Shown here: one piece after another, positions 1-47,586 of the stretch
Numbering within the stretch: the first letter of the stretch is position 1
Layout of the letters: each line of letters starts with the position of its first letter
IMG/VR virus record: IMGVR_UViG_3300009545_000290
Coordinates: 1 to 47,586 of that record
Origin: a virus
Length of the DNA: 47,586 nucleotides
Direction: 5' to 3' (one strand)
Notes under the pieces: model-generated
What the model was told of the DNA's origin: nothing
Databases searched by the model: none
What the model saw: only the letters and a program-made list of their open reading frames with translations
Translations under genes and position numbers: made by a program

Positions 1-88
1 GAGCGCAAACCGCTCCAGGCCGGGCGTCATGCTCGGCGTGCGGCGCACGCGGCCCGCAGATTACAAGGCGCTTTACGTTGAAAAGTAG

Positions 89-370
89 TTACTGGCCGGT
101 GAACAGATGCCGGCGCCGCGCTTCCGGCGTCGGTGGCCCGCTCGATCGCGTCAGCATCTCATCGAAATCGGGATTGGCGATGATCTCGCCGCGGACCCAG
201 CGGTAGGTGCGGTGGCCGGCGTGCGGGACTGGCGCCTCACACTGGCACTCCTCGAAAAACACGTCGCAGCTCCGGCAGTATTGGCGGATTCGCGTCCCGC
301 CGCACACCGGACACTGGCCGCTCCGCGGCCCTAAGACGCGTTCGCGGTCGCTTTTTGACAGGGACGGCAT
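89..370 (-). CDS. Small zinc-ribbon protein, function unknown
   Basis: A 93 aa protein and the last gene of the leftward operon. The N-terminal half carries two Cys pairs (CPVCGG and CRSC, near residues 20-35) followed by further Cys, consistent with a zinc ribbon. It has no membrane segment or catalytic motif. Its ATG lies inside the 47 aa reading frame just upstream, so the two would be translationally coupled. The function is not recognisable; small zinc ribbons are unusually frequent in this genome. Confidence 0.7.
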   Translation of the reverse strand: MPSLSKSDRERVLGPRSGQCPVCGGTRIRQYCRSCDVFFEECQCEAPVPHAGHRTYRWVRGEIIANPDFDEMLTRSSGPPTPEARRRHLFTGQ

Positions 371-474
371 ATCTCCGCGTCTGCCTCGTCGATCAGAAGT
401 GGCCGCGGCGGCGGGATCGGTTCGCGCCGCGCAATGGCGAGCATCGCGGCTCGAATTTCATCTTTCAGAGTCAT
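331..474 (-). CDS. Small 47 aa protein with a CxxC pair
   Basis: A short reading frame filling the gap between the 458-718 and 89-370 genes. It overlaps the first by 17 bases and the second by 40. The product begins MTLKDEIRAAMLAIARREP, has a proline stretch and ends with a CRPC pair. The amphipathic N-terminus and the gap-filling position support a real gene, but no good ribosome-binding site precedes the ATG at 474. The function is unknown. Confidence 0.5.
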   Translation of the reverse strand: MTLKDEIRAAMLAIARREPIPPPRPLLIDEADAEICRPCQKATANAS

Positions 475-718
475 GTTCGCGCAGCTCGCGCCGAAGACGT
501 TCGCGCTCGGCTAAGGCTTCGCGCTCCAGGGCGGTATACAGTTCGTCGATGCTGATGTCCCCGAGGGCTGGGATGAGGGATTCGACGAACGCCTCGTTCA
601 CGCCGAGCATGGCGCCGTAGAGACGTGCGCGCTCACTGGCATTGGCTCTCATCTCGCGCACCGTTTCGCGCAATTCGTCGAGGGTCACCGGGCGAATTCT
701 ACTACCACCGCCCGTCAA
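458..718 (-). CDS. Small charged helical protein
   Basis: At most 86 aa, strongly charged and predicted helical, with a C-terminal segment rich in Glu, Arg and Leu that could form a coiled coil. The longest frame starts at a TTG four bases after the upstream stop. A GTG at 688 (VTLDELRETV) is an equally plausible start. No family is recognised. It lies in the leftward operon between a membrane protein and a 47 aa gene. Confidence 0.65.
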   Translation of the reverse strand: MTGGGSRIRPVTLDELRETVREMRANASERARLYGAMLGVNEAFVESLIPALGDISIDELYTALEREALAERERLRRELREHDSER

Positions 719-722
719 TTTT

Positions 723-926
723 TCAGAACGGCGCGTACGGTTCTGGCCCGAAGAAAATGAAGATCAGAATCAGACACCCGAACGCGAACCTAAGCAGCGA
801 GAGGGCCGGTCCCGTTGGGAGCCCCAAGCCGACTAGTTCAAATACTAGCGGGGTCACGAACAACAGCACCAGAATCAGGAGCACCGCATAGACCAGCCGC
901 CAGAGAAACGCTTTGATTTTTGGCAT
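723..926 (-). CDS. Small membrane protein
   Basis: A 67 aa protein with two hydrophobic stretches, about residues 10-32 and 44-62, indicating one or two inner-membrane helices. An AGGGA ribosome-binding site precedes the ATG at 926. The start lies directly downstream (in minus orientation) of the long inverted repeat at 941-983, so the gene may be separately controlled from the genes before it. The function is unknown; there are too few features to call it a holin. Confidence 0.7.
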   Translation of the reverse strand: MPKIKAFLWRLVYAVLLILVLLFVTPLVFELVGLGLPTGPALSLLRFAFGCLILIFIFFGPEPYAPF

Positions 927-933
927 AGCTTCC

Positions 934-992
934 CTCTCAGAAAACGGTTCTCAGAAACACGCCGACTTTCTGAGAACCGTTTTCGCAGACTT
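934..992. repeat. Inverted repeat element A with TTCTSAGAA sites
   Basis: A perfect 17-bp inverted repeat: arms 941-957 and 967-983 around a 9-base loop. The outer ends are AAAA and TTTT, so the folded RNA would look like a bidirectional intrinsic terminator. Each arm contains a nine-base palindrome (TTCTCAGAA at 948-956, TTCTGAGAA at 968-976; centres 20 bp apart), and a near-match lies at 934-942. A second copy, including the tail CGTTTTCGCAGACT, is at 6254-6303. It may be a terminator, an operator or both. Confidence 0.75.
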
Positions 993-1407
993 ACCCTGTC
1001 GTCTTCGGCCGCGGCTCGCCCGCCGACAGCCCTAACGTCGTCGCTTGTGCCACGAACAGTGAACGCGCGGCGCCCATCGTCGAGAGCTGGTCGTCGAGAT
1101 CCGCGATGGCGGCCGGGCTGATCTGCCGCTCGGGCAGCGTCGGCGCGCCGTCGTCGGTCAACGCCTTGTCGGCCGCCGTCATGTTGTCGAGCGACGTTTG
1201 ATACGTCGTCTTCGCAGCATTGAGCAAGCCGACGCGCCGATCGTAGTCGCCGATCGCATCGTCGATCTCGCGTCGCGTCCCGTCCTGAATGTTCAGGCGG
1301 GCGTAGTCCCGGAGCCCTTCGAGCGTCGGGCCGGTTTGGGTCAACTGAGTGTCGATCTCCGCAATCGCAGCGAGGACAGCGGAGCGGACCGCGTCAATGG
1401 CTGACAT
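991..1407 (-). CDS. Coiled-coil protein, function unknown
   Basis: A 138 aa acidic, alanine-rich protein predicted to be mostly helical, with an N-terminal helix and a central coiled-coil-like region. I use the ATG at 1407 (MSAIDAVRSAVLAAIAEIDT) because the longer frame runs through the neighbouring 126 aa gene. That gene ends at 1416, eight bases before this start. The element A hairpin follows directly after the stop, so this may be the last gene before a partial terminator. Confidence 0.75.
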   Translation of the reverse strand: MSAIDAVRSAVLAAIAEIDTQLTQTGPTLEGLRDYARLNIQDGTRREIDDAIGDYDRRVGLLNAAKTTYQTSLDNMTAADKALTDDGAPTLPERQISPAAIADLDDQLSTMGAARSLFVAQATTLGLSAGEPRPKTTG

Positions 1408-1415
1408 CGGATCCC

Positions 1416-1796
1416 TCAGCGACGCGAGCGAGCGGCCGGCGCGGCGGCGCCACCTTTGGGACGGGGCGCGCTCACCTGGAGGCCGAAGGTCGTCGCCTCG
1501 GGCAGCGGGACCGCGGTCACACTGAGAACGACATCCTCGGTGATGTTGCTGACATCGGGACCGACGCGCACGTCGGCCGTGACGCGGTAGACGGTCTGGC
1601 CGGCGGCGCCGGTCGGGTCGTTCGGATCCACAACGGCCGTGCCACTGCGAACGACGAACGATAGCGGAGTCGCCGGATCCTGAAACACGGTGCCGTCGCC
1701 ACTGATGATGGCGACCTGGAGCGCGCCGTCGATCGTGCCGTCCGGAACGGCGGTGATCTCCAACTCGGAAGCGTTGTCGCATGAGACTGCAAACAT
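1416..1796 (-). CDS. Beta-rich protein, function unknown
   Basis: A 126 aa protein beginning MFAVSCDNASELEITAVPD, with alternating hydrophobic residues typical of a beta sandwich and an Ala/Arg-rich tail. A GGAG ribosome-binding site precedes the ATG at 1796. It begins a new cluster after a 128-base gap carrying GGGTGT motifs. The small beta fold and its pairing with a coiled-coil protein could suit a structural or decoration role, but that is a guess. Confidence 0.75.
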   Translation of the reverse strand: MFAVSCDNASELEITAVPDGTIDGALQVAIISGDGTVFQDPATPLSFVVRSGTAVVDPNDPTGAAGQTVYRVTADVRVGPDVSNITEDVVLSVTAVPLPEATTFGLQVSAPRPKGGAAAPAARSRR

Positions 1797-1810
1797 AGGG
1801 AAACTCCTTC

Positions 1811-1894
1811 ACGGGTGTAAGAGGGGCGGGCGGAACGCTGGCAGCTTGCTCCTTTCCCTTTGGGCGTGATTTGGAACGCGGCGGGTGTTACGCG
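1811..1894. promoter_or_regulatory. GGGTGTTACGCG and GGGTGTAAG motifs upstream of 1796
   Basis: The gap upstream of the leftward gene starting at 1796 has GGGTGTAAG at 1813-1821 and GGGTGTTACGCG at 1883-1894. The second is the exact reverse complement of the CGCGTAACACCC motif found in intergenic regions at 6776, 14921 and 19379. The position and orientation would fit a promoter element or operator for the 1796-991 genes. No canonical -35/-10 pair is evident here. Confidence 0.4.
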
Positions 1895-1924
1895 GGCGGG
1901 TGTGGTCGAGCGGTCGAACCTATA

Positions 1925-2197
1925 CTAGCAAGGTTTCGGCCGTCGACCTTGCGAGCAACAGTGTTTACAACAGCGGGGCTGATTCTTGCGGAACAGCTTC
2001 GGATCGCTTCGGCCACACCACGTACACCAGCATGGCCCCAAACAGACACAACCGGGCGCGACGGGCGCGAAACATCGCGAGCACCGCAGCACGTTGATCC
2101 CGTCTTGGTAGCTGCCAAGGGGCGGCAGCGGCGCCGGCCGCGGCCTCCTGGCCGGCCGGACGGTCATTCGGCGCCAGCGCGGGATCGTCCGTCTCAC
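1925..2197 (-). CDS. Cys-rich small zinc-binding protein
   Basis: A 90 aa protein if translation starts at the GTG at 2197, which overlaps the stop of the preceding gene as GTGA, the pattern seen throughout this operon. The C-terminal half is packed with cysteines (CSRC, CVC, CWCTWC, CCKHCC), suggesting binding of two zinc ions. The N-terminus is basic and proline-rich. The function is unknown; nucleic-acid binding is possible. Confidence 0.6.
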   Translation of the reverse strand: MRRTIPRWRRMTVRPARRPRPAPLPPLGSYQDGINVLRCSRCFAPVAPGCVCLGPCWCTWCGRSDPKLFRKNQPRCCKHCCSQGRRPKPC

Positions 2198-2412
2198 GTC
2201 TCGCCGTTCAGCTCCCGGACGCGGCGGCGGGTGGCGTCGCGTTTCCATCGGAGCATCTCCCAACACGACAGCGCCACGTCCTCTGGACACTCCCCCCGCG
2301 CGAGCGCTTCGACGGCATCCTCCGACAGCGCGAGCGAGTACGGTTCAATCGCCCGATGATGGACGCCGCGCCGCCGATCGGCTGGGCGGCCGTTCGATTC
2401 GTGACGCGGCAT
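2194..2412 (-). CDS. Small basic protein, function unknown
   Basis: A 72 aa protein with a basic N-terminus and a helical centre (ALSEDAVEALARGECPEDVA), ending in a highly charged helix. It overlaps the upstream 72 aa gene by 68 bases, more than the usual overlap here, so the true start may lie further downstream. No domain is recognised. Confidence 0.55.
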   Translation of the reverse strand: MPRHESNGRPADRRRGVHHRAIEPYSLALSEDAVEALARGECPEDVALSCWEMLRWKRDATRRRVRELNGET

Positions 2413-2563
2413 ATCTCAGCACCTTGGTTGCCTGTTTGACGTACCAGTTCTGTTTCGACACCGGGACCATGTCCCACAGCACTGACGATTGATCCTTCGC
2501 TTCCATGTCAGCGAAGTAGATACACGCCGCCAGGCGATTGGTAATCGCCGCTAGATTGGCCAC
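2345..2563 (-). CDS. Small protein, function unknown
   Basis: A 72 aa protein beginning MANLAAITNRLAACIYFADM, with a conserved-looking centre (NWYVKQATKVLRYAASR) and a low-complexity Ser/Arg tail that overlaps the next gene. It overlaps the end of the 220 aa gene by 13 bases, consistent with coupled translation. No family is recognised. Confidence 0.6.
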   Translation of the reverse strand: MANLAAITNRLAACIYFADMEAKDQSSVLWDMVPVSKQNWYVKQATKVLRYAASRIERPPSRSAARRPSSGD

Positions 2564-3213
2564 AACGCCTCCGCGCGCTTTGCCTGTTTTCCTAGTTCCT
2601 CGATCGCGACTGGCCCTTGCAGCTTGGCCGCGTTCAACAGATTGACGAACCCGCTATCGACCGAGGCTTTGACTTCGGCCCGCGTCGCCCGTCGCCCTTC
2701 ACACCACCACGTTACATCCGCCGGCTCGCCGACTGTGATCAGGACGCCAGGATTGCCGATTTGGCTTCTCGCGACGCGGAACGTCTCGAAGGTCCGCGTC
2801 ATCCACAACGCCATCACGCCGGGATTGCGTTTCAGGCCGAAGCCGACCGCTTCCTCGGCCTCGGCCGGCACATTGTCGGTGCGACGCACCATTGCCGGAT
2901 TCGAGAGGAACGGGCAGTTCTGGATCGACCATTCGGCGCACTCGCGATGCGACGGCGGTTCGGAGATCGTCCGCGTGATCGCGCACATCGGCCCGAGCGG
3001 GAACGCGAGCCAGTGCCCGAGGAGATCGCCACAGATCCAACACTTCCGTTCCTTGAGCGCTTGCGCGAATTTCCGTTTGTCGACGACGCGAAAATCTGGC
3101 GTGCCGGTGCCGTCCTCGCCGCGGTAGACGAACCATGGGACCGGCCAGCCCTGTTCGAGCGGCAATCGTGCGATGCGTGGTGGCAGCGTGCCGAAGTCGG
3201 GCGCTTGCATCAT
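2551..3213 (-). CDS. Conserved-looking protein with Cys pairs
   Basis: A 220 aa protein. An N-terminal region (PWFVYRGEDGTGTPDFRVVD) is followed by a CWICG pair and further Cys/His residues (MCAITRT, HRECAEW, NCPF) in the first half, suggesting a structural zinc site. The second half contains WWCEGRRATRAEV and a helical tail. It follows the ATPase gene after 11 bases and is probably co-translated with it. I recognise the style of a phage or prophage hypothetical but cannot assign a function. Confidence 0.75.
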   Translation of the reverse strand: MMQAPDFGTLPPRIARLPLEQGWPVPWFVYRGEDGTGTPDFRVVDKRKFAQALKERKCWICGDLLGHWLAFPLGPMCAITRTISEPPSHRECAEWSIQNCPFLSNPAMVRRTDNVPAEAEEAVGFGLKRNPGVMALWMTRTFETFRVARSQIGNPGVLITVGEPADVTWWCEGRRATRAEVKASVDSGFVNLLNAAKLQGPVAIEELGKQAKRAEALWPI

Positions 3214-3224
3214 CGATGTTCTCC

Positions 3225-4895
3225 TCAGATGGAAAGGCGGACGGCGCCGGGGCCGTCGTCCGCCACGATCCCGCGAGCCTTGAGCCGTAGTAGGTATTGG
3301 TCGGTGCTCGATTTCTTTTTCCCGGTGGCTTCCTGGATCGCGGCGCGCCTCAGCGATGGGCCGTCTGAGACGAGCAAGTCCATGATCCGCCGCTCCCCCT
3401 CCGGCAATTCTCGCCGATAGTGATCGACCAATGCGGCGCCAGTCGGCAACGGCGTGTAATCGCCGAGCGCCGACTCCGCGGCCTCCGTGGGGCTGATGTG
3501 TTTCTTGTCGATTGTGATCAGGCCGCGGCCGGCCAGACGAACGAGGTACTGATCCCTGGACGATTTCTTGAGGCCGACCAACACGCTCAGCCGACTGCGA
3601 TCCAGCCCTGGGAATTGCACCACGGCGGTCAACACCGCCCGCTCGCCAGACGGCAGAGCGCCAGTGTTAGAAGCGTTCTCAGATGTCTGAGTAGGCTTCT
3701 GAGACGCGTCGATCGCTCGCCGCGCGCCGGGGAATACCCGAGACGCGCCGGGGGCGGCGGCGGTGCCGGCAGAACCGTTCTGAGGAGGTTTCTCGGTAGT
3801 CTCAGAAGTTCGCCGCGCGAGCGCGTCCGCGAGCCCCTTCGCCGCCAGGGCGATCTGTCCGGAGAAGCTGATCCCGAGTTTCACGAGATGTTCGACGCGT
3901 TCGAGCTGGCCTTTCTTCAACACGAATTTTTCAATCGTCCGCGTTTCGACTTTCGGTTGCGCATTCTTGGCGGCCGTCAACTCGCGGCGCGCCGTGGCCA
4001 GTGCGGCGCGCAATTCCGTCACGCTCTGTTCGCGCGCTTCGGCTTCCGCCGGCAGATCCGACAGCTTCGGCAACAGCGCCTTGATCTTGGCGGACGGCGC
4101 CGGCACGATGGCCGCCAGGCCGCCGGCCTTCGGATGCTTCGTCGTGACCCCGCCGACGTGAACCTTCGTCACCACGCGCGAGAGCGCCGGCCCGAAGGCG
4201 AAGAATTCGCCGTCCTCCAGGTCCCGGAGCTGCAACCGCGTCGCCTTCGTGAAGCCTAATTCTTCGCCGGCTCGCGCCATGTCGACATCGAGCGAGGTTC
4301 GGCCGATCAGCTTGTTATTCAACTCGGCCGCGGCATCCTTCGCCAGCTTCGAGAGCCGTTGGGTCGCGAGGACCGCGCAGAAACCGCGCTTCCGCCCGAG
4401 GCTACAGAGCCCCTTGACCGCGTCGGCGCTCTCCGCTTCCCCGCTCTCCGGACAGTAGACGTGCGCCTCGTCGAGCACCACCAGGACCGGATGCCAGAGT
4501 TTCTTTGGCGCGTCGACGAGCGCCTCCAGGAACAGCCGGACGAATCGCACGCGTTCGTGCCGCGGCAGTTCGTAGATGTCGAGGATCGCCGAGACGCCCA
4601 CTTCGAGCAACCGCTCGGCCAGCAGCTTGGCCGTGCGCGGATCCGCCAGCGTATCGCCGCCCTTGCGCGCCGCGAGCACGTAATCGTATTTCTCGCGGAG
4701 GCTGGCGAATTCCCCCTCGGGATCGATCACGATCTGCTGCACCTTGCCGTGTGATTGTTCCAGGAGCCGGCGCAACAGCCACGATTTACCGGCGCCGCTG
4801 GAGGCCTGCACCAACAGCCGCGTCGCGATCAGCCGCGGGAGATCACAGGTGACGCCGGGGCCAATTACGAGCCGCTTTTTCATGGGCGCAAGCAT
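3225..4895 (-). CDS. HerA/DUF87-family P-loop ATPase with C-terminal winged-helix repeats
   Basis: A 556 aa protein from the ATG at 4895, which has an AGAAAGGG ribosome-binding site; ATG 4883 is an alternative. Walker A is SSGAGKS (residues 32-38), Walker B is VLVVLDEAH (D142/E143), and ATQRLSKL follows near residue 190, as in HerA/FtsK-like DUF87 ATPases. A long helical region with a low-complexity linker leads to two related winged-helix-like repeats (GLKKSSRDQYLVRL and GKKKSSTDQYLLRL). Related ATPases occur in prophages and plasmids, usually without an assigned role; DNA translocation, processing or segregation are possible. The linker is encoded over two TTCTSAGAA-like pairs. It is divergent from the dual-HTH gene. 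Confidence 0.85.
   Translation of the reverse strand: MLAPMKKRLVIGPGVTCDLPRLIATRLLVQASSGAGKSWLLRRLLEQSHGKVQQIVIDPEGEFASLREKYDYVLAARKGGDTLADPRTAKLLAERLLEVGVSAILDIYELPRHERVRFVRLFLEALVDAPKKLWHPVLVVLDEAHVYCPESGEAESADAVKGLCSLGRKRGFCAVLATQRLSKLAKDAAAELNNKLIGRTSLDVDMARAGEELGFTKATRLQLRDLEDGEFFAFGPALSRVVTKVHVGGVTTKHPKAGGLAAIVPAPSAKIKALLPKLSDLPAEAEAREQSVTELRAALATARRELTAAKNAQPKVETRTIEKFVLKKGQLERVEHLVKLGISFSGQIALAAKGLADALARRTSETTEKPPQNGSAGTAAAPGASRVFPGARRAIDASQKPTQTSENASNTGALPSGERAVLTAVVQFPGLDRSRLSVLVGLKKSSRDQYLVRLAGRGLITIDKKHISPTEAAESALGDYTPLPTGAALVDHYRRELPEGERRIMDLLVSDGPSLRRAAIQEATGKKKSSTDQYLLRLKARGIVADDGPGAVRLSI
3676..3705. promoter_or_regulatory. TTCTSAGAA-like pair inside the ATPase gene (1)
   Basis: TTCTCAGAT at 3676-3684 and TTCTGAGAC at 3697-3705 each match the TTCTSAGAA palindrome at 8 of 9 positions. 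Their centres are 21 bp apart, the same spacing as the pair at 4901-4930. They lie in the low-complexity linker of the ATPase gene. They may be binding sites for the same regulator, or relics of a spreading repeat. Confidence 0.45.
3778..3807. promoter_or_regulatory. TTCTSAGAA-like pair inside the ATPase gene (2)
   Basis: TTCTGAGGA at 3778-3786 and GTCTCAGAA at 3799-3807 each match at 8 of 9 positions, with centres again 21 bp apart. A weaker half-match (TTCTCGGTA) lies at 3790-3798. The pair is about 100 bp from the previous one, in the same coding linker. Confidence 0.45.
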
Positions 4896-4900
4896 ACCCT

Positions 4901-4930
4901 TTCTGAGAAGTCTTCGCACTTTTCTCAGAA
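4901..4930. promoter_or_regulatory. Divergent operator: paired TTCTSAGAA palindromes
   Basis: The 55-base gap between the ATPase start (4895, leftward) and the dual-HTH gene start (4951, rightward) holds TTCTGAGAA at 4901-4909 and TTCTCAGAA at 4922-4930. Both are perfect, with centres 21 bp apart, i.e. two helical turns on the same DNA face. A weak -10-like TACACT at 4938-4943 ends seven bases before the ATG at 4951. The natural reading is an operator controlling both divergent genes, perhaps bound by the dual-HTH protein. Confidence 0.65.
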
Positions 4931-4950
4931 TGTCGGTTACACTCGGCGGT

Positions 4951-5469
4951 ATGACCAAAGTTCTCCAGCCGACACGCGACTATTCCACTTGGCCGACCAA
5001 ACAACAGGCCGCCAACCTGATCGGGGTGAGCACGAAGACGATCGAGAACTACGTCAAAGACGGGAAGATCAAGCAAGCGAAGTGGAAGCGGCCCGCGGGC
5101 GGTCCGAAACTGGCCGTCTATAATCCCGAGGACGTGAACCGCCTGGCTCATCGCATGTCGGCCGCGGTGATTGTGGATTCGCCCGGCGCGGCGCCGCCGG
5201 CCAGCGGCGCGGGCGGCGGGACGAGCGGCCATGAGCAACTCGCGCCGATCGGGCCGGCACTGAACGGTGCCGCGCTCATCGAGACGATTCTGCGCACCCT
5301 TCAGAAGACTTCTGAGACTTCCGAGAAGCTGTTTCTCACGATTCCCGAGGCCGCGCAGTTTACCGGCTTGACCGAGACGTATATTCGTCGCGCGTGTCAG
5401 GCGGGCACGCTGGCCGCAATTAAGGATGGCGGATGGAAGATCAAACGCACGGCGCTCGCCGCGCTGTAG
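4951..5469 (+). CDS. DNA-binding protein with two helix-turn-helix domains
   Basis: A 172 aa protein. Residues about 10-65 form an excisionase/MerR-like HTH (WPTKQQAANLIGVSTKTIEN, then a basic wing and NPEDVNRLA). A disordered Gly/Pro/Ala linker follows, then a second HTH near the C-terminus (LTIPEAAQFTGLTETYIRRA plus GGWKIKR). Two HTH units on a flexible linker would suit binding to the paired palindromes just upstream. An upstream in-frame ATG at 4930 overlaps the right-hand operator, so I prefer 4951. It probably acts as a regulator of this region; autoregulation is inferred from the operator position. Confidence 0.8.
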   Translation: MTKVLQPTRDYSTWPTKQQAANLIGVSTKTIENYVKDGKIKQAKWKRPAGGPKLAVYNPEDVNRLAHRMSAAVIVDSPGAAPPASGAGGGTSGHEQLAPIGPALNGAALIETILRTLQKTSETSEKLFLTIPEAAQFTGLTETYIRRACQAGTLAAIKDGGWKIKRTALAAL

Positions 5470-5795
5470 CGCCCGACCCGACGTGTGAGTGGGGGTCCGC
5501 GGCTTTGTGCGGGAAGCCGGCGACGTGGGTGTGCTATTCGGACCATTACCCGTTGCCGATGTACGCGTGTGATCAGCACGGGCCGCGCATGGCCGTGGCC
5601 GACCAGGCGCACCGCTTATCCTGGGCGCCGCCGCTCCCGCTGCCAGCGTTGAAAGAGTACGTGACGGCCCTGGCGTGGCGATCCTGGCTACTCCGTGGGG
5701 GGAGCAACCAACTCCGGGCGGACAATGCGTTCGCCGCGTTTCTACGGGCGCGCGATGAGTACGAACGGAGGCGAAGCCGTGAAGTCGTGGCGTGA
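5433..5795 (+). CDS. Small protein with Cys/His residues, function unknown
   Basis: A 120 aa protein whose ATG has an AAGGATGG ribosome-binding site inside the previous gene, overlapping it by 37 bases. The N-terminal half has spaced Cys and His residues (CEWGSAALCGKP, CYSDHY, CDQHG) in an order resembling small treble-clef or zinc-ribbon proteins. The C-terminal half is helical (WRSWLLRGG, FAAFLRARDEYERR). The function is unknown. Confidence 0.7.
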   Translation: MEDQTHGARRAVAPDPTCEWGSAALCGKPATWVCYSDHYPLPMYACDQHGPRMAVADQAHRLSWAPPLPLPALKEYVTALAWRSWLLRGGSNQLRADNAFAAFLRARDEYERRRSREVVA

Positions 5796-5997
5796 CATCG
5801 AGGAGGCGGCACTCACCGAGCCGCTCCTGTACCAGCTCGTGACGATCGTCCAGCGCGGCGACATGACGCGCGAACAAGCGCTCATCCAGGCCGTGCTCGG
5901 GCTCGTGGCGATGAAGGAAACGCAGCGACAGGCGATCGTCGAGCTGTTGAACACGCGCCCGCCACGGCCCCTGATCATCGTGCGGACCGAGACATGA
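5779..5997 (+). CDS. Small helical protein, function unknown
   Basis: A 72 aa protein from the GTG at 5779 (MKSWRDIEEAALTEPLLYQL). I chose this start because GGAGG lies seven bases upstream; an ATG at 5755 is also in frame but has no such site. The sequence is mostly helical with a hydrophobic centre and ends in a proline-rich strand. It overlaps the previous gene by 17 bases and the next by an ATGA. Confidence 0.65.
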   Translation: MKSWRDIEEAALTEPLLYQLVTIVQRGDMTREQALIQAVLGLVAMKETQRQAIVELLNTRPPRPLIIVRTET

Positions 5998-6422
5998 AAC
6001 GCGTGGGGGACGACGATCCCAAGCGGATCGACTACTTCGGCGCGTTCCAGGTCGGCGTGCCGAAAGACATCGGCTGGGCGATCGTGGTGCTGCACGAGGA
6101 CCGCACGGTGACCCGGACGTGCAAGGGCTGTGGCGTCACGGCGCGGTCGACCATCGGACCAGCCGGCCGCGTGGCCGAAGCGGAAATTCATCATCTCTGG
6201 CCGGGTGCGTGGTCGTCGCGCGGCTCGGCAACAATCCGATCAACTCGTAGAACACGGTTCTCAGAAATTCCGGTTTTTCTGAGAACCGTTTTCGCAGACT
6301 CCCGCCCCGAATCCACTTTCGCCGATCAGACAGCGAAGGTCCCTTCGCCAAAAAGGGTCAACAGACAGCCTCGGAACGGCCGCCGAAAAGGGACAACAGG
6401 AAGGGGACAACTGAGAGGGTGA
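5994..6422 (+). CDS. Small protein with a CKGCG motif; C-terminus runs through repeat element B
   Basis: At most 142 aa. Residues 1-75 look genuine (YFGAFQVGVPKDIGWAIVVL, then CKGCG and HHLWPG). From about residue 85 the frame passes through the inverted repeat at 6254-6289 and becomes a basic low-complexity tail that reaches into the iterons. The tail suggests that insertion of the repeat, or a lost stop codon, has extended an originally shorter protein. The start overlaps the previous stop as ATGA. Confidence 0.6.
   Translation: MKRVGDDDPKRIDYFGAFQVGVPKDIGWAIVVLHEDRTVTRTCKGCGVTARSTIGPAGRVAEAEIHHLWPGAWSSRGSATIRSTRRTRFSEIPVFLRTVFADSRPESTFADQTAKVPSPKRVNRQPRNGRRKGTTGRGQLRG
6254..6303. repeat. 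Inverted repeat element B (copy of element A)
   Basis: Arms 6254-6267 and 6276-6289 (14 bp) surround an 8-base loop and are followed by TTTT. The palindromes TTCTCAGAA (6258-6266) and TTCTGAGAA (6277-6285) lie 19 bp apart. The arms and the downstream CGTTTTCGCAGACT match element A near 941-990. The two copies bracket the left module. It could act as an intrinsic terminator for the rightward genes and/or as an operator, despite lying in an open frame. Confidence 0.7.
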
Positions 6423-6449
6423 AAGCGGCCAACAGGAGGGGACAACTGG
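6351..6449. repeat. Iteron cluster AAAGGGGACAACWG
   Basis: Four same-strand copies of an AAGGGGACAAC-type iteron occur at 6351-6364 (AAAAGGGTCAACAG), 6386-6400, 6401-6413 and 6436-6449, with a degenerate copy at 6422-6436. The same sequence recurs three times inside the initiator-like gene downstream (7570-7593 and 7679-7690). Iterons of this kind mark replication origins bound by a cognate initiator. Confidence 0.7.
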
Positions 6450-6455
6450 CGGGGC

Positions 6456-6640
6456 CACGTAGATACGAAGATCGGATCAGGACGGAGAGGGGGACGTAGA
6501 TCACGGACGGATCAGGACAGGGGGCTCACGCCCCCGCGCGCATCACCGGGGGGCGAAAGTCGGACCGGAGGGGAGATCCGCTTGACGAACCTTCGCAAAA
6601 ATTACAATTGACACTGGCAGAAACAACCACTGGTGGCGGT
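6456..6640. other. Origin-proximal region: direct repeats, GC hairpin and less GC-rich patch
   Basis: Two imperfect direct repeats sharing ACGTAGAT and GGATCAGGAC lie at 6457-6487 and 6493-6520. A GGGGGC-TCAC-GCCCCC hairpin follows at 6520-6535 without a T run. The stretch 6586-6613 is markedly less GC-rich than the rest of the genome and could be an unwinding element next to the iterons. No coding frame here looks genuine. Confidence 0.4.
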
Positions 6641-6752
6641 CGGAATTCCCACCACAAGTCGAGGGGACACCAACGCACGCGACGGCGCGACAGGGACAGC
6701 TCGCGGCGCGCCGCGTTAGGGGACCTGTCAGAAATATCCGCGAGGCCGATAC

Positions 6753-6789
6753 GCGTACGGGTGTAAGGTTCCTGACGTAACACCCGCGT
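6753..6789. promoter_or_regulatory. Inverted-repeat operator with GTGTAAG / CGTAACACCC
   Basis: A left arm CGTACGGGTGTAAG faces a right arm CGTAACACCCGCGTACG, giving an imperfect inverted repeat of about 14 bp. The right arm contains the motif seen at 14921 and 19379. It is about 400 bp upstream of the initiator-like gene. An operator for a dimeric regulator is the simplest reading. Confidence 0.5.
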
Positions 6790-6924
6790 ACGAAATCACT
6801 GCGCTCCTGTGAATCATCGAGTCAGGGACCCGCGGATGCCACCAGGTGCTACAACATGACCGCGGATGGATCTGGCTTGTGCCAGGTCGATGACGCACGT
6901 CCGTTGACCCACCAGATGCAGGGA

Positions 6925-6955
6925 TCCCAAGCCCTTGGACCCCAAGCACTTGACA
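6925..6955. repeat. Two 15-base direct repeats
   Basis: Two near-identical units, CCCAAGCCCTTGGAC and CCCAAGCACTTGAC, lie in tandem next to the terminator of the minus-strand small RNA. The significance is unknown; binding sites or a remnant are possible. Confidence 0.35.
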
Positions 6956-6976
6956 ACCGCGGTAGACTGAACGGGC

Positions 6977-7017
6977 AAAAACGAAAACGGCCTCGCGAGT
7001 GGCAACTCGGAGGCCGT
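6977..7017 (-). terminator. Rho-independent terminator, minus strand
   Basis: An 8-bp GC-rich stem plus a 5-bp inner stem with a tetraloop, followed by a T-rich tract at 6987-6977 on the minus strand. The plus-strand 3' flank has no T run, so it is directional and points leftward. It terminates the candidate small RNA. Confidence 0.75.
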
Positions 7018-7051
7018 CAGGTGTGGCGAGGAAGGCCGCACCGCGAGAACA
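6977..7051 (-). ncRNA. Candidate leftward small RNA, about 75 nt, OOP-like position
   Basis: The expected +1 is about seven bases after the -10 at 7058-7063. The RNA would end at a strong intrinsic terminator: stem ACGGCCTC/GAGGCCGT (6987-6994 with 7010-7017), an inner CGAGT/ACTCG stem, one bulged base and a GGCA loop, followed on the minus strand by TTTTCGTTTTT. It lies upstream of and antisense to the leader of the initiator-like gene. In lambda, the OOP RNA of similar length is made leftward from just upstream of gene O. Promoter and terminator are visible; function is inferred. Confidence 0.6.
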
Positions 7052-7057
7052 GCCCGG

Positions 7058-7086
7058 ACAATAGCACGGCCCGACTGTCCGGTCAA
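7058..7086 (-). promoter_or_regulatory. Sigma70-type promoter, leftward
   Basis: On the minus strand, TTGACC (7086-7081) is separated by exactly 17 bases from TATTGT (7063-7058), matching the -35 and -10 consensus at 5/6 and 4/6 positions. The only downstream unit before the terminator is the candidate small RNA of about 75 nt. Confidence 0.6.
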
Positions 7087-7182
7087 CGGCCTTCCAGCGC
7101 TACACCCCTCACAATTTTTGCCGCTCGCGGACGTTCCGCGGGAGAGGCGTAGCGACGTGCAGTTTCGTGTTACGGCGGCGTC

Positions 7183-8040
7183 ATGAGTCAGCCGATCGTC
7201 AATGCCGTGTGGCGTTCCGATCTGCCTGATTTCTTGAAACGTGGTGTCGCCGGCAAACTCGCCGCCCTGGCCGACGACGACGGCGATTTCACCCACCTGA
7301 CCGTCAAATATCTGGTCGATTCGCGCTACGGCCGCGAGCGGCGCCGGCTCTGCCGGCAGACCATCAAAAATCAACTCCGGGCGCTCGAACGGTGCGGGTT
7401 CCTCCGCATCCTCACCAACGGCGTCGGCCGCGGCCATGCCCGGATCTACTCGCTGCACCCGGAGGCGCTGACGACCGTCCAGGCCGACGATCCGATGCTT
7501 CGGCCGCCGCATCGCCGCACCGGCAAAGGCGTCGAGGGGCGGATCCTCGTGCTCCGGCGCCCCAGCCGCAAAGGGGACAACAAAGGGGACAACGGGGCCG
7601 AAATCCCCGAGATTTCGCCGGATTTGCCCGATTCCACGCACGCGCCGCCGCACGGACCACCGACCGGCACGCACTGGCAAAAGGGACAACCGCACCGCTG
7701 GGATGCCGTGCGTACGCCCAACCAGAACTACAAAGTTATGGTTCGGCTGGCGCATACCTACATCGTCGATCTCCTCGAAGACGCCGCCGGCATCACGCAA
7801 CGCGGCGAGGACACCGAGGGGACCGGGATCGAAAACTTCAAGCGGCTGGTCGCGAACAAGCTGCCGGGCCAGATGAAGAACACCGGGCAAATTCTCGCCG
7901 CCCTGGACAGCGCCGCCTATCGCCGCCGGAGCCTCGGGATCCCGGTCCCCGCCTACATCGGCACTTGCGGCCAGCAAGCGTTTCTCCTCCAACGTCACCA
8001 GCACAAGGGAGCCGGCCATGTACGAATGGACGCGCGCTGA
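7183..8040 (+). CDS. Probable replication initiator (lambda O-like), HTH domain
   Basis: A 285 aa protein. The N-terminal 100 residues look like a winged helix of the phage replication-protein type (HLTVKYLVDSRYGRERRRLC, TIKNQLRALERCGFLRI, ARIYSLHP). A Pro/Arg-rich linker is encoded partly by three AAAGGGGACAAC iterons (KGDNKGDN), and a C-terminal helical domain follows. Placing origin iterons inside the initiator gene is the lambda O arrangement. The ATG at 7183 has only a weak ribosome-binding site (GGCGG). No helicase loader or helicase is found nearby, so host helicase use is likely. The assignment rests on architecture, not on a clear motif. Confidence 0.65.
   Translation: MSQPIVNAVWRSDLPDFLKRGVAGKLAALADDDGDFTHLTVKYLVDSRYGRERRRLCRQTIKNQLRALERCGFLRILTNGVGRGHARIYSLHPEALTTVQADDPMLRPPHRRTGKGVEGRILVLRRPSRKGDNKGDNGAEIPEISPDLPDSTHAPPHGPPTGTHWQKGQPHRWDAVRTPNQNYKVMVRLAHTYIVDLLEDAAGITQRGEDTEGTGIENFKRLVANKLPGQMKNTGQILAALDSAAYRRRSLGIPVPAYIGTCGQQAFLLQRHQHKGAGHVRMDAR
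7570..7690. repeat. Iterons inside the initiator gene
   Basis: AAAGGGGACAAC is repeated in tandem at 7570-7581 and 7582-7593, and AAAAGGGACAAC occurs at 7679-7690, all on the plus strand. They match the upstream cluster at 6351-6449. The tandem pair encodes KGDNKGDN, a repeat in the protein linker. Confidence 0.7.
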
Positions 8041-8302
8041 CCGTGGCGGATTTTGTGGCGGCTGTAATCGTCCGTACGAGAGCGGGGACCGCGTCCGCCT
8101 CACCAGCGTGATCGGCGTGACGCGAAAATTCGTCCGCTGCGCTGAGTGCGCGGGCGGCGCGCCGCCGGAGCTGCCGGCCGACCAGGCGCCACCGGCGCCG
8201 AATCGCGATGGCCTCGCGCCGTTGCAGAGCGTTCGGCCGACCACGCGCGGCGATCTCCGCCGCATGGCCGGCAGCGTGCTGCGGGCTGTCGTCAATGATT
8301 AG
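8018..8302 (+). CDS. Small zinc-ribbon protein
   Basis: A 94 aa protein with CGGC near residue 13 and CAEC near residue 42, separated by a beta-rich segment (YESGDRVRLTSVIGVTRKFV), typical of a zinc ribbon. The C-terminal half is Pro/Ala-rich. An AAGGGAG ribosome-binding site precedes the ATG, which lies inside the end of the initiator gene. The function is unknown. Confidence 0.7.
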   Translation: MYEWTRADRGGFCGGCNRPYESGDRVRLTSVIGVTRKFVRCAECAGGAPPELPADQAPPAPNRDGLAPLQSVRPTTRGDLRRMAGSVLRAVVND

Positions 8303-8356
8303 GCCGGAACGGTGTGTGCCGCCCGTGTTGTGGGAATTCGTTCGCGTGAGGCCGCG

Positions 8357-8605
8357 ATGATCTTCCGGAAGGTGAAGGACAAGCGGCGGTACGAATTCCG
8401 CGATGCGCAGTGCATCGGCCTCTCGTGTTGGGCGGCCGGCCTGTACCAACATCGCAGTCCCGCGGCCGGCGGCGGCTCGCGCAACACCGGGAGCCCGGAT
8501 TCGCCGTGCTGCCTCAATCGTGCGTATCACGGGTGCCCGTCCCCCTTGCCGGTGTTCGACGCGAAGCTGGCCGCGGCGCGCAAGGCCGAAGGGTGGCGTC
8601 AGTGA
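8357..8605 (+). CDS. Small protein, function unknown
   Basis: An 82 aa protein starting MIFRKVKDKRRYEFRDAQ, chosen over an upstream in-frame start because GAGG lies six bases before this ATG. It contains four Cys (GLSCW, SPCCLN, GCPSP) that may bind metal. Its stop overlaps the GTG start of the next gene as GTGA. The function is unknown. Confidence 0.65.
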   Translation: MIFRKVKDKRRYEFRDAQCIGLSCWAAGLYQHRSPAAGGGSRNTGSPDSPCCLNRAYHGCPSPLPVFDAKLAAARKAEGWRQ

Positions 8606-9024
8606 GCCCACGTTGGACGCTGGCCGACGTGCGCGCCCACGCGGCCAAACACGGGAGTGCGCCGCTCGGCGCCACACCGCCCGCGCGCCAGAAATTCGGC
8701 AACCAAAAAGTCACCGTCGACGGGATCCTGTTCGACTCGAAAAAAGAATCCGCGCATTACCTGTTGCTGAAAATGCGCGAGCGCTTGAAAGAGATCGATC
8801 GACTCGAACGACAGCCGGAGTTTCCGATCTACATCGACACGGCGGACCGCGGCCGAATCCAGTGCGGCGTGTTCAAAGCGGATTTCCGCTATTGGGAACA
8901 GTACTGCGGGAAAGACACGCTCCGCGTCGTCGACGTGAAAAGTCCCGCGTCAAAAACCGAAGCCTACGAACTGCGCAAGAAACTCGTCGAAGCGATCTAC
9001 AACATCGAGATCACGGAAGTATAG
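8602..9024 (+). CDS. DUF1064 protein, PD-(D/E)XK nuclease-fold
   Basis: A 140 aa protein from the GTG at 8602. It shows the hallmark DUF1064 pattern: KVTVDGILFDSKKESAHYL, then LERQPEFPI, FKADFRYWE, LRVVDVKSP and a C-terminal helix ending YNIEITEV. E in KKES, D in KADFRY and D-x-K in VVDVKS fit PD-(D/E)XK endonuclease-like catalytic positions. The family is common in phages, often near replication or packaging genes, and its exact substrate is not settled. The GTGA overlap with the previous gene fixes the start. Confidence 0.85.
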   Translation: MSPRWTLADVRAHAAKHGSAPLGATPPARQKFGNQKVTVDGILFDSKKESAHYLLLKMRERLKEIDRLERQPEFPIYIDTADRGRIQCGVFKADFRYWEQYCGKDTLRVVDVKSPASKTEAYELRKKLVEAIYNIEITEV

Positions 9025-9029
9025 GGAAC

Positions 9030-9863
9030 ATGATTCACGTTATTTCGCTCGGCGCGGGCGTGCAGTCGTCGGCGCTCTGCCTGATGGCCGCCGCTGGCGA
9101 AATCTCACCGATGCCGACCTGTGCGATCTTCGCCGACACGCATCACGAACCACGCGCCGTGTACGACTGGCTCGATTGGCTCACGCCGCGTTTGCCATTT
9201 CCGGTGTACCGCGTCACGGGCGGCGATCTCTGGAAAGCGGCATCGACCATCCGGCGGACCCGCGACGGCCAGCGGACCTATATCTCAACCGGCATCCCGA
9301 TCTACTTCGTCAATGGCGACTTGGGCTCAGCCACACGGAAGGGCATGGGGAAGCGGCAGTGTACGCGCGGTTTCAAGACGACGCCGATCACGCGGAAGGT
9401 CAAGGAACTGGTCGGCCTCAAGCGGGCGACCAAAAACACGCCGGTGCTCGCGACCACCTGGATCGGCATCAGCGCCGACGAACCGCAACGGGCGAAGCCG
9501 TCGCGTGAACCGTGGATCGTGAAACGACACCCTTTGTTGGAACTGGACATGGATCGCGAGGACTGTATCGCCTGGATGAAGGCGCACGGGTTTCCGCGTC
9601 CGCCGCGCTCGGCCTGTACGTTTTGCCCGTTTCACAACGACACGGAATGGTTGGCGCTCACGCCCGAGGAATTCGCTGATGCGGTCGTGAAAGAGCGCGA
9701 GATCCAAGCCGCCTATGCGAGAACCTCGTTCCCGAGCGGCATCCCGTACCTGCACGCGCAACGGATCCCGCTCGATCAAGTGGTGTTAGTGCCGACGCCC
9801 GCACCAGCGCGCCCGCTGCGGATGCTGTTCGGTCCTGAGTGCGAAGGTTTGTGTGGAGTCTGA
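9030..9863 (+). CDS. PP-loop ATPase, phosphoadenosine phosphosulfate reductase-like
   Basis: A 277 aa protein. The N-terminal PP-loop reads ISLGAGVQSSALCLM (residues 5-19), then CAIFADTHHEP. Further motifs are QCTRGFKTTPI, TWIGISADEPQR, SACTFCPFHND and a C-terminal ECEGLCGV. This is the phage family usually annotated as PAPS reductase or adenine nucleotide alpha hydrolase; its members activate a substrate with ATP. The conserved Cys residues suggest a metal or iron-sulfur site. The true role, such as sulfur or nucleotide modification, is not known. It follows the DUF1064 gene after five bases. Confidence 0.85.
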   Translation: MIHVISLGAGVQSSALCLMAAAGEISPMPTCAIFADTHHEPRAVYDWLDWLTPRLPFPVYRVTGGDLWKAASTIRRTRDGQRTYISTGIPIYFVNGDLGSATRKGMGKRQCTRGFKTTPITRKVKELVGLKRATKNTPVLATTWIGISADEPQRAKPSREPWIVKRHPLLELDMDREDCIAWMKAHGFPRPPRSACTFCPFHNDTEWLALTPEEFADAVVKEREIQAAYARTSFPSGIPYLHAQRIPLDQVVLVPTPAPARPLRMLFGPECEGLCGV

Positions 9864-9864
9864 A

Positions 9865-10050
9865 ATGACCCGCGCCGAGATCAACCGTCAGAATCAGGCG
9901 AAGCGCACGGACTACCGGACGAACCGGCGGTTCACCGAGGAGGAATGCGCCGCGGGCGGTGCCGAGGCCCGGTACCGCGAACGACAACGGGGCATCAAAC
10001 TGAATCATGGCCGGCTGTTCGGCAAACGAGAAAGGCGGCCGGTTCATTGA
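9865..10050 (+). CDS. Small basic protein
   Basis: A 61 aa, highly charged protein (MTRAEINRQNQAKRTDYRTN) from the ATG at 9865, one base after the previous stop and with GGAG upstream. The many Arg, Gln and Asn residues suggest a disordered nucleic-acid-binding peptide, but nothing is diagnostic. Confidence 0.6.
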   Translation: MTRAEINRQNQAKRTDYRTNRRFTEEECAAGGAEARYRERQRGIKLNHGRLFGKRERRPVH

Positions 10051-10307
10051 CTCTGGTCCGCCGCGGCTCCGCGAAGAAAAAGCACGAGGCCCGCATCGCC
10101 TGGCTGAAACCGGATCTGGATCTCTACGCCGACGTGCCCGGCATTCGTGATGATGTCACGGACGCGAACCGCGCCGCGCTCGATCGCCTCTGCGATCTGA
10201 TGGACGCGGTGCAGTTGTTTGGCCAGGCGCCGCGGGAGGTTCGCCGCGAAACCGTGCGGCGGCTCCTGAGCGAGCTGCGCGGGGAAGACGTGGGGGTCGG
10301 CTGGTGA
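10047..10307 (+). CDS. Small helical protein
   Basis: An 86 aa protein if it starts at the TTG at 10047, which overlaps the previous stop as TTGA. The first 15 residues are basic (LVRRGSAKKKHEARI) and the rest is helical, rich in Asp, Arg and Leu. The upstream part of the open frame is a shadow of the previous gene. The start is uncertain; the function is unknown. Confidence 0.6.
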   Translation: MTLVRRGSAKKKHEARIAWLKPDLDLYADVPGIRDDVTDANRAALDRLCDLMDAVQLFGQAPREVRRETVRRLLSELRGEDVGVGW

Positions 10308-10519
10308 CGCTCCCGGCCGCGCACGACACGGCGCGCCACGGCGCCGAACGATTCGGCAACACCTGGCGCGTGTTCAGGCTTCCGGCGTGGCCAGGCGGCG
10401 TCTATACCGCGTCCGCGAAGGACCCGCCAGCCGACGCGCAGATCGTCGCGACCTATCCGCACGCGCCCGTCACGCGTCCCACGGTCACACCAGCCGCGGA
10501 GCAAGGGAGTCTGTTCTAA
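10304..10519 (+). CDS. Small protein, function unknown
   Basis: A 71 aa protein starting at a GTG that overlaps the previous stop (GTGA). The centre (GNTWRVFRLPAWPGGVYTASAKD) looks beta-stranded, and the C-terminus ends AAEQGSLF. A C-terminal Q-x-x-LF resembles the sliding-clamp binding peptides of replication proteins, but one short match is weak evidence. Confidence 0.6.
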   Translation: MTLPAAHDTARHGAERFGNTWRVFRLPAWPGGVYTASAKDPPADAQIVATYPHAPVTRPTVTPAAEQGSLF

Positions 10520-10849
10520 ATGTCAGCGCACGACGGCATCTTTCACGACATCCAACTCGCGAGCATCTACGGCGCGAAAACCAAACAGGGGCTCGTCGAA
10601 CTGCTGATCACGCCGATTGACGAGGCGACCCGCCAGCGCGGCGAGACGACCAAGATCCAGATGGATCTGCCCAAGGCGCGCGAGGTGCTCGGGATGCTCA
10701 GCAGTGCCATCGAAGCGGCCGTCTCTGATGGCTTGCTCGTCAAATTTCTGGTCGAGCGTATCGGGCTCCCCGAGGAGGCCGCCGCGCGGGCCTTGCTCGA
10801 TTTCCGCGAGATGCGCCAGGGCAGTCGGGAGACGGTCTATCCGCACTGA
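10520..10849 (+). CDS. Small protein, function unknown
   Basis: A 109 aa protein whose ATG follows the previous TAA directly, with AGGGAG upstream. The first half (DIQLASIYGAKTKQGLVELLITPID) is probably alpha/beta. The second half is helical, with a possible small alpha-helical domain (GLPEEAAARALLDFREMRQG). No family is recognised. Confidence 0.75.
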   Translation: MSAHDGIFHDIQLASIYGAKTKQGLVELLITPIDEATRQRGETTKIQMDLPKAREVLGMLSSAIEAAVSDGLLVKFLVERIGLPEEAAARALLDFREMRQGSRETVYPH

Positions 10850-10851
10850 CC

Positions 10852-11115
10852 ATGAGCACGAAAGACGAACACCTGCTGTACTGTCGGGAACGGGCGTTGC
10901 TGGAATTCGATTACTACGTCCCGCGGACCAGCTTCGCCACCGCCGTGCGCCACGCCAAAACCTCGATGCTCAGCGATCTGAGCAAGCATCCGGACACGCG
11001 CGTGAGTGACCACGACGCGTTCGAGTTGATGATGCGCCCGATCTACAGCCGGGAGCAGTTGGCCCAGCTCCTCGATAACTTCGATCTAGGATCGCAAGGG
11101 GAGGCCTCGCCATGA
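10852..11115 (+). CDS. Small protein, function unknown
   Basis: An 87 aa protein, predicted helical in its second half (FELMMRPIYSREQLAQLLDNF). It ends with an ATGA overlap with the next gene. The position shortly upstream of the terminase large subunit would permit a terminase small-subunit role, but I see no HTH to support it. Confidence 0.7.
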   Translation: MSTKDEHLLYCRERALLEFDYYVPRTSFATAVRHAKTSMLSDLSKHPDTRVSDHDAFELMMRPIYSREQLAQLLDNFDLGSQGEASP

Positions 11116-11312
11116 AAGTGACGCTCGAAAGCACGTCGGAGCATCAGATCCTCAAGACGCCGGACGGCTCCGTGCCGGCGCGCGTCTGGCACGGCATGAC
11201 CGAGAGCGGGATCGTTGTCCATGCCTTCGTCACGCGGCTGTACGCCACGTCCGTCGAGGACACCGAGCGGCTCGAACGCGAAATGTCGGCCGACAATCAG
11301 ATTCCTACATGA
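11112..11312 (+). CDS. Small beta-rich protein
   Basis: A 66 aa protein with an N-terminal beta-like segment (MKVTLESTSEHQILKTPDGS) and a short charged helix. GGGGAGG precedes the ATG. It overlaps both neighbours by ATGA. The function is unknown. Confidence 0.7.
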   Translation: MKVTLESTSEHQILKTPDGSVPARVWHGMTESGIVVHAFVTRLYATSVEDTERLEREMSADNQIPT

Positions 11313-12877
11313 GCGATTGGGTCCCCGTTTTTCGTTGTTGTTGGTGCCAGAGCGAATTCGTCATTCGCATGGTGGATCACGTCGAGGCTTGGACGTGTCC
11401 GACGAAGGCCTGTTTCAAGCGCCAACTGAAATGGAAAATGAACGACGTGGACGGCCGGCTGTTCTATTTGCCGCTGCCGCGCCAGGTCGAAGTCGAGGAG
11501 ACGATCGAATTACAGCTCTATGGCTTCCTCGGCGTCGGCGGCCATCGCAACAGCGGCAAGTCCGCCATGATCCGCCGGATCTGCTACCGGCTCTGTGACG
11601 CGTTCGAGGATTTTTCGATTCTGTTTCTCCGCCGCAGTTTCCCCGAGTTGGAACTGAACCACATGAAATATGCGGTGAAGGAGGCGAAGCGGATCGGCGC
11701 GAAGTACAACAAGAAACAGATGGATTTCCCGTCGACCGGCTCCGAGATCATCTGGGGCCACTGCTACCAGACCGACGACTACAAAAACTACATCGGCGGC
11801 GACGTGGATCTGATCGTGTTCGAGCAACTCGAAGAATTCGAGGCGATTCAGTTCACCGAAATTTCCGCCTCGACCGGCCGCACGCGCGGGCGCAAAGACT
11901 GGCGCGGCCTGGTGCTGGCCGGCGAGAACCCCGGCGGCCCGCTCTCCAGCTTCGTCGAAGAATTCTTCATCACCAAGAATCCGCCGGCCGAGCTGTACCC
12001 CGACTACCAGCCGGATCAATATCACTTCATCCACACGTCCCTGGAGGATAACCCGTACGCGGATCCGCGCTACGTTCACAACCTGGCGACGCTCAGCCCG
12101 GCGCGCCGCGCGATGTTCCGCTTCGGTCGGCGGGACATCTTCCCGTTGCAGTACTTCAAGACGTTTCATCGACCCGATCGCATCCAGACGCTGCCGATCG
12201 CGAAGACGGTCCCGCGGCTCTGTGCGCTCCATTGGGGTTTCTTTAAGCCGGGGATCTTCCTCTGGTCCGTCGTGTTGCCCGATGGCCGGCTCTACATCGA
12301 ACGCGAGTATCCGTTTATCGAAACCGTCGCGTCCGATCTGGCGCAAGCGATCGTCCGGATGAATCGCGAACTAAAGATCGACATCGGCGGCTACGCGTGG
12401 GGGAATGCGCCCGGCCATGTGAGCGATGACGACATCGGCGAGCACACCTTCGAGACGTTGTACCGCCACGGTCTGCCGGTCGTCGAATCGACGCACGATC
12501 CGGTCGCCGGCTGGCAACGGCTCCAGCATTGGTTCGAGCCGATGAAAACCGAGGAGGGGGAAGTCGCCGCGTTGATCATCCATCCCTCGTGTACGAACGT
12601 GATCCGGAGCCTCCCCCAACTCCTCCAGGACACGACGCACGCCGAGGACGTGAGCGAGTCCGGCGCCGTTGAAGCGGCCAAGGCGCTCCGCTACCTCGTG
12701 ATGTCGCGGCCGGAACCGCCGATGATGGCGCCGCCGCGGCCGGGCCGCGATCTCTCGAAGCTGGCGCCGCACATCCGTGCCGAGATCGAATACCTCGCCC
12801 GGTGCGAAGCCGAGGCCTCCAGCGATGCGCCGGCGGATCCGTACTCGCTCGGCGAATTCTGGCAGGGCCATGACTGA
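11309..12877 (+). CDS. terL: Terminase large subunit with N-terminal zinc finger
   Basis: A 522 aa packaging motor. An N-terminal zinc finger (CCWC at 10-13, CPTKAC at 30-35) precedes the ATPase domain, with Walker A GHRNSGKS (78-85) and a Walker-B-like VDLIVFEQ (166-173), where Gln173 replaces the usual acidic residue. The C-terminal half has the order of an RNase H-type terminase nuclease. However, the three places where acids are expected read LHWGFFKPG (His308), WGNAPG (Asn366) and EAAKALRY (Lys458). Nuclease activity may be lost or supplied in trans. The ATPase and family call are firm; the nuclease reading is inference. Confidence 0.85.
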   Translation: MSDWVPVFRCCWCQSEFVIRMVDHVEAWTCPTKACFKRQLKWKMNDVDGRLFYLPLPRQVEVEETIELQLYGFLGVGGHRNSGKSAMIRRICYRLCDAFEDFSILFLRRSFPELELNHMKYAVKEAKRIGAKYNKKQMDFPSTGSEIIWGHCYQTDDYKNYIGGDVDLIVFEQLEEFEAIQFTEISASTGRTRGRKDWRGLVLAGENPGGPLSSFVEEFFITKNPPAELYPDYQPDQYHFIHTSLEDNPYADPRYVHNLATLSPARRAMFRFGRRDIFPLQYFKTFHRPDRIQTLPIAKTVPRLCALHWGFFKPGIFLWSVVLPDGRLYIEREYPFIETVASDLAQAIVRMNRELKIDIGGYAWGNAPGHVSDDDIGEHTFETLYRHGLPVVESTHDPVAGWQRLQHWFEPMKTEEGEVAALIIHPSCTNVIRSLPQLLQDTTHAEDVSESGAVEAAKALRYLVMSRPEPPMMAPPRPGRDLSKLAPHIRAEIEYLARCEAEASSDAPADPYSLGEFWQGHD

Positions 12878-13397
12878 CAAGCCGGCCGTGTGTCCGCATT
12901 GCAAGTTACCGCCGGTCCTGCCCGACAAATGCACACCGGAGATCCAGGCGGTCATCGAGGAACACATTCGCGTGGACGGCGAGATGTTCTATGCCGGGAT
13001 GCAGCACGAAGCGAGACATCATATTGTGGCCCCGCTCATGACCGAGGATCCCGACACGACGCGTCGTCAACTGGAGTACTTGCGCATGGCCATGCGACGT
13101 TCGCTCGGATTGCCGCCCGACGCGCCCGACGAGGACATCATCGACCACGCGGCCGAACGCTGGACGCCGAAATGCGATCATGCCTGGACGCTGATCATGC
13201 GGCTCGATCACTGTGAGATCGACGCCGAGGACCCCATCCCGCACACCGCGATCGTGTTGCTCGGGTGTCCAAAGTGCCGGTCGGTGCAAGCGTTCCCGCC
13301 GCCCAATGCCGCGCTGATCACGCCGCGGTACCGGGCCATCATCCGCAAGGATCTGGAACGGCAACATTGGGTGTGGCCCGAGGAGGACGCGTCATGA
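12870..13397 (+). CDS. Protein with two zinc-binding Cys pairs
   Basis: A 175 aa protein from the ATG at 12870, overlapping the terminase stop by 8 bases. CPHC (near residue 8) and CPKC (near residue 135) flank a helical middle region (TRRQLEYLRMAMRRSLGLPP). It may form a zinc-stabilised fold. It is tightly coupled to the terminase, so a packaging-associated role is possible but unproven. Confidence 0.75.
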   Translation: MTDKPAVCPHCKLPPVLPDKCTPEIQAVIEEHIRVDGEMFYAGMQHEARHHIVAPLMTEDPDTTRRQLEYLRMAMRRSLGLPPDAPDEDIIDHAAERWTPKCDHAWTLIMRLDHCEIDAEDPIPHTAIVLLGCPKCRSVQAFPPPNAALITPRYRAIIRKDLERQHWVWPEEDAS

Positions 13398-13855
13398 TGA
13401 TCGCGGTCGCCCGCGGCGACGACGGCCGCCGCGTCATTCTCTTGGGCCTGGTGCGCGGCAACATCGATCGCATGACGGCCGGCAAACCGATCCGCGCGTC
13501 GGCCGAATCCCATCCGGGATTCCCGGACGACATCACCGTCGGGATCATCTTCGCCGAAACGGAAGCGGAGTTAGCGGAGTTGATCAAACCGTTCGTCGCC
13601 GAGACACCGACGCTGCGCGCCGCGCCGTCGATTCCGTTTCCGATCGGCGCTACGGGGCAATTTCCGTACGGCAAGCAGGACGCCACCGACGAAGGCGAAC
13701 TGGCCGCGGCCATCGGCGTCGATCCCAAGAATGGCATCATCCGGATCGAATTCGGCAAGCCGGTCGCGTGGCTCAGTCTGCCCGCGCTGGAGGCGCGGCG
13801 GCTCGCGGAGATCCTGAACGAAAAGGCCGACGAGTTGGAGCGGCGGATGTCATGA
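13394..13855 (+). CDS. Protein of unknown function
   Basis: A 153 aa protein from the ATG at 13394 (ATGA overlap). It has an N-terminal alpha/beta segment (MMIAVARGDDGRRVILLGLV), a helix (AELAELIKPFVAE) and a C-terminal strand-helix unit (IIRIEFGKPVAWLSLPALEA). No motif is recognised. Confidence 0.75.
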   Translation: MMIAVARGDDGRRVILLGLVRGNIDRMTAGKPIRASAESHPGFPDDITVGIIFAETEAELAELIKPFVAETPTLRAAPSIPFPIGATGQFPYGKQDATDEGELAAAIGVDPKNGIIRIEFGKPVAWLSLPALEARRLAEILNEKADELERRMS

Positions 13856-14130
13856 CCGACAAAGAGATCTCTGAGCGCATGGCGGCGGAGCTGGCGGGGC
13901 ATCCGCCGGTCGAAGTGTTCCTGACCGCGACGGGCGCCATGCACCTGGCCGGCTTGCTCCAGCTCGTGTTGCGCCATCCGTACGTCGGCGGCAGTAGTCG
14001 CGACACCGCCATTGCGATCATCGAACAGATCCGCGTGTACTTTGTCGATTGTCCGACGACGCTCTTTGTCCTCACGAAAGGCGACGATCCGGCCAATGAC
14101 CGCGTCCCGCCGAAAGTGCCGGAGTCATGA
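13852..14130 (+). CDS. Small helical protein
   Basis: A 92 aa protein beginning MTDKEISERMAAELAGHPPV, with a central hydrophobic helix (MHLAGLLQLVLRH) and IAIIEQIRVYFVD. It is probably a small soluble helical bundle. It overlaps both neighbours as ATGA. Confidence 0.75.
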   Translation: MTDKEISERMAAELAGHPPVEVFLTATGAMHLAGLLQLVLRHPYVGGSSRDTAIAIIEQIRVYFVDCPTTLFVLTKGDDPANDRVPPKVPES

Positions 14131-14411
14131 AGTGCGCGCTCCACGGCGCCGACCCGTGCCCGATGTGCGCCGTGCCGGCGGCGGCCGAAAATATGGCGGT
14201 GGACGCGAACGGGACGCCGCTCCCGTTCACGCCGACCCAAGTCCGGGAGATCGTCAACCGGGCCGTCCTCGACGGCGATCTGGTCGCCGCGATCCTCCGG
14301 ATGCCCGGCGGCGATCTCTGCGTCCAGGTGTTCGGGCCGCCGTCACACGAGTTAGTCGAAATGCTCGAAACCACGTTACACGCGTACAAGCGCGTGTTGA
14401 AAGGGCACTGA
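14127..14411 (+). CDS. Small protein with N-terminal Cys motif
   Basis: A 94 aa protein. The first 15 residues carry C-x8-CPMC (CALHGADPCPMC), a short zinc knuckle. The rest resembles a small alpha/beta domain (TPTQVREIVNRAVLDGD, LCVQVFGPPSHELVEML). The function is unknown. Confidence 0.75.
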   Translation: MKCALHGADPCPMCAVPAAAENMAVDANGTPLPFTPTQVREIVNRAVLDGDLVAAILRMPGGDLCVQVFGPPSHELVEMLETTLHAYKRVLKGH

Positions 14412-14680
14412 TGACGTGGGCACGCCTCGATGATTGTCGCATGTGGAAACTGTCCGGCCGCGGGCGCCGGGCCTCGTTTACCGCGTGGACGTGGCGCGAT
14501 CATCGATCGGCGCGCGTCGCCGTCCGCCGCAAGGCCGGCGAGGCGATCCCGGCGATGGTCGAACGCGGCCTAGACGAGCTGGAGCGGCGACTGCGCGAGG
14601 GAATGCCGCCGCCACGGCCCGAGCTGGTCGCCCGTCGCAAACTCCGCGACGCGCCGAGCGCCTCGCGGTACTCGAACTGA
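14411..14680 (+). CDS. Small basic protein
   Basis: An 89 aa, Arg-rich protein (MTWARLDDCRMWKLSGRGRR) starting one base after the previous stop in a TGATG arrangement. A central amphipathic helix (AIPAMVERGLDELERRL) is visible. It may bind nucleic acid. Confidence 0.7.
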   Translation: MTWARLDDCRMWKLSGRGRRASFTAWTWRDHRSARVAVRRKAGEAIPAMVERGLDELERRLREGMPPPRPELVARRKLRDAPSASRYSN

Positions 14681-14877
14681 TGAAGGATCCGCAGACGGGG
14701 GAGTATCTTCAGGATCCGCGCGATCGATTAGGCCTGAGTGTGCCCCATCGAACCTGTCGGACGTGTAAGCGCCGCTATCCGTGCCGGGACGACATCGACA
14801 TCGCGGCGCGTGAGTGCGGAGAGTGCCTGGACATCCGCCGATTAACTTGCGCCGATTGCCCGTCAGGCGTAGGCTGA
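14680..14877 (+). CDS. Small triple-Cys-pair zinc protein
   Basis: A 65 aa protein with CRTCKRRYPC, CGEC and CADC, i.e. at least three Cys pairs, likely binding one or two zinc ions. TGATG coupling to the previous gene fixes the start at 14680. It is the last gene before a control region at 14878-14966. Confidence 0.7.
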   Translation: MKDPQTGEYLQDPRDRLGLSVPHRTCRTCKRRYPCRDDIDIAARECGECLDIRRLTCADCPSGVG

Positions 14878-14880
14878 GCC

Positions 14881-14932
14881 TCGTTAGACCTTCGGTCGTC
14901 TGCCCGTGTAAGACCCGCCTCGCGTAACACCC
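14881..14932 (+). promoter_or_regulatory. CGYGTAASACCC motif pair before the portal operon
   Basis: The 89-base gap before the 14967 gene holds CGTGTAAGACCC (14905-14916) and CGCGTAACACCC (14921-14932), 16 bp apart, and a degenerate copy CGTTAGACCT near 14882. The same motif precedes the scaffold/capsid genes at 19377-19436. This makes it a good candidate for a structural-gene promoter element or regulator site. A strong -35/-10 is not visible. Confidence 0.5.
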
Positions 14933-14966
14933 CGGCCGCGTTCGACCTGTTGTACCCGGAGGGGCC

Positions 14967-15419
14967 ATGTTCATCAATGCTGCGGTGTACGAACGCTTGC
15001 TGGCGGATCTGGAAGCGCTCACGGAGACGCTGGCCGAAGAACGCCATCGGCACGATCTGCTGAGCGAACAAGCCAACCATCAACTCGCGATGGTCCGCCA
15101 GGATCTCGGGACCGAACGCGGCCGGCGCGAGATCCTCAGCCAACAGGCGGCGATCCAGAAATCGTTCCTCGACTTTCTGTGTTCCCGCGTCAATCAATTG
15201 GAAACCGAGCGCGTGCTCTTGCTCCGCCAGCTCACGAATCTGGATCTCCCGACGCCGACGATTCGCCCGATCGACACGCCGCCGGCCGCCGCGCCAGGAG
15301 ACGGCTTCGCCGACCTGTCGATCTTCGACGACGATGCCCGGCACGCGCCGGCCGGCTGGCATCCTGACGGCACCGTCAACTACGGCACGCCCGCGCCGAC
15401 TGGCGGGATGTCGTCATGA
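14967..15419 (+). CDS. Coiled-coil protein upstream of portal
   Basis: A 150 aa protein. Residues about 5-90 form a long coiled coil (LLADLEALTETLAEERHRHD, SQQAAIQKSFLDFL, NQLETERVLLLRQL); the C-terminal 50 residues are acidic, Pro/Gly-rich and probably disordered. CGGAGGGG precedes the ATG. It overlaps the portal gene as ATGA. A small head-assembly or packaging role is conceivable. Confidence 0.75.
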   Translation: MFINAAVYERLLADLEALTETLAEERHRHDLLSEQANHQLAMVRQDLGTERGRREILSQQAAIQKSFLDFLCSRVNQLETERVLLLRQLTNLDLPTPTIRPIDTPPAAAPGDGFADLSIFDDDARHAPAGWHPDGTVNYGTPAPTGGMSS

Positions 15420-17875
15420 CGTTCCCCCCAAACAGCGCCGACGCCGCGCCGGCCGCGGCGCCGCCGGCCGCCGCCGATCCGGTCACCGGCGCCCCCGCGA
15501 TCGTCGCCACCGATCAGCGCATGACCGACCCGCAATACCTGGAACTGTTCAAACGGTGCAAGCGCGAGGCCTTCGCCGACCGTTGGCGCTTCGAGCGCGT
15601 CTGGACGCGCAGTCTGCACTACGTGAACATGCGGCAATGGCTCGGCCAGTACGACCAGTCGAACGGCTGGCGTGATGCGCGCGTCGCCCGCGGCGTGCCC
15701 AAGCCGGTCACCAGCAAGCCGAAAGAGGCGGTCCAGTCGATCCGCGCGATGTTCACCGCGACGGTCCCGAGCGTCGACGTGCGGCCGTTGCGCAATGACG
15801 TGAAGTCGGTCACGACGGCGACGACGGCCAGCAAGCTGGCGCCGGTGCTCTACGGGCTGAACGACATGCCCGAGACGATGCACGAGGGGGATTTCTGGTT
15901 CATCGTCCTCGGCAACGTGGTGTACCACGTCGCGTACGACGACAACGGCCAGTACTACGCGATCCCGTGGGAGCACTGCGCCAAGTGCGGGTACGACGTG
16001 ACCAGCGACGAGATCGCCAAGGCCGGCCAGACGTGCCCGAAATGTCACACGCCGGCCGCCGGCAATTTCACGCCCGCGCTCGATCAGGCCGGCAAGCCGC
16101 GGATGCGGTACGAGCCGCAAGGCCAGACGGTGACGACGGCGTTGTCGCCGCTCGAAATCGCGTTCCCGATGATGCGCCCGCGGTGGAAGGATGTCGATTT
16201 CCTGATCCGCTTGCGCTGGCGCACCAAGCGGTATTACGAGACGCACGCCGAGCTGAAACCGTACCTCTCGCGGCTCCAATTCTCGAAAAGCTCCACTGAA
16301 CGATCGTTGCAGATTTTTCAGGCGTTGCCGTTCCAGACCGAGATCAGCCCGGTCAGCTCCGGCACGGCCGGCAGTTCGGAGGAGGAAGGCGTCGCCGAGT
16401 ACGAACTGTGGATGCGGCCGACGCCGGAGCATCCCGAAGGCCTCGTCTTGCGCGTGGCCGGCGACGGCTCGCCGATTGTGCTGCACTTGGAGGAGTCGGA
16501 GGGGCTCCCCGGCCCGCTGCCGTACCACGAGGCGACCGGCAACCCGCGCTGGACGTTCCATCACGCCGGCTACGAACAGGTCGGCGGACGCGTGGTCGCC
16601 TCCAGTGCGCTCGATCCCGTCATCCAGAAATTCGATCAATTGAATCGGTTGGATTCGATTGTCGAGATGATGATGACGCGCATGGCCATTCCGCAAATCC
16701 TGAAACCGAAAGGCCAGGAGGTGCAGTGGCTCGGCGATTCGCCCGCGATGCCCGGCCTGGTCGCCGAGTACACGCCCGCGCCCGGCGGCGGCAAGCCGGA
16801 ACTGTGGAAGGGGACCGAGCCGCCGCGCTATTGGGCCGTGCTCCGCGAACAGATCGTCGCCGAGATCGACGCCGCCCTCGGGATCAACGACATCCTCAAG
16901 GGCAAGCAACCGGAAGGCGTTGAAGCGTTCTCGGCCATGCAACTCCTGGTCGAAGCGGGGGAGGCGCGCTTTGCCGGCGCCTTCCAATCGCGGGCGAATT
17001 GCTTCCGCGACATCAGCCGGTCACAGATGGAGATCGAACGCGAATATGGACCGCCCGAACGGACCGCGTCTGTCGTCAGCGAGAGCCGCTCCTACGCCTT
17101 CGAGACGTACCAGAAAGCTGATCTCGATGGGGAAGTGGCGTTCGATGTGGCATCGGGCTCGACCAAACCCAAAACCGCGCTGGGTGAGCGTGCCTCGATC
17201 GAACATCTGAAACAACTCGGCGGCGTCGATCTCAAAGACGCCGATACGCAGTACGCGGTCTATCAGAAACTCGGGCAAACCGATCTGATCCCGGCGCTCG
17301 ACAAACAGCATCAGTGCGCGTTGCAGAATCAGGACGCGTTCGTGAAGTGGATCCGCGGCGCGAACGTCGCGAAGTACTTGCCGCCGCCGCCGCCGCCCGT
17401 CGTCCCCGGCCAGCCGCCGCCGCCCGCGGCGCCGCCGCTCGATCCCGAAACCGATCGCACGTACCCCTTCAAGCTGCGGCCCTGGTACGACGCGCCCATT
17501 CATCGCGTGGAGTTGGTGAAGTGGGCCGTGTCGGATCTGATGATCGAAATGTTCAGCACGACGCCGGAGGCCGAGTACTTCGTCGGCCGCTACCTGGCGC
17601 AGTTGGAAGGCAAAATCTCCGAGTCGCAGAAACAGCCGCCCGAGCCGATCAAGACGAGCCTGGCGCTCAAGGGCGAAGATCTGGCGCTCGACCCGCAAGT
17701 GCGCGCCGCGTGGGATCGCGCGCAACAGTTGCCGCCGCCGCCCGCACCCTCGACGCCGGCCGGCGCGCCGTCGCCGCCCCAAGGCGCCGGCCGCGCCGCG
17801 GCCAACTCGAATCAGAATTCCGCGCCGGTCGGCAACACGCCCCAACCCGGATCGCCCGCGTTGGTGACGCACTGA
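15416..17875 (+). CDS. Portal protein, P22-like, with zinc-ribbon insertion
   Basis: An 819 aa protein. The Ala/Pro-rich start is followed by a portal core (YLELFKRCKREAFADRWRFE, VTSKPKEAVQSIRAMFTATV, LDPVIQKFDQLNRLDSIVEM, GINDILKGKQPEGVEAFSAM), the last matching the P22/podovirus portal family. A zinc ribbon is inserted at C188-x2-C191-x15-C207-x2-C210. The C-terminal 200 residues include a polyproline stretch and a disordered tail. The portal forms the dodecameric vertex through which DNA is packaged and ejected. The family call is strong; the zinc ribbon is unusual relative to textbook portals. Confidence 0.85.
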   Translation: MTFPPNSADAAPAAAPPAAADPVTGAPAIVATDQRMTDPQYLELFKRCKREAFADRWRFERVWTRSLHYVNMRQWLGQYDQSNGWRDARVARGVPKPVTSKPKEAVQSIRAMFTATVPSVDVRPLRNDVKSVTTATTASKLAPVLYGLNDMPETMHEGDFWFIVLGNVVYHVAYDDNGQYYAIPWEHCAKCGYDVTSDEIAKAGQTCPKCHTPAAGNFTPALDQAGKPRMRYEPQGQTVTTALSPLEIAFPMMRPRWKDVDFLIRLRWRTKRYYETHAELKPYLSRLQFSKSSTERSLQIFQALPFQTEISPVSSGTAGSSEEEGVAEYELWMRPTPEHPEGLVLRVAGDGSPIVLHLEESEGLPGPLPYHEATGNPRWTFHHAGYEQVGGRVVASSALDPVIQKFDQLNRLDSIVEMMMTRMAIPQILKPKGQEVQWLGDSPAMPGLVAEYTPAPGGGKPELWKGTEPPRYWAVLREQIVAEIDAALGINDILKGKQPEGVEAFSAMQLLVEAGEARFAGAFQSRANCFRDISRSQMEIEREYGPPERTASVVSESRSYAFETYQKADLDGEVAFDVASGSTKPKTALGERASIEHLKQLGGVDLKDADTQYAVYQKLGQTDLIPALDKQHQCALQNQDAFVKWIRGANVAKYLPPPPPPVVPGQPPPPAAPPLDPETDRTYPFKLRPWYDAPIHRVELVKWAVSDLMIEMFSTTPEAEYFVGRYLAQLEGKISESQKQPPEPIKTSLALKGEDLALDPQVRAAWDRAQQLPPPPAPSTPAGAPSPPQGAGRAAANSNQNSAPVGNTPQPGSPALVTH

Positions 17876-17888
17876 GGAGGTTCTCGCC

Positions 17889-18410
17889 ATGTTGACATCC
17901 GCGGTGGACGTGTTGGCGAACAAGCTCCTGCCCACCAATTCCATGTTCTCTCCGGAAGCCCTCGAACGCGCCGCCCGCGGCGTGAAACCGGACGCGGAGG
18001 ACGCGAGCGACGTGGATCCGCAACTGGCGCAACTGCCGTCGATGGCGACGGCGCCGAACACGTCCGCGACAAGCTGGGCGCCGACGCCGCCGCCGGTGAA
18101 GGGCCGTCTCGACCCGCTGTCGATCGCGGCGCTCGTCGGCGGGCAAGCGATGGATGTCGGATCCTCCATTCAGCAGTTCGGACGCGGCAACATCGAGTCG
18201 AATCCGATGTACTCGTGGATGGGCGAGCGTCCGTCCGCGGGCCTGACGGCGATGAAGGCGCTGCAAACGGCGCTCGCGGTGCGCGCCATGAAAAAGCTGG
18301 CGGACTCGGGGCATCCGACCGCGGCGAAGGTGGTCGGCTATCTGGGCGGCGCCGCGGGCGCCGCCGCCGGCATGTACAACATGACGCGCCCCAATCCACA
18401 GGACAAGTGA
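17889..18410 (+). CDS. Probable membrane-associated virion protein
   Basis: A 173 aa protein with a GAGGAGG ribosome-binding site. The first 75 residues are polar and Pro-rich. The C-terminal half has two moderately hydrophobic helices (LSIAALVGGQAMDVGSS and VVGYLGGAAGAAAGMYN) with small-residue spacing that suits membrane insertion. It could be a minor virion protein, but it has no recognised family. Confidence 0.7.
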   Translation: MLTSAVDVLANKLLPTNSMFSPEALERAARGVKPDAEDASDVDPQLAQLPSMATAPNTSATSWAPTPPPVKGRLDPLSIAALVGGQAMDVGSSIQQFGRGNIESNPMYSWMGERPSAGLTAMKALQTALAVRAMKKLADSGHPTAAKVVGYLGGAAGAAAGMYNMTRPNPQDK

Positions 18411-18964
18411 TGTTGTTGCTGGTATCCGGGGCCACGCGGACGGCGCGCACGGATACAGTCGGTCATCTGATCGTCCCGAAGCAATGGAACGATCCCGCGG
18501 CGTTGCAGCTCCAGGCCGGGCGTTGGGCGGTGGACAATGGCGCGTTCAGCGGGTGTCTGTTCGTCTCCGCGCCGGATGTCGTGGCCGATGCCGCCGCCAC
18601 GCTGCGCCGCTGGCCGTTCTGGGCGCGGCTGATTCGCGGGCTGGGGTTCCCTCCGGCGTTTGTCGCGCAAGACGGCCTGTCGGCCGACCGCGTGCCGTGG
18701 GCCGACATGGGCGCCTTGTTCATCGGCGGGTCGACCGACTACAAAGAGTCCGCCGACGTGCGCTCGCTGATGGCCTACGCGAAGGCGAAAGGGATCTGGA
18801 CGCATTGGGGCCGCGTCAATGGCAAGCGGCGGTACGAGATGGCGCTGAAGGCCGGCTGTGACTCGTTCGATGGATCCGGCTTCTCGAAGTGGCCCGATAC
18901 GAACGTCCCCCTGGTCGACGTGTGGGACGCCGAGATTCAGCAGCAACCGGAGTTGTTCCTCTGA
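18410..18964 (+). CDS. TGT/DpdA-like DNA or tRNA base-exchange enzyme
   Basis: A 184 aa protein. WAVDNGAFSG (D42), SAPDVVADAAATL, FVAQDGL, LFIGGSTDYK, HWGRVNGKRRY and GCDSFDGSGF (D151/D154) resemble phage proteins related to tRNA-guanine transglycosylase, some annotated queuine tRNA-ribosyltransferase or DpdA. DpdA enzymes exchange guanine for a 7-deazaguanine in phage DNA. D42 and D151/D154 would correspond to the catalytic acids. DNGAFSG runs straight into CLFVSAPDVV; from memory homologues have about 15-20 more residues here, so a small deletion is possible. No preQ0 synthesis gene is visible, so precursor would come from the host. Confidence 0.7.
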   Translation: MLLLVSGATRTARTDTVGHLIVPKQWNDPAALQLQAGRWAVDNGAFSGCLFVSAPDVVADAAATLRRWPFWARLIRGLGFPPAFVAQDGLSADRVPWADMGALFIGGSTDYKESADVRSLMAYAKAKGIWTHWGRVNGKRRYEMALKAGCDSFDGSGFSKWPDTNVPLVDVWDAEIQQQPELFL

Positions 18965-19326
18965 TGCCGTTCGCCAACGTCGAACACCGGCGGGCGTATC
19001 AGCGGGCGTACTATCGGCCGCGCATGCGGGCGCGCTGGCGGCGGTACCGGGCCGCCGGGGGCTGTGGCGAATGCGGCGAGCCGAGCGGAAAATTTGCACG
19101 GTGCTTCCGCCATCGGCTCCGGCTGGCGGATTGGAAACGGAAACGACGCCGGACCTGGAACCGGCCACGATCGCCCGCGCCTGGTGGCACCCTGGTGCGG
19201 GCGAGGCGGACCGGGCGGGAGAGCTGCCCCCCGCGCGACAATTCCGCCGTGCGGATCTGTCCCGCCCGATCCGTCTGTCGCCTTCGTGACATACCCGAGC
19301 TTGCATCAGTTCAGGTACAGGCGTAG
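18964..19326 (+). CDS. Small Arg-rich protein with a CGECGE zinc motif
   Basis: A 120 aa protein from the ATG at 18964 (TGATG coupling). The sequence YQRAYYRPRMRARWRRYRAA, then CGECGE and a later Cys/His (CFRH), resembles small phage zinc-finger proteins with a YxRxYY basic helix. The C-terminal 45 residues are low-complexity and could be a frame extension. Nucleic-acid binding is likely. Confidence 0.65.
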   Translation: MPFANVEHRRAYQRAYYRPRMRARWRRYRAAGGCGECGEPSGKFARCFRHRLRLADWKRKRRRTWNRPRSPAPGGTLVRARRTGRESCPPRDNSAVRICPARSVCRLRDIPELASVQVQA

Positions 19327-19376
19327 GCTGATCGCCAAACCGACGTACGACAAGTGCTCTGCTTGACAAAGTTTTC

Positions 19377-19436
19377 CACGTAACACCCGACCCGCCCCCG
19401 CGTAAGACCCTGACCGCGATCGACCGCGTAAGACAT
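19377..19436 (+). promoter_or_regulatory. Triple CGYGTAASACCC motif upstream of scaffold/capsid
   Basis: Three direct copies, CACGTAACACCC (19377-19388), CGCGTAAGACCC (19399-19410) and CGCGTAAGACAT (19425-19436), occupy most of the 121-base gap before the 19448 start, at intervals of 22 and 26 bp. TTGACA at 19363 is a possible -35, but no -10 lies 16-18 bases beyond it. These are probably control sites for the scaffold/capsid genes. Confidence 0.55.
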
Positions 19437-19447
19437 CAGGACACCTT

Positions 19448-20392
19448 ATGTTCAATAGATTCCTCTCGCGTTTCACTGGATCGATCTCGAACGGACTGTT
19501 GTTTGCGGCCGGCGACGGCGGCAGTGGCGGCGGCGCCCCTGCTGGTGGCGATCCCGGTGGCACCCAGCCGCCCGCCGGGACCCAACCGCCCGCTGGCACT
19601 CAACCGCCCGCCGGGACCCAGCCGCCCGCCGGCACGACGCCGCCGGCCGGCACGACGCAGCCGCCCGCTGGTCAGTACGTTTACCCCGAAGATCGCTCTG
19701 CCTGGATCCCGCCGGAGAAATATAAGAAATCCGAAACGCTGATCAATCGGACCGCGTCCGACATCGAGCGTCTCCAGCGCGAGATCAAGGATCGCGACAA
19801 GAAACTCGCGGCACTCGTCGGCGCCACGCCGCCGAACGAAGACGAGGCGGAGGCCGAGAAGGTCGCCAACGCCTTCTACGCGTTGCCGCAGTTCGCCCAC
19901 CTGAAAGGCATCACGCCCGAATGGTTGGCGTCGGTGAAAGCCCTGGTCGATGAAGGCGCGACGCTCACCGAGGCGCGCGACCACATCTACAACCAACAGG
20001 CGGATCGCTTCCTCGAATCGCTCGACTCGCGGTTCGCGGAGGAGATCGGTGCGACGACGCTCACACCGGGTCAGGCGCGCAAGCTGCGCGCGGCGTTCGG
20101 CGCGTCGATGCCCGACAGGCGCGAGGACCCGGACGGGTTTGCGAAATTTCAAGCGCGTTATAACCGCGGGGACGAAACGCTGATCGACGAATTCGTCAAA
20201 GAGTACGTCGGCGACATGCTCGAACCCGCCCGCCGACAAGCGACCGTCCCCCTTGCACAACGGCACGTCGTCCCGCGCGGCGGACGCACCGTCCCCGTCG
20301 TGCAGGCGCCAGAAAAACCCGATTACTCCAAATTGTCCGTCAGAGAAATGCTCGACCAGGCCGAAAAAGAGGCGGAGCGCCTCGGCCGATGA
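19448..20392 (+). CDS. Probable scaffolding protein with Pro-rich repeat
   Basis: A 314 aa protein just upstream of the capsid candidate. Residues 39-75 are a TQPPAG repeat. After YPEDRSAWIPPEKYKK comes a coiled-coil region (ASDIERLQREIKDRDKKLAA) and a largely helical, charged remainder ending SVREMLDQAEKEAERLGR. Size, position before the capsid, coiled coil and disorder fit a head scaffolding protein. No protease motif is seen. Confidence 0.65.
   Translation: MFNRFLSRFTGSISNGLLFAAGDGGSGGGAPAGGDPGGTQPPAGTQPPAGTQPPAGTQPPAGTTPPAGTTQPPAGQYVYPEDRSAWIPPEKYKKSETLINRTASDIERLQREIKDRDKKLAALVGATPPNEDEAEAEKVANAFYALPQFAHLKGITPEWLASVKALVDEGATLTEARDHIYNQQADRFLESLDSRFAEEIGATTLTPGQARKLRAAFGASMPDRREDPDGFAKFQARYNRGDETLIDEFVKEYVGDMLEPARRQATVPLAQRHVVPRGGRTVPVVQAPEKPDYSKLSVREMLDQAEKEAERLGR
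19562..19672 (+). repeat. 18-bp tandem repeat encoding TQPPAG
   Basis: About six units of an 18-base repeat (ACCCAGCCGCCCGCCGGG and variants) encode TQPPAG four times, then two divergent copies (TTPPAG, TTQPPAG). The unit number may vary between related phages. It forms a flexible proline hinge in the scaffold candidate. Confidence 0.8.
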
Positions 20393-20438
20393 TCGCTCGC
20401 GTTTCCTCTCTCGGGCTTGTGGAGCGAGGAACACGCCC

Positions 20439-21845
20439 ATGCAGTTGTTTTTCTACACCGGAATTCGCCGCGTCGGCGATTTCCTGTCTCACCTGAGTCA
20501 ATCGCCCGACGGCCTGCTGTGGGCCGGTCCCGGTTCTGATTCGGCGACGGAGGACGGCCTCCTCAAGAACACGTACGAAGACGTGATCGCCGAAGGCGTG
20601 CTGAAAAAGTTTCAGCTCCGCGACGCGTTCAAGCTGAAAGACAGCCCGTGGGATGGCGGACGCGGCAAGGAATGGTCCGCCCACGTCGAACGCAACAACT
20701 CGCCGATGGCGGTCGGATCCGATTCGGCCATTCCCGTGGCCGACAATCAGAAGTACATCACCGGCTTCATCAGCCAGAAAAAGATCATGGCGCGGTGGCG
20801 CGTCACCAACGAACAACTCGACGACACGCAGTCGCGCGAGGGGTCGTACCGCAGCTCGCGCACCGAGAACATGGAGCGCCTGATCGACGACATCAGCTAC
20901 CGCGAGGAGTTTTACCTCGGGACCGATGGCCGCGGCGTCTTCGGCATCGTCGATGCGACCTCCGCCGCCGCGCAAGTGGAGCTGAACAGCCCCGGCAACA
21001 TCTCGTCGGCCGGCGTCGCGATCACGTCCGCCTTCGGCAACCGCTACATCAAGAAAGGCATGGCGGTCGCCGCGATCAATCCGACCACCGGCGCCATTCG
21101 GGCGAACACGCCCAAGGTGACCGCGGTCAACAGCGACGGGACCGACTTCACCGCGAGCCTCGCGCCGGGCTGGACGACGGGCGACTACGTCGTCCAGGCG
21201 GCCAATACCGGCGTTACCGACGTGGTCGACACGGCGTACGAGAAAGCGCCGTGGGGGCTGACCGCGCTGATCGACGACGGCACCTACCGCCAGAACTATT
21301 TCGGCGTCGACCGCTCGCTCTGGACGAACTATCAGTCGTACGTGTCGGCGAACACGGGCGCGCTGTCGTTCGATCTCCTCCAGCGCGTGTCGGACATCGT
21401 CAACCAAAAACTCGATGGGGAAATTGACGCGATCTGGTCGCATCACTCGGTCCGTCGTGTGTACATCCTCCTGACGCAAGCCGATCGCCGCTATGCGGAC
21501 GCCGCCAGCCGGCGGAATCCGGACGGCGGCACGGCCGCGTTCCAGCAGGAAGATCTGACCATGGGCGCGGTCGCCTACAAAGCGATCCGCACGCTCGGCC
21601 TCCGGCAAATGTTCCTGGTCGACACGAAGGGCGGCGACTTCGTGCGCTACACCAGCGAAAAAGGCAAGTGGGTGTCGGGCTCCAGCGGCGAGATCCTCGT
21701 GCGTGACGGCACGGGCGTCAACGCGCGGCACGCCTGGGAGGCGTGGTACTACAAGAGATATCAGTTGTTTTGCAGAAACCCTGGCAAGTGCGCGCGGCTC
21801 GATGCGCTCACCGGCATGACCTTCGTGGTGGTGCGCGGGGAATAG
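20439..21845 (+). CDS. Major capsid protein candidate
   Basis: A 468 aa protein with a strong GGAGCGAGGAA ribosome-binding site and the expected position after the scaffold. Mixed alpha/beta sequence (YEDVIAEGVLKKFQLRDAFK, KKIMARWRVTNEQLDDTQSR, FVRYTSEKGKWVSGSSGEIL) and a C-terminal WYYKRYQLFCRNPGKCARLD are typical of HK97-fold coat proteins. A sandwich-like stretch (AAINPTTGAIRANTPKVTAV) around residues 210-260 may be an insertion domain. The call rests mainly on order and size. Confidence 0.7.
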   Translation: MQLFFYTGIRRVGDFLSHLSQSPDGLLWAGPGSDSATEDGLLKNTYEDVIAEGVLKKFQLRDAFKLKDSPWDGGRGKEWSAHVERNNSPMAVGSDSAIPVADNQKYITGFISQKKIMARWRVTNEQLDDTQSREGSYRSSRTENMERLIDDISYREEFYLGTDGRGVFGIVDATSAAAQVELNSPGNISSAGVAITSAFGNRYIKKGMAVAAINPTTGAIRANTPKVTAVNSDGTDFTASLAPGWTTGDYVVQAANTGVTDVVDTAYEKAPWGLTALIDDGTYRQNYFGVDRSLWTNYQSYVSANTGALSFDLLQRVSDIVNQKLDGEIDAIWSHHSVRRVYILLTQADRRYADAASRRNPDGGTAAFQQEDLTMGAVAYKAIRTLGLRQMFLVDTKGGDFVRYTSEKGKWVSGSSGEILVRDGTGVNARHAWEAWYYKRYQLFCRNPGKCARLDALTGMTFVVVRGE

Positions 21846-21985
21846 TAACACAAGTTCGCCGGAGCCTGACTCGGGCCGCCTGATCCAAAGGGGTAATCCT
21901 CCGGAGTTAATTCCCTTGGCCCGCGATCACCTTGGAGGAACGACCTCCCGGTCAGCTCCGGCGGAAGAAAAGGACGCGTTAGAAC
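21846..21985 (+). promoter_or_regulatory. Post-capsid intergenic region with alternative hairpins
   Basis: CCGGAG at 21859-21864 can pair with CTCCGG at 21899-21904; CCGGAG at 21901-21906 can instead pair with CTCCGG at 21956-21961. GGAGG-AACGA-CCTCC at 21934-21948 forms a further small hairpin. There is no T run, so this is not a standard terminator. It may tune mRNA stability or expression after the capsid gene. Confidence 0.4.
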
Positions 21986-22459
21986 ATGGCTCAGTTCGGC
22001 GACAACGTCACGTTAGTCAATCGGACCAGCAAGTCGATCCTCACCGCGACGTGGGACGGGATGCACTACCACTTCGAGCCGGGCGCCCATCCGAACGTCC
22101 CGCGCGAGATCGCGATTGCGGCGTACAAGCAGAATCCGATTCACGGCACGGAGGATCCGCTCGGCGACCCCGACATCATCGAATCGTTGATCGGGATCGT
22201 CGGCCTGAAATATCCGTTCGGGAACGTGACGCCGATCGAGCAGAGCAAGGCCGGCGAGCGGCTCGATCGGCGCCGGGTGATGGGCCTCGGGACCGCGGCG
22301 ACGCCGATCGATGCCGGCGGTCCGTCGTACTTCGACGCGAAGATGGGGACCGAGAAAGTCGATCTCCAGGACGATGCCGACGCCGGCAGCAACAACGCCC
22401 CGGCGCCGCCCGAGCCGCCCGCGGCGGCCACGACGACCGGCGGCCGTGCGCGGCGGTGA
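21986..22459 (+). CDS. Head-associated protein, function unknown
   Basis: A 157 aa protein. The N-terminal 100 residues (FGDNVTLVNRTSKSILTATW, HFEPGAHPNVPREIAIAAYK) look like a compact beta domain found after the capsid gene in many phages. The C-terminal 40 residues are Ala/Pro-rich and disordered. AAAGGA precedes the ATG. It is probably a minor head or connector component. Confidence 0.7.
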   Translation: MAQFGDNVTLVNRTSKSILTATWDGMHYHFEPGAHPNVPREIAIAAYKQNPIHGTEDPLGDPDIIESLIGIVGLKYPFGNVTPIEQSKAGERLDRRRVMGLGTAATPIDAGGPSYFDAKMGTEKVDLQDDADAGSNNAPAPPEPPAAATTTGGRARR

Positions 22460-22462
22460 GCC

Positions 22463-23053
22463 ATGACTGAGTTGGGCGAGATTTACATTCCGGATCTGAA
22501 CCCCTTCAACCTGGAAGCGCCGCCGCTCTGGTGGCAACAAGGGTTGTGGGCCTTCGATCACGACATCCGGATCTTGCCCGGCCGCAAGCGGCCCGTGTTT
22601 CATCTCGCGCGTGTCAAAAAGTACAGCCGCGGCCTGACCGGCGCCGCGATCGTCGACGACCAGAACGACACGGCCATGTTCGTGCGGTATGACCTGGTCC
22701 CGGTGACCTGGATTTGCAGCATGGAGGGATGGTCCGAGGGGTTTTTGCAGTACATCGTCGGCGAGCTGATCGAGCGCGACACCTGGGCGATCGAAGGCGG
22801 TCCGCTCACCGAAGACCTGATGCGTAAGGCCATGTTTGAAGGCGGCAGCAAGTACGGCAAAGCGCTCGACCAGCGCGACGCGGACGATCGCGCGCAGATC
22901 GATCGCGACGTTCACGACGACGTGTACCACGCCACCGGCGAGGCCTGGCGCTCGCTCCAGGCGCGCACCGGCGAACGCATCCTGAACGCCGGCCGCCCGT
23001 CCGACTTGCCGCTGCGCGTCACCGACGAATCGCATTTGAAAGGAACTGACTAA
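22463..23053 (+). CDS. Structural-module protein, function unknown
   Basis: A 196 aa protein (MTELGEIYIPDLNPFNLEAP) with Trp-rich strands (LWWQQGLWAFDHDIRILPG, TWICSMEGWSEGFLQYIVGE) and a charged helical C-terminus. It ends with a TAATG overlap with the next gene. It may be a head-completion protein. Confidence 0.7.
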   Translation: MTELGEIYIPDLNPFNLEAPPLWWQQGLWAFDHDIRILPGRKRPVFHLARVKKYSRGLTGAAIVDDQNDTAMFVRYDLVPVTWICSMEGWSEGFLQYIVGELIERDTWAIEGGPLTEDLMRKAMFEGGSKYGKALDQRDADDRAQIDRDVHDDVYHATGEAWRSLQARTGERILNAGRPSDLPLRVTDESHLKGTD

Positions 23054-23601
23054 TGGCTGTTCTTCCCGCACTCCCCGCGCTCGAAGCGGAAGCGCTCACC
23101 TGGCAACGCGTCGACATCGCGCTGGCGGGCGCCTCGCCCGGTGCGCAGTTCGCGTTTCAGGCGCTCAAAAAGTGGCTGGCGCAACAGAAGTCGTGCCCGG
23201 ATCTCCGGTTCACGCAATTGCCCAACAACACCGTGACCCCGTTCGGTCTGATCACGGCGGCCAACGGCGGCCAGTACGGCGCGACGACGACTGCGCGGCT
23301 CTTTGCGATCTACATCCGCAAGACGAACGTGGCCGGCTCGGTGACCGCGTCGTACCTGAAGCTGTTCGATGAAGGCACCGACGCCGCGATCTCGGGCCTG
23401 ACCGCGAACAGCCGGCTCGTGATCCCGCTCGGCGCGGTGAGCAGCGGCAACCCCGGCTTGCTCCAGGAGGGGATCTATCTCTCGCCGAACGGCTTCCCGC
23501 TGGCGGCTGGCCTCCGCCTGGCGCTCGTGACGTTGGCGGACACGTTCACGATCTCGGCCGCGGCAGACGGCGGCGACGGGTTCTGTCTCACCACGCCGTA
23601 A
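23053..23601 (+). CDS. Beta-rich structural protein
   Basis: A 182 aa protein, mostly beta-predicted (VTPFGLITAANGGQYGATTT, LFAIYIRKTNVAGSVTAS, LRLALVTLADTFTISAAA). It is probably a decoration or tail component. The stop codon lies in the loop of a short hairpin (ACGCCG/CGGCGT, 23593-23611) that also contains GTAACACCC. Confidence 0.7.
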   Translation: MAVLPALPALEAEALTWQRVDIALAGASPGAQFAFQALKKWLAQQKSCPDLRFTQLPNNTVTPFGLITAANGGQYGATTTARLFAIYIRKTNVAGSVTASYLKLFDEGTDAAISGLTANSRLVIPLGAVSSGNPGLLQEGIYLSPNGFPLAAGLRLALVTLADTFTISAAADGGDGFCLTTP

Positions 23602-23611
23602 CACCCGGCGT
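23593..23611 (+). promoter_or_regulatory. Hairpin containing GTAACACCC after the 23601 stop
   Basis: ACGCCG-TAACACC-CGGCGT forms a 6-bp stem around the stop codon of the upstream gene, and the loop holds the GTAACACCC core of the recurrent motif. Without a T run it is a weak terminator. It could equally be a motif copy for the next gene, 110 bases downstream. Confidence 0.35.
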
Positions 23612-23719
23612 CGGCTGACCGCCTGACAGGAGGCGTCCACACGTCACGGTCCTGGTTCCAGCATGGCGCGTGCGCCTGATCGGCACGCGCCCCACAGGAA
23701 CCCTACGGAGGAGTGCGTC

Positions 23720-24346
23720 ATGCCGACACGTCGTATTCAACGCGGCCCAGCGGCCGGCGGCCCGCCGGTCGGATTCCAAAACGCTCCGAGCTGGAACGAA
23801 GTCTATATCGATGGCCTGACGGATCAATTCATGGCCGGGACCGGCGTCGGCGGCGGCGTCGCGGGCGCCGCGCCCACGCTCCAGGCGCTGAATCCCGTCC
23901 AGACGCTGATGGCGGCGTTCGTCGAGGACGCGGTGACGCTCACGCACACGGCGACGTTTCCGATTCCCATCGGCGCCGTGCTCCTCGACATCGGCTTTCT
24001 GTCGACGGTCCTCTGGACCGGCGGCGGTACCGTCGTCCTGACAATCGGCGATGCCGCGGCGGCCAACGGCTGGTTTCTCGCGACGAACCTCAAGGCGACC
24101 GATCTCCTGGTCGGCGAACGCCTGACCGCGGCCAGCGCGGGCAATTGGGGCGGCCTCAATGGCGCGTACCTGACCGCCGCGGGACGCTTCGGCATGGTGG
24201 TGGCGCCGGCGATCGGCGGCCTCGTGTCGGCCGCCTACAACGTGATCATGGTCGTCACCGAAAGCGCGCCCTCGACCGCGGTCGGTCGGTCGTTCGGCTG
24301 GGTGACGTACGCGCTGCCGAATCCGATCGTGCCCGTCAAGGCCTGA
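23720..24346 (+). CDS. Beta-rich virion protein
   Basis: A 208 aa protein with a GGAGGAG ribosome-binding site. The basic, Pro/Gly N-terminus is followed by alternating hydrophobic strands (VTLTHTATFPIPIGAVLLDI, TVVLTIGDAAAANGWFLA, SAAYNVIMVVTESAPSTAV). It is possibly a tail or decoration protein. It overlaps the next gene by one base (TGATG). Confidence 0.7.
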   Translation: MPTRRIQRGPAAGGPPVGFQNAPSWNEVYIDGLTDQFMAGTGVGGGVAGAAPTLQALNPVQTLMAAFVEDAVTLTHTATFPIPIGAVLLDIGFLSTVLWTGGGTVVLTIGDAAAANGWFLATNLKATDLLVGERLTAASAGNWGGLNGAYLTAAGRFGMVVAPAIGGLVSAAYNVIMVVTESAPSTAVGRSFGWVTYALPNPIVPVKA

Positions 24347-25710
24347 TGTCGGATAGCTACTCGCGCAATCGGGAGCTGTTCGGGTCGGTGTCTGGCGCGT
24401 ACCGCGTGCTCGCGGCGGACACCGGCCTGATTACCCTTGCGGCGGCGCCGCTGCGATCGACGATCTTCGTCCAGAAGATCCACATCGAAGTGACGACCGG
24501 CGCCGGCTCCGAACTGTGGACGTTCCAGGACGGCAACGGGATCCCGCTCGTGCCGTCCGTGTCGGCCGCGGCCGTCGCCAATTTCGAGTTTGATTTCGGG
24601 CCGGACGGCGTCCCGTGCGCCGCAGCGACCGCGTTCGTGCTGAACGTCACGGGCGCGACGGGCGCGATCGGCTGGATCTCCTGGGAAGCGTTCCAAAAGA
24701 TCGTGCCGATGGTCGACTACGCGAGCCTGATCCTCGCCCTGGCGCCGCTCGGGTACTGGCGGTTCGAGGAAAGCGGCGGCAATGTCTTCGCCGACTCGTC
24801 GGGAAATTTCCACGACTTCAACGGCGGCGGCGCTGGCGGACCGGGCCAGAATTTGGCCGGCGTGCGATTCCGCCAGCCGAGCGATCTCCACGATGGGACG
24901 TTCGGCATTGCGACGAACCTGCCTGGCGGGTTGGGGACGTTCCCGATCACGATCACGGCGAGCCCGTCCGTCGTCGCGCCCACGGGCACGCTCACGGTAA
25001 CGTGGGCGGGGATCCCGGCGGGCCAGCAAGTCGCGACGAACTGGTTCACGCTGACGAAAGTCGGCCGCCCCATCGAGCAATATGTCGGCTGGAAGTACAT
25101 CACGGCCACCGGCGCCGGCAGCATGTCGATGCCGGTCAATAACAACGTCGGCGGCACGCCGGAGCCGGGCACCTACAATCTTCGCCTCCACTACGCGGAC
25201 GGCTGGAACCTCCTGCAAGTGATCCTCGGCCAGATCGTGATCTCGCCGACCGGACCGACGAGCGGCCTCGTGTCGTCGGCCTCGCCCGTACCCTTGGTGC
25301 TGGGAACGACCTGCACGATCGAATGTCGATTCGCGCTCCACGGCTTCAACGGCGCCAGCAACTACGCGTTCATCGTCGGCGATACCGCCTTGGGGCTGTA
25401 CCTGTTCCGCGGCGCCGGCCCGCTCTACTACGTTGATCTGTACTACGGCGGGGATCATCTCTCGAATGCGATCCTCCTCGACACAAAGTACTACCTCGCC
25501 GTCGTCTGCAACGCGGGCGCGGTGACGTTCTATCTGAACGGTGTGCCGGCGGGCACGGCCGCCGCGTGGCCGGGCGTGACGGTCGTGAGCCTGTTCAACA
25601 ATTTCTTTGCGGGCGTGCTCGGCGGCGTTGTCGACATCGACGAACTGGTGCTCTATGGGACGGCGCTCAGTCCGGCCGTCGTCGCCAACCACGCTACGTT
25701 CTGGACGTGA
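24346..25710 (+). CDS. Tail fibre or decoration protein: duplicated N-terminal domain plus LamG-like domain
   Basis: A 454 aa protein. Residues 1-120 form a beta domain nearly duplicated in the next gene. From PLGYWRFEESGGNVFADSSG (about 127) a LamG/concanavalin-like domain begins and finishes with DIDELVLYGTALSPAVVANH at the C-terminus. About residues 195-310 (ITASPSVVAPTGTLTVTWAG onward) look like an Ig-like insertion splitting it. LamG and Ig-like units on virions bind sugars, so a role in host attachment is likely. Confidence 0.7.
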   Translation: MSDSYSRNRELFGSVSGAYRVLAADTGLITLAAAPLRSTIFVQKIHIEVTTGAGSELWTFQDGNGIPLVPSVSAAAVANFEFDFGPDGVPCAAATAFVLNVTGATGAIGWISWEAFQKIVPMVDYASLILALAPLGYWRFEESGGNVFADSSGNFHDFNGGGAGGPGQNLAGVRFRQPSDLHDGTFGIATNLPGGLGTFPITITASPSVVAPTGTLTVTWAGIPAGQQVATNWFTLTKVGRPIEQYVGWKYITATGAGSMSMPVNNNVGGTPEPGTYNLRLHYADGWNLLQVILGQIVISPTGPTSGLVSSASPVPLVLGTTCTIECRFALHGFNGASNYAFIVGDTALGLYLFRGAGPLYYVDLYYGGDHLSNAILLDTKYYLAVVCNAGAVTFYLNGVPAGTAAAWPGVTVVSLFNNFFAGVLGGVVDIDELVLYGTALSPAVVANHATFWT

Positions 25711-25713
25711 TCC

Positions 25714-26106
25714 ATGACTGATCCCTATCAACGCAATCGCGACTTTTTCGGCACCGTCTCGGGCAACTATCGCGTCCAGGCGGTTGACACCGGCCTGATC
25801 ACGCTCGTGCCGCTGATTCTGTTGCAGACGATCTTTCTGCAAAAGCTGCACATCGAAGTCACGACGGTGACCGCCGCTGAATTGTGGACGTTCCAGGACG
25901 GCGCGGGCACGCCGATCCCGCTCGTGCCGAACGTGTCGGCCGCGGCCATTGCCCATTTCGATTTCGATTTCGGGCCGGACGGCGTGCCCTGCACCGAGGC
26001 GACGGCGTTGGTGCTGAACATCACGGGCGCGGTTGGCGCGATCGGTTGGATCACCTGGGAAGCGTTCAAAAAGCTCACGCGCGGCGCCGCGCCGAAGATC
26101 GGGTAA
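25714..26106 (+). CDS. Stand-alone paralogue of the 24346 N-terminal domain
   Basis: A 130 aa protein that aligns with residues 1-120 of the previous protein: RNRDFFGTVSGNYRVQAVDT versus RNRELFGSVSGAYRVLAADT, then HIEVTT, ELWTFQDG, FDFGPDGVPC and IGWITWEAFKK. About two thirds of positions match by eye. This is a tandem duplication in which only the first copy carries the LamG extension, so mixed oligomers of plain and LamG-bearing subunits are possible. Confidence 0.75.
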   Translation: MTDPYQRNRDFFGTVSGNYRVQAVDTGLITLVPLILLQTIFLQKLHIEVTTVTAAELWTFQDGAGTPIPLVPNVSAAAIAHFDFDFGPDGVPCTEATALVLNITGAVGAIGWITWEAFKKLTRGAAPKIG

Positions 26107-26396
26107 TGGCCAAAAGCACACGGCCGCGGCGTGCGCGCCCAGCGGCCGAACCAAAGGACGAACCGATGACTGAGCCCAAGGGGACCATGCTGGAGCTGGC
26201 CTCGAAGATCGACACCGCCGTGCGCGACGTAGAGACGCGACGGAAAGCCCTCGACGTGGCGACCGTCACGCTCGAAACCGCGACGCAGGAGTACAGCGCG
26301 GCCATCGCGACGGTTCACGCCTTGCACACGGAGTATCAGACGTTCATGGACAACGTGCTGAGCGTCGGCGGGACCGTCCATGTTGCGAAACCCTGA
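26106..26396 (+). CDS. Small coiled-coil protein
   Basis: A 96 aa protein from the ATG at 26106 (TAATG coupling). A basic, Pro/Arg-rich start is followed by a long helix (LELASKIDTAVRDVETRRKA, LETATQEYSAAIATVHALHT). An internal ATG at 26166 (MTEPKG) could be a second start. It may be a small virion or chaperone-like protein. Confidence 0.65.
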   Translation: MAKSTRPRRARPAAEPKDEPMTEPKGTMLELASKIDTAVRDVETRRKALDVATVTLETATQEYSAAIATVHALHTEYQTFMDNVLSVGGTVHVAKP

Positions 26397-26414
26397 TCCG
26401 CTGGAGGAGAGTCC

Positions 26415-26768
26415 ATGCCGACCGCGAGCGCCCGCACGCAAACGATCACGTTCACCGGCGACGTGACCGCGACGCAGACCAATGCCGCCCTCCAGAATCC
26501 GGCCAGTCCCGGTGTCAGTCAGTTGATCAACCTGGCCATCGGCTCGAACGTGATCGCCGCGCCGATCGGCGGCGCCACGCCCGTGGCCGTGACCATCGTG
26601 CCGCCGGCCGGCAACGTCGCGCCGATCACCTTGAAGGGGATCGCGGGCGATACCGGGATCGCGCTCCATCCGACCGACCCGTCCACGATCGCACTCGGGT
26701 CGGCCGTCGTGTCGTTCGTGCTGAACGCGGGCGGCGTGGTGACCGGCCTCCGGTTGATCTGGAGCTGA
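26415..26768 (+). CDS. Beta-rich small virion protein
   Basis: A 117 aa protein, nearly all beta-predicted (TQTITFTGDVTATQTNAALQ, VAVTIVPPAGNVAPITLKG), with a GGAGGAGAG ribosome-binding site. The repeated G-x-V/T strands resemble decoration or tail-fibre trimer domains. No specific family is identified. Confidence 0.7.
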   Translation: MPTASARTQTITFTGDVTATQTNAALQNPASPGVSQLINLAIGSNVIAAPIGGATPVAVTIVPPAGNVAPITLKGIAGDTGIALHPTDPSTIALGSAVVSFVLNAGGVVTGLRLIWS

Positions 26769-26769
26769 G

Positions 26770-27543
26770 ATGCCGACGCCCTTCAAGGCCATCATCGCGC
26801 GGACGCGGACGCAAATTCTCGCGCCGTTGGTGCAGACGGGCGCCATCAGTCCGGACACGTTCTACGCCGATACGGAGTTGCTCGATCACGCCATCGCCGG
26901 GGCGCGCGACCTCTGGCGCGCGTTGGTCGATCTCCACGAGGAGCACTTTCTCAAGGTCGACATCACGAACGTGTTTTACAAATCCGGCGACGAGGTGCTG
27001 ACCGGCGTGCCGCCGGACACGCTCCGCGTCCTGGCCATCATGCCGCGCGACACGTCGCAGGTGAGCGGCATCCGCACGCTGCGCTTCGTCCCGCGCAAGT
27101 ACACGTCGACCGATTTTCTGAACGCGCTCGGCCGGAGCGCGGTCGACGCCACCGGGCCGGCCGAAGTGTTCTATGCGGTGACCAACGCGGGCTCGCCGGT
27201 CGCGCCGCCGATCGTCTACATCGCGCCGAAACTCACGGCGACCGTGTTGCTGCGCTTCGTCTACGTGCCGACGCTGCCGGCGACCATGGACATGGAGACG
27301 ATGAATCCGATTCCCGGCGAGTCGGATCAGGCGCTCATGGCCTGGATCGCGTCGTTCGCGCTCGGCAAACAAAACGGCGAGAGCGGCGCGTTCGTGCCCG
27401 ACACGACCTGGCTCGCCGTCTACTCGACGGAGAAACAAGCGATCCTCACCATCAGTGAACCGCGTCAGGAACAGCAACCTGCCGTGATGGAGGGTGTATT
27501 CGACGAGTTGTTCGGCGGCGGCCTCTCGGGCGACGGGTGCTGA
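26770..27543 (+). CDS. Head-tail adaptor candidate (P22 gp4-like)
   Basis: A 257 aa protein. The helical N-terminus (RTRTQILAPLVQTGAISPDT, ELLDHAIAGARDLWRALVD) and the later ESDQALMAWIASFALGKQNG match the pattern of podovirus adaptor proteins related to P22 gp4. These bind the portal ring and extend the channel. Its location before the tail propeller proteins supports this. The family call is by pattern, not by a catalytic motif. Confidence 0.6.
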   Translation: MPTPFKAIIARTRTQILAPLVQTGAISPDTFYADTELLDHAIAGARDLWRALVDLHEEHFLKVDITNVFYKSGDEVLTGVPPDTLRVLAIMPRDTSQVSGIRTLRFVPRKYTSTDFLNALGRSAVDATGPAEVFYAVTNAGSPVAPPIVYIAPKLTATVLLRFVYVPTLPATMDMETMNPIPGESDQALMAWIASFALGKQNGESGAFVPDTTWLAVYSTEKQAILTISEPRQEQQPAVMEGVFDELFGGGLSGDGC

Positions 27544-27544
27544 C

Positions 27545-27823
27545 ATGGGCGAGATGAAGGTCTACGGGATCGGCAAGCTGGGCGTGAACGTGGATAGCGA
27601 TCCGTGGTCGATCGACGATCAGGAATGCGTCAAGCTGCAAAACGCGCTCAACAATCCGCTCGGCGTCCTGGTGAACCGGCCGGGGTTTGCGCCCGTCAAT
27701 CTGGAGGCGGCGCCGGGGGCGATCCTGGGCGGCGTCGGCGTGCCCGCGCTGGCCGGCAGTTCGGGCGGCGAAGGCGGCGGCACGCGGCTGATGTACATCG
27801 GCCGCGGACCGCTGAGCGAATAG
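27545..27823 (+). CDS. Small tail-anchor-like protein
   Basis: A 92 aa protein starting MGEMKVYGIGKLGVNVDSDP. The sequence SIDDQECVKLQNALNNPLGVLVNRPGF resembles the N-terminal segment of podovirus tail beta-propeller proteins, where it precedes the propeller. Here it is a separate gene ending RLMYIGRGPLSE, one base before the 1239 aa gene. It may be a detached anchoring module. Confidence 0.6.
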   Translation: MGEMKVYGIGKLGVNVDSDPWSIDDQECVKLQNALNNPLGVLVNRPGFAPVNLEAAPGAILGGVGVPALAGSSGGEGGGTRLMYIGRGPLSE

Positions 27824-27824
27824 T

Positions 27825-30800
27825 ATGCCGGCGATTTCCCCCTCGCCGATCCTGCTGAACTACATCATCTACACGACGAATACCGCGCTCGCGGCGGCGT
27901 GGATGGCGGCGAATCCCTCGGGCGTGCTGGCCGGTCCGGATCGCCTCGCGGCTTCGCAAGGGCTCACGGTCAACTACGCGGCGACCGCGCTCCCCGATCC
28001 TTCGGGCTGTTGGTTCTTTCCGGCGAACGATGGCGGCATTTTCTTTCCCGGCGATTTCGTTCACTTCGACAAAACCGTCGACTCCGGCTTCGTCGATCCG
28101 AACGATCTCAAAACGGACTACACGACCAATTGGGATCCCATCGAATACAAGTGGTGGGGCATCATCCTGCCGTACTACTTCACCGCGCCAGCCGGGGGCA
28201 GCTCGCTCCTGGCGCGTCGCTGGGCGTGCGGCTTCGAGTTGGGCGGCACGGGCAATGCGGGCCTCAACAACCTGAATAGTGCGTGCGGGCCGGCCGGCTC
28301 GCGGACGACGGACGGCTTCGGCTATACCGCGACACCAGGCGGCGGCGGCGACTTGGGGAAAACGACGACGCCGGTCGGCTCGGGGTTGCTGAATTCGTTC
28401 TGTTCGTGGGAACGGTTCTATTTCCGCCCGTGGGTGCTGCCGAATCAAGGGGAGTTGGCGATCTGGAGCGCCAACGACTCGCTCGAAGGGGTGACCGCCT
28501 GTTTTCTCGCGATCAACACGGCCGGCCAGCTCGTGTTCCGCAATTGGGGGAATTCCGGATCGCCGGGGACCGTCCTCGGGACCTCCGCGGCGCTCACCCT
28601 CGGCGCGTGGGTGAAGCTCGATCTCGTCGTCGCGTGGGCGCAGACCGGGCCGACCGCCGGGGTCATGAGTCTGATGATCAACGGGGTACTCGCGTTCAGC
28701 GGCTCGCAAGCCGGCGGGACCAGCGGGCTCGGCACGACGAACGCGAAACACACGCTGTCGACGATCGGCCCCGCGCAAACGGTCCCGGTCGGCGGGCTCA
28801 GTCCGACGAATCAGTACCGCTACGATGTCGACGACTGGATCAACGTCGCGATGGCGACGCCGTCGCTCCCGGCCACCGTCGATGTGCTGAACGGCACGCA
28901 CATCCGCCTGGTGAACGTCGCGGGCATCGCGGCGGCCGGCGCCTGGACGGGTGACTATCGCGGGCTCGCCGGCAACACGCCCGGCATCACGCCGCCGAAC
29001 CAAATCGCGGCGACCACGGCGAGCACGCAAATCATCTTCAACACGGACTACGTGAATCTGCCGCAATTGGGCATCGCGTCGATCCTCGTGCATTGCTGGC
29101 CGTCGACGTGGCCCGGCGGCCCGGCCATCGTCGGGTACCGCCTCAACGGCGGCGCGATCATCAAAAACACGAACGTCGGCCAGGCCGGCGCCGTGAACAA
29201 TTGGAGCGGCCAGATTTTTCAGGCCGGCGCGACGCCGGTCACCGACGTGACGACGCTCGACATCTCGCTCGATAAAGACGCGAGCGCGTCCTCGATGGGC
29301 ATCGCCGCCCTGTTCGCGGCCGTGGAGTGGATCGGCGTGTTCGGTCCGGAGGATGTGCCCGCCGGCAGTACGCCAGTGAAGACGCCCGTCCGCGCGGGCC
29401 TCCACAACGCGCCGTACCCGGAGATCGACGCCGTCACGTTCCCGTTGCAGTCGATGGCCTGGGCGTCGGCGCGGAGCGGGACCTATGTCGGCAACGGCAC
29501 CGGCCAGGACATCCCGGTCGGCGTGCCGTTTCACTGGCTGTGGATTCGCGTCGTCGGGACGACCAATTCGGATTACTGGTGGTCGTCACAATTCGCGCAC
29601 CATAACGCGCTCGGCGGCGGGTTCTCCGGGATCGATAGTCGGCTCCCGGTCGTGTCCCCGCCGAGTGGCGCCGCCACGGTGTTTCGCGTCAGCGGCAGCA
29701 ATGCGGCGACCAACCAGGTCGGCGTCACCTACGCGTGGGTCGCGTTCTCGGATCCGTCCAGTCGGTTCCTGCTGAATGGCGCCGTCGCCTGGACCCCGGC
29801 GACGGCGAGCGTGGCGAATCCGCTGCAAGATCCCGCGTTCACCCCGACGTGCGTCTTCACCGCGCAAGAGGATCTGTCCTCGGGGATCGCCGGCTTCTTC
29901 TACAAAGGGCCGGGGAATGCGACCGACACGGCCAATCCGCTGACCGGCGCGGACGTGGCGGCCGTCATGACGTTCGGCGCCGGGACGCTCACCACGAAAG
30001 CCGCCGCGCATTACCGCACGCCGCAGATGGCGTACGCGGCGTGGCGCACGGTCGATGCGACGGGCGCCTCGGGGCTGATCGATTGCGTGAGCTACACGGG
30101 GGACGGGCTCTCCTCGCGCAACATCGCCGTCAACCTCGGCGGCAATTCGCCGCTGTTCGCGTTCGGCATCGCGCACACGCTCGGTTCGTACTTCCGCGAT
30201 CCGGCGCACACCGGGCTCGACTCCAACGCGGTGACCGGCGGCATCGTCACCACGGCGATCATCGGCGGCGGCCTCAACTACGTGACGGTCGGCGCGCTCC
30301 TGAACGTCCTCGGCCGGACGTACGACATCTTCGTGATCGCCGGCGCGGGGTTCGCCGGGAGTTGGACGCCGAATCTCGATGGCGGCGGCAATCCGGTGAC
30401 GCCGCCGTGGCTGGCTCCGGCGCCGCCGCTGGGCGGGACCACGCCGCCCGTCCTGCCGCCCATCATTCCGCCGGTACCGCCGCCGCCGCATGGCTGGTGG
30501 CAGTCGGATGCCGGGTTCCGCGGCGACGTGGTCGCCATCGGCGATGCGCGGCCGGCGAATCCGCGATCGTGGAAAGACTTTGTCGGCTTCGCCGCGGGCT
30601 CGGCGGCCATGCTCGGCGGCTCGCCAGGCATCGCGGCGATCGTCCGCAACCACATGATCTACGCCGCGTCCAACTACGTGGTCGGGACCGACGCGCCGCC
30701 GATTCATATCTTCGACGGGTCCTACGATCGCCAACTCGCCACGCTGCCGCCGTCAGGCGCCGGGCCGGCGCACGGGGTCGTCTCGATCCTCGTGGCCAAC

Positions 30801-31544
30801 GGGACGATCTACGTGGCGACGTGGGACAGCGGGACCGACTCGACGACCTGGCTCGGGCGCGTCTTCTCGCTCGACATCGACTCGGCGACGCTCACGCCGA
30901 TCGGCGATGTGTTCCCGGTCGGCCATCTCCCGTACGCGCTCGCCTCCCTCAACAGTCAATTGTGGTGTGGCACGCACCGGCAGACTGCCGCCGCGCCGGG
31001 CAAAATCTTTTCGATTCGTCCGGGGATCGATGCGACGTGGACCGAGGATCACGATCTCACCGCGGAGAGTCTCGGCGGCGTCGCGGCACTCGCCGCATTC
31101 CAAGGGGCGCTCTACGTCGGCGCGACGGCGCCGGCCGCCACGTTCGGCCAGGTGCTCGCGCGGGCGGCTGATGGGACCTACAGCGTCGTCGACACGGGGA
31201 CGGGCGGCGCGGCCACCGCGAACAACGGCTATCTGGCCTTCGGCCTGTTCCTCGATGCGCTCTACGCGGCGTACTGGAACAACGACACGCCGGCCATTGC
31301 GAAGGTCCGCCGATCGGCAGATGGCGTCACCTGGACGACAGCGTACAGCGGCGCCGCGGGCACGCTCCGGCCGTTCCTCGCGCTCCCCGTCGATGCCGGG
31401 ATGCTCTATGCGATCGGCGGCGGCCTCGGGCTGACCGCGGCGATCGTCGGCACGTTCGACGGCGTCGCCTGGCTCAATCTCACCCCGCAATTGCCGGAGA
31501 CGGATCGGACCGCGCTCCCGGCGGTCGCCGTGGTGGTGCTCTGA
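27825..31544 (+). CDS. Large tail protein: lectin-like modules plus C-terminal propeller
   Basis: A 1239 aa protein, the largest in the window. Around residues 90-320 a concanavalin/LamG-like fold is suggested (YKWWGIILPYYFTAPAGGSS, WVKLDLVVAWAQTG, MSLMINGVLAFSG). The middle is beta-rich with Gly/Ala linkers. A polyproline hinge at about 858-892 leads to a C-terminal domain of repeated strands (FDGSYDRQLATLPPSG, TIYVATWDSG, LWCGTHRQ, GALYVGAT) typical of a beta-propeller. It is probably a tail spike or fibre with receptor-binding lectin modules. No sugar-cleaving motif is seen. Confidence 0.7.
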   Translation: MPAISPSPILLNYIIYTTNTALAAAWMAANPSGVLAGPDRLAASQGLTVNYAATALPDPSGCWFFPANDGGIFFPGDFVHFDKTVDSGFVDPNDLKTDYTTNWDPIEYKWWGIILPYYFTAPAGGSSLLARRWACGFELGGTGNAGLNNLNSACGPAGSRTTDGFGYTATPGGGGDLGKTTTPVGSGLLNSFCSWERFYFRPWVLPNQGELAIWSANDSLEGVTACFLAINTAGQLVFRNWGNSGSPGTVLGTSAALTLGAWVKLDLVVAWAQTGPTAGVMSLMINGVLAFSGSQAGGTSGLGTTNAKHTLSTIGPAQTVPVGGLSPTNQYRYDVDDWINVAMATPSLPATVDVLNGTHIRLVNVAGIAAAGAWTGDYRGLAGNTPGITPPNQIAATTASTQIIFNTDYVNLPQLGIASILVHCWPSTWPGGPAIVGYRLNGGAIIKNTNVGQAGAVNNWSGQIFQAGATPVTDVTTLDISLDKDASASSMGIAALFAAVEWIGVFGPEDVPAGSTPVKTPVRAGLHNAPYPEIDAVTFPLQSMAWASARSGTYVGNGTGQDIPVGVPFHWLWIRVVGTTNSDYWWSSQFAHHNALGGGFSGIDSRLPVVSPPSGAATVFRVSGSNAATNQVGVTYAWVAFSDPSSRFLLNGAVAWTPATASVANPLQDPAFTPTCVFTAQEDLSSGIAGFFYKGPGNATDTANPLTGADVAAVMTFGAGTLTTKAAAHYRTPQMAYAAWRTVDATGASGLIDCVSYTGDGLSSRNIAVNLGGNSPLFAFGIAHTLGSYFRDPAHTGLDSNAVTGGIVTTAIIGGGLNYVTVGALLNVLGRTYDIFVIAGAGFAGSWTPNLDGGGNPVTPPWLAPAPPLGGTTPPVLPPIIPPVPPPPHGWWQSDAGFRGDVVAIGDARPANPRSWKDFVGFAAGSAAMLGGSPGIAAIVRNHMIYAASNYVVGTDAPPIHIFDGSYDRQLATLPPSGAGPAHGVVSILVANGTIYVATWDSGTDSTTWLGRVFSLDIDSATLTPIGDVFPVGHLPYALASLNSQLWCGTHRQTAAAPGKIFSIRPGIDATWTEDHDLTAESLGGVAALAAFQGALYVGATAPAATFGQVLARAADGTYSVVDTGTGGAATANNGYLAFGLFLDALYAAYWNNDTPAIAKVRRSADGVTWTTAYSGAAGTLRPFLALPVDAGMLYAIGGGLGLTAAIVGTFDGVAWLNLTPQLPETDRTALPAVAVVVL

Positions 31545-33172
31545 TGTCCCTGACCCTGGTGCAAGCCGGCGCGACGTTGCAGTTCGTCGACGAGGCCGGC
31601 GTTCTGACGCCCGTGCCGTTGCCGACCGGCATCACGCTCCGCACGGATGTGCCGCCACGCTGGGAGGTGTACGGGCATTACGTGATCCTCGTCAACACGC
31701 CGAATCGGCCGATCACGATCGATGCGTCCGGCACCGTGCGCCCCCTGACGCCCTTGGCGCCCAGCCTCGCGCCCGTGCTCTCGGGGGTCCCCACGGGCAC
31801 CCTGAGCGGCACGTACAACCACGGGCGCTACACGTTCCTCATTCGCGCCGACGACGGCACCATCATCGCGGAAAGCGACTACTCGCCGGCTTCGAGTGCC
31901 GACGTGACGATCTCGACCGAAGATCTCCAGTACGCGGGCATCGACGTGTCGACGGAAGGGTCGGTCAATGCGCGACGCGCCTATCGCGTGACGGACGGCG
32001 GCTCGACGCTCTTTCAGTGGATCGATCTCGACGGCAACGTGCTCACGTCGGTGCAGGACGATTTGCCCGATGCGGCGCTGAGTCTCCTGGCCGCCTCTCC
32101 GGCGCTCGGTGCGCCGCCGCGGCTGACGTTGATCGCCGAAATCCGCGACCGGCTGTTCGGCGTCGGCGATCTGGACGTGGACACCGTGCGCTACACCGAG
32201 ACGGGCCTGATGTACGCGTGGCCGGCGCTCAACGCGCTGGCCATTCCGCGCACCGGCTCCGATCTGGTCGGCGTGACGGCGTTCCTGATGCGGCGGGAAG
32301 CGCTCGGCGTCGGCCGCCTCAATCGGCTCCTGGCGATCGTCGGCAGCGGCGAGGAGTCGGCGGACCAGAGTACGCTGATCGATTTCCGCGTGATCATCAT
32401 GAGTGATCAGTGCGGCGTGCTCTCGCAGGAAAGCGTCGTCGTCTATCGCGACAAGGCATATTTCTTGTGGCACGACGGCGTCTATCAGTGGGACGACTCC
32501 GGCATCGTCTGCCTCACCGATGGCATCGGCGGCCGGGGCCGCGTGCGCTCCTGGTTCACCACGCCGGATTATTTCGACGCCTCGCGCTTCTCGCGGGCCT
32601 TCGCGCAAATGGACACGACGCGCGCCAAGTACCGCCTGTTCCTGTGGGATCCGGCCGGCGTGCTGCATTTCATCGAATTCGATATCAAACAAAGCACCTG
32701 GGACGGTCCCCACCGGATCGACGCGTTCACGGCGACGAGCGCGTTTCTCCGCACGCTCGACAATGTGCCGGTCCCCACGGTCGGCGGCGGCGATGGCGGG
32801 ATCTACGATCAAGGCGTGCGGCCCACGGCGGCCGACGTGGCGATCAGCGGCCAGCGCTACGGGATCGACTACAACGTCGACAGCAAGTTCTATCCGGGCT
32901 CCAGTCCGGATCGCGAACAGTACTTCGGCCAACTCTCGATGCTCGGCGCCGTCCAGGCCGCCGGCACGCTGACGATCACGCCGAAAGTCGGTTACCTCGA
33001 TGCGCCCGCGCAAGCGCCGATCGCGTACGACATGCACCGCGGTCGACAGCGGCTCCGCCGGCTCGGCTTCGGCAAGCTGGCGCAGCTCAATCTCCGCCAT
33101 ACGAAGGTCGACGAACCCGTCGCGCTGTTCGGGTTCGAGATCGACGATGTCCACGAAGGGGGCCGGCGATGA
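31544..33172 (+). CDS. Tail beta-propeller/hub protein
   Basis: A 542 aa protein coupled to the previous gene by TGATG. It is nearly all beta, with repeats of the form YGHYVILVNTPNRPITIDAS, DRLFGVGDLDVDTVRYTETG, VVYRDKAYFLWHDGVYQWDD and YRLFLWDPAGVLHFIEFDI. This pattern is known from podovirus tail stabilisation or propeller proteins such as P22 gp10. The C-terminus (GQLSMLGAVQAAGTLTITPK) may bind the fibre. The exact role is inferred. Confidence 0.7.
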   Translation: MSLTLVQAGATLQFVDEAGVLTPVPLPTGITLRTDVPPRWEVYGHYVILVNTPNRPITIDASGTVRPLTPLAPSLAPVLSGVPTGTLSGTYNHGRYTFLIRADDGTIIAESDYSPASSADVTISTEDLQYAGIDVSTEGSVNARRAYRVTDGGSTLFQWIDLDGNVLTSVQDDLPDAALSLLAASPALGAPPRLTLIAEIRDRLFGVGDLDVDTVRYTETGLMYAWPALNALAIPRTGSDLVGVTAFLMRREALGVGRLNRLLAIVGSGEESADQSTLIDFRVIIMSDQCGVLSQESVVVYRDKAYFLWHDGVYQWDDSGIVCLTDGIGGRGRVRSWFTTPDYFDASRFSRAFAQMDTTRAKYRLFLWDPAGVLHFIEFDIKQSTWDGPHRIDAFTATSAFLRTLDNVPVPTVGGGDGGIYDQGVRPTAADVAISGQRYGIDYNVDSKFYPGSSPDREQYFGQLSMLGAVQAAGTLTITPKVGYLDAPAQAPIAYDMHRGRQRLRRLGFGKLAQLNLRHTKVDEPVALFGFEIDDVHEGGRR

Positions 33173-33684
33173 AACGGCCCCAGCCGTACCGCCTGGCGTT
33201 CGCGCCGAGCAAGTCGCTCGACGCGGAGGTGAATGCCGTCCTCGCCCGGCAGTTCCAAAACGCCGATCAGATGTTCGAGATCCTGTTTCGGGATTTCGGG
33301 AGCGGCGCCGCGACCAAGGCGTACGTCGACGCGGCGATTGCGAATCGCGCGTTTGTCTTCAACTACACGTACAACGACACGCCAACCGAACCGCCGGTCG
33401 GCACCCAAATCCGCTTCGACGCGGCCTATCCGTACACGACGGTGACGAAGATCTGGCTCCGCGACGTGACGATCGACGGCATCGATCTCCGCACGGTGCT
33501 CCTCTTGGCGCCGAGCGGGTCGACGCTCTACATCCAGCTCGCCGCCGACCACGCGCGGTTCGCGCGGTTCCTCTCGACGGGCGTGGCCGTGGCCAAGCCG
33601 GGGTACGTGGAAATCCCGGTGAGCTGGGTCGCCGACGACGGGACCGCGTTACCCGAGCAACCCGTCCATGTGATTAAGGTGTGA
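33169..33684 (+). CDS. Small tail protein, function unknown
   Basis: A 171 aa protein (ATGA overlap). The helical N-terminus (SLDAEVNAVLARQFQNADQM) is followed by beta strands (FVFNYTYNDTPTEPPVGTQI, TVTKIWLRDVTIDGIDL). It may be a tail-fibre connector or a trimerising domain. Confidence 0.7.
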   Translation: MKRPQPYRLAFAPSKSLDAEVNAVLARQFQNADQMFEILFRDFGSGAATKAYVDAAIANRAFVFNYTYNDTPTEPPVGTQIRFDAAYPYTTVTKIWLRDVTIDGIDLRTVLLLAPSGSTLYIQLAADHARFARFLSTGVAVAKPGYVEIPVSWVADDGTALPEQPVHVIKV

Positions 33685-33687
33685 ATT

Positions 33688-34602
33688 ATGGCTGGAGGCG
33701 TGGGCGTTCCAACTCCGTGGTGGCAACTGGACGGACCGATCGGGCGGTCGCCGGCCGCGGCCGTGGCGAATCTCGACGCATCGGCGCCGCCCGGGTACAC
33801 GTACGACCGCGTCGCGATGAAGTACGTCCCGATCGTCGGCTCGGCGACCGATGCGCTGGCGCAACGCGCTCGCGGCCAGGGGATCGAGGATTCGTTGCTG
33901 GGGAGCTTCGGCGCCACCGCCAGCGGCGCCGCCGGGGGCGCGACGGGCGCGACGGGCGGGGGCGGGGTCCCCACCGTGCCGTACAACACCAGCACGCTCC
34001 CCAACGTGTCCTTTCCCGGCACCTTCGGCGCCGTGGCCGGTGCGCCTGGTGCGGCGACGGGGACCGCGCTTCCGACTGAGCGGATCGCGGTCCCCGACAC
34101 GTCGGCCGCGATGGCGGCCGTCTTCAACCGCGCGAAAGATCAGGTCGGCAAAACGACGAGCGGCAGTCTCACGGCGCTCCGGAGTCAGCTCGCGGCCCGC
34201 GGGCTCCTGGGCGGCGGCGTCGAAGGCGGCGCCACGGCGCGGACGATCACCGCCGGGGCCGGTCAACTCGACGACACGACCCGCGAGCAAGCGATCCAGG
34301 AGGGACAACGGCAAAACGATTTCGCCAAACTCGGCTACCAAGGCGCCATCGAACAGCGCGGCCAGGACATCACCACGTCGGAAGGCGCGGCGAATCGGGC
34401 GCTCGATGCGGCGAAGACGGCGTACTCCGGCGGGATCACGCAACGCGGGCAAGACGTGACATCGGCCGGGACACAGTTCCAGGGCGGCGTCACGATGCGC
34501 GGCCAGGACATCACCGATAAGAACGCCGCGGCCGATCGCGCGGTCGGCGTGCGCGGCCAAAACCTCGGGGCGCTCTCGACGCTCCTCACGAAGCTGTACT
34601 GA
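33688..34602 (+). CDS. Internal virion/tail protein with RGQDIT repeats
   Basis: A 304 aa protein. The Gly/Ala-rich first half is followed by a long helical region in which RGQDIT-like units recur about 25-40 residues apart (IEQRGQDITTSEG, ITQRGQDVTSAG, TMRGQDITDKN). Such Gln-rich helical repeats are seen in phage needle or ejection proteins. No membrane segment is visible. Confidence 0.7.
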   Translation: MAGGVGVPTPWWQLDGPIGRSPAAAVANLDASAPPGYTYDRVAMKYVPIVGSATDALAQRARGQGIEDSLLGSFGATASGAAGGATGATGGGGVPTVPYNTSTLPNVSFPGTFGAVAGAPGAATGTALPTERIAVPDTSAAMAAVFNRAKDQVGKTTSGSLTALRSQLAARGLLGGGVEGGATARTITAGAGQLDDTTREQAIQEGQRQNDFAKLGYQGAIEQRGQDITTSEGAANRALDAAKTAYSGGITQRGQDVTSAGTQFQGGVTMRGQDITDKNAAADRAVGVRGQNLGALSTLLTKLY

Positions 34603-34603
34603 C

Positions 34604-35167
34604 ATGCCACGCCAGGTGAAGCCCGCGGATGTCGCCGGTGGCCGGCAAGGGCTGGATAGCTACTTGACCGACGCGACGACGAAAGACGAGTTGTTCTCCC
34701 GCTGGGACCGCGCCGTGACCGATCGGCGCTCGACCCAACAGGCGGACCAATTCGCCAGTCCGAACCCGGCGCAGCAAGGGTATTTCAACACGTTCAACAA
34801 CATGCAGGAGGACGCGGCGACCGGCCCGACCGGCTACAACCGCCAATGGGTCCCGCTCCTCGAATCGCTCAAAGGGAAACGCGTCAACCTGGCCGGCTCC
34901 GGCTTGCCGACCGAGACGTACGCGGATCCGACGCAGAGCGGCACGCTCACGCGCCAGAGCGACGGGGATCTGGCGACGCTGCGATCGCGGGCGCGACCGA
35001 TGCCGGAAGGCCACGAGGCGTTTCTGCACCGGCTGTACGGCAGCGATCCGCCGGACCTGGAGCCGCCCGCCCTGCCGGCCGCCGCGGCGAAGCCGTCAAC
35101 CCTGTTGCCCCAGCAACCGCCGCTCGGCGCTGTCGCGGCGCTCGCGCGGCAACTGCGCATGACATGA
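34604..35167 (+). CDS. Virion-module protein, function unknown
   Basis: A 187 aa protein (MPRQVKPADVAGGRQGLDSY). The middle (NPAQQGYFNTFNNMQEDAAT) is polar, and the C-terminal 50 residues are Pro/Ala-rich. No domain is recognised. Its position beside the other candidate ejection proteins suggests a virion component. Confidence 0.7.
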   Translation: MPRQVKPADVAGGRQGLDSYLTDATTKDELFSRWDRAVTDRRSTQQADQFASPNPAQQGYFNTFNNMQEDAATGPTGYNRQWVPLLESLKGKRVNLAGSGLPTETYADPTQSGTLTRQSDGDLATLRSRARPMPEGHEAFLHRLYGSDPPDLEPPALPAAAAKPSTLLPQQPPLGAVAALARQLRMT

Positions 35168-35445
35168 CTAGTACCGCGATCCTCCGCGCGAAGCTGCGGC
35201 CGGCGAATCTGATCGATCTCGTCCAGCATCCCGACGAGCGCCGCGGGATTGAGGACAGCTATGCCCGCACGGGCGACGGCCGGTCGATGGACGATTTTCT
35301 GCGCGACCATGTGTCGCTCTACAACCCCGGCGCCGGGAATGCCCCGGAGAACGATCCGCGCCACGCGGGGATTTTCTTCTACGGCGATACGCTCTCGCGG
35401 CTGAACGGGGCGATTGGGGCGCTCACCCGGCGCGTCACGCCATGA
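35164..35445 (+). CDS. Small protein, function unknown
   Basis: A 93 aa protein, ATGA-coupled. Its sequence (LVQHPDERRGIEDSYARTGD, HAGIFFYGDTLSRLNGAI) is not known to me. It has no membrane span or catalytic signature. Confidence 0.65.
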   Translation: MTSTAILRAKLRPANLIDLVQHPDERRGIEDSYARTGDGRSMDDFLRDHVSLYNPGAGNAPENDPRHAGIFFYGDTLSRLNGAIGALTRRVTP

Positions 35446-35469
35446 CCAGGGAGAGAGAGAAGGAACACC

Positions 35470-36615
35470 ATGCCGACACCGGCTGAAGCCGCCCAAATTC
35501 TCCGCCAGCATTTCGGGATGGTTACCGATCCCGCTGATCCGAATGTCTCGGTCGGCGATCCGAGCGGCGCCATCGCGCTCGGCGGCACGCGCTACACCGA
35601 ACAACAGGATTTGGAAGATCGGCTCGTCAACGACGCGTCGGCCGCGGCGATGCCGCCGATGGAGGGATTCGTCCCCGGCGAACCGGGCCGCCGCTATCTG
35701 ACGCGCGGCATGGCGCCGGCCAATCTGATCGCCGACAAGCTGCGACTCGGCGAGATCTACCGCGAGGCCGCGGCCGATCCCTTCACCGGCGACGCGGAGA
35801 CGGCGCGCGTCGGCGGCGTGCAACACGCGCTCGACACCGCGGCGCAAATCCAGCGGCCGGAGATCGGCGACGCGGCGAAAACGATCGCGACGCGCAACGC
35901 CTTCGCCGACTACATGAAATCGAAGGGCATGAAGATGGGCGAGTACGAGGCTGCCAGCTCGCCGGCCGCCCAAGCCGCCGCGATGGTCCCGATCAACGCC
36001 AACGCGAGCGACACCGCGGAAGGGATCAAAGACAAGGCGCTGGGCCGCGAACAGCAATTGCGGATGTCGCCGCAGTTGGTCCCCGGCCAGATGCCGGACG
36101 ATGCGGCCGGCGGCGGTATGGGCGGGTTCACGCTCCCGCCGAATTTCAAACCGCTCAACGCGCAGTCGTCGAACGCGATCGAGTCGATGGCGAAGGCGGC
36201 GCCGATGGTCGGCGATCTCGAACGGATGCTGGATCCGAATGCCGACCAGATTCCGAACAAGATCGGCCAGTCGGCGAAATGGGCGCTGTACAACATGGGC
36301 ATCTCGCCGAGCACGCTCGGCGACGAGAAGGCGCAAGCGCGTCTCCAACTCTCCTCCCTGATCAAGATCGTCGGCTCGGCGCCGTACATGACCGGCTCCC
36401 GCAATTACAAGTACCTCCAGGACGTGCAGAAACATCTGACCGATCCCTCGGCGACCGACAAATTTCTCCTCTCGCAAATTGCCGAACTGAAAAAACGGTG
36501 GCCGGAAATTCAGAAGGCCATCATTCAGACGCACATCCAACCGGGCACGCCGCTCAATTTCGGCGACAGCGATCCGTGGGCGGCGCCGCCGACGCCGGAT
36601 GAAATGAAACGGTGA
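35470..36615 (+). CDS. Probable ejection or internal virion protein
   Basis: A 381 aa protein with an AGGGAGAG ribosome-binding site. The Pro/Ala-rich N-terminus is followed by helical stretches (AAKTIATRNAFADYMKSKGM, ESMAKAAPMVGDLERMLDPN, KYLQDVQKHLTDPSATDKF). There is no enzyme signature. It groups with the next gene as a likely pair of internal proteins ejected with the DNA. Confidence 0.6.
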   Translation: MPTPAEAAQILRQHFGMVTDPADPNVSVGDPSGAIALGGTRYTEQQDLEDRLVNDASAAAMPPMEGFVPGEPGRRYLTRGMAPANLIADKLRLGEIYREAAADPFTGDAETARVGGVQHALDTAAQIQRPEIGDAAKTIATRNAFADYMKSKGMKMGEYEAASSPAAQAAAMVPINANASDTAEGIKDKALGREQQLRMSPQLVPGQMPDDAAGGGMGGFTLPPNFKPLNAQSSNAIESMAKAAPMVGDLERMLDPNADQIPNKIGQSAKWALYNMGISPSTLGDEKAQARLQLSSLIKIVGSAPYMTGSRNYKYLQDVQKHLTDPSATDKFLLSQIAELKKRWPEIQKAIIQTHIQPGTPLNFGDSDPWAAPPTPDEMKR

Positions 36616-36618
36616 TTT

Positions 36619-38136
36619 ATGCCTCCGCAGATCCGACCGACGCGCGTCGATCCCGCGACCGGCGAAAAACGCGAATGGAACGGCTCGACGTGGGTCCTCC
36701 CGGCCGGCGAAGCGACCGGCGGCGGGCCGTCGATGCCGATGCTCAACCTGCCGCCAGGGCCGCACAATCCGGATGACCCGAACAGCGGCGCCCGGAATAG
36801 CGAGATCCTGAAGCAATTCCTGACGCTGGCGGGTGGCGCGGCCGGCGGCCTGGTGCTCGGCCCGCCGGGCGCCCTGCTCGGCGGCGCGGCCGGTCGCGCG
36901 CTCGGCCATGCACCCGAGGCGGCCTTGCGCATGCCCACCGACAGCACGTTTGTCGGCGACGCCGCATTCGGCGCGGGCGAGGGGCTCACCAACGAGCTAC
37001 TCCCGAAGTTTGCCGGACGGATTATCGGCGCCGGGGGCACCGGCCTGAAAACGCTGGGCCGGATGGCGTTCGACAATCCGGAATGGAGTCCCTGGCTCCG
37101 GGCGCGCGTCGCCGCGATGCGGGGGGCCGGGGCGGGGTATGTGGGCGGCCCCGCCGTGGGGACCGTGGCGTCGATGGGGCCGATGGTCGCCTCCGAGGCC
37201 GGCAAGCGGCTGGAGACGACCGGCGCCAAGATGGGGACCGGCACGCTCTCCGAACGCCTGGGGAGCGGCCTGGAGGCGCTCAAAGCCCGCCTGTGGGGCG
37301 AACCGGCCCTGACCCATGCCGACGCCCTGGCGGGCGGCGCGGAGCGCTACGCGGGCGCCAAACGGGCCGGCGCGCTCCAGGATGCCGCGGCCGAGCGCGG
37401 CAGCGGCGTGTCCAGCTTCCGCGAGTACACCCCCGACATCCCGGTCACGCCGCGGCCGGTGACCCCGGCGACGGACATCTACGGCGATCCGGCCGGGCTG
37501 GAGAGGCGGACGCAGCTCTACCACACGTCCGTCGACGCGGGCATGGAGCCGAGCACGGCGTCGCAGATCATCCTCGGCGAGCCGCGGCCGGCCGGCAGCG
37601 CCACCTGGGGACCGGATCCGAGCATGGAGGCGCTGACCCGGAAAGTGACGCCGCGGCCGGTCACGGACCGGCGAGCGGCGGAGTTGGTCAACACGTTCGG
37701 CGGCACGGGCGGCAAGCCGGCGGCGGCACCCACCGCCCGCTACGGCTTTGAGTGGCCGGACGTGGGGACGCAGTATCACGTCCAAGGGGGACCGTTCGAT
37801 CGCTCGACGGTCGGGGCCGGGCGCCTCCGCGAGTTGGGGATCGACGTGCCCGCGACGCCGGACCTCGGCGCGATCGATGTCGGCGTCTCGAACAACACGC
37901 TCGATGCGCTCAACCGTCGCATCAACACCGGCGAGCTGCCGCAAAGCGCGTTCCTGGATTCGTTGCGCGGCACGACGGCCCCAGCGGCGGCGGCCGTGAC
38001 GCCCGCCGTGCCCGAGGCCGCGCGGACCGCCCGCGGCGTGGCCGAGAAACTCAAACCGATCGGCAACGCGAACGATTTGCAACCCGGCGATTTCATGGAC
38101 GCGTTGCGCCGAAGCCTCGGCCTCAAAAACGACTAA
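36619..38136 (+). CDS. Probable ejection protein with glycine-zipper segment
   Basis: A 505 aa protein. A polar start (TRVDPATGEKREWNGSTWVL) is followed at about 68-96 by a hydrophobic glycine-zipper region (LTLAGGAAGGLVLGPPGALL), as found in membrane-inserting ejection or transmembrane virion proteins. The remainder is Ala/Gly/Pro-rich with helices. It may help DNA cross the host envelope; this is an inference from composition. Confidence 0.6.
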   Translation: MPPQIRPTRVDPATGEKREWNGSTWVLPAGEATGGGPSMPMLNLPPGPHNPDDPNSGARNSEILKQFLTLAGGAAGGLVLGPPGALLGGAAGRALGHAPEAALRMPTDSTFVGDAAFGAGEGLTNELLPKFAGRIIGAGGTGLKTLGRMAFDNPEWSPWLRARVAAMRGAGAGYVGGPAVGTVASMGPMVASEAGKRLETTGAKMGTGTLSERLGSGLEALKARLWGEPALTHADALAGGAERYAGAKRAGALQDAAAERGSGVSSFREYTPDIPVTPRPVTPATDIYGDPAGLERRTQLYHTSVDAGMEPSTASQIILGEPRPAGSATWGPDPSMEALTRKVTPRPVTDRRAAELVNTFGGTGGKPAAAPTARYGFEWPDVGTQYHVQGGPFDRSTVGAGRLRELGIDVPATPDLGAIDVGVSNNTLDALNRRINTGELPQSAFLDSLRGTTAPAAAAVTPAVPEAARTARGVAEKLKPIGNANDLQPGDFMDALRRSLGLKND

Positions 38137-38153
38137 CCCAGAGGAGCGCCAGC

Positions 38154-38435
38154 ATGTGGTACCGCTTTCTGATCACCGACCCCGTTCCCCAGCTTCACGC
38201 GTGTTCATTGCAGCCGTCCGTCCGCGCACCCGGCCGTCAGGTCTGCATTTCCGAAAACGGGCTTGCGCTCGTCGTCGAACCCGGCGGCACCATCCGCGAT
38301 CTCCGCCCCGGTGAGGAATGGGATTCGCCGTGGTGCTGGGCCGATTTGTGCGGCGACCTGTTGATCTATCGCCCCGAGCCGAACGGCCCGACGATCGTCG
38401 CGTTCCGCATGGCGGAGATCGGATCGGGATCGTGA
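38154..38435 (+). CDS. Small protein, function unknown
   Basis: A 93 aa protein starting MWYRFLITDPVPQLHACSLQ with a GAGGAG ribosome-binding site. It is compact and beta-rich (QVCISENGLALVVEPGGTIR, LLIYRPEPNGPTIVAFRM). Its stop overlaps the GTG start of the next gene. Confidence 0.7.
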   Translation: MWYRFLITDPVPQLHACSLQPSVRAPGRQVCISENGLALVVEPGGTIRDLRPGEEWDSPWCWADLCGDLLIYRPEPNGPTIVAFRMAEIGSGS

Positions 38436-39595
38436 ACGCCGGGTCGGTCGTCTTGCTCGGCGGCCGGTCGACGACGCCGAGCGGCGGCGGGCTCGGGCCG
38501 ATGTGGGATCCCATCCCGCGGAACCCGTTCGGCCCGTACCCGCCGCCCGTCGACTACAAAACCGTGCTGCCGTTCACGCCGCCGGCCGGCCGCGTGCTCG
38601 ATTTCTACCGCGGGCAGTTTTGCGGCTTGCGGATCCCCGGCGCGCCCGTCGTCCCTGGCAGCAACGCCGCGAATCCCTCGTGCATCATGGCGGCACTCCT
38701 CGACAACTACCCGGAGGACGTGCAGGAGCAATTTCTCGAAAGCTACGCGTTCGCCGGCAACACGCATCTCCAACGATCGCTCGGGCACGCGCTCGGCTAC
38801 GGCCACACGATCGACGCGTACATCGCGCTCAGCAAGAAAGTGCGCAGTCAGTACGGCTTGTTCTGTGACCACTGGCTGATCGCGAACGAATTCCCCGGCT
38901 TTCAATTCAATCAAGACGCGTCGTTCTGGGGACCGAAGCTCGATCCCTACATCGAGAGATTGCTCGGCGCCGGCGTGGTCGACCTGGCCTGTCCGTCCTG
39001 GCAAATGGATCAGGTGATGAACATGGCGCCGGGCAACGCGACGATTTCGATCATCGCGTACGTGGCGAAGAAACTGCCGCCGTCGATCCCGCTCTACACG
39101 CACTGGATGAACGAAGCGCTGGCCTGGTGGAAAAAGGTCGGCACGAATCCGAACGGCTCGGACATCGGCGAAGTGTGGGTCGATCCGCAGTACTGGCCGA
39201 ACGGGATCGAAGTCCACGATCGGTTCTCGTGGTGGTACGCGATGCAGCCGTACCTGACCGGCGGCCATCATCAGGGCAACACGCGGATGCTCTGCAAGGA
39301 ATATCAGGATCGGCTCTGTGACACGCTCGACTTCTTCGGCGACGAGCACGGCCGCGACACCGGCAAGGGCGACATGGGGCAATCGATCCGGACCGGCACG
39401 CCGCGGCCGTTCGCGCTGACCGTGTTCGAGGATTCGGCGCAAGATCAATTCGACGACGTGCCGAGTAATCCGTACGCGATCAGCGAAGTCGAAGGGGACC
39501 AGCGCGGGTACATCCTGATGTGTACGACATCGCCGTGGGGCCACATGCGCGGCTATGGCAACGGCGCCCGCCGGCCAGAGGGGACGGCACTCTAA
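38432..39595 (+). CDS. Possible (beta/alpha)-barrel glycosidase-like protein
   Basis: A 387 aa protein from the GTG at 38432 (GTGA overlap). Alternating strands and helices with many aromatic residues (YGLFCDHWLIANEFPGFQF, IPLYTHWMNEALAWWKKVG, RFSWWYAMQPYLTGGHHQG) suggest a barrel similar to glycoside hydrolases. No signature places it in a GH family. It lies directly before the holin-like gene, so it may be the lytic enzyme or a tail depolymerase; no other endolysin is recognisable. Confidence 0.6.
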   Translation: MNAGSVVLLGGRSTTPSGGGLGPMWDPIPRNPFGPYPPPVDYKTVLPFTPPAGRVLDFYRGQFCGLRIPGAPVVPGSNAANPSCIMAALLDNYPEDVQEQFLESYAFAGNTHLQRSLGHALGYGHTIDAYIALSKKVRSQYGLFCDHWLIANEFPGFQFNQDASFWGPKLDPYIERLLGAGVVDLACPSWQMDQVMNMAPGNATISIIAYVAKKLPPSIPLYTHWMNEALAWWKKVGTNPNGSDIGEVWVDPQYWPNGIEVHDRFSWWYAMQPYLTGGHHQGNTRMLCKEYQDRLCDTLDFFGDEHGRDTGKGDMGQSIRTGTPRPFALTVFEDSAQDQFDDVPSNPYAISEVEGDQRGYILMCTTSPWGHMRGYGNGARRPEGTAL

Positions 39596-39597
39596 AA

Positions 39598-40155
39598 ATG
39601 TTTCTGATCTTCGCCCAAACGCTCCAGCCGGCGGCCGAGGGGGCGGCGCCGATCGTCGTGGCCGTCCCGCTCTACTCGCCGCTGATGATCACGCTGATCG
39701 GCGGCCTGATCGTGACCGTCATCGGCGCCACCGTGAGCGGGATCGTCGCCGTGATCACGGCGCTCCGCGTGACGGCGGTCAAGGGGGTGCAGGACATCAT
39801 CACGCCCGCGATCCTGGATGTGGCCAAAGACACCGCCACGATCAAAGGCCACGTCAACAGCGAACGGACGGCCGCCGAAGGCCGCGAGGCGTCGCTCCGG
39901 CGCGAAAACGAATTGCTCCGCGAGATGCTCGCCGACAAAAAAGTGACGGCGCAACTCCTCGCGCAAGCCGTGGCCACGGCCGCGAGCGCCGCGGCCGGCG
40001 CCAACTCGACGACGACGACGGCGGCGCCGATCGTCGTGGCCGTGCCCGTCCCGGCCGAGCGGCGGGAACAGAACGAACGCGCGGGCGACGCCGCGCCGGT
40101 GAAAGGTGGAAGTTATGAACGATCCCCTCATGACGCGAGTAAGCTAGAGGGGTGA
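39598..40155 (+). CDS. Holin-like membrane protein with coiled-coil tail
   Basis: A 185 aa protein. One strong membrane segment (YSPLMITLIGGLIVTVIGAT, residues about 27-57) follows a short N-terminal region, then a charged coiled coil (RTAAEGREASLRRENELLRE) and an Ala/Thr-rich tail. The single span and terminal position fit a holin or spanin-type component. It follows the possible lytic enzyme by two bases. Confidence 0.55.
   Translation: MFLIFAQTLQPAAEGAAPIVVAVPLYSPLMITLIGGLIVTVIGATVSGIVAVITALRVTAVKGVQDIITPAILDVAKDTATIKGHVNSERTAAEGREASLRRENELLREMLADKKVTAQLLAQAVATAASAAAGANSTTTTAAPIVVAVPVPAERREQNERAGDAAPVKGGSYERSPHDASKLEG
40124..40152 (+). promoter_or_regulatory. Hairpin masking the ribosome-binding site of the 40165 gene
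   Basis: CCCCTC (40124-40129) can pair with GAGGGG (40147-40152). The second arm is the ribosome-binding site of the GTG-started gene at 40165. Ribosomes finishing the holin-like gene (stop at 40153-40155) would melt this stem, so translation of the small gene is probably coupled to it. Confidence 0.4.
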
Positions 40156-40164
40156 GGTACCCCC

Positions 40165-40371
40165 GTGGGACTATGCAACGCGTACGAGAAATGGGAGCTA
40201 CACCGAGAACCGCGCCGGCCGCCCGGTGACTCGCCGGGCGACGTGGCCCAACTGGTCACGATGGATCACTATCTGACCTTGACCGCGGCCGAGCGGGAAG
40301 CTCGCCGCGCCGCCTACCGCCTCTACGCCGCCGGCCGCCTCGCGTTTCGTCTCCCTGTCGATCAGTTCTAG
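40165..40371 (+). CDS. Small protein at the end of the rightward module
   Basis: A 68 aa protein, GTG-started. A polar N-terminus is followed by a helical basic region (AEREARRAAYRLYAAGRL). It is the last plus-strand gene before the convergent leftward operon. The function is unknown. Confidence 0.5.
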   Translation: MGLCNAYEKWELHREPRRPPGDSPGDVAQLVTMDHYLTLTAAEREARRAAYRLYAAGRLAFRLPVDQF

Positions 40372-40376
40372 CGCGC

Positions 40377-40760
40377 TCAGCTCTCAATCGGGCAGGGTGT
40401 AATCCCGCCGCACTGGAGACAGATCTTCGGCGCGTCGACCGCGCGCCGCGGATTGAAGACGATCGCCGCCTGGCACTCCGAACAGGCCGCGACGGCGCCG
40501 CCCGCCGGGACGCGCTGACCGGGATAGTCGGCCACGCGCCGGCAGATCCAGACATCCGGCGTCCGCGGCGCCGTCGTGCCGATCGCCGCCAGCTTGCCGC
40601 CGGGCGTCCGTTCGTAGAACTGGCCGCCGAACACATCCGGTTCGTGGCCCGCCAGCGTGCGCGCCGCGGCCTCGTCGCACTCCCGCCGCCCGCACGTCAG
40701 ATGTCCGTCCCGCGCGGGCCATCCACACGCACACCGCGGCCAACCTGGTGGGTACGCCAT
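40377..40760 (-). CDS. Cys-rich zinc protein
   Basis: A 127 aa protein. Several Cys pairs (CACG, CGRREC near the start; CSEC and CLQC near the end) suggest two zinc sites flanking a middle region (YERTPGGKLAAIGTTAPR). It is the last gene of the right operon. The function is unknown. Confidence 0.7.
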   Translation of the reverse strand: MAYPPGWPRCACGWPARDGHLTCGRRECDEAAARTLAGHEPDVFGGQFYERTPGGKLAAIGTTAPRTPDVWICRRVADYPGQRVPAGGAVAACSECQAAIVFNPRRAVDAPKICLQCGGITPCPIES

Positions 40761-40764
40761 TCAT

Positions 40765-41001
40765 TCAACCTTGCGGATTCGGGGTGAGGGTTTTCAGACA
40801 CTCGGTTTCGACGACGGCGATCAGCCGCATCGGCCGATTGACCGCCGTCGCGATCAACTGGATCTGATTCAGGACGAACGGCGACAGCGCGAGGCGCTCC
40901 GTCGCGAAGACGGCTGAGGCCGCGCCGATCGGCGTCATGATCAGTTTGATCCCTTCGCCTTGGTGGTGTTCGTCTTCGCCGACCCACGCGTACAGCTTCA
41001 T
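40765..41001 (-). CDS. Small protein, function unknown
   Basis: A 78 aa protein from the ATG at 41001 (MKLYAWVGEDEHHQGEGIKL). It is compact alpha/beta with a C-terminal ECLKTLTPNPQG. The start overlaps the previous gene's stop by four bases, so the longer open frame is a shadow. Confidence 0.7.
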   Translation of the reverse strand: MKLYAWVGEDEHHQGEGIKLIMTPIGAASAVFATERLALSPFVLNQIQLIATAVNRPMRLIAVVETECLKTLTPNPQG

Positions 41002-41513
41002 ATCCCGAGCACCTTGCCGCCGCCGCCGCAGATCGGGCAACAACTCATGTCCGGCAAATTTCCAGAACCGTCGCAGTTGGCGCACGGCTTCAGTGCTCGC
41101 ACGTCGCGTTGCTGGATCTCCGCCATCGACGCCATTGAGAGGCCGCCGGCCTCGCGCAAGAGCCGCGCGATCGATCGCATTTGCTCCGCGCCATAGCCGA
41201 CCGCGAGCGGCTCCAGGTGTTCGGCGGAGGCCTCCAGCATCCCGGACGCCGCGGCCAGGACCGATTTCGTCATCCGAATCCGGCCGCACGCCGCCATCAG
41301 CATCCCGAAATGCAGGTACAGAAAGCCGCGGGGCGTGCGGTCGGCGCGGGCACGATTGCCGTAGTACTCGTGGATCATCTCGACGGCGGCGTCAATCGAC
41401 CCGGCGGCGGCGATGGCGCCGAGTGCCATCCGATCTTCCGGCCGCAACGTGTCCGCGCGTAGCAACTCGGCCAGCTCGCGTTGCGCTTGGGCGTCCTGTT
41501 CAGGTGTGTTCAT
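40998..41513 (-). CDS. Protein with DnaJ-like zinc motif
   Basis: A 171 aa protein from the ATG at 41513. The N-terminal two thirds are helical (LAELLRADTLRPEDRMALGA). The C-terminus carries CANCDGSGNLPD and CPICGGGGKV, the CxxCxGxG pattern of DnaJ zinc-finger modules. It may bind unfolded protein or nucleic acid; no J-domain is present. Confidence 0.75.
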   Translation of the reverse strand: MNTPEQDAQAQRELAELLRADTLRPEDRMALGAIAAAGSIDAAVEMIHEYYGNRARADRTPRGFLYLHFGMLMAACGRIRMTKSVLAAASGMLEASAEHLEPLAVGYGAEQMRSIARLLREAGGLSMASMAEIQQRDVRALKPCANCDGSGNLPDMSCCPICGGGGKVLGI

Positions 41514-41764
41514 GGATGTGGCTTTTCTCGGTGGCTCGCGTGCTCCCGGTTCGGATCGCGGTCGGAGAAGAGAAACGTGATCGTCTGAAACTCGCGCGTC
41601 ACGCCATCGGCGCATTGGATCCGGCCGGCCTCGCGGATCTCGCCACTGTGAACGGAAAATTTGTCGCCGTCGACGTGCGGCAGATTCGGCAATAAGTGTT
41701 CTTTGATCATCGCGGCGCGGCGCCGATACTTTTCCGCATACAACACGATCTCGCGCTTAGCCAT
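41510..41764 (-). CDS. Small protein, function unknown
   Basis: An 84 aa protein (MAKREIVLYAEKYRRRAAMI). Alternating strands and helices (FSVHSGEIREAGRIQCADGV, EFQTITFLFSDRDPN) are visible. It overlaps neighbours by a few bases. No family is recognised. Confidence 0.65.
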   Translation of the reverse strand: MAKREIVLYAEKYRRRAAMIKEHLLPNLPHVDGDKFSVHSGEIREAGRIQCADGVTREFQTITFLFSDRDPNREHASHREKPHP

Positions 41765-42284
41765 TGGTCACCACAAAATTGCCGACTGACGGCCAGCCGA
41801 ACGCACCGCACTGCAAACAAGTGTGCCGTTCGACCGTCTCGGCGATCTCCGTACTCCCGCATCGTGGACAGCGAAAGCGCTTCCGGCAGAGCGCCGCGTA
41901 CTCCGGCCGCCACGGGCCGTAGTGTCCGCTCGCCCGGTTCTCGGCGAGTAGTTCTCGCATCGTGTACACCGTCGTTTCCTGCACGCGGTAGTGTGCGTAG
42001 TACTCGGCCTTGTCGACGGCGAATTCGATCCGCCGGCCGTCCGCCAGGATCCCGGCGTCCCAACAGAGATCGCCGTCCTCGACCCACGCGTGAACCGCTC
42101 GATCGCCCGGCTGGGTATCGCTGGCGCCGGCCGGCTGATCCGCTGGCACGAGGACGATCCCATGCACGACACGCAACGTCGTGTCGACGCTCGGATGCTT
42201 TGCCCTGGCGCGCCGCTCGCAGAATTCGACGGCATCGTCAAAGCAGTGGTGCGTCGGATAGACGTACTCATGTAAAAAAGACAT
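41757..42284 (-). CDS. Protein with C-terminal zinc ribbon
   Basis: A 175 aa protein. The N-terminal domain (HHCFDDAVEFCERRA, VVHGIVLVPAD, HAWVEDGDLCWDAG, EFAVDKAEYYAHY) resembles small DUF proteins with conserved His/Trp. The C-terminus has CPRCGSTEIAET and CLQCGAFGW, a clear zinc ribbon. It could be an enzyme with a zinc-binding tail. Confidence 0.75.
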   Translation of the reverse strand: MSFLHEYVYPTHHCFDDAVEFCERRARAKHPSVDTTLRVVHGIVLVPADQPAGASDTQPGDRAVHAWVEDGDLCWDAGILADGRRIEFAVDKAEYYAHYRVQETTVYTMRELLAENRASGHYGPWRPEYAALCRKRFRCPRCGSTEIAETVERHTCLQCGAFGWPSVGNFVVTNG

Positions 42285-42567
42285 GGCACGCCCCGCAGTA
42301 CCGCTCCGCCAGGTCGGTCGGATTGAAGCTGATCCGGTGGCAGCTCGGACAGACGAACAGCTCCGTAAAGTGCAGCGTCGGGATCTCCGCCGCGATCAGG
42401 CCGTGCAACGCGATGTAGTGCCGGTCGACGTACCACGCGCGGCCGTCGACGAGGACCGGCACGTACCGCGAGCCGACCAGCGCGATCATCCGCTCGACCA
42501 TCGCGCGGATCTCCGGCGTCGGATAGTGCAACGGTTGGCCGCACGCGCAGAGATCCTCAGACATCAT
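42268..42567 (-). CDS. Small zinc-binding protein
   Basis: A 99 aa protein from the ATG at 42567 (MMSEDLCACGQPLHYPTPEI), with GGAG nine bases upstream; a longer TTG start at 42576 is less likely. It carries an N-terminal C-x-C and a C-terminal CPSC...CGAC ribbon. The middle (VPVLVDGRAWYVDRHYIALH) is beta-rich. Confidence 0.65.
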   Translation of the reverse strand: MMSEDLCACGQPLHYPTPEIRAMVERMIALVGSRYVPVLVDGRAWYVDRHYIALHGLIAAEIPTLHFTELFVCPSCHRISFNPTDLAERYCGACHVFFT

Positions 42568-42569
42568 TC

Positions 42570-42668
42570 TCAGCAACTCCGAACCAATTGCACGAACAGA
42601 ATGCCCGCGATCACGACGAGGATCGCGATCACGGCGTCAAGCTGTTCGTGCAAACGGTACTCGCTCAC
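42570..42668 (-). CDS. Small single-span membrane peptide
   Basis: A 32 aa peptide from a GTG at 42668 that overlaps the previous stop (GTGA). After an N-terminal SEYRLHEQLD comes a strong hydrophobic helix (AVIAILVVIAGILFVQLV). Its size and single span resemble small phage membrane peptides. The longer open frame upstream looks artefactual. Confidence 0.6.
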   Translation of the reverse strand: MSEYRLHEQLDAVIAILVVIAGILFVQLVRSC

Positions 42669-43075
42669 CGCCGCCGCCTGGAGAAATCGCCCGGCCGGTG
42701 TTTGGCGGCGCCGCGGGCGGGTCGCTTCCGCGGCGGCGTGGGCGCCGGCAAGGCCGTCAACTCGGCGAGTCGCTTGGACCGCTCGACCCGCGTCGACTTG
42801 TCCCAATGGTTCGTATCGATGTGCGCCATGGGGGCAAAGTACTCCTCCGCCTCCTCCGCCGTGACGACCCAGCAGAGAAGGCCAGCCGGCGAATGGATAC
42901 AGACGACCGAACGCTTATTCAACGTCCCGAGCGCGCCGGTCACCGGCATCAGATGGGAGTCCCATAGCCGCGCCAGGACGCCGATCAGTTCGTTGCGCTC
43001 GGCATAGGCGCGGGACCGATGCCGGCGGGCCGCCTCCATGCGGCCCGTGGCGGTTGACGGTGCTGGATTAGGCAT
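42665..43075 (-). CDS. Small basic protein, function unknown
   Basis: A 136 aa protein. Helical segments (ERNELIGVLARLWDSHLMPV) and LCWVVTAEEAEEYFAPM precede a Lys/Arg-rich tail (PRKRPARGAAKHRPGDFSRR) that could bind DNA. Confidence 0.65.
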   Translation of the reverse strand: MPNPAPSTATGRMEAARRHRSRAYAERNELIGVLARLWDSHLMPVTGALGTLNKRSVVCIHSPAGLLCWVVTAEEAEEYFAPMAHIDTNHWDKSTRVERSKRLAELTALPAPTPPRKRPARGAAKHRPGDFSRRRR

Positions 43076-43424
43076 TGGCCCCGCGTCTCTTGGAGGCCTT
43101 CTGCTTGGCCCAGCGGGCCTTTTGTGCCGCGGAGATGGCCGCCCGCGCTTTGCGCGACATCTTGCGGCGCCGCCGCGGCATGGCCGGCGGCGCGTCGAAC
43201 ACCGATCCCGCCGTCGTCGGCGGCGCCGCCGCGGCCGGCTTGTGGCCGTTGCCGCTCGCGCCGTTGCCGTTCATCGGGATCTTGAGCAATTGCGGCGGCG
43301 TCGGACTGGCGAACAACTCCGGCCAGCCCCGATGATAGGTGGCGAGCTGTTGCTCGATCGCGTGGATCCGCTGAGAGACGCCAGCCGCCGCCAGTTCGTG
43401 TAGCTCCTCGTTCGTCATCGTCAT
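43068..43424 (-). CDS. Basic protein with helical DNA-binding-type tail
   Basis: A 118 aa protein. The acidic helical start (MTMTNEELHELAAAGVSQRI) is followed by a Gly/Asn/Ala linker and a basic tail (RRKMSRKARAAISAAQKARW). This tail resembles a motif found at the ends of bacterial and phage nucleic-acid-associated proteins. The AAGGGA ribosome-binding site lies in the gap upstream. Confidence 0.65.
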   Translation of the reverse strand: MTMTNEELHELAAAGVSQRIHAIEQQLATYHRGWPELFASPTPPQLLKIPMNGNGASGNGHKPAAAAPPTTAGSVFDAPPAMPRRRRKMSRKARAAISAAQKARWAKQKASKRRGANA

Positions 43425-43485
43425 CGTGTTAATCCCTTGTTGGTGAAGATGGTTTACGCGTTGTCCCCGTCCCCGCTGTCGGCGC

Positions 43486-43629
43486 TCAGTGCTTCCGCGC
43501 TGGCGCTTTGACCCAGTCCTCGATCAAGCTGGTTACCAGATCCTTGAGCGTGATCCCTTCGGCCGCGGCCTTGCTCTTGACCCGTTTCCACAAGCTGTCG
43601 TCGATCTCCCGCAGAATAAAACTCGCCAT
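43486..43629 (-). CDS. Ribbon-helix-helix (Arc-like) regulator
   Basis: A 47 aa protein: MASFILREIDDSLWKRVKSK, then AAAEGITLKDLVTSLIEDWV. An N-terminal strand, two helices and a GIT turn are the ribbon-helix-helix fold of small phage and plasmid regulators. It would dimerise and could act at the inverted repeat near 47275-47303, but its target is unknown. The ATG at 43629 has the expected domain length. Confidence 0.75.
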   Translation of the reverse strand: MASFILREIDDSLWKRVKSKAAAEGITLKDLVTSLIEDWVKAPARKH

Positions 43630-44213
43630 TAGTCCGCCGCTCCTTTGTTGTGTCCGAGTCGATTTTTCCGAATGGCGCGGATTAGCTCGGTCACCATCGG
43701 CCGCCGCCGAGTGAGATCCGACCAATCGGGCGACCGCTCCCACAGGCGATCGGCCGTCGCCTCAATCGCGATCCGGGCGCCGTCTCCATTGGTGTAGGCG
43801 CGCGATGTCGTCCCGGCCGGCCAGGGGAACAACTCCGCGGGCGCCGCCGCGATCTGCTGTTCCAGCCGGCGGAATTGTTGAAAGTCGAGATCCATCAATA
43901 GCGCGTGTGCTGGCACATGGATCATCAGGTGGCCACACCACCCATTGAGGACCGGCACCCGACTGATCGTCATGACGTGGCCGCCCCTCGCGATAGCCGT
44001 CACGTCATCGGCGCCGCGGGCTCTCGCCTCGACGAAGGCCCGATTCGCGATCTCGACCAGCACCGGGAACGGCCGCGCGTCGATGTCGAAGGCCTCCAGG
44101 ACACCACACCCGACCGCGGTCGCCGCGATGCACCGATTGGGCACGCGCGTACCGGCCGCGATGATGGCCGGCGCGAATTCCCGCAACCGATCGATTACCT
44201 TCGATTCGGTCAT
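43629..44213 (-). CDS. Protein of unknown function
   Basis: A 194 aa protein (MTESKVIDRLREFAPAIIAA). It appears alpha/beta, with GVLEAFDIDARPFPVLVEIA, AIARGGHVMTISRVPVLNGW and a helical C-terminus. A conserved-looking GGH and WCGHLMIH suggest a possible metal-binding or papain-like enzyme, but that is not established. Confidence 0.7.
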   Translation of the reverse strand: MTESKVIDRLREFAPAIIAAGTRVPNRCIAATAVGCGVLEAFDIDARPFPVLVEIANRAFVEARARGADDVTAIARGGHVMTISRVPVLNGWCGHLMIHVPAHALLMDLDFQQFRRLEQQIAAAPAELFPWPAGTTSRAYTNGDGARIAIEATADRLWERSPDWSDLTRRRPMVTELIRAIRKNRLGHNKGAAD

Positions 44214-44485
44214 GCGTGCGCCGCCTGTTTCTCGGCCGCGGTCGGTTCCTTGCCACGTCCCCAGCTCCAGCCACAATCGCCGCAGTAGTGGCGGCCGGTG
44301 TGGTCGTAGTCGCGCGTGCAGCGGCAACGGCAGATCGATTTCCGCCTGGGCTCCTCGCGGCACATCTCTCGCGGGGGAATGTCGGCGGGCTCGTCTTGGT
44401 GCGCAATGCACCACTCGCCGGGATTCGAGCGCTGGAGTGCTTGGCAGTACCCGCACATGGCGCGGTTCCGTTCGAGAATACTCAT
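44210..44485 (-). CDS. Cys/His-rich zinc protein
   Basis: A 91 aa protein with CGYC, WCIAH, CRCRC and HYCGDCGW, enough for two zinc ions in a compact fold. GRHYCGDCGW resembles a common zinc-ribbon pattern in phage small proteins. It overlaps both neighbours by ATGA. Confidence 0.7.
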   Translation of the reverse strand: MSILERNRAMCGYCQALQRSNPGEWCIAHQDEPADIPPREMCREEPRRKSICRCRCTRDYDHTGRHYCGDCGWSWGRGKEPTAAEKQAAHA

Positions 44486-44655
44486 TGCGGTTCCACGTCG
44501 CGATGCCTGGTGTAGCCGCCCCGACGACGTGCCGGCCGTGCGGGCGGCGTCTGGCGTGCGGGCCGATCGGCCGGCCGCGGCGTCGCTTGGCGCGCCGCTG
44601 GGGCCGTATCATCGGCAAGCAGGATAATCAACATCATCAATTCATGCAAATGCAC
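44482..44655 (-). CDS. Small protein with hydrophobic N-terminus
   Basis: A 57 aa protein. The GTG at 44655 has GAGGT eight bases upstream, and the stop overlaps the next ATG as ATGA. The product begins MHLHELMMLIILLADDTAPA, a possible membrane or signal segment, followed by a Pro/Arg-rich tail. It may be a small regulatory or membrane peptide. Confidence 0.5.
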   Translation of the reverse strand: MHLHELMMLIILLADDTAPAARQATPRPADRPARQTPPARPARRRGGYTRHRDVEPQ

Positions 44656-44680
44656 TTCTGTTACCTCGATGTCCCGCGGT

Positions 44681-44815
44681 TCACGAGAGATCCTCTGTTC
44701 GCAATTTGACGGGTTGTCCCGCCAACGTGATCACCCACAACGCGCGGGCGAACCGCGTCGGGAAACTCTTGGTTTCATGCCGGCCGGACGGATAGATCAA
44801 GTGCAGGAGGAACAT
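44681..44815 (-). CDS. Small 44 aa protein
   Basis: A short protein MFLLHLIYPSGRHETKSFPT, then RFARALWVITLAGQPVKLR. It looks like a compact beta hairpin and helix. Its ATG at 44815 overlaps the previous stop by one base. The longer open frame is a shadow of the neighbour. Confidence 0.55.
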   Translation of the reverse strand: MFLLHLIYPSGRHETKSFPTRFARALWVITLAGQPVKLRTEDLS

Positions 44816-44997
44816 CAGCCGATCTCCTGTTTCTGTTCCTGTTCGAGCCGCACGCGGCACGATGGGCAAATGCCGTGCGACGCGTGCGTCGCCGTGGTGC
44901 GATCGAAATCCGGGCACCAGGCGCAGACCATGACGGGTACCGGGACGGGCTCGGAGTCGGTTTTGCGGGCGATGAGCGCTTCAGGCGTCGGGATCAC
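44815..44997 (-). CDS. Small zinc-finger protein
   Basis: A 60 aa protein from a GTG that overlaps the preceding stop (GTGA). CAWC near residue 25 and CPSC near residue 44 form a zinc ribbon, followed by a charged tail (RVRLEQEQKQEIG). It is the smallest clear zinc ribbon in this operon. Confidence 0.65.
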   Translation of the reverse strand: MIPTPEALIARKTDSEPVPVPVMVCAWCPDFDRTTATHASHGICPSCRVRLEQEQKQEIG

Positions 44998-45416
44998 GCG
45001 CTCACCGCCTTGACTTCGTAGCAGGGTTGCCAGCCATCCAGGGCGGCGATCTCGGACGGCCGCACCATGTAGCGCTCGGTGTTCTCGGGCGTCACTTGCC
45101 AATCGATCGTGACGGCGCGGCGATACCAGCCGCCAGCCAGACGCGAGGCCACGGCGAACGCGGCGTCGAGATCGTCGGCGCGATGCGCGGCGAGTTGGTC
45201 CGGCGTCCAGGTGTCCGGCGTGTAGGGGATGGCGGCACGCAGTTGGACAGCCGTCACGGCCGCGCGGCGGCCTGAAACCCAATAGAGCGGCGTGCCGTCC
45301 GATGTCTGGTGCGTGATGCGCTCGATCGTGCCCGTGTTGGTGACGACTTCGCGGGGGAGATGCGCCGCGCTCAGGATGTTGACGGCATCGCCGATGCTGA
45401 ATGTCTGGCTGATCAT
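44994..45416 (-). CDS. Protein of unknown function
   Basis: A 140 aa protein (MISQTFSIGDAVNILSAAHL). It is mixed alpha/beta, with DDLDAAFAVASRLAGGWYRR and a C-terminal YMVRPSEIAALDGWQPCYEV. No motif is recognised. It follows the DUF3560 gene after four bases. Confidence 0.7.
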   Translation of the reverse strand: MISQTFSIGDAVNILSAAHLPREVVTNTGTIERITHQTSDGTPLYWVSGRRAAVTAVQLRAAIPYTPDTWTPDQLAAHRADDLDAAFAVASRLAGGWYRRAVTIDWQVTPENTERYMVRPSEIAALDGWQPCYEVKAVSA

Positions 45417-45420
45417 TTGA

Positions 45421-46281
45421 TTAGCCTTCCGTCACGAGTTGCGCCGCCTCGGCCTCGATCGCGGCCTGTTCGATCTCGACGGTCGGATCCTCCCAAAAGG
45501 ACACCGCGCCGCGGTAGAGCGTTCCGCCGAGTTGGTCAATCAAGAGCGGGCGCCAGAAGGCCAGATTGCCGGAGACGTTCCAGACCGGCCGGGGCTTTTT
45601 CCAAGTCTTTGCCGGCGTGGTCATGGCCGCGGTGACCACCAGACCGGCGCGGGCGGTTGCCGTGGCCGCTGATGGCGCTACGACGGGCGTACCGACCGAT
45701 GTCTTAGCCGCCTGGAGCTGGGCCAGCCGGCCGCGTTCTTTGGTGATGGTCCCGCCGATGTTCTGGAGGGAGTACGCCGGGAATCCCACACGGCCGCAAA
45801 AGTCCGGCTCCAGGAGCTTTGCCGCCAGATTGGCCGGCCAGCGCAACAGCTCGGCGAGTTGCGCGATCTTCGTGGCCGCGTCAATCTTTTTGTTGCGTAC
45901 GATGATGTTCGCCTTTTTGCGCGATTCCCGCTTCGCCTCCAGGGCGGCGATCTTCTCGGTCAGCCGTTCGATCGCGTCGGGATCGTCCATGTAGATCGCG
46001 CGGTCGACGGCGTCTTCGATGTTGCCGGCTTTGCTCGTCATGTCGTCGGCCTTTTTGGAATCCGCCCAGCCAGCGCGCATGGCCGAATCCGAGCGATCGA
46101 GCGTTCGACGATGCCGGCGTTCCGAGTGATGGCCAACTAGGATCGGTTGTCCGAACGGGATCCCGGACACCAGGTCATGCGCGCGTTTGAACTGGCCAGA
46201 ACTGCGCGCGGCGCGTTTGGCCGCCCAATCGCGCAACCGTTCGGCGCGCTCTAGTCGACGTTCACGAAATGTGGTGGCCAT
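45421..46281 (-). CDS. DUF3560 protein
   Basis: A 286 aa protein. RERRLERAERLRDWAAKRAA is followed by the family hallmark IPFGQPILVGHHSERRHRR and then KAGNIEDAV and DDPDAIERLTEKIAALEAKR. These match DUF3560, a family of unknown function found in phages and plasmids. The C-terminal 130 residues (KKPRPVWNVSGNLAFWRPLL) form a second domain. The presence of DUF3560 among accessory genes suggests a plasmid- or phage-maintenance context. Confidence 0.85.
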   Translation of the reverse strand: MATTFRERRLERAERLRDWAAKRAARSSGQFKRAHDLVSGIPFGQPILVGHHSERRHRRTLDRSDSAMRAGWADSKKADDMTSKAGNIEDAVDRAIYMDDPDAIERLTEKIAALEAKRESRKKANIIVRNKKIDAATKIAQLAELLRWPANLAAKLLEPDFCGRVGFPAYSLQNIGGTITKERGRLAQLQAAKTSVGTPVVAPSAATATARAGLVVTAAMTTPAKTWKKPRPVWNVSGNLAFWRPLLIDQLGGTLYRGAVSFWEDPTVEIEQAAIEAEAAQLVTEG

Positions 46282-46520
46282 TAGAGAAGCCTCCAGGCGG
46301 AGCGCTTCGGGTAGACGTTTCGGACGAGCCGATCGCCGCTGTCGGCATCATAGCCACCCTGGACGATGCGCAACCCTTCGGCGCTCTGGCCGATGGCCAT
46401 CGCATAGCGCGCCTGTGAGGCGAGGATACGAAGCGCCGCGGCGCGCGATGTCCAGCCGTCGCTAATTACCTGGTCGGACTGGAGCACCGCGAATGTTTGC
46501 GCAACGATGGAGGTATCCAT
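46281..46520 (-). CDS. Small protein, function unknown
   Basis: A 79 aa protein (MDTSIVAQTFAVLQSDQVIS) with a helical centre (SRAAALRILASQARYAMAIG). It overlaps neighbours by single bases. The function is unknown. Confidence 0.65.
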   Translation of the reverse strand: MDTSIVAQTFAVLQSDQVISDGWTSRAAALRILASQARYAMAIGQSAEGLRIVQGGYDADSGDRLVRNVYPKRSAWRLL

Positions 46521-46813
46521 CAGCGCACCGCCTTTAGATCATCCTGAAATAAATCGTCGTGGTGCAAATCCTCAAGCGACTGCACGAACAACATACCCAG
46601 CTCTTTTGTAACGATGATGCACCCGCTGTCGGCACGTTCGCCCGGCTTCATGGTTGCGGGGTTCTCGCCAATGCAGAACATGCCCCACAGGGCAGAGGTG
46701 GACGTGTACGCGGTCTGAACGAATCCAAGGCGCCGGGCCAGTTCTTCGGCTCGATCGAAATCAGCCGGCGCGAATTCGATTTGTGTCAATGGTTGGGTTG
46801 CGTTTTTCATCAT
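46520..46813 (-). CDS. Small protein, function unknown
   Basis: A 97 aa protein (MMKNATQPLTQIEFAPADFD). Its end (DDLFQDDLKAVR) resembles the end of the short frame at 47169-47250, hinting at duplication. No domain is recognised. Confidence 0.65.
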   Translation of the reverse strand: MMKNATQPLTQIEFAPADFDRAEELARRLGFVQTAYTSTSALWGMFCIGENPATMKPGERADSGCIIVTKELGMLFVQSLEDLHHDDLFQDDLKAVR

Positions 46814-47169
46814 GACCGCTCTTTCTGTTCTGCCGCGTTGAGTAGTGTTGAAACGCTGATGGTGTAGACCGGCGCGATAGACCAGCTCAGGTCGCCGAAG
46901 TAGGGAACCGCGCGACCGAGATCAACAATGGCCATCCGGCGACCAGTCGGCTCGAACACACGAACCATTTCGCCGGGAACACCAAGCTTGCCGAAGGCGG
47001 CAAGATGGACGGTTTGATACTGGTAGGTCCGGACCGCGTCGGTCGCGTCCCACAATGTTTCGGTGTAGGACGCGCCGAGGCGTTCACCTTTGAGCATGTG
47101 GCCATCGGCCATCATGGCGAGCCAGCTCTGATTGCCGTAGAGACAAATATCGGCGACGGGGGCGGCCAT
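46810..47169 (-). CDS. Small beta-rich protein
   Basis: A 119 aa protein from the ATG at 47169 (MAAPVADICLYGNQSWLAMM). Sequences VRTYQYQTVHLAAFGKLG and RRMAIVDLGRAVPYFGDLSW are beta-like. A longer in-frame start at 47211 is possible but overlaps the small upstream frame. It is probably the first well-supported gene of the right operon. Confidence 0.65.
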   Translation of the reverse strand: MAAPVADICLYGNQSWLAMMADGHMLKGERLGASYTETLWDATDAVRTYQYQTVHLAAFGKLGVPGEMVRVFEPTGRRMAIVDLGRAVPYFGDLSWSIAPVYTISVSTLLNAAEQKERS

Positions 47170-47250
47170 TAGCGCACCGCCTTCCGTGACGTACGAAGGA
47201 AGGTCAGCCACGCATCATCGGCGTTGCCGGTCTGTTGTGTGATGTCCATG
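47169..47250 (-). CDS. Possible 26 aa leader gene, perhaps leaderless
   Basis: A 26-codon frame (MDITQQTGNADDAWLTFLRT...) ends TAATG, directly coupling to the next gene. Its ATG at 47250 lies seven bases after the -10 of the promoter at 47257-47285, so an mRNA would start at or next to the ATG. There is no clear ribosome-binding site. It is either a leader peptide or a first small gene; support is positional. Confidence 0.4.
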
Positions 47251-47256
47251 GGTAAG

Positions 47257-47285
47257 AGTATGCGCTTGATAACATTGATTGTCAA
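47257..47285 (-). promoter_or_regulatory. Promoter of the leftward right-end operon
   Basis: TTGACA (47285-47280) is separated by 17 bases from CATACT (47262-47257) on the minus strand: a perfect -35 and a 4/6 -10. The expected start of transcription is at or next to the ATG at 47250. It would drive the operon running from 47250 to 40377. Confidence 0.65.
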
Positions 47286-47303
47286 GCACTGTTTAACAAT
47301 CAA
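47275..47303. promoter_or_regulatory. Operator-like inverted repeat over the -35
   Basis: TTGATTGT (47275-47282) and ACAATCAA (47296-47303) form an 8-bp inverted repeat with centres 21 bp apart, covering part of the -35 of the leftward promoter. Binding of a repressor dimer here would block the operon. The surrounding 47263-47310 is strikingly A+T-rich for this genome. Confidence 0.5.
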
Positions 47304-47310
47304 TTAAAAA

Positions 47311-47586
47311 AAAGATAGACCGAGCCGAGTTGTCCCCCGGAAATCGGACGCGCCAGCGCAATGCCCCGACTCGCGCCCAGCTCGCGCCGGGCCGAAGCCA
47401 CGCAAGCGCACCAGGCGCAAGATAAGAAAAGAGTTGACACGAGAGACACGAACACAGTAGAGAAGCGGAGAGACGACAGGCCTACCACGGACAGCAAAGC
47501 GCTGTCAAGCTTTGAGAGATAAAGCACTCCGCCCGGCGAGGGTAGGGGGACGCCCCGTCCGGTTGACAAGAGAGCCGCGCCCGTGC
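47311..47586. other. Noncoding right end
   Basis: No convincing gene is seen. GGGGGACAAC occurs on the minus strand at 47338-47329, matching the origin iteron. TTGACA at 47434-47439 and again at 47563-47568 are isolated -35-like elements on the plus strand; the first has a weak TAGAGA 18 bases beyond. There is no evident terminal repeat with the left end, so permuted or circular assembly cannot be decided here. Confidence 0.4.

Follow-up and report, generated by a model that had tools for sequence, protein, structure and literature searches.

A hallmark of plasmids is that antisense RNAs control the synthesis of their initiators, and plasmid antisense RNAs that set incompatibility typically change in their loops. 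In the CopA/CopT-tap-repA system of R1, a two-hairpin antisense RNA is combined with a leader ORF that is coupled to the initiator. Among phages with an O-like initiator, the best-known RNA neighbouring the initiator gene is OOP, whose role in replication is debated. OOP of lambda is a 77-nt leftward, self-terminating RNA encoded just upstream of O, the gene that contains the origin (PMC3349717). It lies antisense to the cII 3′ end (PMC3349717, PMC3985674) and is reported not to alter the stability of the O-P mRNA, and its promoter pO is thought to affect replication by interference (PMC3985674). The countertranscript RNA (ctRNA) of the Rhizobium RepABC plasmid p42d (Rfam RF00489) is antisense to the leader of an initiator gene which also harbours the origin; in the absence of ctRNA the ribosome site is held open by a long stem, and in its presence the leader refolds (PMC3155836). 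The REx-C modules of Pseudomonas plasmids are portable blocks, consisting of antisense-RNA stem-loops and a leader peptide, that precede different initiators; their stems show compensatory changes and their specificity resides in one loop, and the R1 system is cited in the same work (PMC5304414).

The whole stretch of DNA analysed here, the window (47,586 nucleotides), belongs to an environmental phage catalogued as an IMG/VR virus record; its tailed-phage genes include terminase, portal, and capsid. It encodes a replication initiator of 285 amino acids at 7183-8040 (+) (phrog_270/4617), with a lambda-O-like layout in which repeats lie inside the gene; tandem CAAAGGGGACAA repeats at 7569-7592 (+), with a third copy at 7678-7689, are candidate origin iterons. 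Upstream genes end near 6250, and 6300-7150 contains no recognised gene. The original prediction had placed a -35/-10 pair with 17-bp spacing on the minus strand of this region, at 7086-7058, and these coordinates are exact: TTGACC occupies 7086-7081, TATTGT occupies 7063-7058, and the spacer ends in TGC (extended -10). By itself such a promoter match is within chance (one found in 14 kb vs. about two expected), but since promoter, hairpin 1, and terminator are conserved in place in relatives, the RNA element as a whole stands above chance. The predicted antisense RNA of about 75 nt (6977-7051, minus strand) would fold into two hairpins (-34.7 kcal/mol, z -4.2), and 0 of 200 shuffles were as good. 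Hairpin 1 (7020-7042) carries the pyrimidine-rich loop CTTCCTC (7028-7034). The intrinsic terminator (7017-6977), which had been called strong, comes second among the terminator-like sites of the window when hairpin energy and T tail are scored, whether the minus strand or both strands are counted; its stem ACGGCCTCCGAGT/ACTCG(c)GAGGCCGT with the loop TGCC spans 7017-6987 and is followed by TTTTCGTTTTT up to 6977. Open frames cross the RNA site; visual comparison of the window with the related contig L006 suggests that the frame is not conserved, and we accept the earlier view that the RNA has no coding capacity.

Four further virus contigs have the same element ahead of an O-like initiator gene; it is whole in L006, L008, and L049 and cut in L028, which starts inside the element. 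Promoter, hairpin 1, and terminator occupy the same place in the three whole relatives (terminators at 6122-6090 in L006, 4791-4759 in L008, and 2931-2901 in L049), and the promoter portion of the element is present in the truncated L028, in line with the conservation of promoter and stem that had been proposed as a check. TTGAC...CSGGYCGTGCTATYGT of the promoter is common to all four contigs. L006 and L008 (terminase 78% identical) share the arrangement of the window, with TTGACG-17-TATCGT, a hairpin with a pyrimidine-rich loop of 6-7 nt, and a terminator ending in GGTTTCGCTTTTC. L049 was recovered by a promoter-core scan, without protein-based selection, and has the same RNA and the same small Cys-motif gene downstream; the same scan revealed that L028 is cut within the element. 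When a covariance model was built from L006, L008, and L049 only, it matched the window element best (32 bits, E 5.8e-6) and the RNA site was top-scoring in 150 kb, and in a leave-one-out model the truncated L028 scored with E 0.0032. The comparison comprises four complete members (the window, L006, L008, and L049), two of them closely related; a further contig, L001, is practically the same virus as the window (99.96%) and adds nothing to it.

Most of 25 viral matches to the promoter pattern were unrelated, the true ones being already known contigs, L049, and the contig of L028 (L055). Four pattern matches in genome contigs were rejected, as they showed no recognisable terminator or arms, and a weak covariance-model match in L018 was dismissed because it sits in tRNA-like sequence. 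A search for TerL relatives in genome contigs returned none. TerL relatives at 62-65% (L007, L029, L030, L032) carry an inverted cassette without the RNA element. No match was obtained when 6200-8100 was compared by blastn with 50,697 phage records, the plasmid collection contained no DNA similarity of substance, and no Rfam family was reached in the window at gathering score.

By position, the RNA would be complementary to the initiator mRNA leader, if this message is transcribed from a promoter-like block, TTGACA-N7-TAGACT, at 6950-6968 (+). Such a rightward block, TTGACA-N7-TAnnnT, lies just past the RNA 3′ end in all complete members (TTGACA-N7-TATAGT in L049). Since it lacks a -35 at normal distance from the -10-like hexamer, it is uncertain where the message begins; with a start near 6975, its first ~75 nt would lie opposite the RNA. 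The complement of hairpin 1 is arm 1 of the leader (7020-7038, +), which is also complementary to arm 2 (7087-7106, +), an element situated between the antisense promoter and the initiator, outside the RNA, and resembling the antisense RNA in sequence. Folds of the whole leader in the window, L006, L008, and L049 contain arm 1 paired with arm 2, enclosing an inner hairpin (7054-7082 in the window, +; CCGGACA/TGTCCGG with the loop ATAGCACGGCCCGAC). The stems of this inner hairpin vary in sequence between lineages, yet are paired in all five members. A test of the arms by duplex folding against shuffles was weak for the window and L006, and a cross-pairing matrix was therefore used in its place. 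There, for each of the four complete members, the most stable pairing of arm 1 is that with its own arm 2 (own vs. best other arm 2, in kcal/mol: -35.0 vs. -24.6 for the window, -31.7 vs. -25.9 for L008, -32.5 vs. -26.9 for L049, and -24.8 vs. -23.7 for L006). Beyond arm 2 follow a Shine-Dalgarno-like GGAGAGG (7141-7147, +) and a 9-codon leader ORF, VQFRVTAAS* (7157-7186, +), whose stop overlaps the initiator start (ATGA). Comparable overlaps exist in L006, L008, and L028; L049 lacks a clear leader ORF that has a good start. The original prediction, sound as to the RNA itself, had missed the covarying arm 2, the leader ORF, and the hypervariable loops.

These loops come to light when L006 and L008 are compared. 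Inside the RNA 25 of 89 columns differ vs. 8 of 471 in the flanks used (p 2e-15), a statistic that refers to one phage pair and to regions drawn after the alignment was seen. Most of the changes fall in the two loops, that of the terminator and that of hairpin 1, and in the linker; there are none in the terminator stem and none in 35 positions of the promoter. In arm 2, 4 of 15 positions are changed, and these changes restore pairing with the altered loop. Changes in the RNA loops together with matching ones in arm 2 are as expected if loop and target were co-selected for specificity. Ahead of the initiator the two contigs are near-identical, and from there on they diverge; initiators of the other members share only 12-28% identity with that of the window in the alignment. 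The control block therefore stays in place across exchanges of the initiator gene. Matches of the initiators to the PHROG ‘replication initiation’ and ‘O-like’ families are weak.

In order to consider how pairing might affect the initiator, leaders were folded with the RNA-covered part masked, and the segment in between was shuffled 150 times per member. Masking reduces the accessibility of the ribosome site in all four complete members (0.13, 0.14, 0.15, and 0.08, reached in 4, 3, 3, and 6 of 150 shuffles, respectively), and the direction of control would therefore be repression. New pairing with the tail of arm 2 appears in L006, L008, and L049 (matched by 2, 1, and 0 of 150 shuffles). The drop in the window does not come about via this tail, for which 127 of 150 shuffles gain as much pairing, and involves pairing with other sequence. 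A cross matrix of tails and ribosome sites showed that this pairing is not cognate-specific.

Considering the conserved promoter and terminator, the two-hairpin RNA, the covarying arms, the ORF overlap, and the hypervariable loops, all of which can be read from the sequence, we think it probable that a cis-encoded antisense (countertranscript) RNA controls the initiator by pairing with the leader and refolding it, both transcripts being predicted ones. The leader of the initiator mRNA would be read rightward from the conserved block at about 6950-6968, and the antisense RNA would be read leftward across the same stretch and would thus be complementary to it. Without the RNA, arm 1 would pair with arm 2 around the inner hairpin, the ribosome site of the leader ORF would be more open, and translation of the leader ORF would lead to synthesis of the initiator by coupling via the ATGA overlap. 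At rising copy number, the RNA might accumulate and capture arm 1 via its pyrimidine-loop hairpin; arm 2 and nearby sequence would then be freed and could fold over the ribosome site, and initiator synthesis would drop. Control of the initiator leader or of copy number, which had been suggested as a role for the RNA, is the best-supported function, of which repression and the sensing of copy number are what we infer.

With regard to known systems, the original prediction had likened the RNA to OOP of lambda. The likeness holds for length, direction, and position, i.e., for a predicted ~75-nt leftward self-terminating RNA directly before an O-like initiator. It does not extend to the target, as no cII-like gene is overlapped here and the complement of the RNA is the non-coding initiator leader, nor to sequence, as there is no DNA similarity to the lambdoid oop/pO region among the phage records searched by blastn and no Rfam match. 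The plasmid countertranscripts seem to provide a nearer working model: they resemble the predicted short RNA in consisting of a loop hairpin and a terminator hairpin, and in having specificity loops that diverge between near-identical replicons, here in the one pair L006/L008. The RepABC ctRNA works much as proposed for the phage RNA. In contrast to it, the RNA described here belongs to a phage with an O-like initiator and has its own promoter just before the initiator, and no partition genes were found, nor a ParA-type AAA_31 in the window, L006, L008, or L049. Low-threshold Rfam matches were to two plasmid ctRNA families, below the cut-off; RF00489 attains 17.1 bits in L049 vs. a gathering score of 50 (E 0.39), and ctRNA_pGA1 (RF00236) 18.4 vs. 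45 bits (E 0.21). As in REx-C, the control block appears to be kept while the initiator is exchanged, but it is found in tailed phages, and DNA similarity of substance is absent from the plasmid collection. A two-hairpin antisense RNA and a leader ORF coupled to the initiator are shared with R1 CopA/CopT-tap-repA, which differs in sequence and initiator, and Rfam CopA is not matched. We assign the RNA to no family; by analogy it would act like a plasmid countertranscript, but in a phage.

Other explanations may be considered. The RepABC ctRNA causes the repC leader of p42d to form an intrinsic terminator (PMC3155836), and pairing of the phage RNA might likewise attenuate transcription before the initiator gene. 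Although a T run follows arm 2 in the window, L028, and L049, the T runs lie several bases past the arm and in a scan of the window, L006, L008, and L049 the interval from arm 2 to the initiator contained no strong rightward terminator, which makes attenuation unlikely. Slightly less probable still is an effect of leftward transcription itself, and not of the RNA, on rightward transcription into the origin, which it would lower in the way that lambda pO reduces transcription from pR and tunes ori-lambda (PMC3985674). The geometry is shared, i.e., convergent and just upstream of an O-like gene with internal repeats, but a merely interfering promoter predicts neither changes concentrated in loops nor matching changes in arm 2 outside the RNA.

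The loop pattern would not be expected from a protein operator either. Dyad symmetry across the promoter in all five members might suggest that the inverted repeats work as DNA, either as an operator bound by a phage repressor or as a hairpin origin, with the RNA being incidental. However, the arms of L006 and the window contain one-base bulges and offsets, as would suit an RNA helix more than an operator with symmetry, a real terminator is maintained together with its conserved stem and its T tail, and the promoter is fixed while the loops evolve fast, so that we regard a DNA element as improbable. That promoter and terminator coincide by chance and no RNA is made would agree with the frequency of the promoter pattern taken alone, but is very improbable for an element conserved in five contigs and recovered by the leave-one-out model. 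Least probable of all is an RNA acting in trans on another phage message or a host message. Its pyrimidine-rich loop could pair with host mRNAs, but covariation links the RNA to its own leader, and the proposed search for targets by base pairing found 11-mer complements at no more than two other places in the window.

Several features of the neighbourhood of the control block may be mentioned. Ten copies of GGGACAAC occur in the window vs. 1.6 expected, six of them within 1.3 kb (6390-6446 and 7574-7690), flanking the RNA module on both sides; these are candidate iterons, some within the initiator gene and some outside it. After the upstream gene block, a near-perfect inverted repeat of 18 bp followed by a short T tail (6250-6293) likely marks the end of an upstream rightward operon. 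In L006 (5690-6050) and L008 (4360-4720), about 360 nearly unchanged bases without recognised gene precede the module. Shortly after the initiator, the window encodes a small Cys-motif protein (8018-8302), as do L006, L008, L028, and L049; it is also found after the inverted cassettes of L007, L029, L030, and L032 and is a conserved companion. A PAPS-reductase-like gene (9033-9860; phrog_424, E 2e-43) belongs to the early region, and a HerA/FtsK-like ATPase (3225-4904, minus strand) has relatives in twelve other virus contigs, which gave no clear match to the RNA module. L030 and L031 derive from one 84-kb contig (IMGVR_UViG_3300010362_000012) on which the same terminase region is present in both orientations, an inverted duplication that is perhaps an assembly artefact. 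Integrase, resolvase, and ParA-type ATPase were sought in the window, L006, L008, and L049, whose records are perhaps incomplete, and none was found.

More tentatively than the control of the initiator by the antisense RNA, one might propose that the fast-changing loops serve as an immunity or incompatibility determinant in a block that is carried to different initiator genes, a possibility that we consider rather doubtful at present. If true, the RNA of a resident phage would silence the initiator of an incoming phage with the same loop allele, resulting in RNA-coded exclusion groups, and the control block is a clear test case for such superinfection exclusion. It could also be relevant to how phages in which no integrase is found persist outside the chromosome. 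More generally, if O-like genes were preceded by a control block of plasmid style, this would show how replication control is shared between phages and plasmids.

Follow-up and report, generated by a model that had tools for sequence, protein, structure and literature searches.

The window analyzed here, the whole 47,586-base virus record IMGVR_UViG_3300009545_000290, contains two neighboring genes, one for a plain protein of 130 amino acids (aa) and one for an adorned protein of 454 aa, which begins with the same domain and continues into a LamG domain split by a nested insert. On balance, we favor the view that the plain protein is a capsid-surface decoration protein and the adorned one its adhesive paralogue, the two forming a mixed shell of mostly plain subunits. 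We read them in this way because of the fold matches of the plain protein, the position of the genes downstream of the capsid gene, and the faster protein change of the plain protein.

All the genes of the locus lie on the plus strand. A portal-like gene (PHROG match, E 1.2e-10) and the gene for the major head protein are followed by genes of 157, 196, 182, 227, 454, 130, ∼96, 117, and 257 aa, with long genes downstream of the last. We place the major capsid protein at positions 20439-21845, the start codon being our choice; its PHROG match (E 3.9e-12) was scored on a longer frame, 20253-21842. The adorned gene (24346-25710) shares its first base with the final base of the 227-aa gene upstream (23663-24346), and three bases separate its stop from the start of the plain gene (25714-26106), whose own stop is overlapped by the start, deduced from the bases, of the ∼96-aa gene (26106-26396). 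The adorned and plain genes are two complete open reading frames, each with its own ATG. The upstream 227-aa protein and its counterparts in five relatives (L004, L005, L012, L013, and L043) have similar starts, and by eye the C-terminal parts seem to differ in several of them, as if the tip of this protein were exchanged as well. Among named phage records, the capsid protein of the window has one relative (MW202554, 31.6% identity), and at the megablast level the region 18000-33000 found no relatives there; searched against PDB sequences, the capsid protein matched no phage capsid.

We compared the two proteins with each other. The original prediction held that the 130-aa protein duplicates the N-terminal domain of the 454-aa protein, and this was borne out: over about 120 residues (the first 121 in the alignment), the two are 70% identical (BLASTP E 4e-59 in a single comparison), and the shared domain of the adorned copy, also matched by the family profile, is placed at residues 1 to 122 (24346-24711). 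The shared domains differ by a dS of 0.55 and a dN of 0.20, so that the pair is no copy artifact, and these values show that the shared domain is under purifying selection. Given the 70% identity, the N-terminal domain of the adorned copy is expected to adopt the same fold as the plain protein. The same pair occurs in IMGVR_UViG_3300005834_000064, which is identical to the window across all 16,380 bases compared and is therefore not independent evidence.

The remainder of the adorned protein was analyzed with LamG profiles. Pfam Laminin_G_3 matches residues 320 to 446 only (profile positions 16 to 150), with 27.8 bits for a cut-off of 27.6. A custom profile, built from 27 rows of phage LamG domains that were found via L005 (some rows repeat one contig and none comes from the window), matches in two pieces, namely, a front part at residues 124 to 189 (24715-24912; profile positions 1 to 63, with residues 172 to 189 aligned weakly) and a back part at residues 318 to 449 (25297-25692; positions 69 to 206). 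When the pieces are scored separately, the front one gives 25.6 bits (positions 1 to 45, residues 124 to 171) versus 4.1 for the best of 200 shuffles and the back one 34.0 bits versus 5.4 for the best of 200, and the stretch between them is without LamG signal (1.2 bits versus a shuffle best of 4.7). Because both pieces match the profile and the intervening stretch does not, the LamG domain is nearly complete, with a single interruption of ∼128 residues between profile positions 63 and 69. The LamG start and end motifs quoted in the original prediction are both present and parted by this insert, which covers about residues 190 to 317 (24913-25296) and has an uncertain front edge, somewhere in residues 171 to 190.

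The segment had also been called Ig-like. Its insertion stands on the profile scores; its Ig-like character goes no further than a low-confidence model and the fold matches of that model. The insert has no Pfam match, neither it nor the whole 454-aa protein has an NCBIfam match, tblastn against named phage records returned nothing for it, and its matches to PDB sequences are at chance level. The AlphaFold model of residues 123 to 454 is weak (pLDDT 52.7, pTM 0.42); its better regions are the insert and both ends of the LamG part, the remainder being mostly below 50. In this low-confidence model, the insert forms six strands within model residues 82 to 177 (block means of pLDDT 53 to 79), and this stretch aligns to Vpr chain 8jmw (Z 7.5, 96 residues, 3.0 Å) and to ScpA 7bj3 (Z 7.0, 104 residues, 2.9 Å), in both cases over what we take to be Ig/Fn3-like beta-sandwich domains. 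A beta-sandwich of the Ig/Fn3 type is thus possible for the insert, and a domain with a nested insertion can still have the LamG fold, but at a pLDDT of 52.7 the model is too weak to prove a nested fold. The front and back LamG parts of the same weak model, taken together, align to a large number of lectin-like beta-sandwiches, among them a pentraxin, binding modules of sialidases, and the binding portion of clostridial neurotoxins; we read these matches as the sharing of a common fold and nothing more, and we make no claim of a toxin. The end of the LamG domain has a weak match in Burkholderia phage FLC9 (27%, E 0.3).

The plain protein yielded a better model (pLDDT 82, pTM 0.75), a predicted beta-sandwich. 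Trimeric jelly-roll or Ig-like cement proteins of the Pam1, KHP30, and GP4 type have ∼110 to 160 residues and a single beta-sandwich, and the plain protein, with 130 aa, falls within this range, as do its single-copy relatives (121 to 143 aa). The top solved-structure match is the Pam1 capsid chain (Z 7.6, 105 residues, 3.4 Å), followed by the KHP40 trimeric cement protein (Z 7.5, 102 residues, 3.2 Å), with KHP30 (Z 6.8) and GP4 (Z 5.7) lower. Unrelated jelly rolls score close to these (nucleoplasmin, Z 7.1; BclA, Z 6.4), and because they follow so closely, the fold alone leaves the cement identity unsettled. Against predicted viral proteins, Foldseek gave 21 matches at E ≤ 0.001, and the named ones among the matches listed are uncharacterized phage proteins, small and large. 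The plain protein has no Pfam or NCBIfam match, only 2 of 40 domain members matched PHROG at E ≤ 0.01 (both to families with no assigned function), the plain protein and two distant members found no relatives among named phage records, and one pattern-based scan of bacterial and archaeal genomes detected no shared domain. A 40-row profile of the domain gave two chance-level matches to PDB sequences, neither of them a cement protein. Designed "Cake" proteins had been matched by a 9-row profile (E down to 5e-7); no stretch passed alone and they were absent with the 40-row profile, and we judged them repeat artifacts.

From the window to L009, the relative closest to it, the plain protein has a dN of 0.16 versus 0.02 for the capsid protein, with similar synonymous rates; it thus evolves faster than the capsid protein, as would be expected if it is exposed. 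The 182-aa neighbor, beta-rich by eye, is 93% identical between the same two phages versus 75% for the plain protein, and, tracking the capsid protein more closely, it could be the real or main cement protein. Homology between the plain protein and this neighbor was considered and rejected (profile comparison probability, 0.2%).

We then looked into the distribution of the shared domain. Direct searches with it gave six contigs, one of them the duplicate of the window. For a survey of the group, six aligned capsid proteins were used to scan for relatives, and the best 80 of 155 stretches were kept, making 81 sources with the window. An iterated domain profile, run on the plus strand only, found the domain in 48 of these 81 sources; L083, which is truncated at the end of its contig, and L113 were dropped from the count, leaving 46 loci in 36 clusters at 95% identity. 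The domain is a single gene of 121 to 143 aa, with script-chosen starts, in 41 of the 46 loci from the window and the best 80 of 155 stretches, so the plain single-copy form is the rule in this uncultivated phage group. In 5 of the 41, the contig ends within 1.5 kb, and these may therefore hide a second copy downstream. In every one of the 46 loci counted (again from the best 80 of 155 plus the window), the domain gene lies 1.4 to 4.8 kb downstream of the major capsid gene. The profile found no match in 33 of the 81 sources. In 24 of these, the stretch breaks off no more than 4 kb from the capsid gene, but the other nine loci, from eight contigs, extend 9 kb downstream of it and seemingly have no domain, so that the domain is not essential to the whole group. 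One 84-kb contig (IMGVR_UViG_3300010362_000012, holding L043 and L050) carries the capsid region twice in opposite orientations and is probably an assembly palindrome.

A placement in the neck or tail, with the shared domain as an appendage or fiber attachment and the LamG copy as a receptor-binding tip, is unlikely in our estimate yet deserves real weight. The slot lies between the capsid gene and the tail-side genes, three genes ahead of the 257-aa gene, which could be a head-tail adaptor (a guess that we base on the order of the genes; "structural protein," at E 0.2, is the one named function among its PHROG matches). LamG modules also occur fused to many different large phage proteins, and the Foldseek matches place similar domains in many uncharacterized proteins of both size classes. 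However, the two top solved-structure matches of the plain protein are capsid-surface proteins, and a small domain that stands alone, encoded once in 41 of 46 loci, is more easily reconciled with a lattice protein than with a fiber.

Within the window and the best 80 of 155 loci, a second, adorned copy was found in 4 of 36 clusters, and in all four (the window, L047, L100, and L112) it adjoins the plain copy. L047 is on the same contig as L005 and L011, and L112 is on the same contig as L013. The addition is LamG in three clusters and an internal insert in one: the adorned protein of L047 (544 aa) has two intact LamG domains, that of L100 (344 aa) has one (142.7 bits), and that of L112 (212 aa) has an insertion of ∼85 residues close to the last strand. 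The plain gene precedes the adorned one in L100 and follows it in the window, L047, and L112, and the partners are 70% identical in the window and 59, 60, and 62% identical in the other pairs. The L113 locus that was left out of the count encodes a 193-aa protein (13270-13848) that matches the plain-domain profile in its second half (E 4e-14); its first half looks unrelated, and it has no plain partner. It is possibly a distant, differently adorned relative, and, if a member of the group, it breaks the rule that adorned copies stand beside plain ones.

LamG genes were also sought beyond these pairs. Laminin_G_3 was searched in 48 virus records, several of them fragments (7 plus 45, 4 being common to both sets; the 45 were chosen from the records of 80 loci). 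Matches over the cut-off occurred in 6 of the 48 records, representing five distinct phages, and each of them lay within the decoration slot. Elsewhere, matches below the cut-off were found in the downstream long gene of the window and of L009 and in the record of L096. The LamG-like stretch of the window (28479-28727, in a 1239-aa protein encoded by 27825-31544) scores 22.8 bits, below the Pfam cut-off, and its L009 relative scores 17.7 bits. In L043 and L045, whose capsid proteins are 85 to 86% identical to that of the window, the shared domain was not found, and the slot (13742-15520 and 8672-9667, respectively) is filled by free-standing LamG proteins followed by a different protein of ∼105 aa; the free-standing frames have 483 codons with two LamG domains and 223 codons with one. 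The slot of L004 (4318-5001) holds an unrelated 227-aa protein directly before the plain gene, with no Pfam match over the cut-off and a weak sialyltransferase-like match (E 0.078). Many unrelated phage proteins carry a fused LamG module of this type (L016 to L029), with up to five in a row in L022 (3113-6766).

The ancestry of the adorned copies was evaluated with trees. In a tree of 41 rows, the partners of the L100 pair are sisters (92% support), as are those of the L013 pair (96%). A single origin was rejected both for all adorned copies together (p-AU 7e-9) and for the three that carry LamG (p-AU 2e-4), and a separate tree test rejected the adorned copies of the window, L005, and L013 as one group (p-AU 2e-4). 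Grouping the adorned copies of the window and L005 was not rejected (p-AU 0.335), nor was a sister relationship of the L005 pair (p-AU 0.153). Since the trees reject a common origin, the results point to at least three origins of adorned copies, bearing in mind that gene conversion between partners could imitate separate duplications.

The pair of the window had been described as recently diversified, and this part of the original prediction is not supported. In the trees, its plain copy groups by the plain copy of L009 and not by its own adorned partner; the window pair as sisters was disfavored and not rejected (p-AU 0.124, 0.221 with DNA, and 0.063 with the 41 rows). The window differs from L009 by a dS of 0.33 to 0.44 over seven genes and from L011, on the L005 contig, by 0.77 to 1.19. 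The dS of 0.55 within the pair lies below the latter range, but because it exceeds the divergence between the window and L009, a recent origin is unsupported. A recent tandem duplication within the window phage thus finds no support from dS or trees, although the sister pair is not formally rejected.

These results also bear on the idea that the adorned copy is an accidental fusion, made after tandem duplication beside a mobile LamG gene and with no selected role. Such a fusion could arise by chance, as free-standing LamG genes share the slot in L043 and L045, and the relatives L009 and L012 manage without an adorned copy. Still, the frame has stayed open, dN is lower than dS in the shared domain, and the trees support several origins, at least two of them of the LamG type, so we consider this explanation improbable.

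Translation signals give slight evidence that the plain protein is made in excess over the adorned one, because the predicted anti-Shine-Dalgarno pairing is stronger for the plain gene in all four pairs, one of them a near tie (−7.0 versus −2.8, −7.3 versus −5.3, −5.5 versus −5.3, and −5.6 versus −3.5 kcal/mol for plain versus adorned). The estimate presupposes a 16S tail of generic sequence, and the plain site of the window is not a classical one. That the two genes are instead alternatives, switching the surface coat per virion or growth condition, agrees with each copy having its own start codon and a complete shared domain, but genes three bases apart on one strand favor joint expression, which makes such a switch very improbable.

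We therefore return to the decoration reading. We infer that the plain protein would be the usual small cement-type decoration of the group, sitting on the head exterior, probably as a trimer. The adorned paralogue would anchor by the same domain and hold its LamG module outward, where it would bind sugars of the host surface, and the nested insert would be a further exposed module. Both proteins would be produced from the adjacent genes, with a probable excess of the plain one, giving a mostly plain shell with some adhesive subunits. A decoration layer of plain and adorned subunits, as had been predicted, agrees with the fold, with the gene position, and with the repeated pairing in relatives, and the pairing suggests how a shell could be given sticky subunits in limited number. 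More tentatively, and at less than even confidence, we propose that the decoration operon holds a dedicated exchange slot, in which duplications of the plain lattice protein recur and a lectin-type module is added to one of the copies, the gene pairing and the translation strength setting the adhesive share of the subunits on the head. The slot would then be a two-gene counterpart, with several origins, of the frameshift that doses tail subunits.

Known phages offer partial parallels. The SPP1 tail combines three plain subunits (gp17.1) with one extended subunit, the extension being dispensable (PMC8718954), and in lactococcal 936 phages some tail subunits are extended by modules suggested to bind carbohydrate (PMC6669499). 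The present pair likewise has a shared core domain and one form with an added module, here in a putative surface position. Unlike SPP1, in which one gene yields both forms of a tail tube protein by frameshift, there are two genes here, they probably serve the head, and LamG is the added module. The cement protein of GP4 is present in 540 copies, arranged as 180 trimers at the quasi-threefold axes (PMC9698820). The cement proteins of Pam1, KHP30/KHP40, and GP4 are similar to the plain protein in size and in its predicted beta-sandwich fold; they have no detectable sequence relationship to it, and the excerpts of their descriptions mention no LamG-carrying paralogue. For mycobacteriophage Douge, a virion surface covered with Ig-like domains reported to bind host glycans has been described (PMC13033339); there, the domains are parts of the major capsid and tail tube proteins, unlike the second decoration gene proposed here. 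Among the open-access papers listed in our searches, no title or abstract opening pointed to a phage decoration protein with a LamG-bearing paralogue.

T4 Hoc, which is dispensable, decorates the head of its phage, contains Ig-like domains, and is credited with a role in adhesion to surfaces. It differs from the present pair in being a single protein, located at the hexamer centers, that is not known to have a plain paralogue.

The domain defines a decoration-type family that the Pfam, NCBIfam, and PHROG libraries hardly recognize. Frameshifting is a known means by which phages dilute adhesive subunits with plain ones, and here gene duplication would do so. The group offers natural experiments, because its phages may be untagged, carry one or two intact LamG domains, carry a LamG interrupted by a nested insert, or have an insert of another kind. 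If the pairing by duplication evolved several times in one slot, this would suggest that selection favors mixed plain and adhesive surfaces as such.
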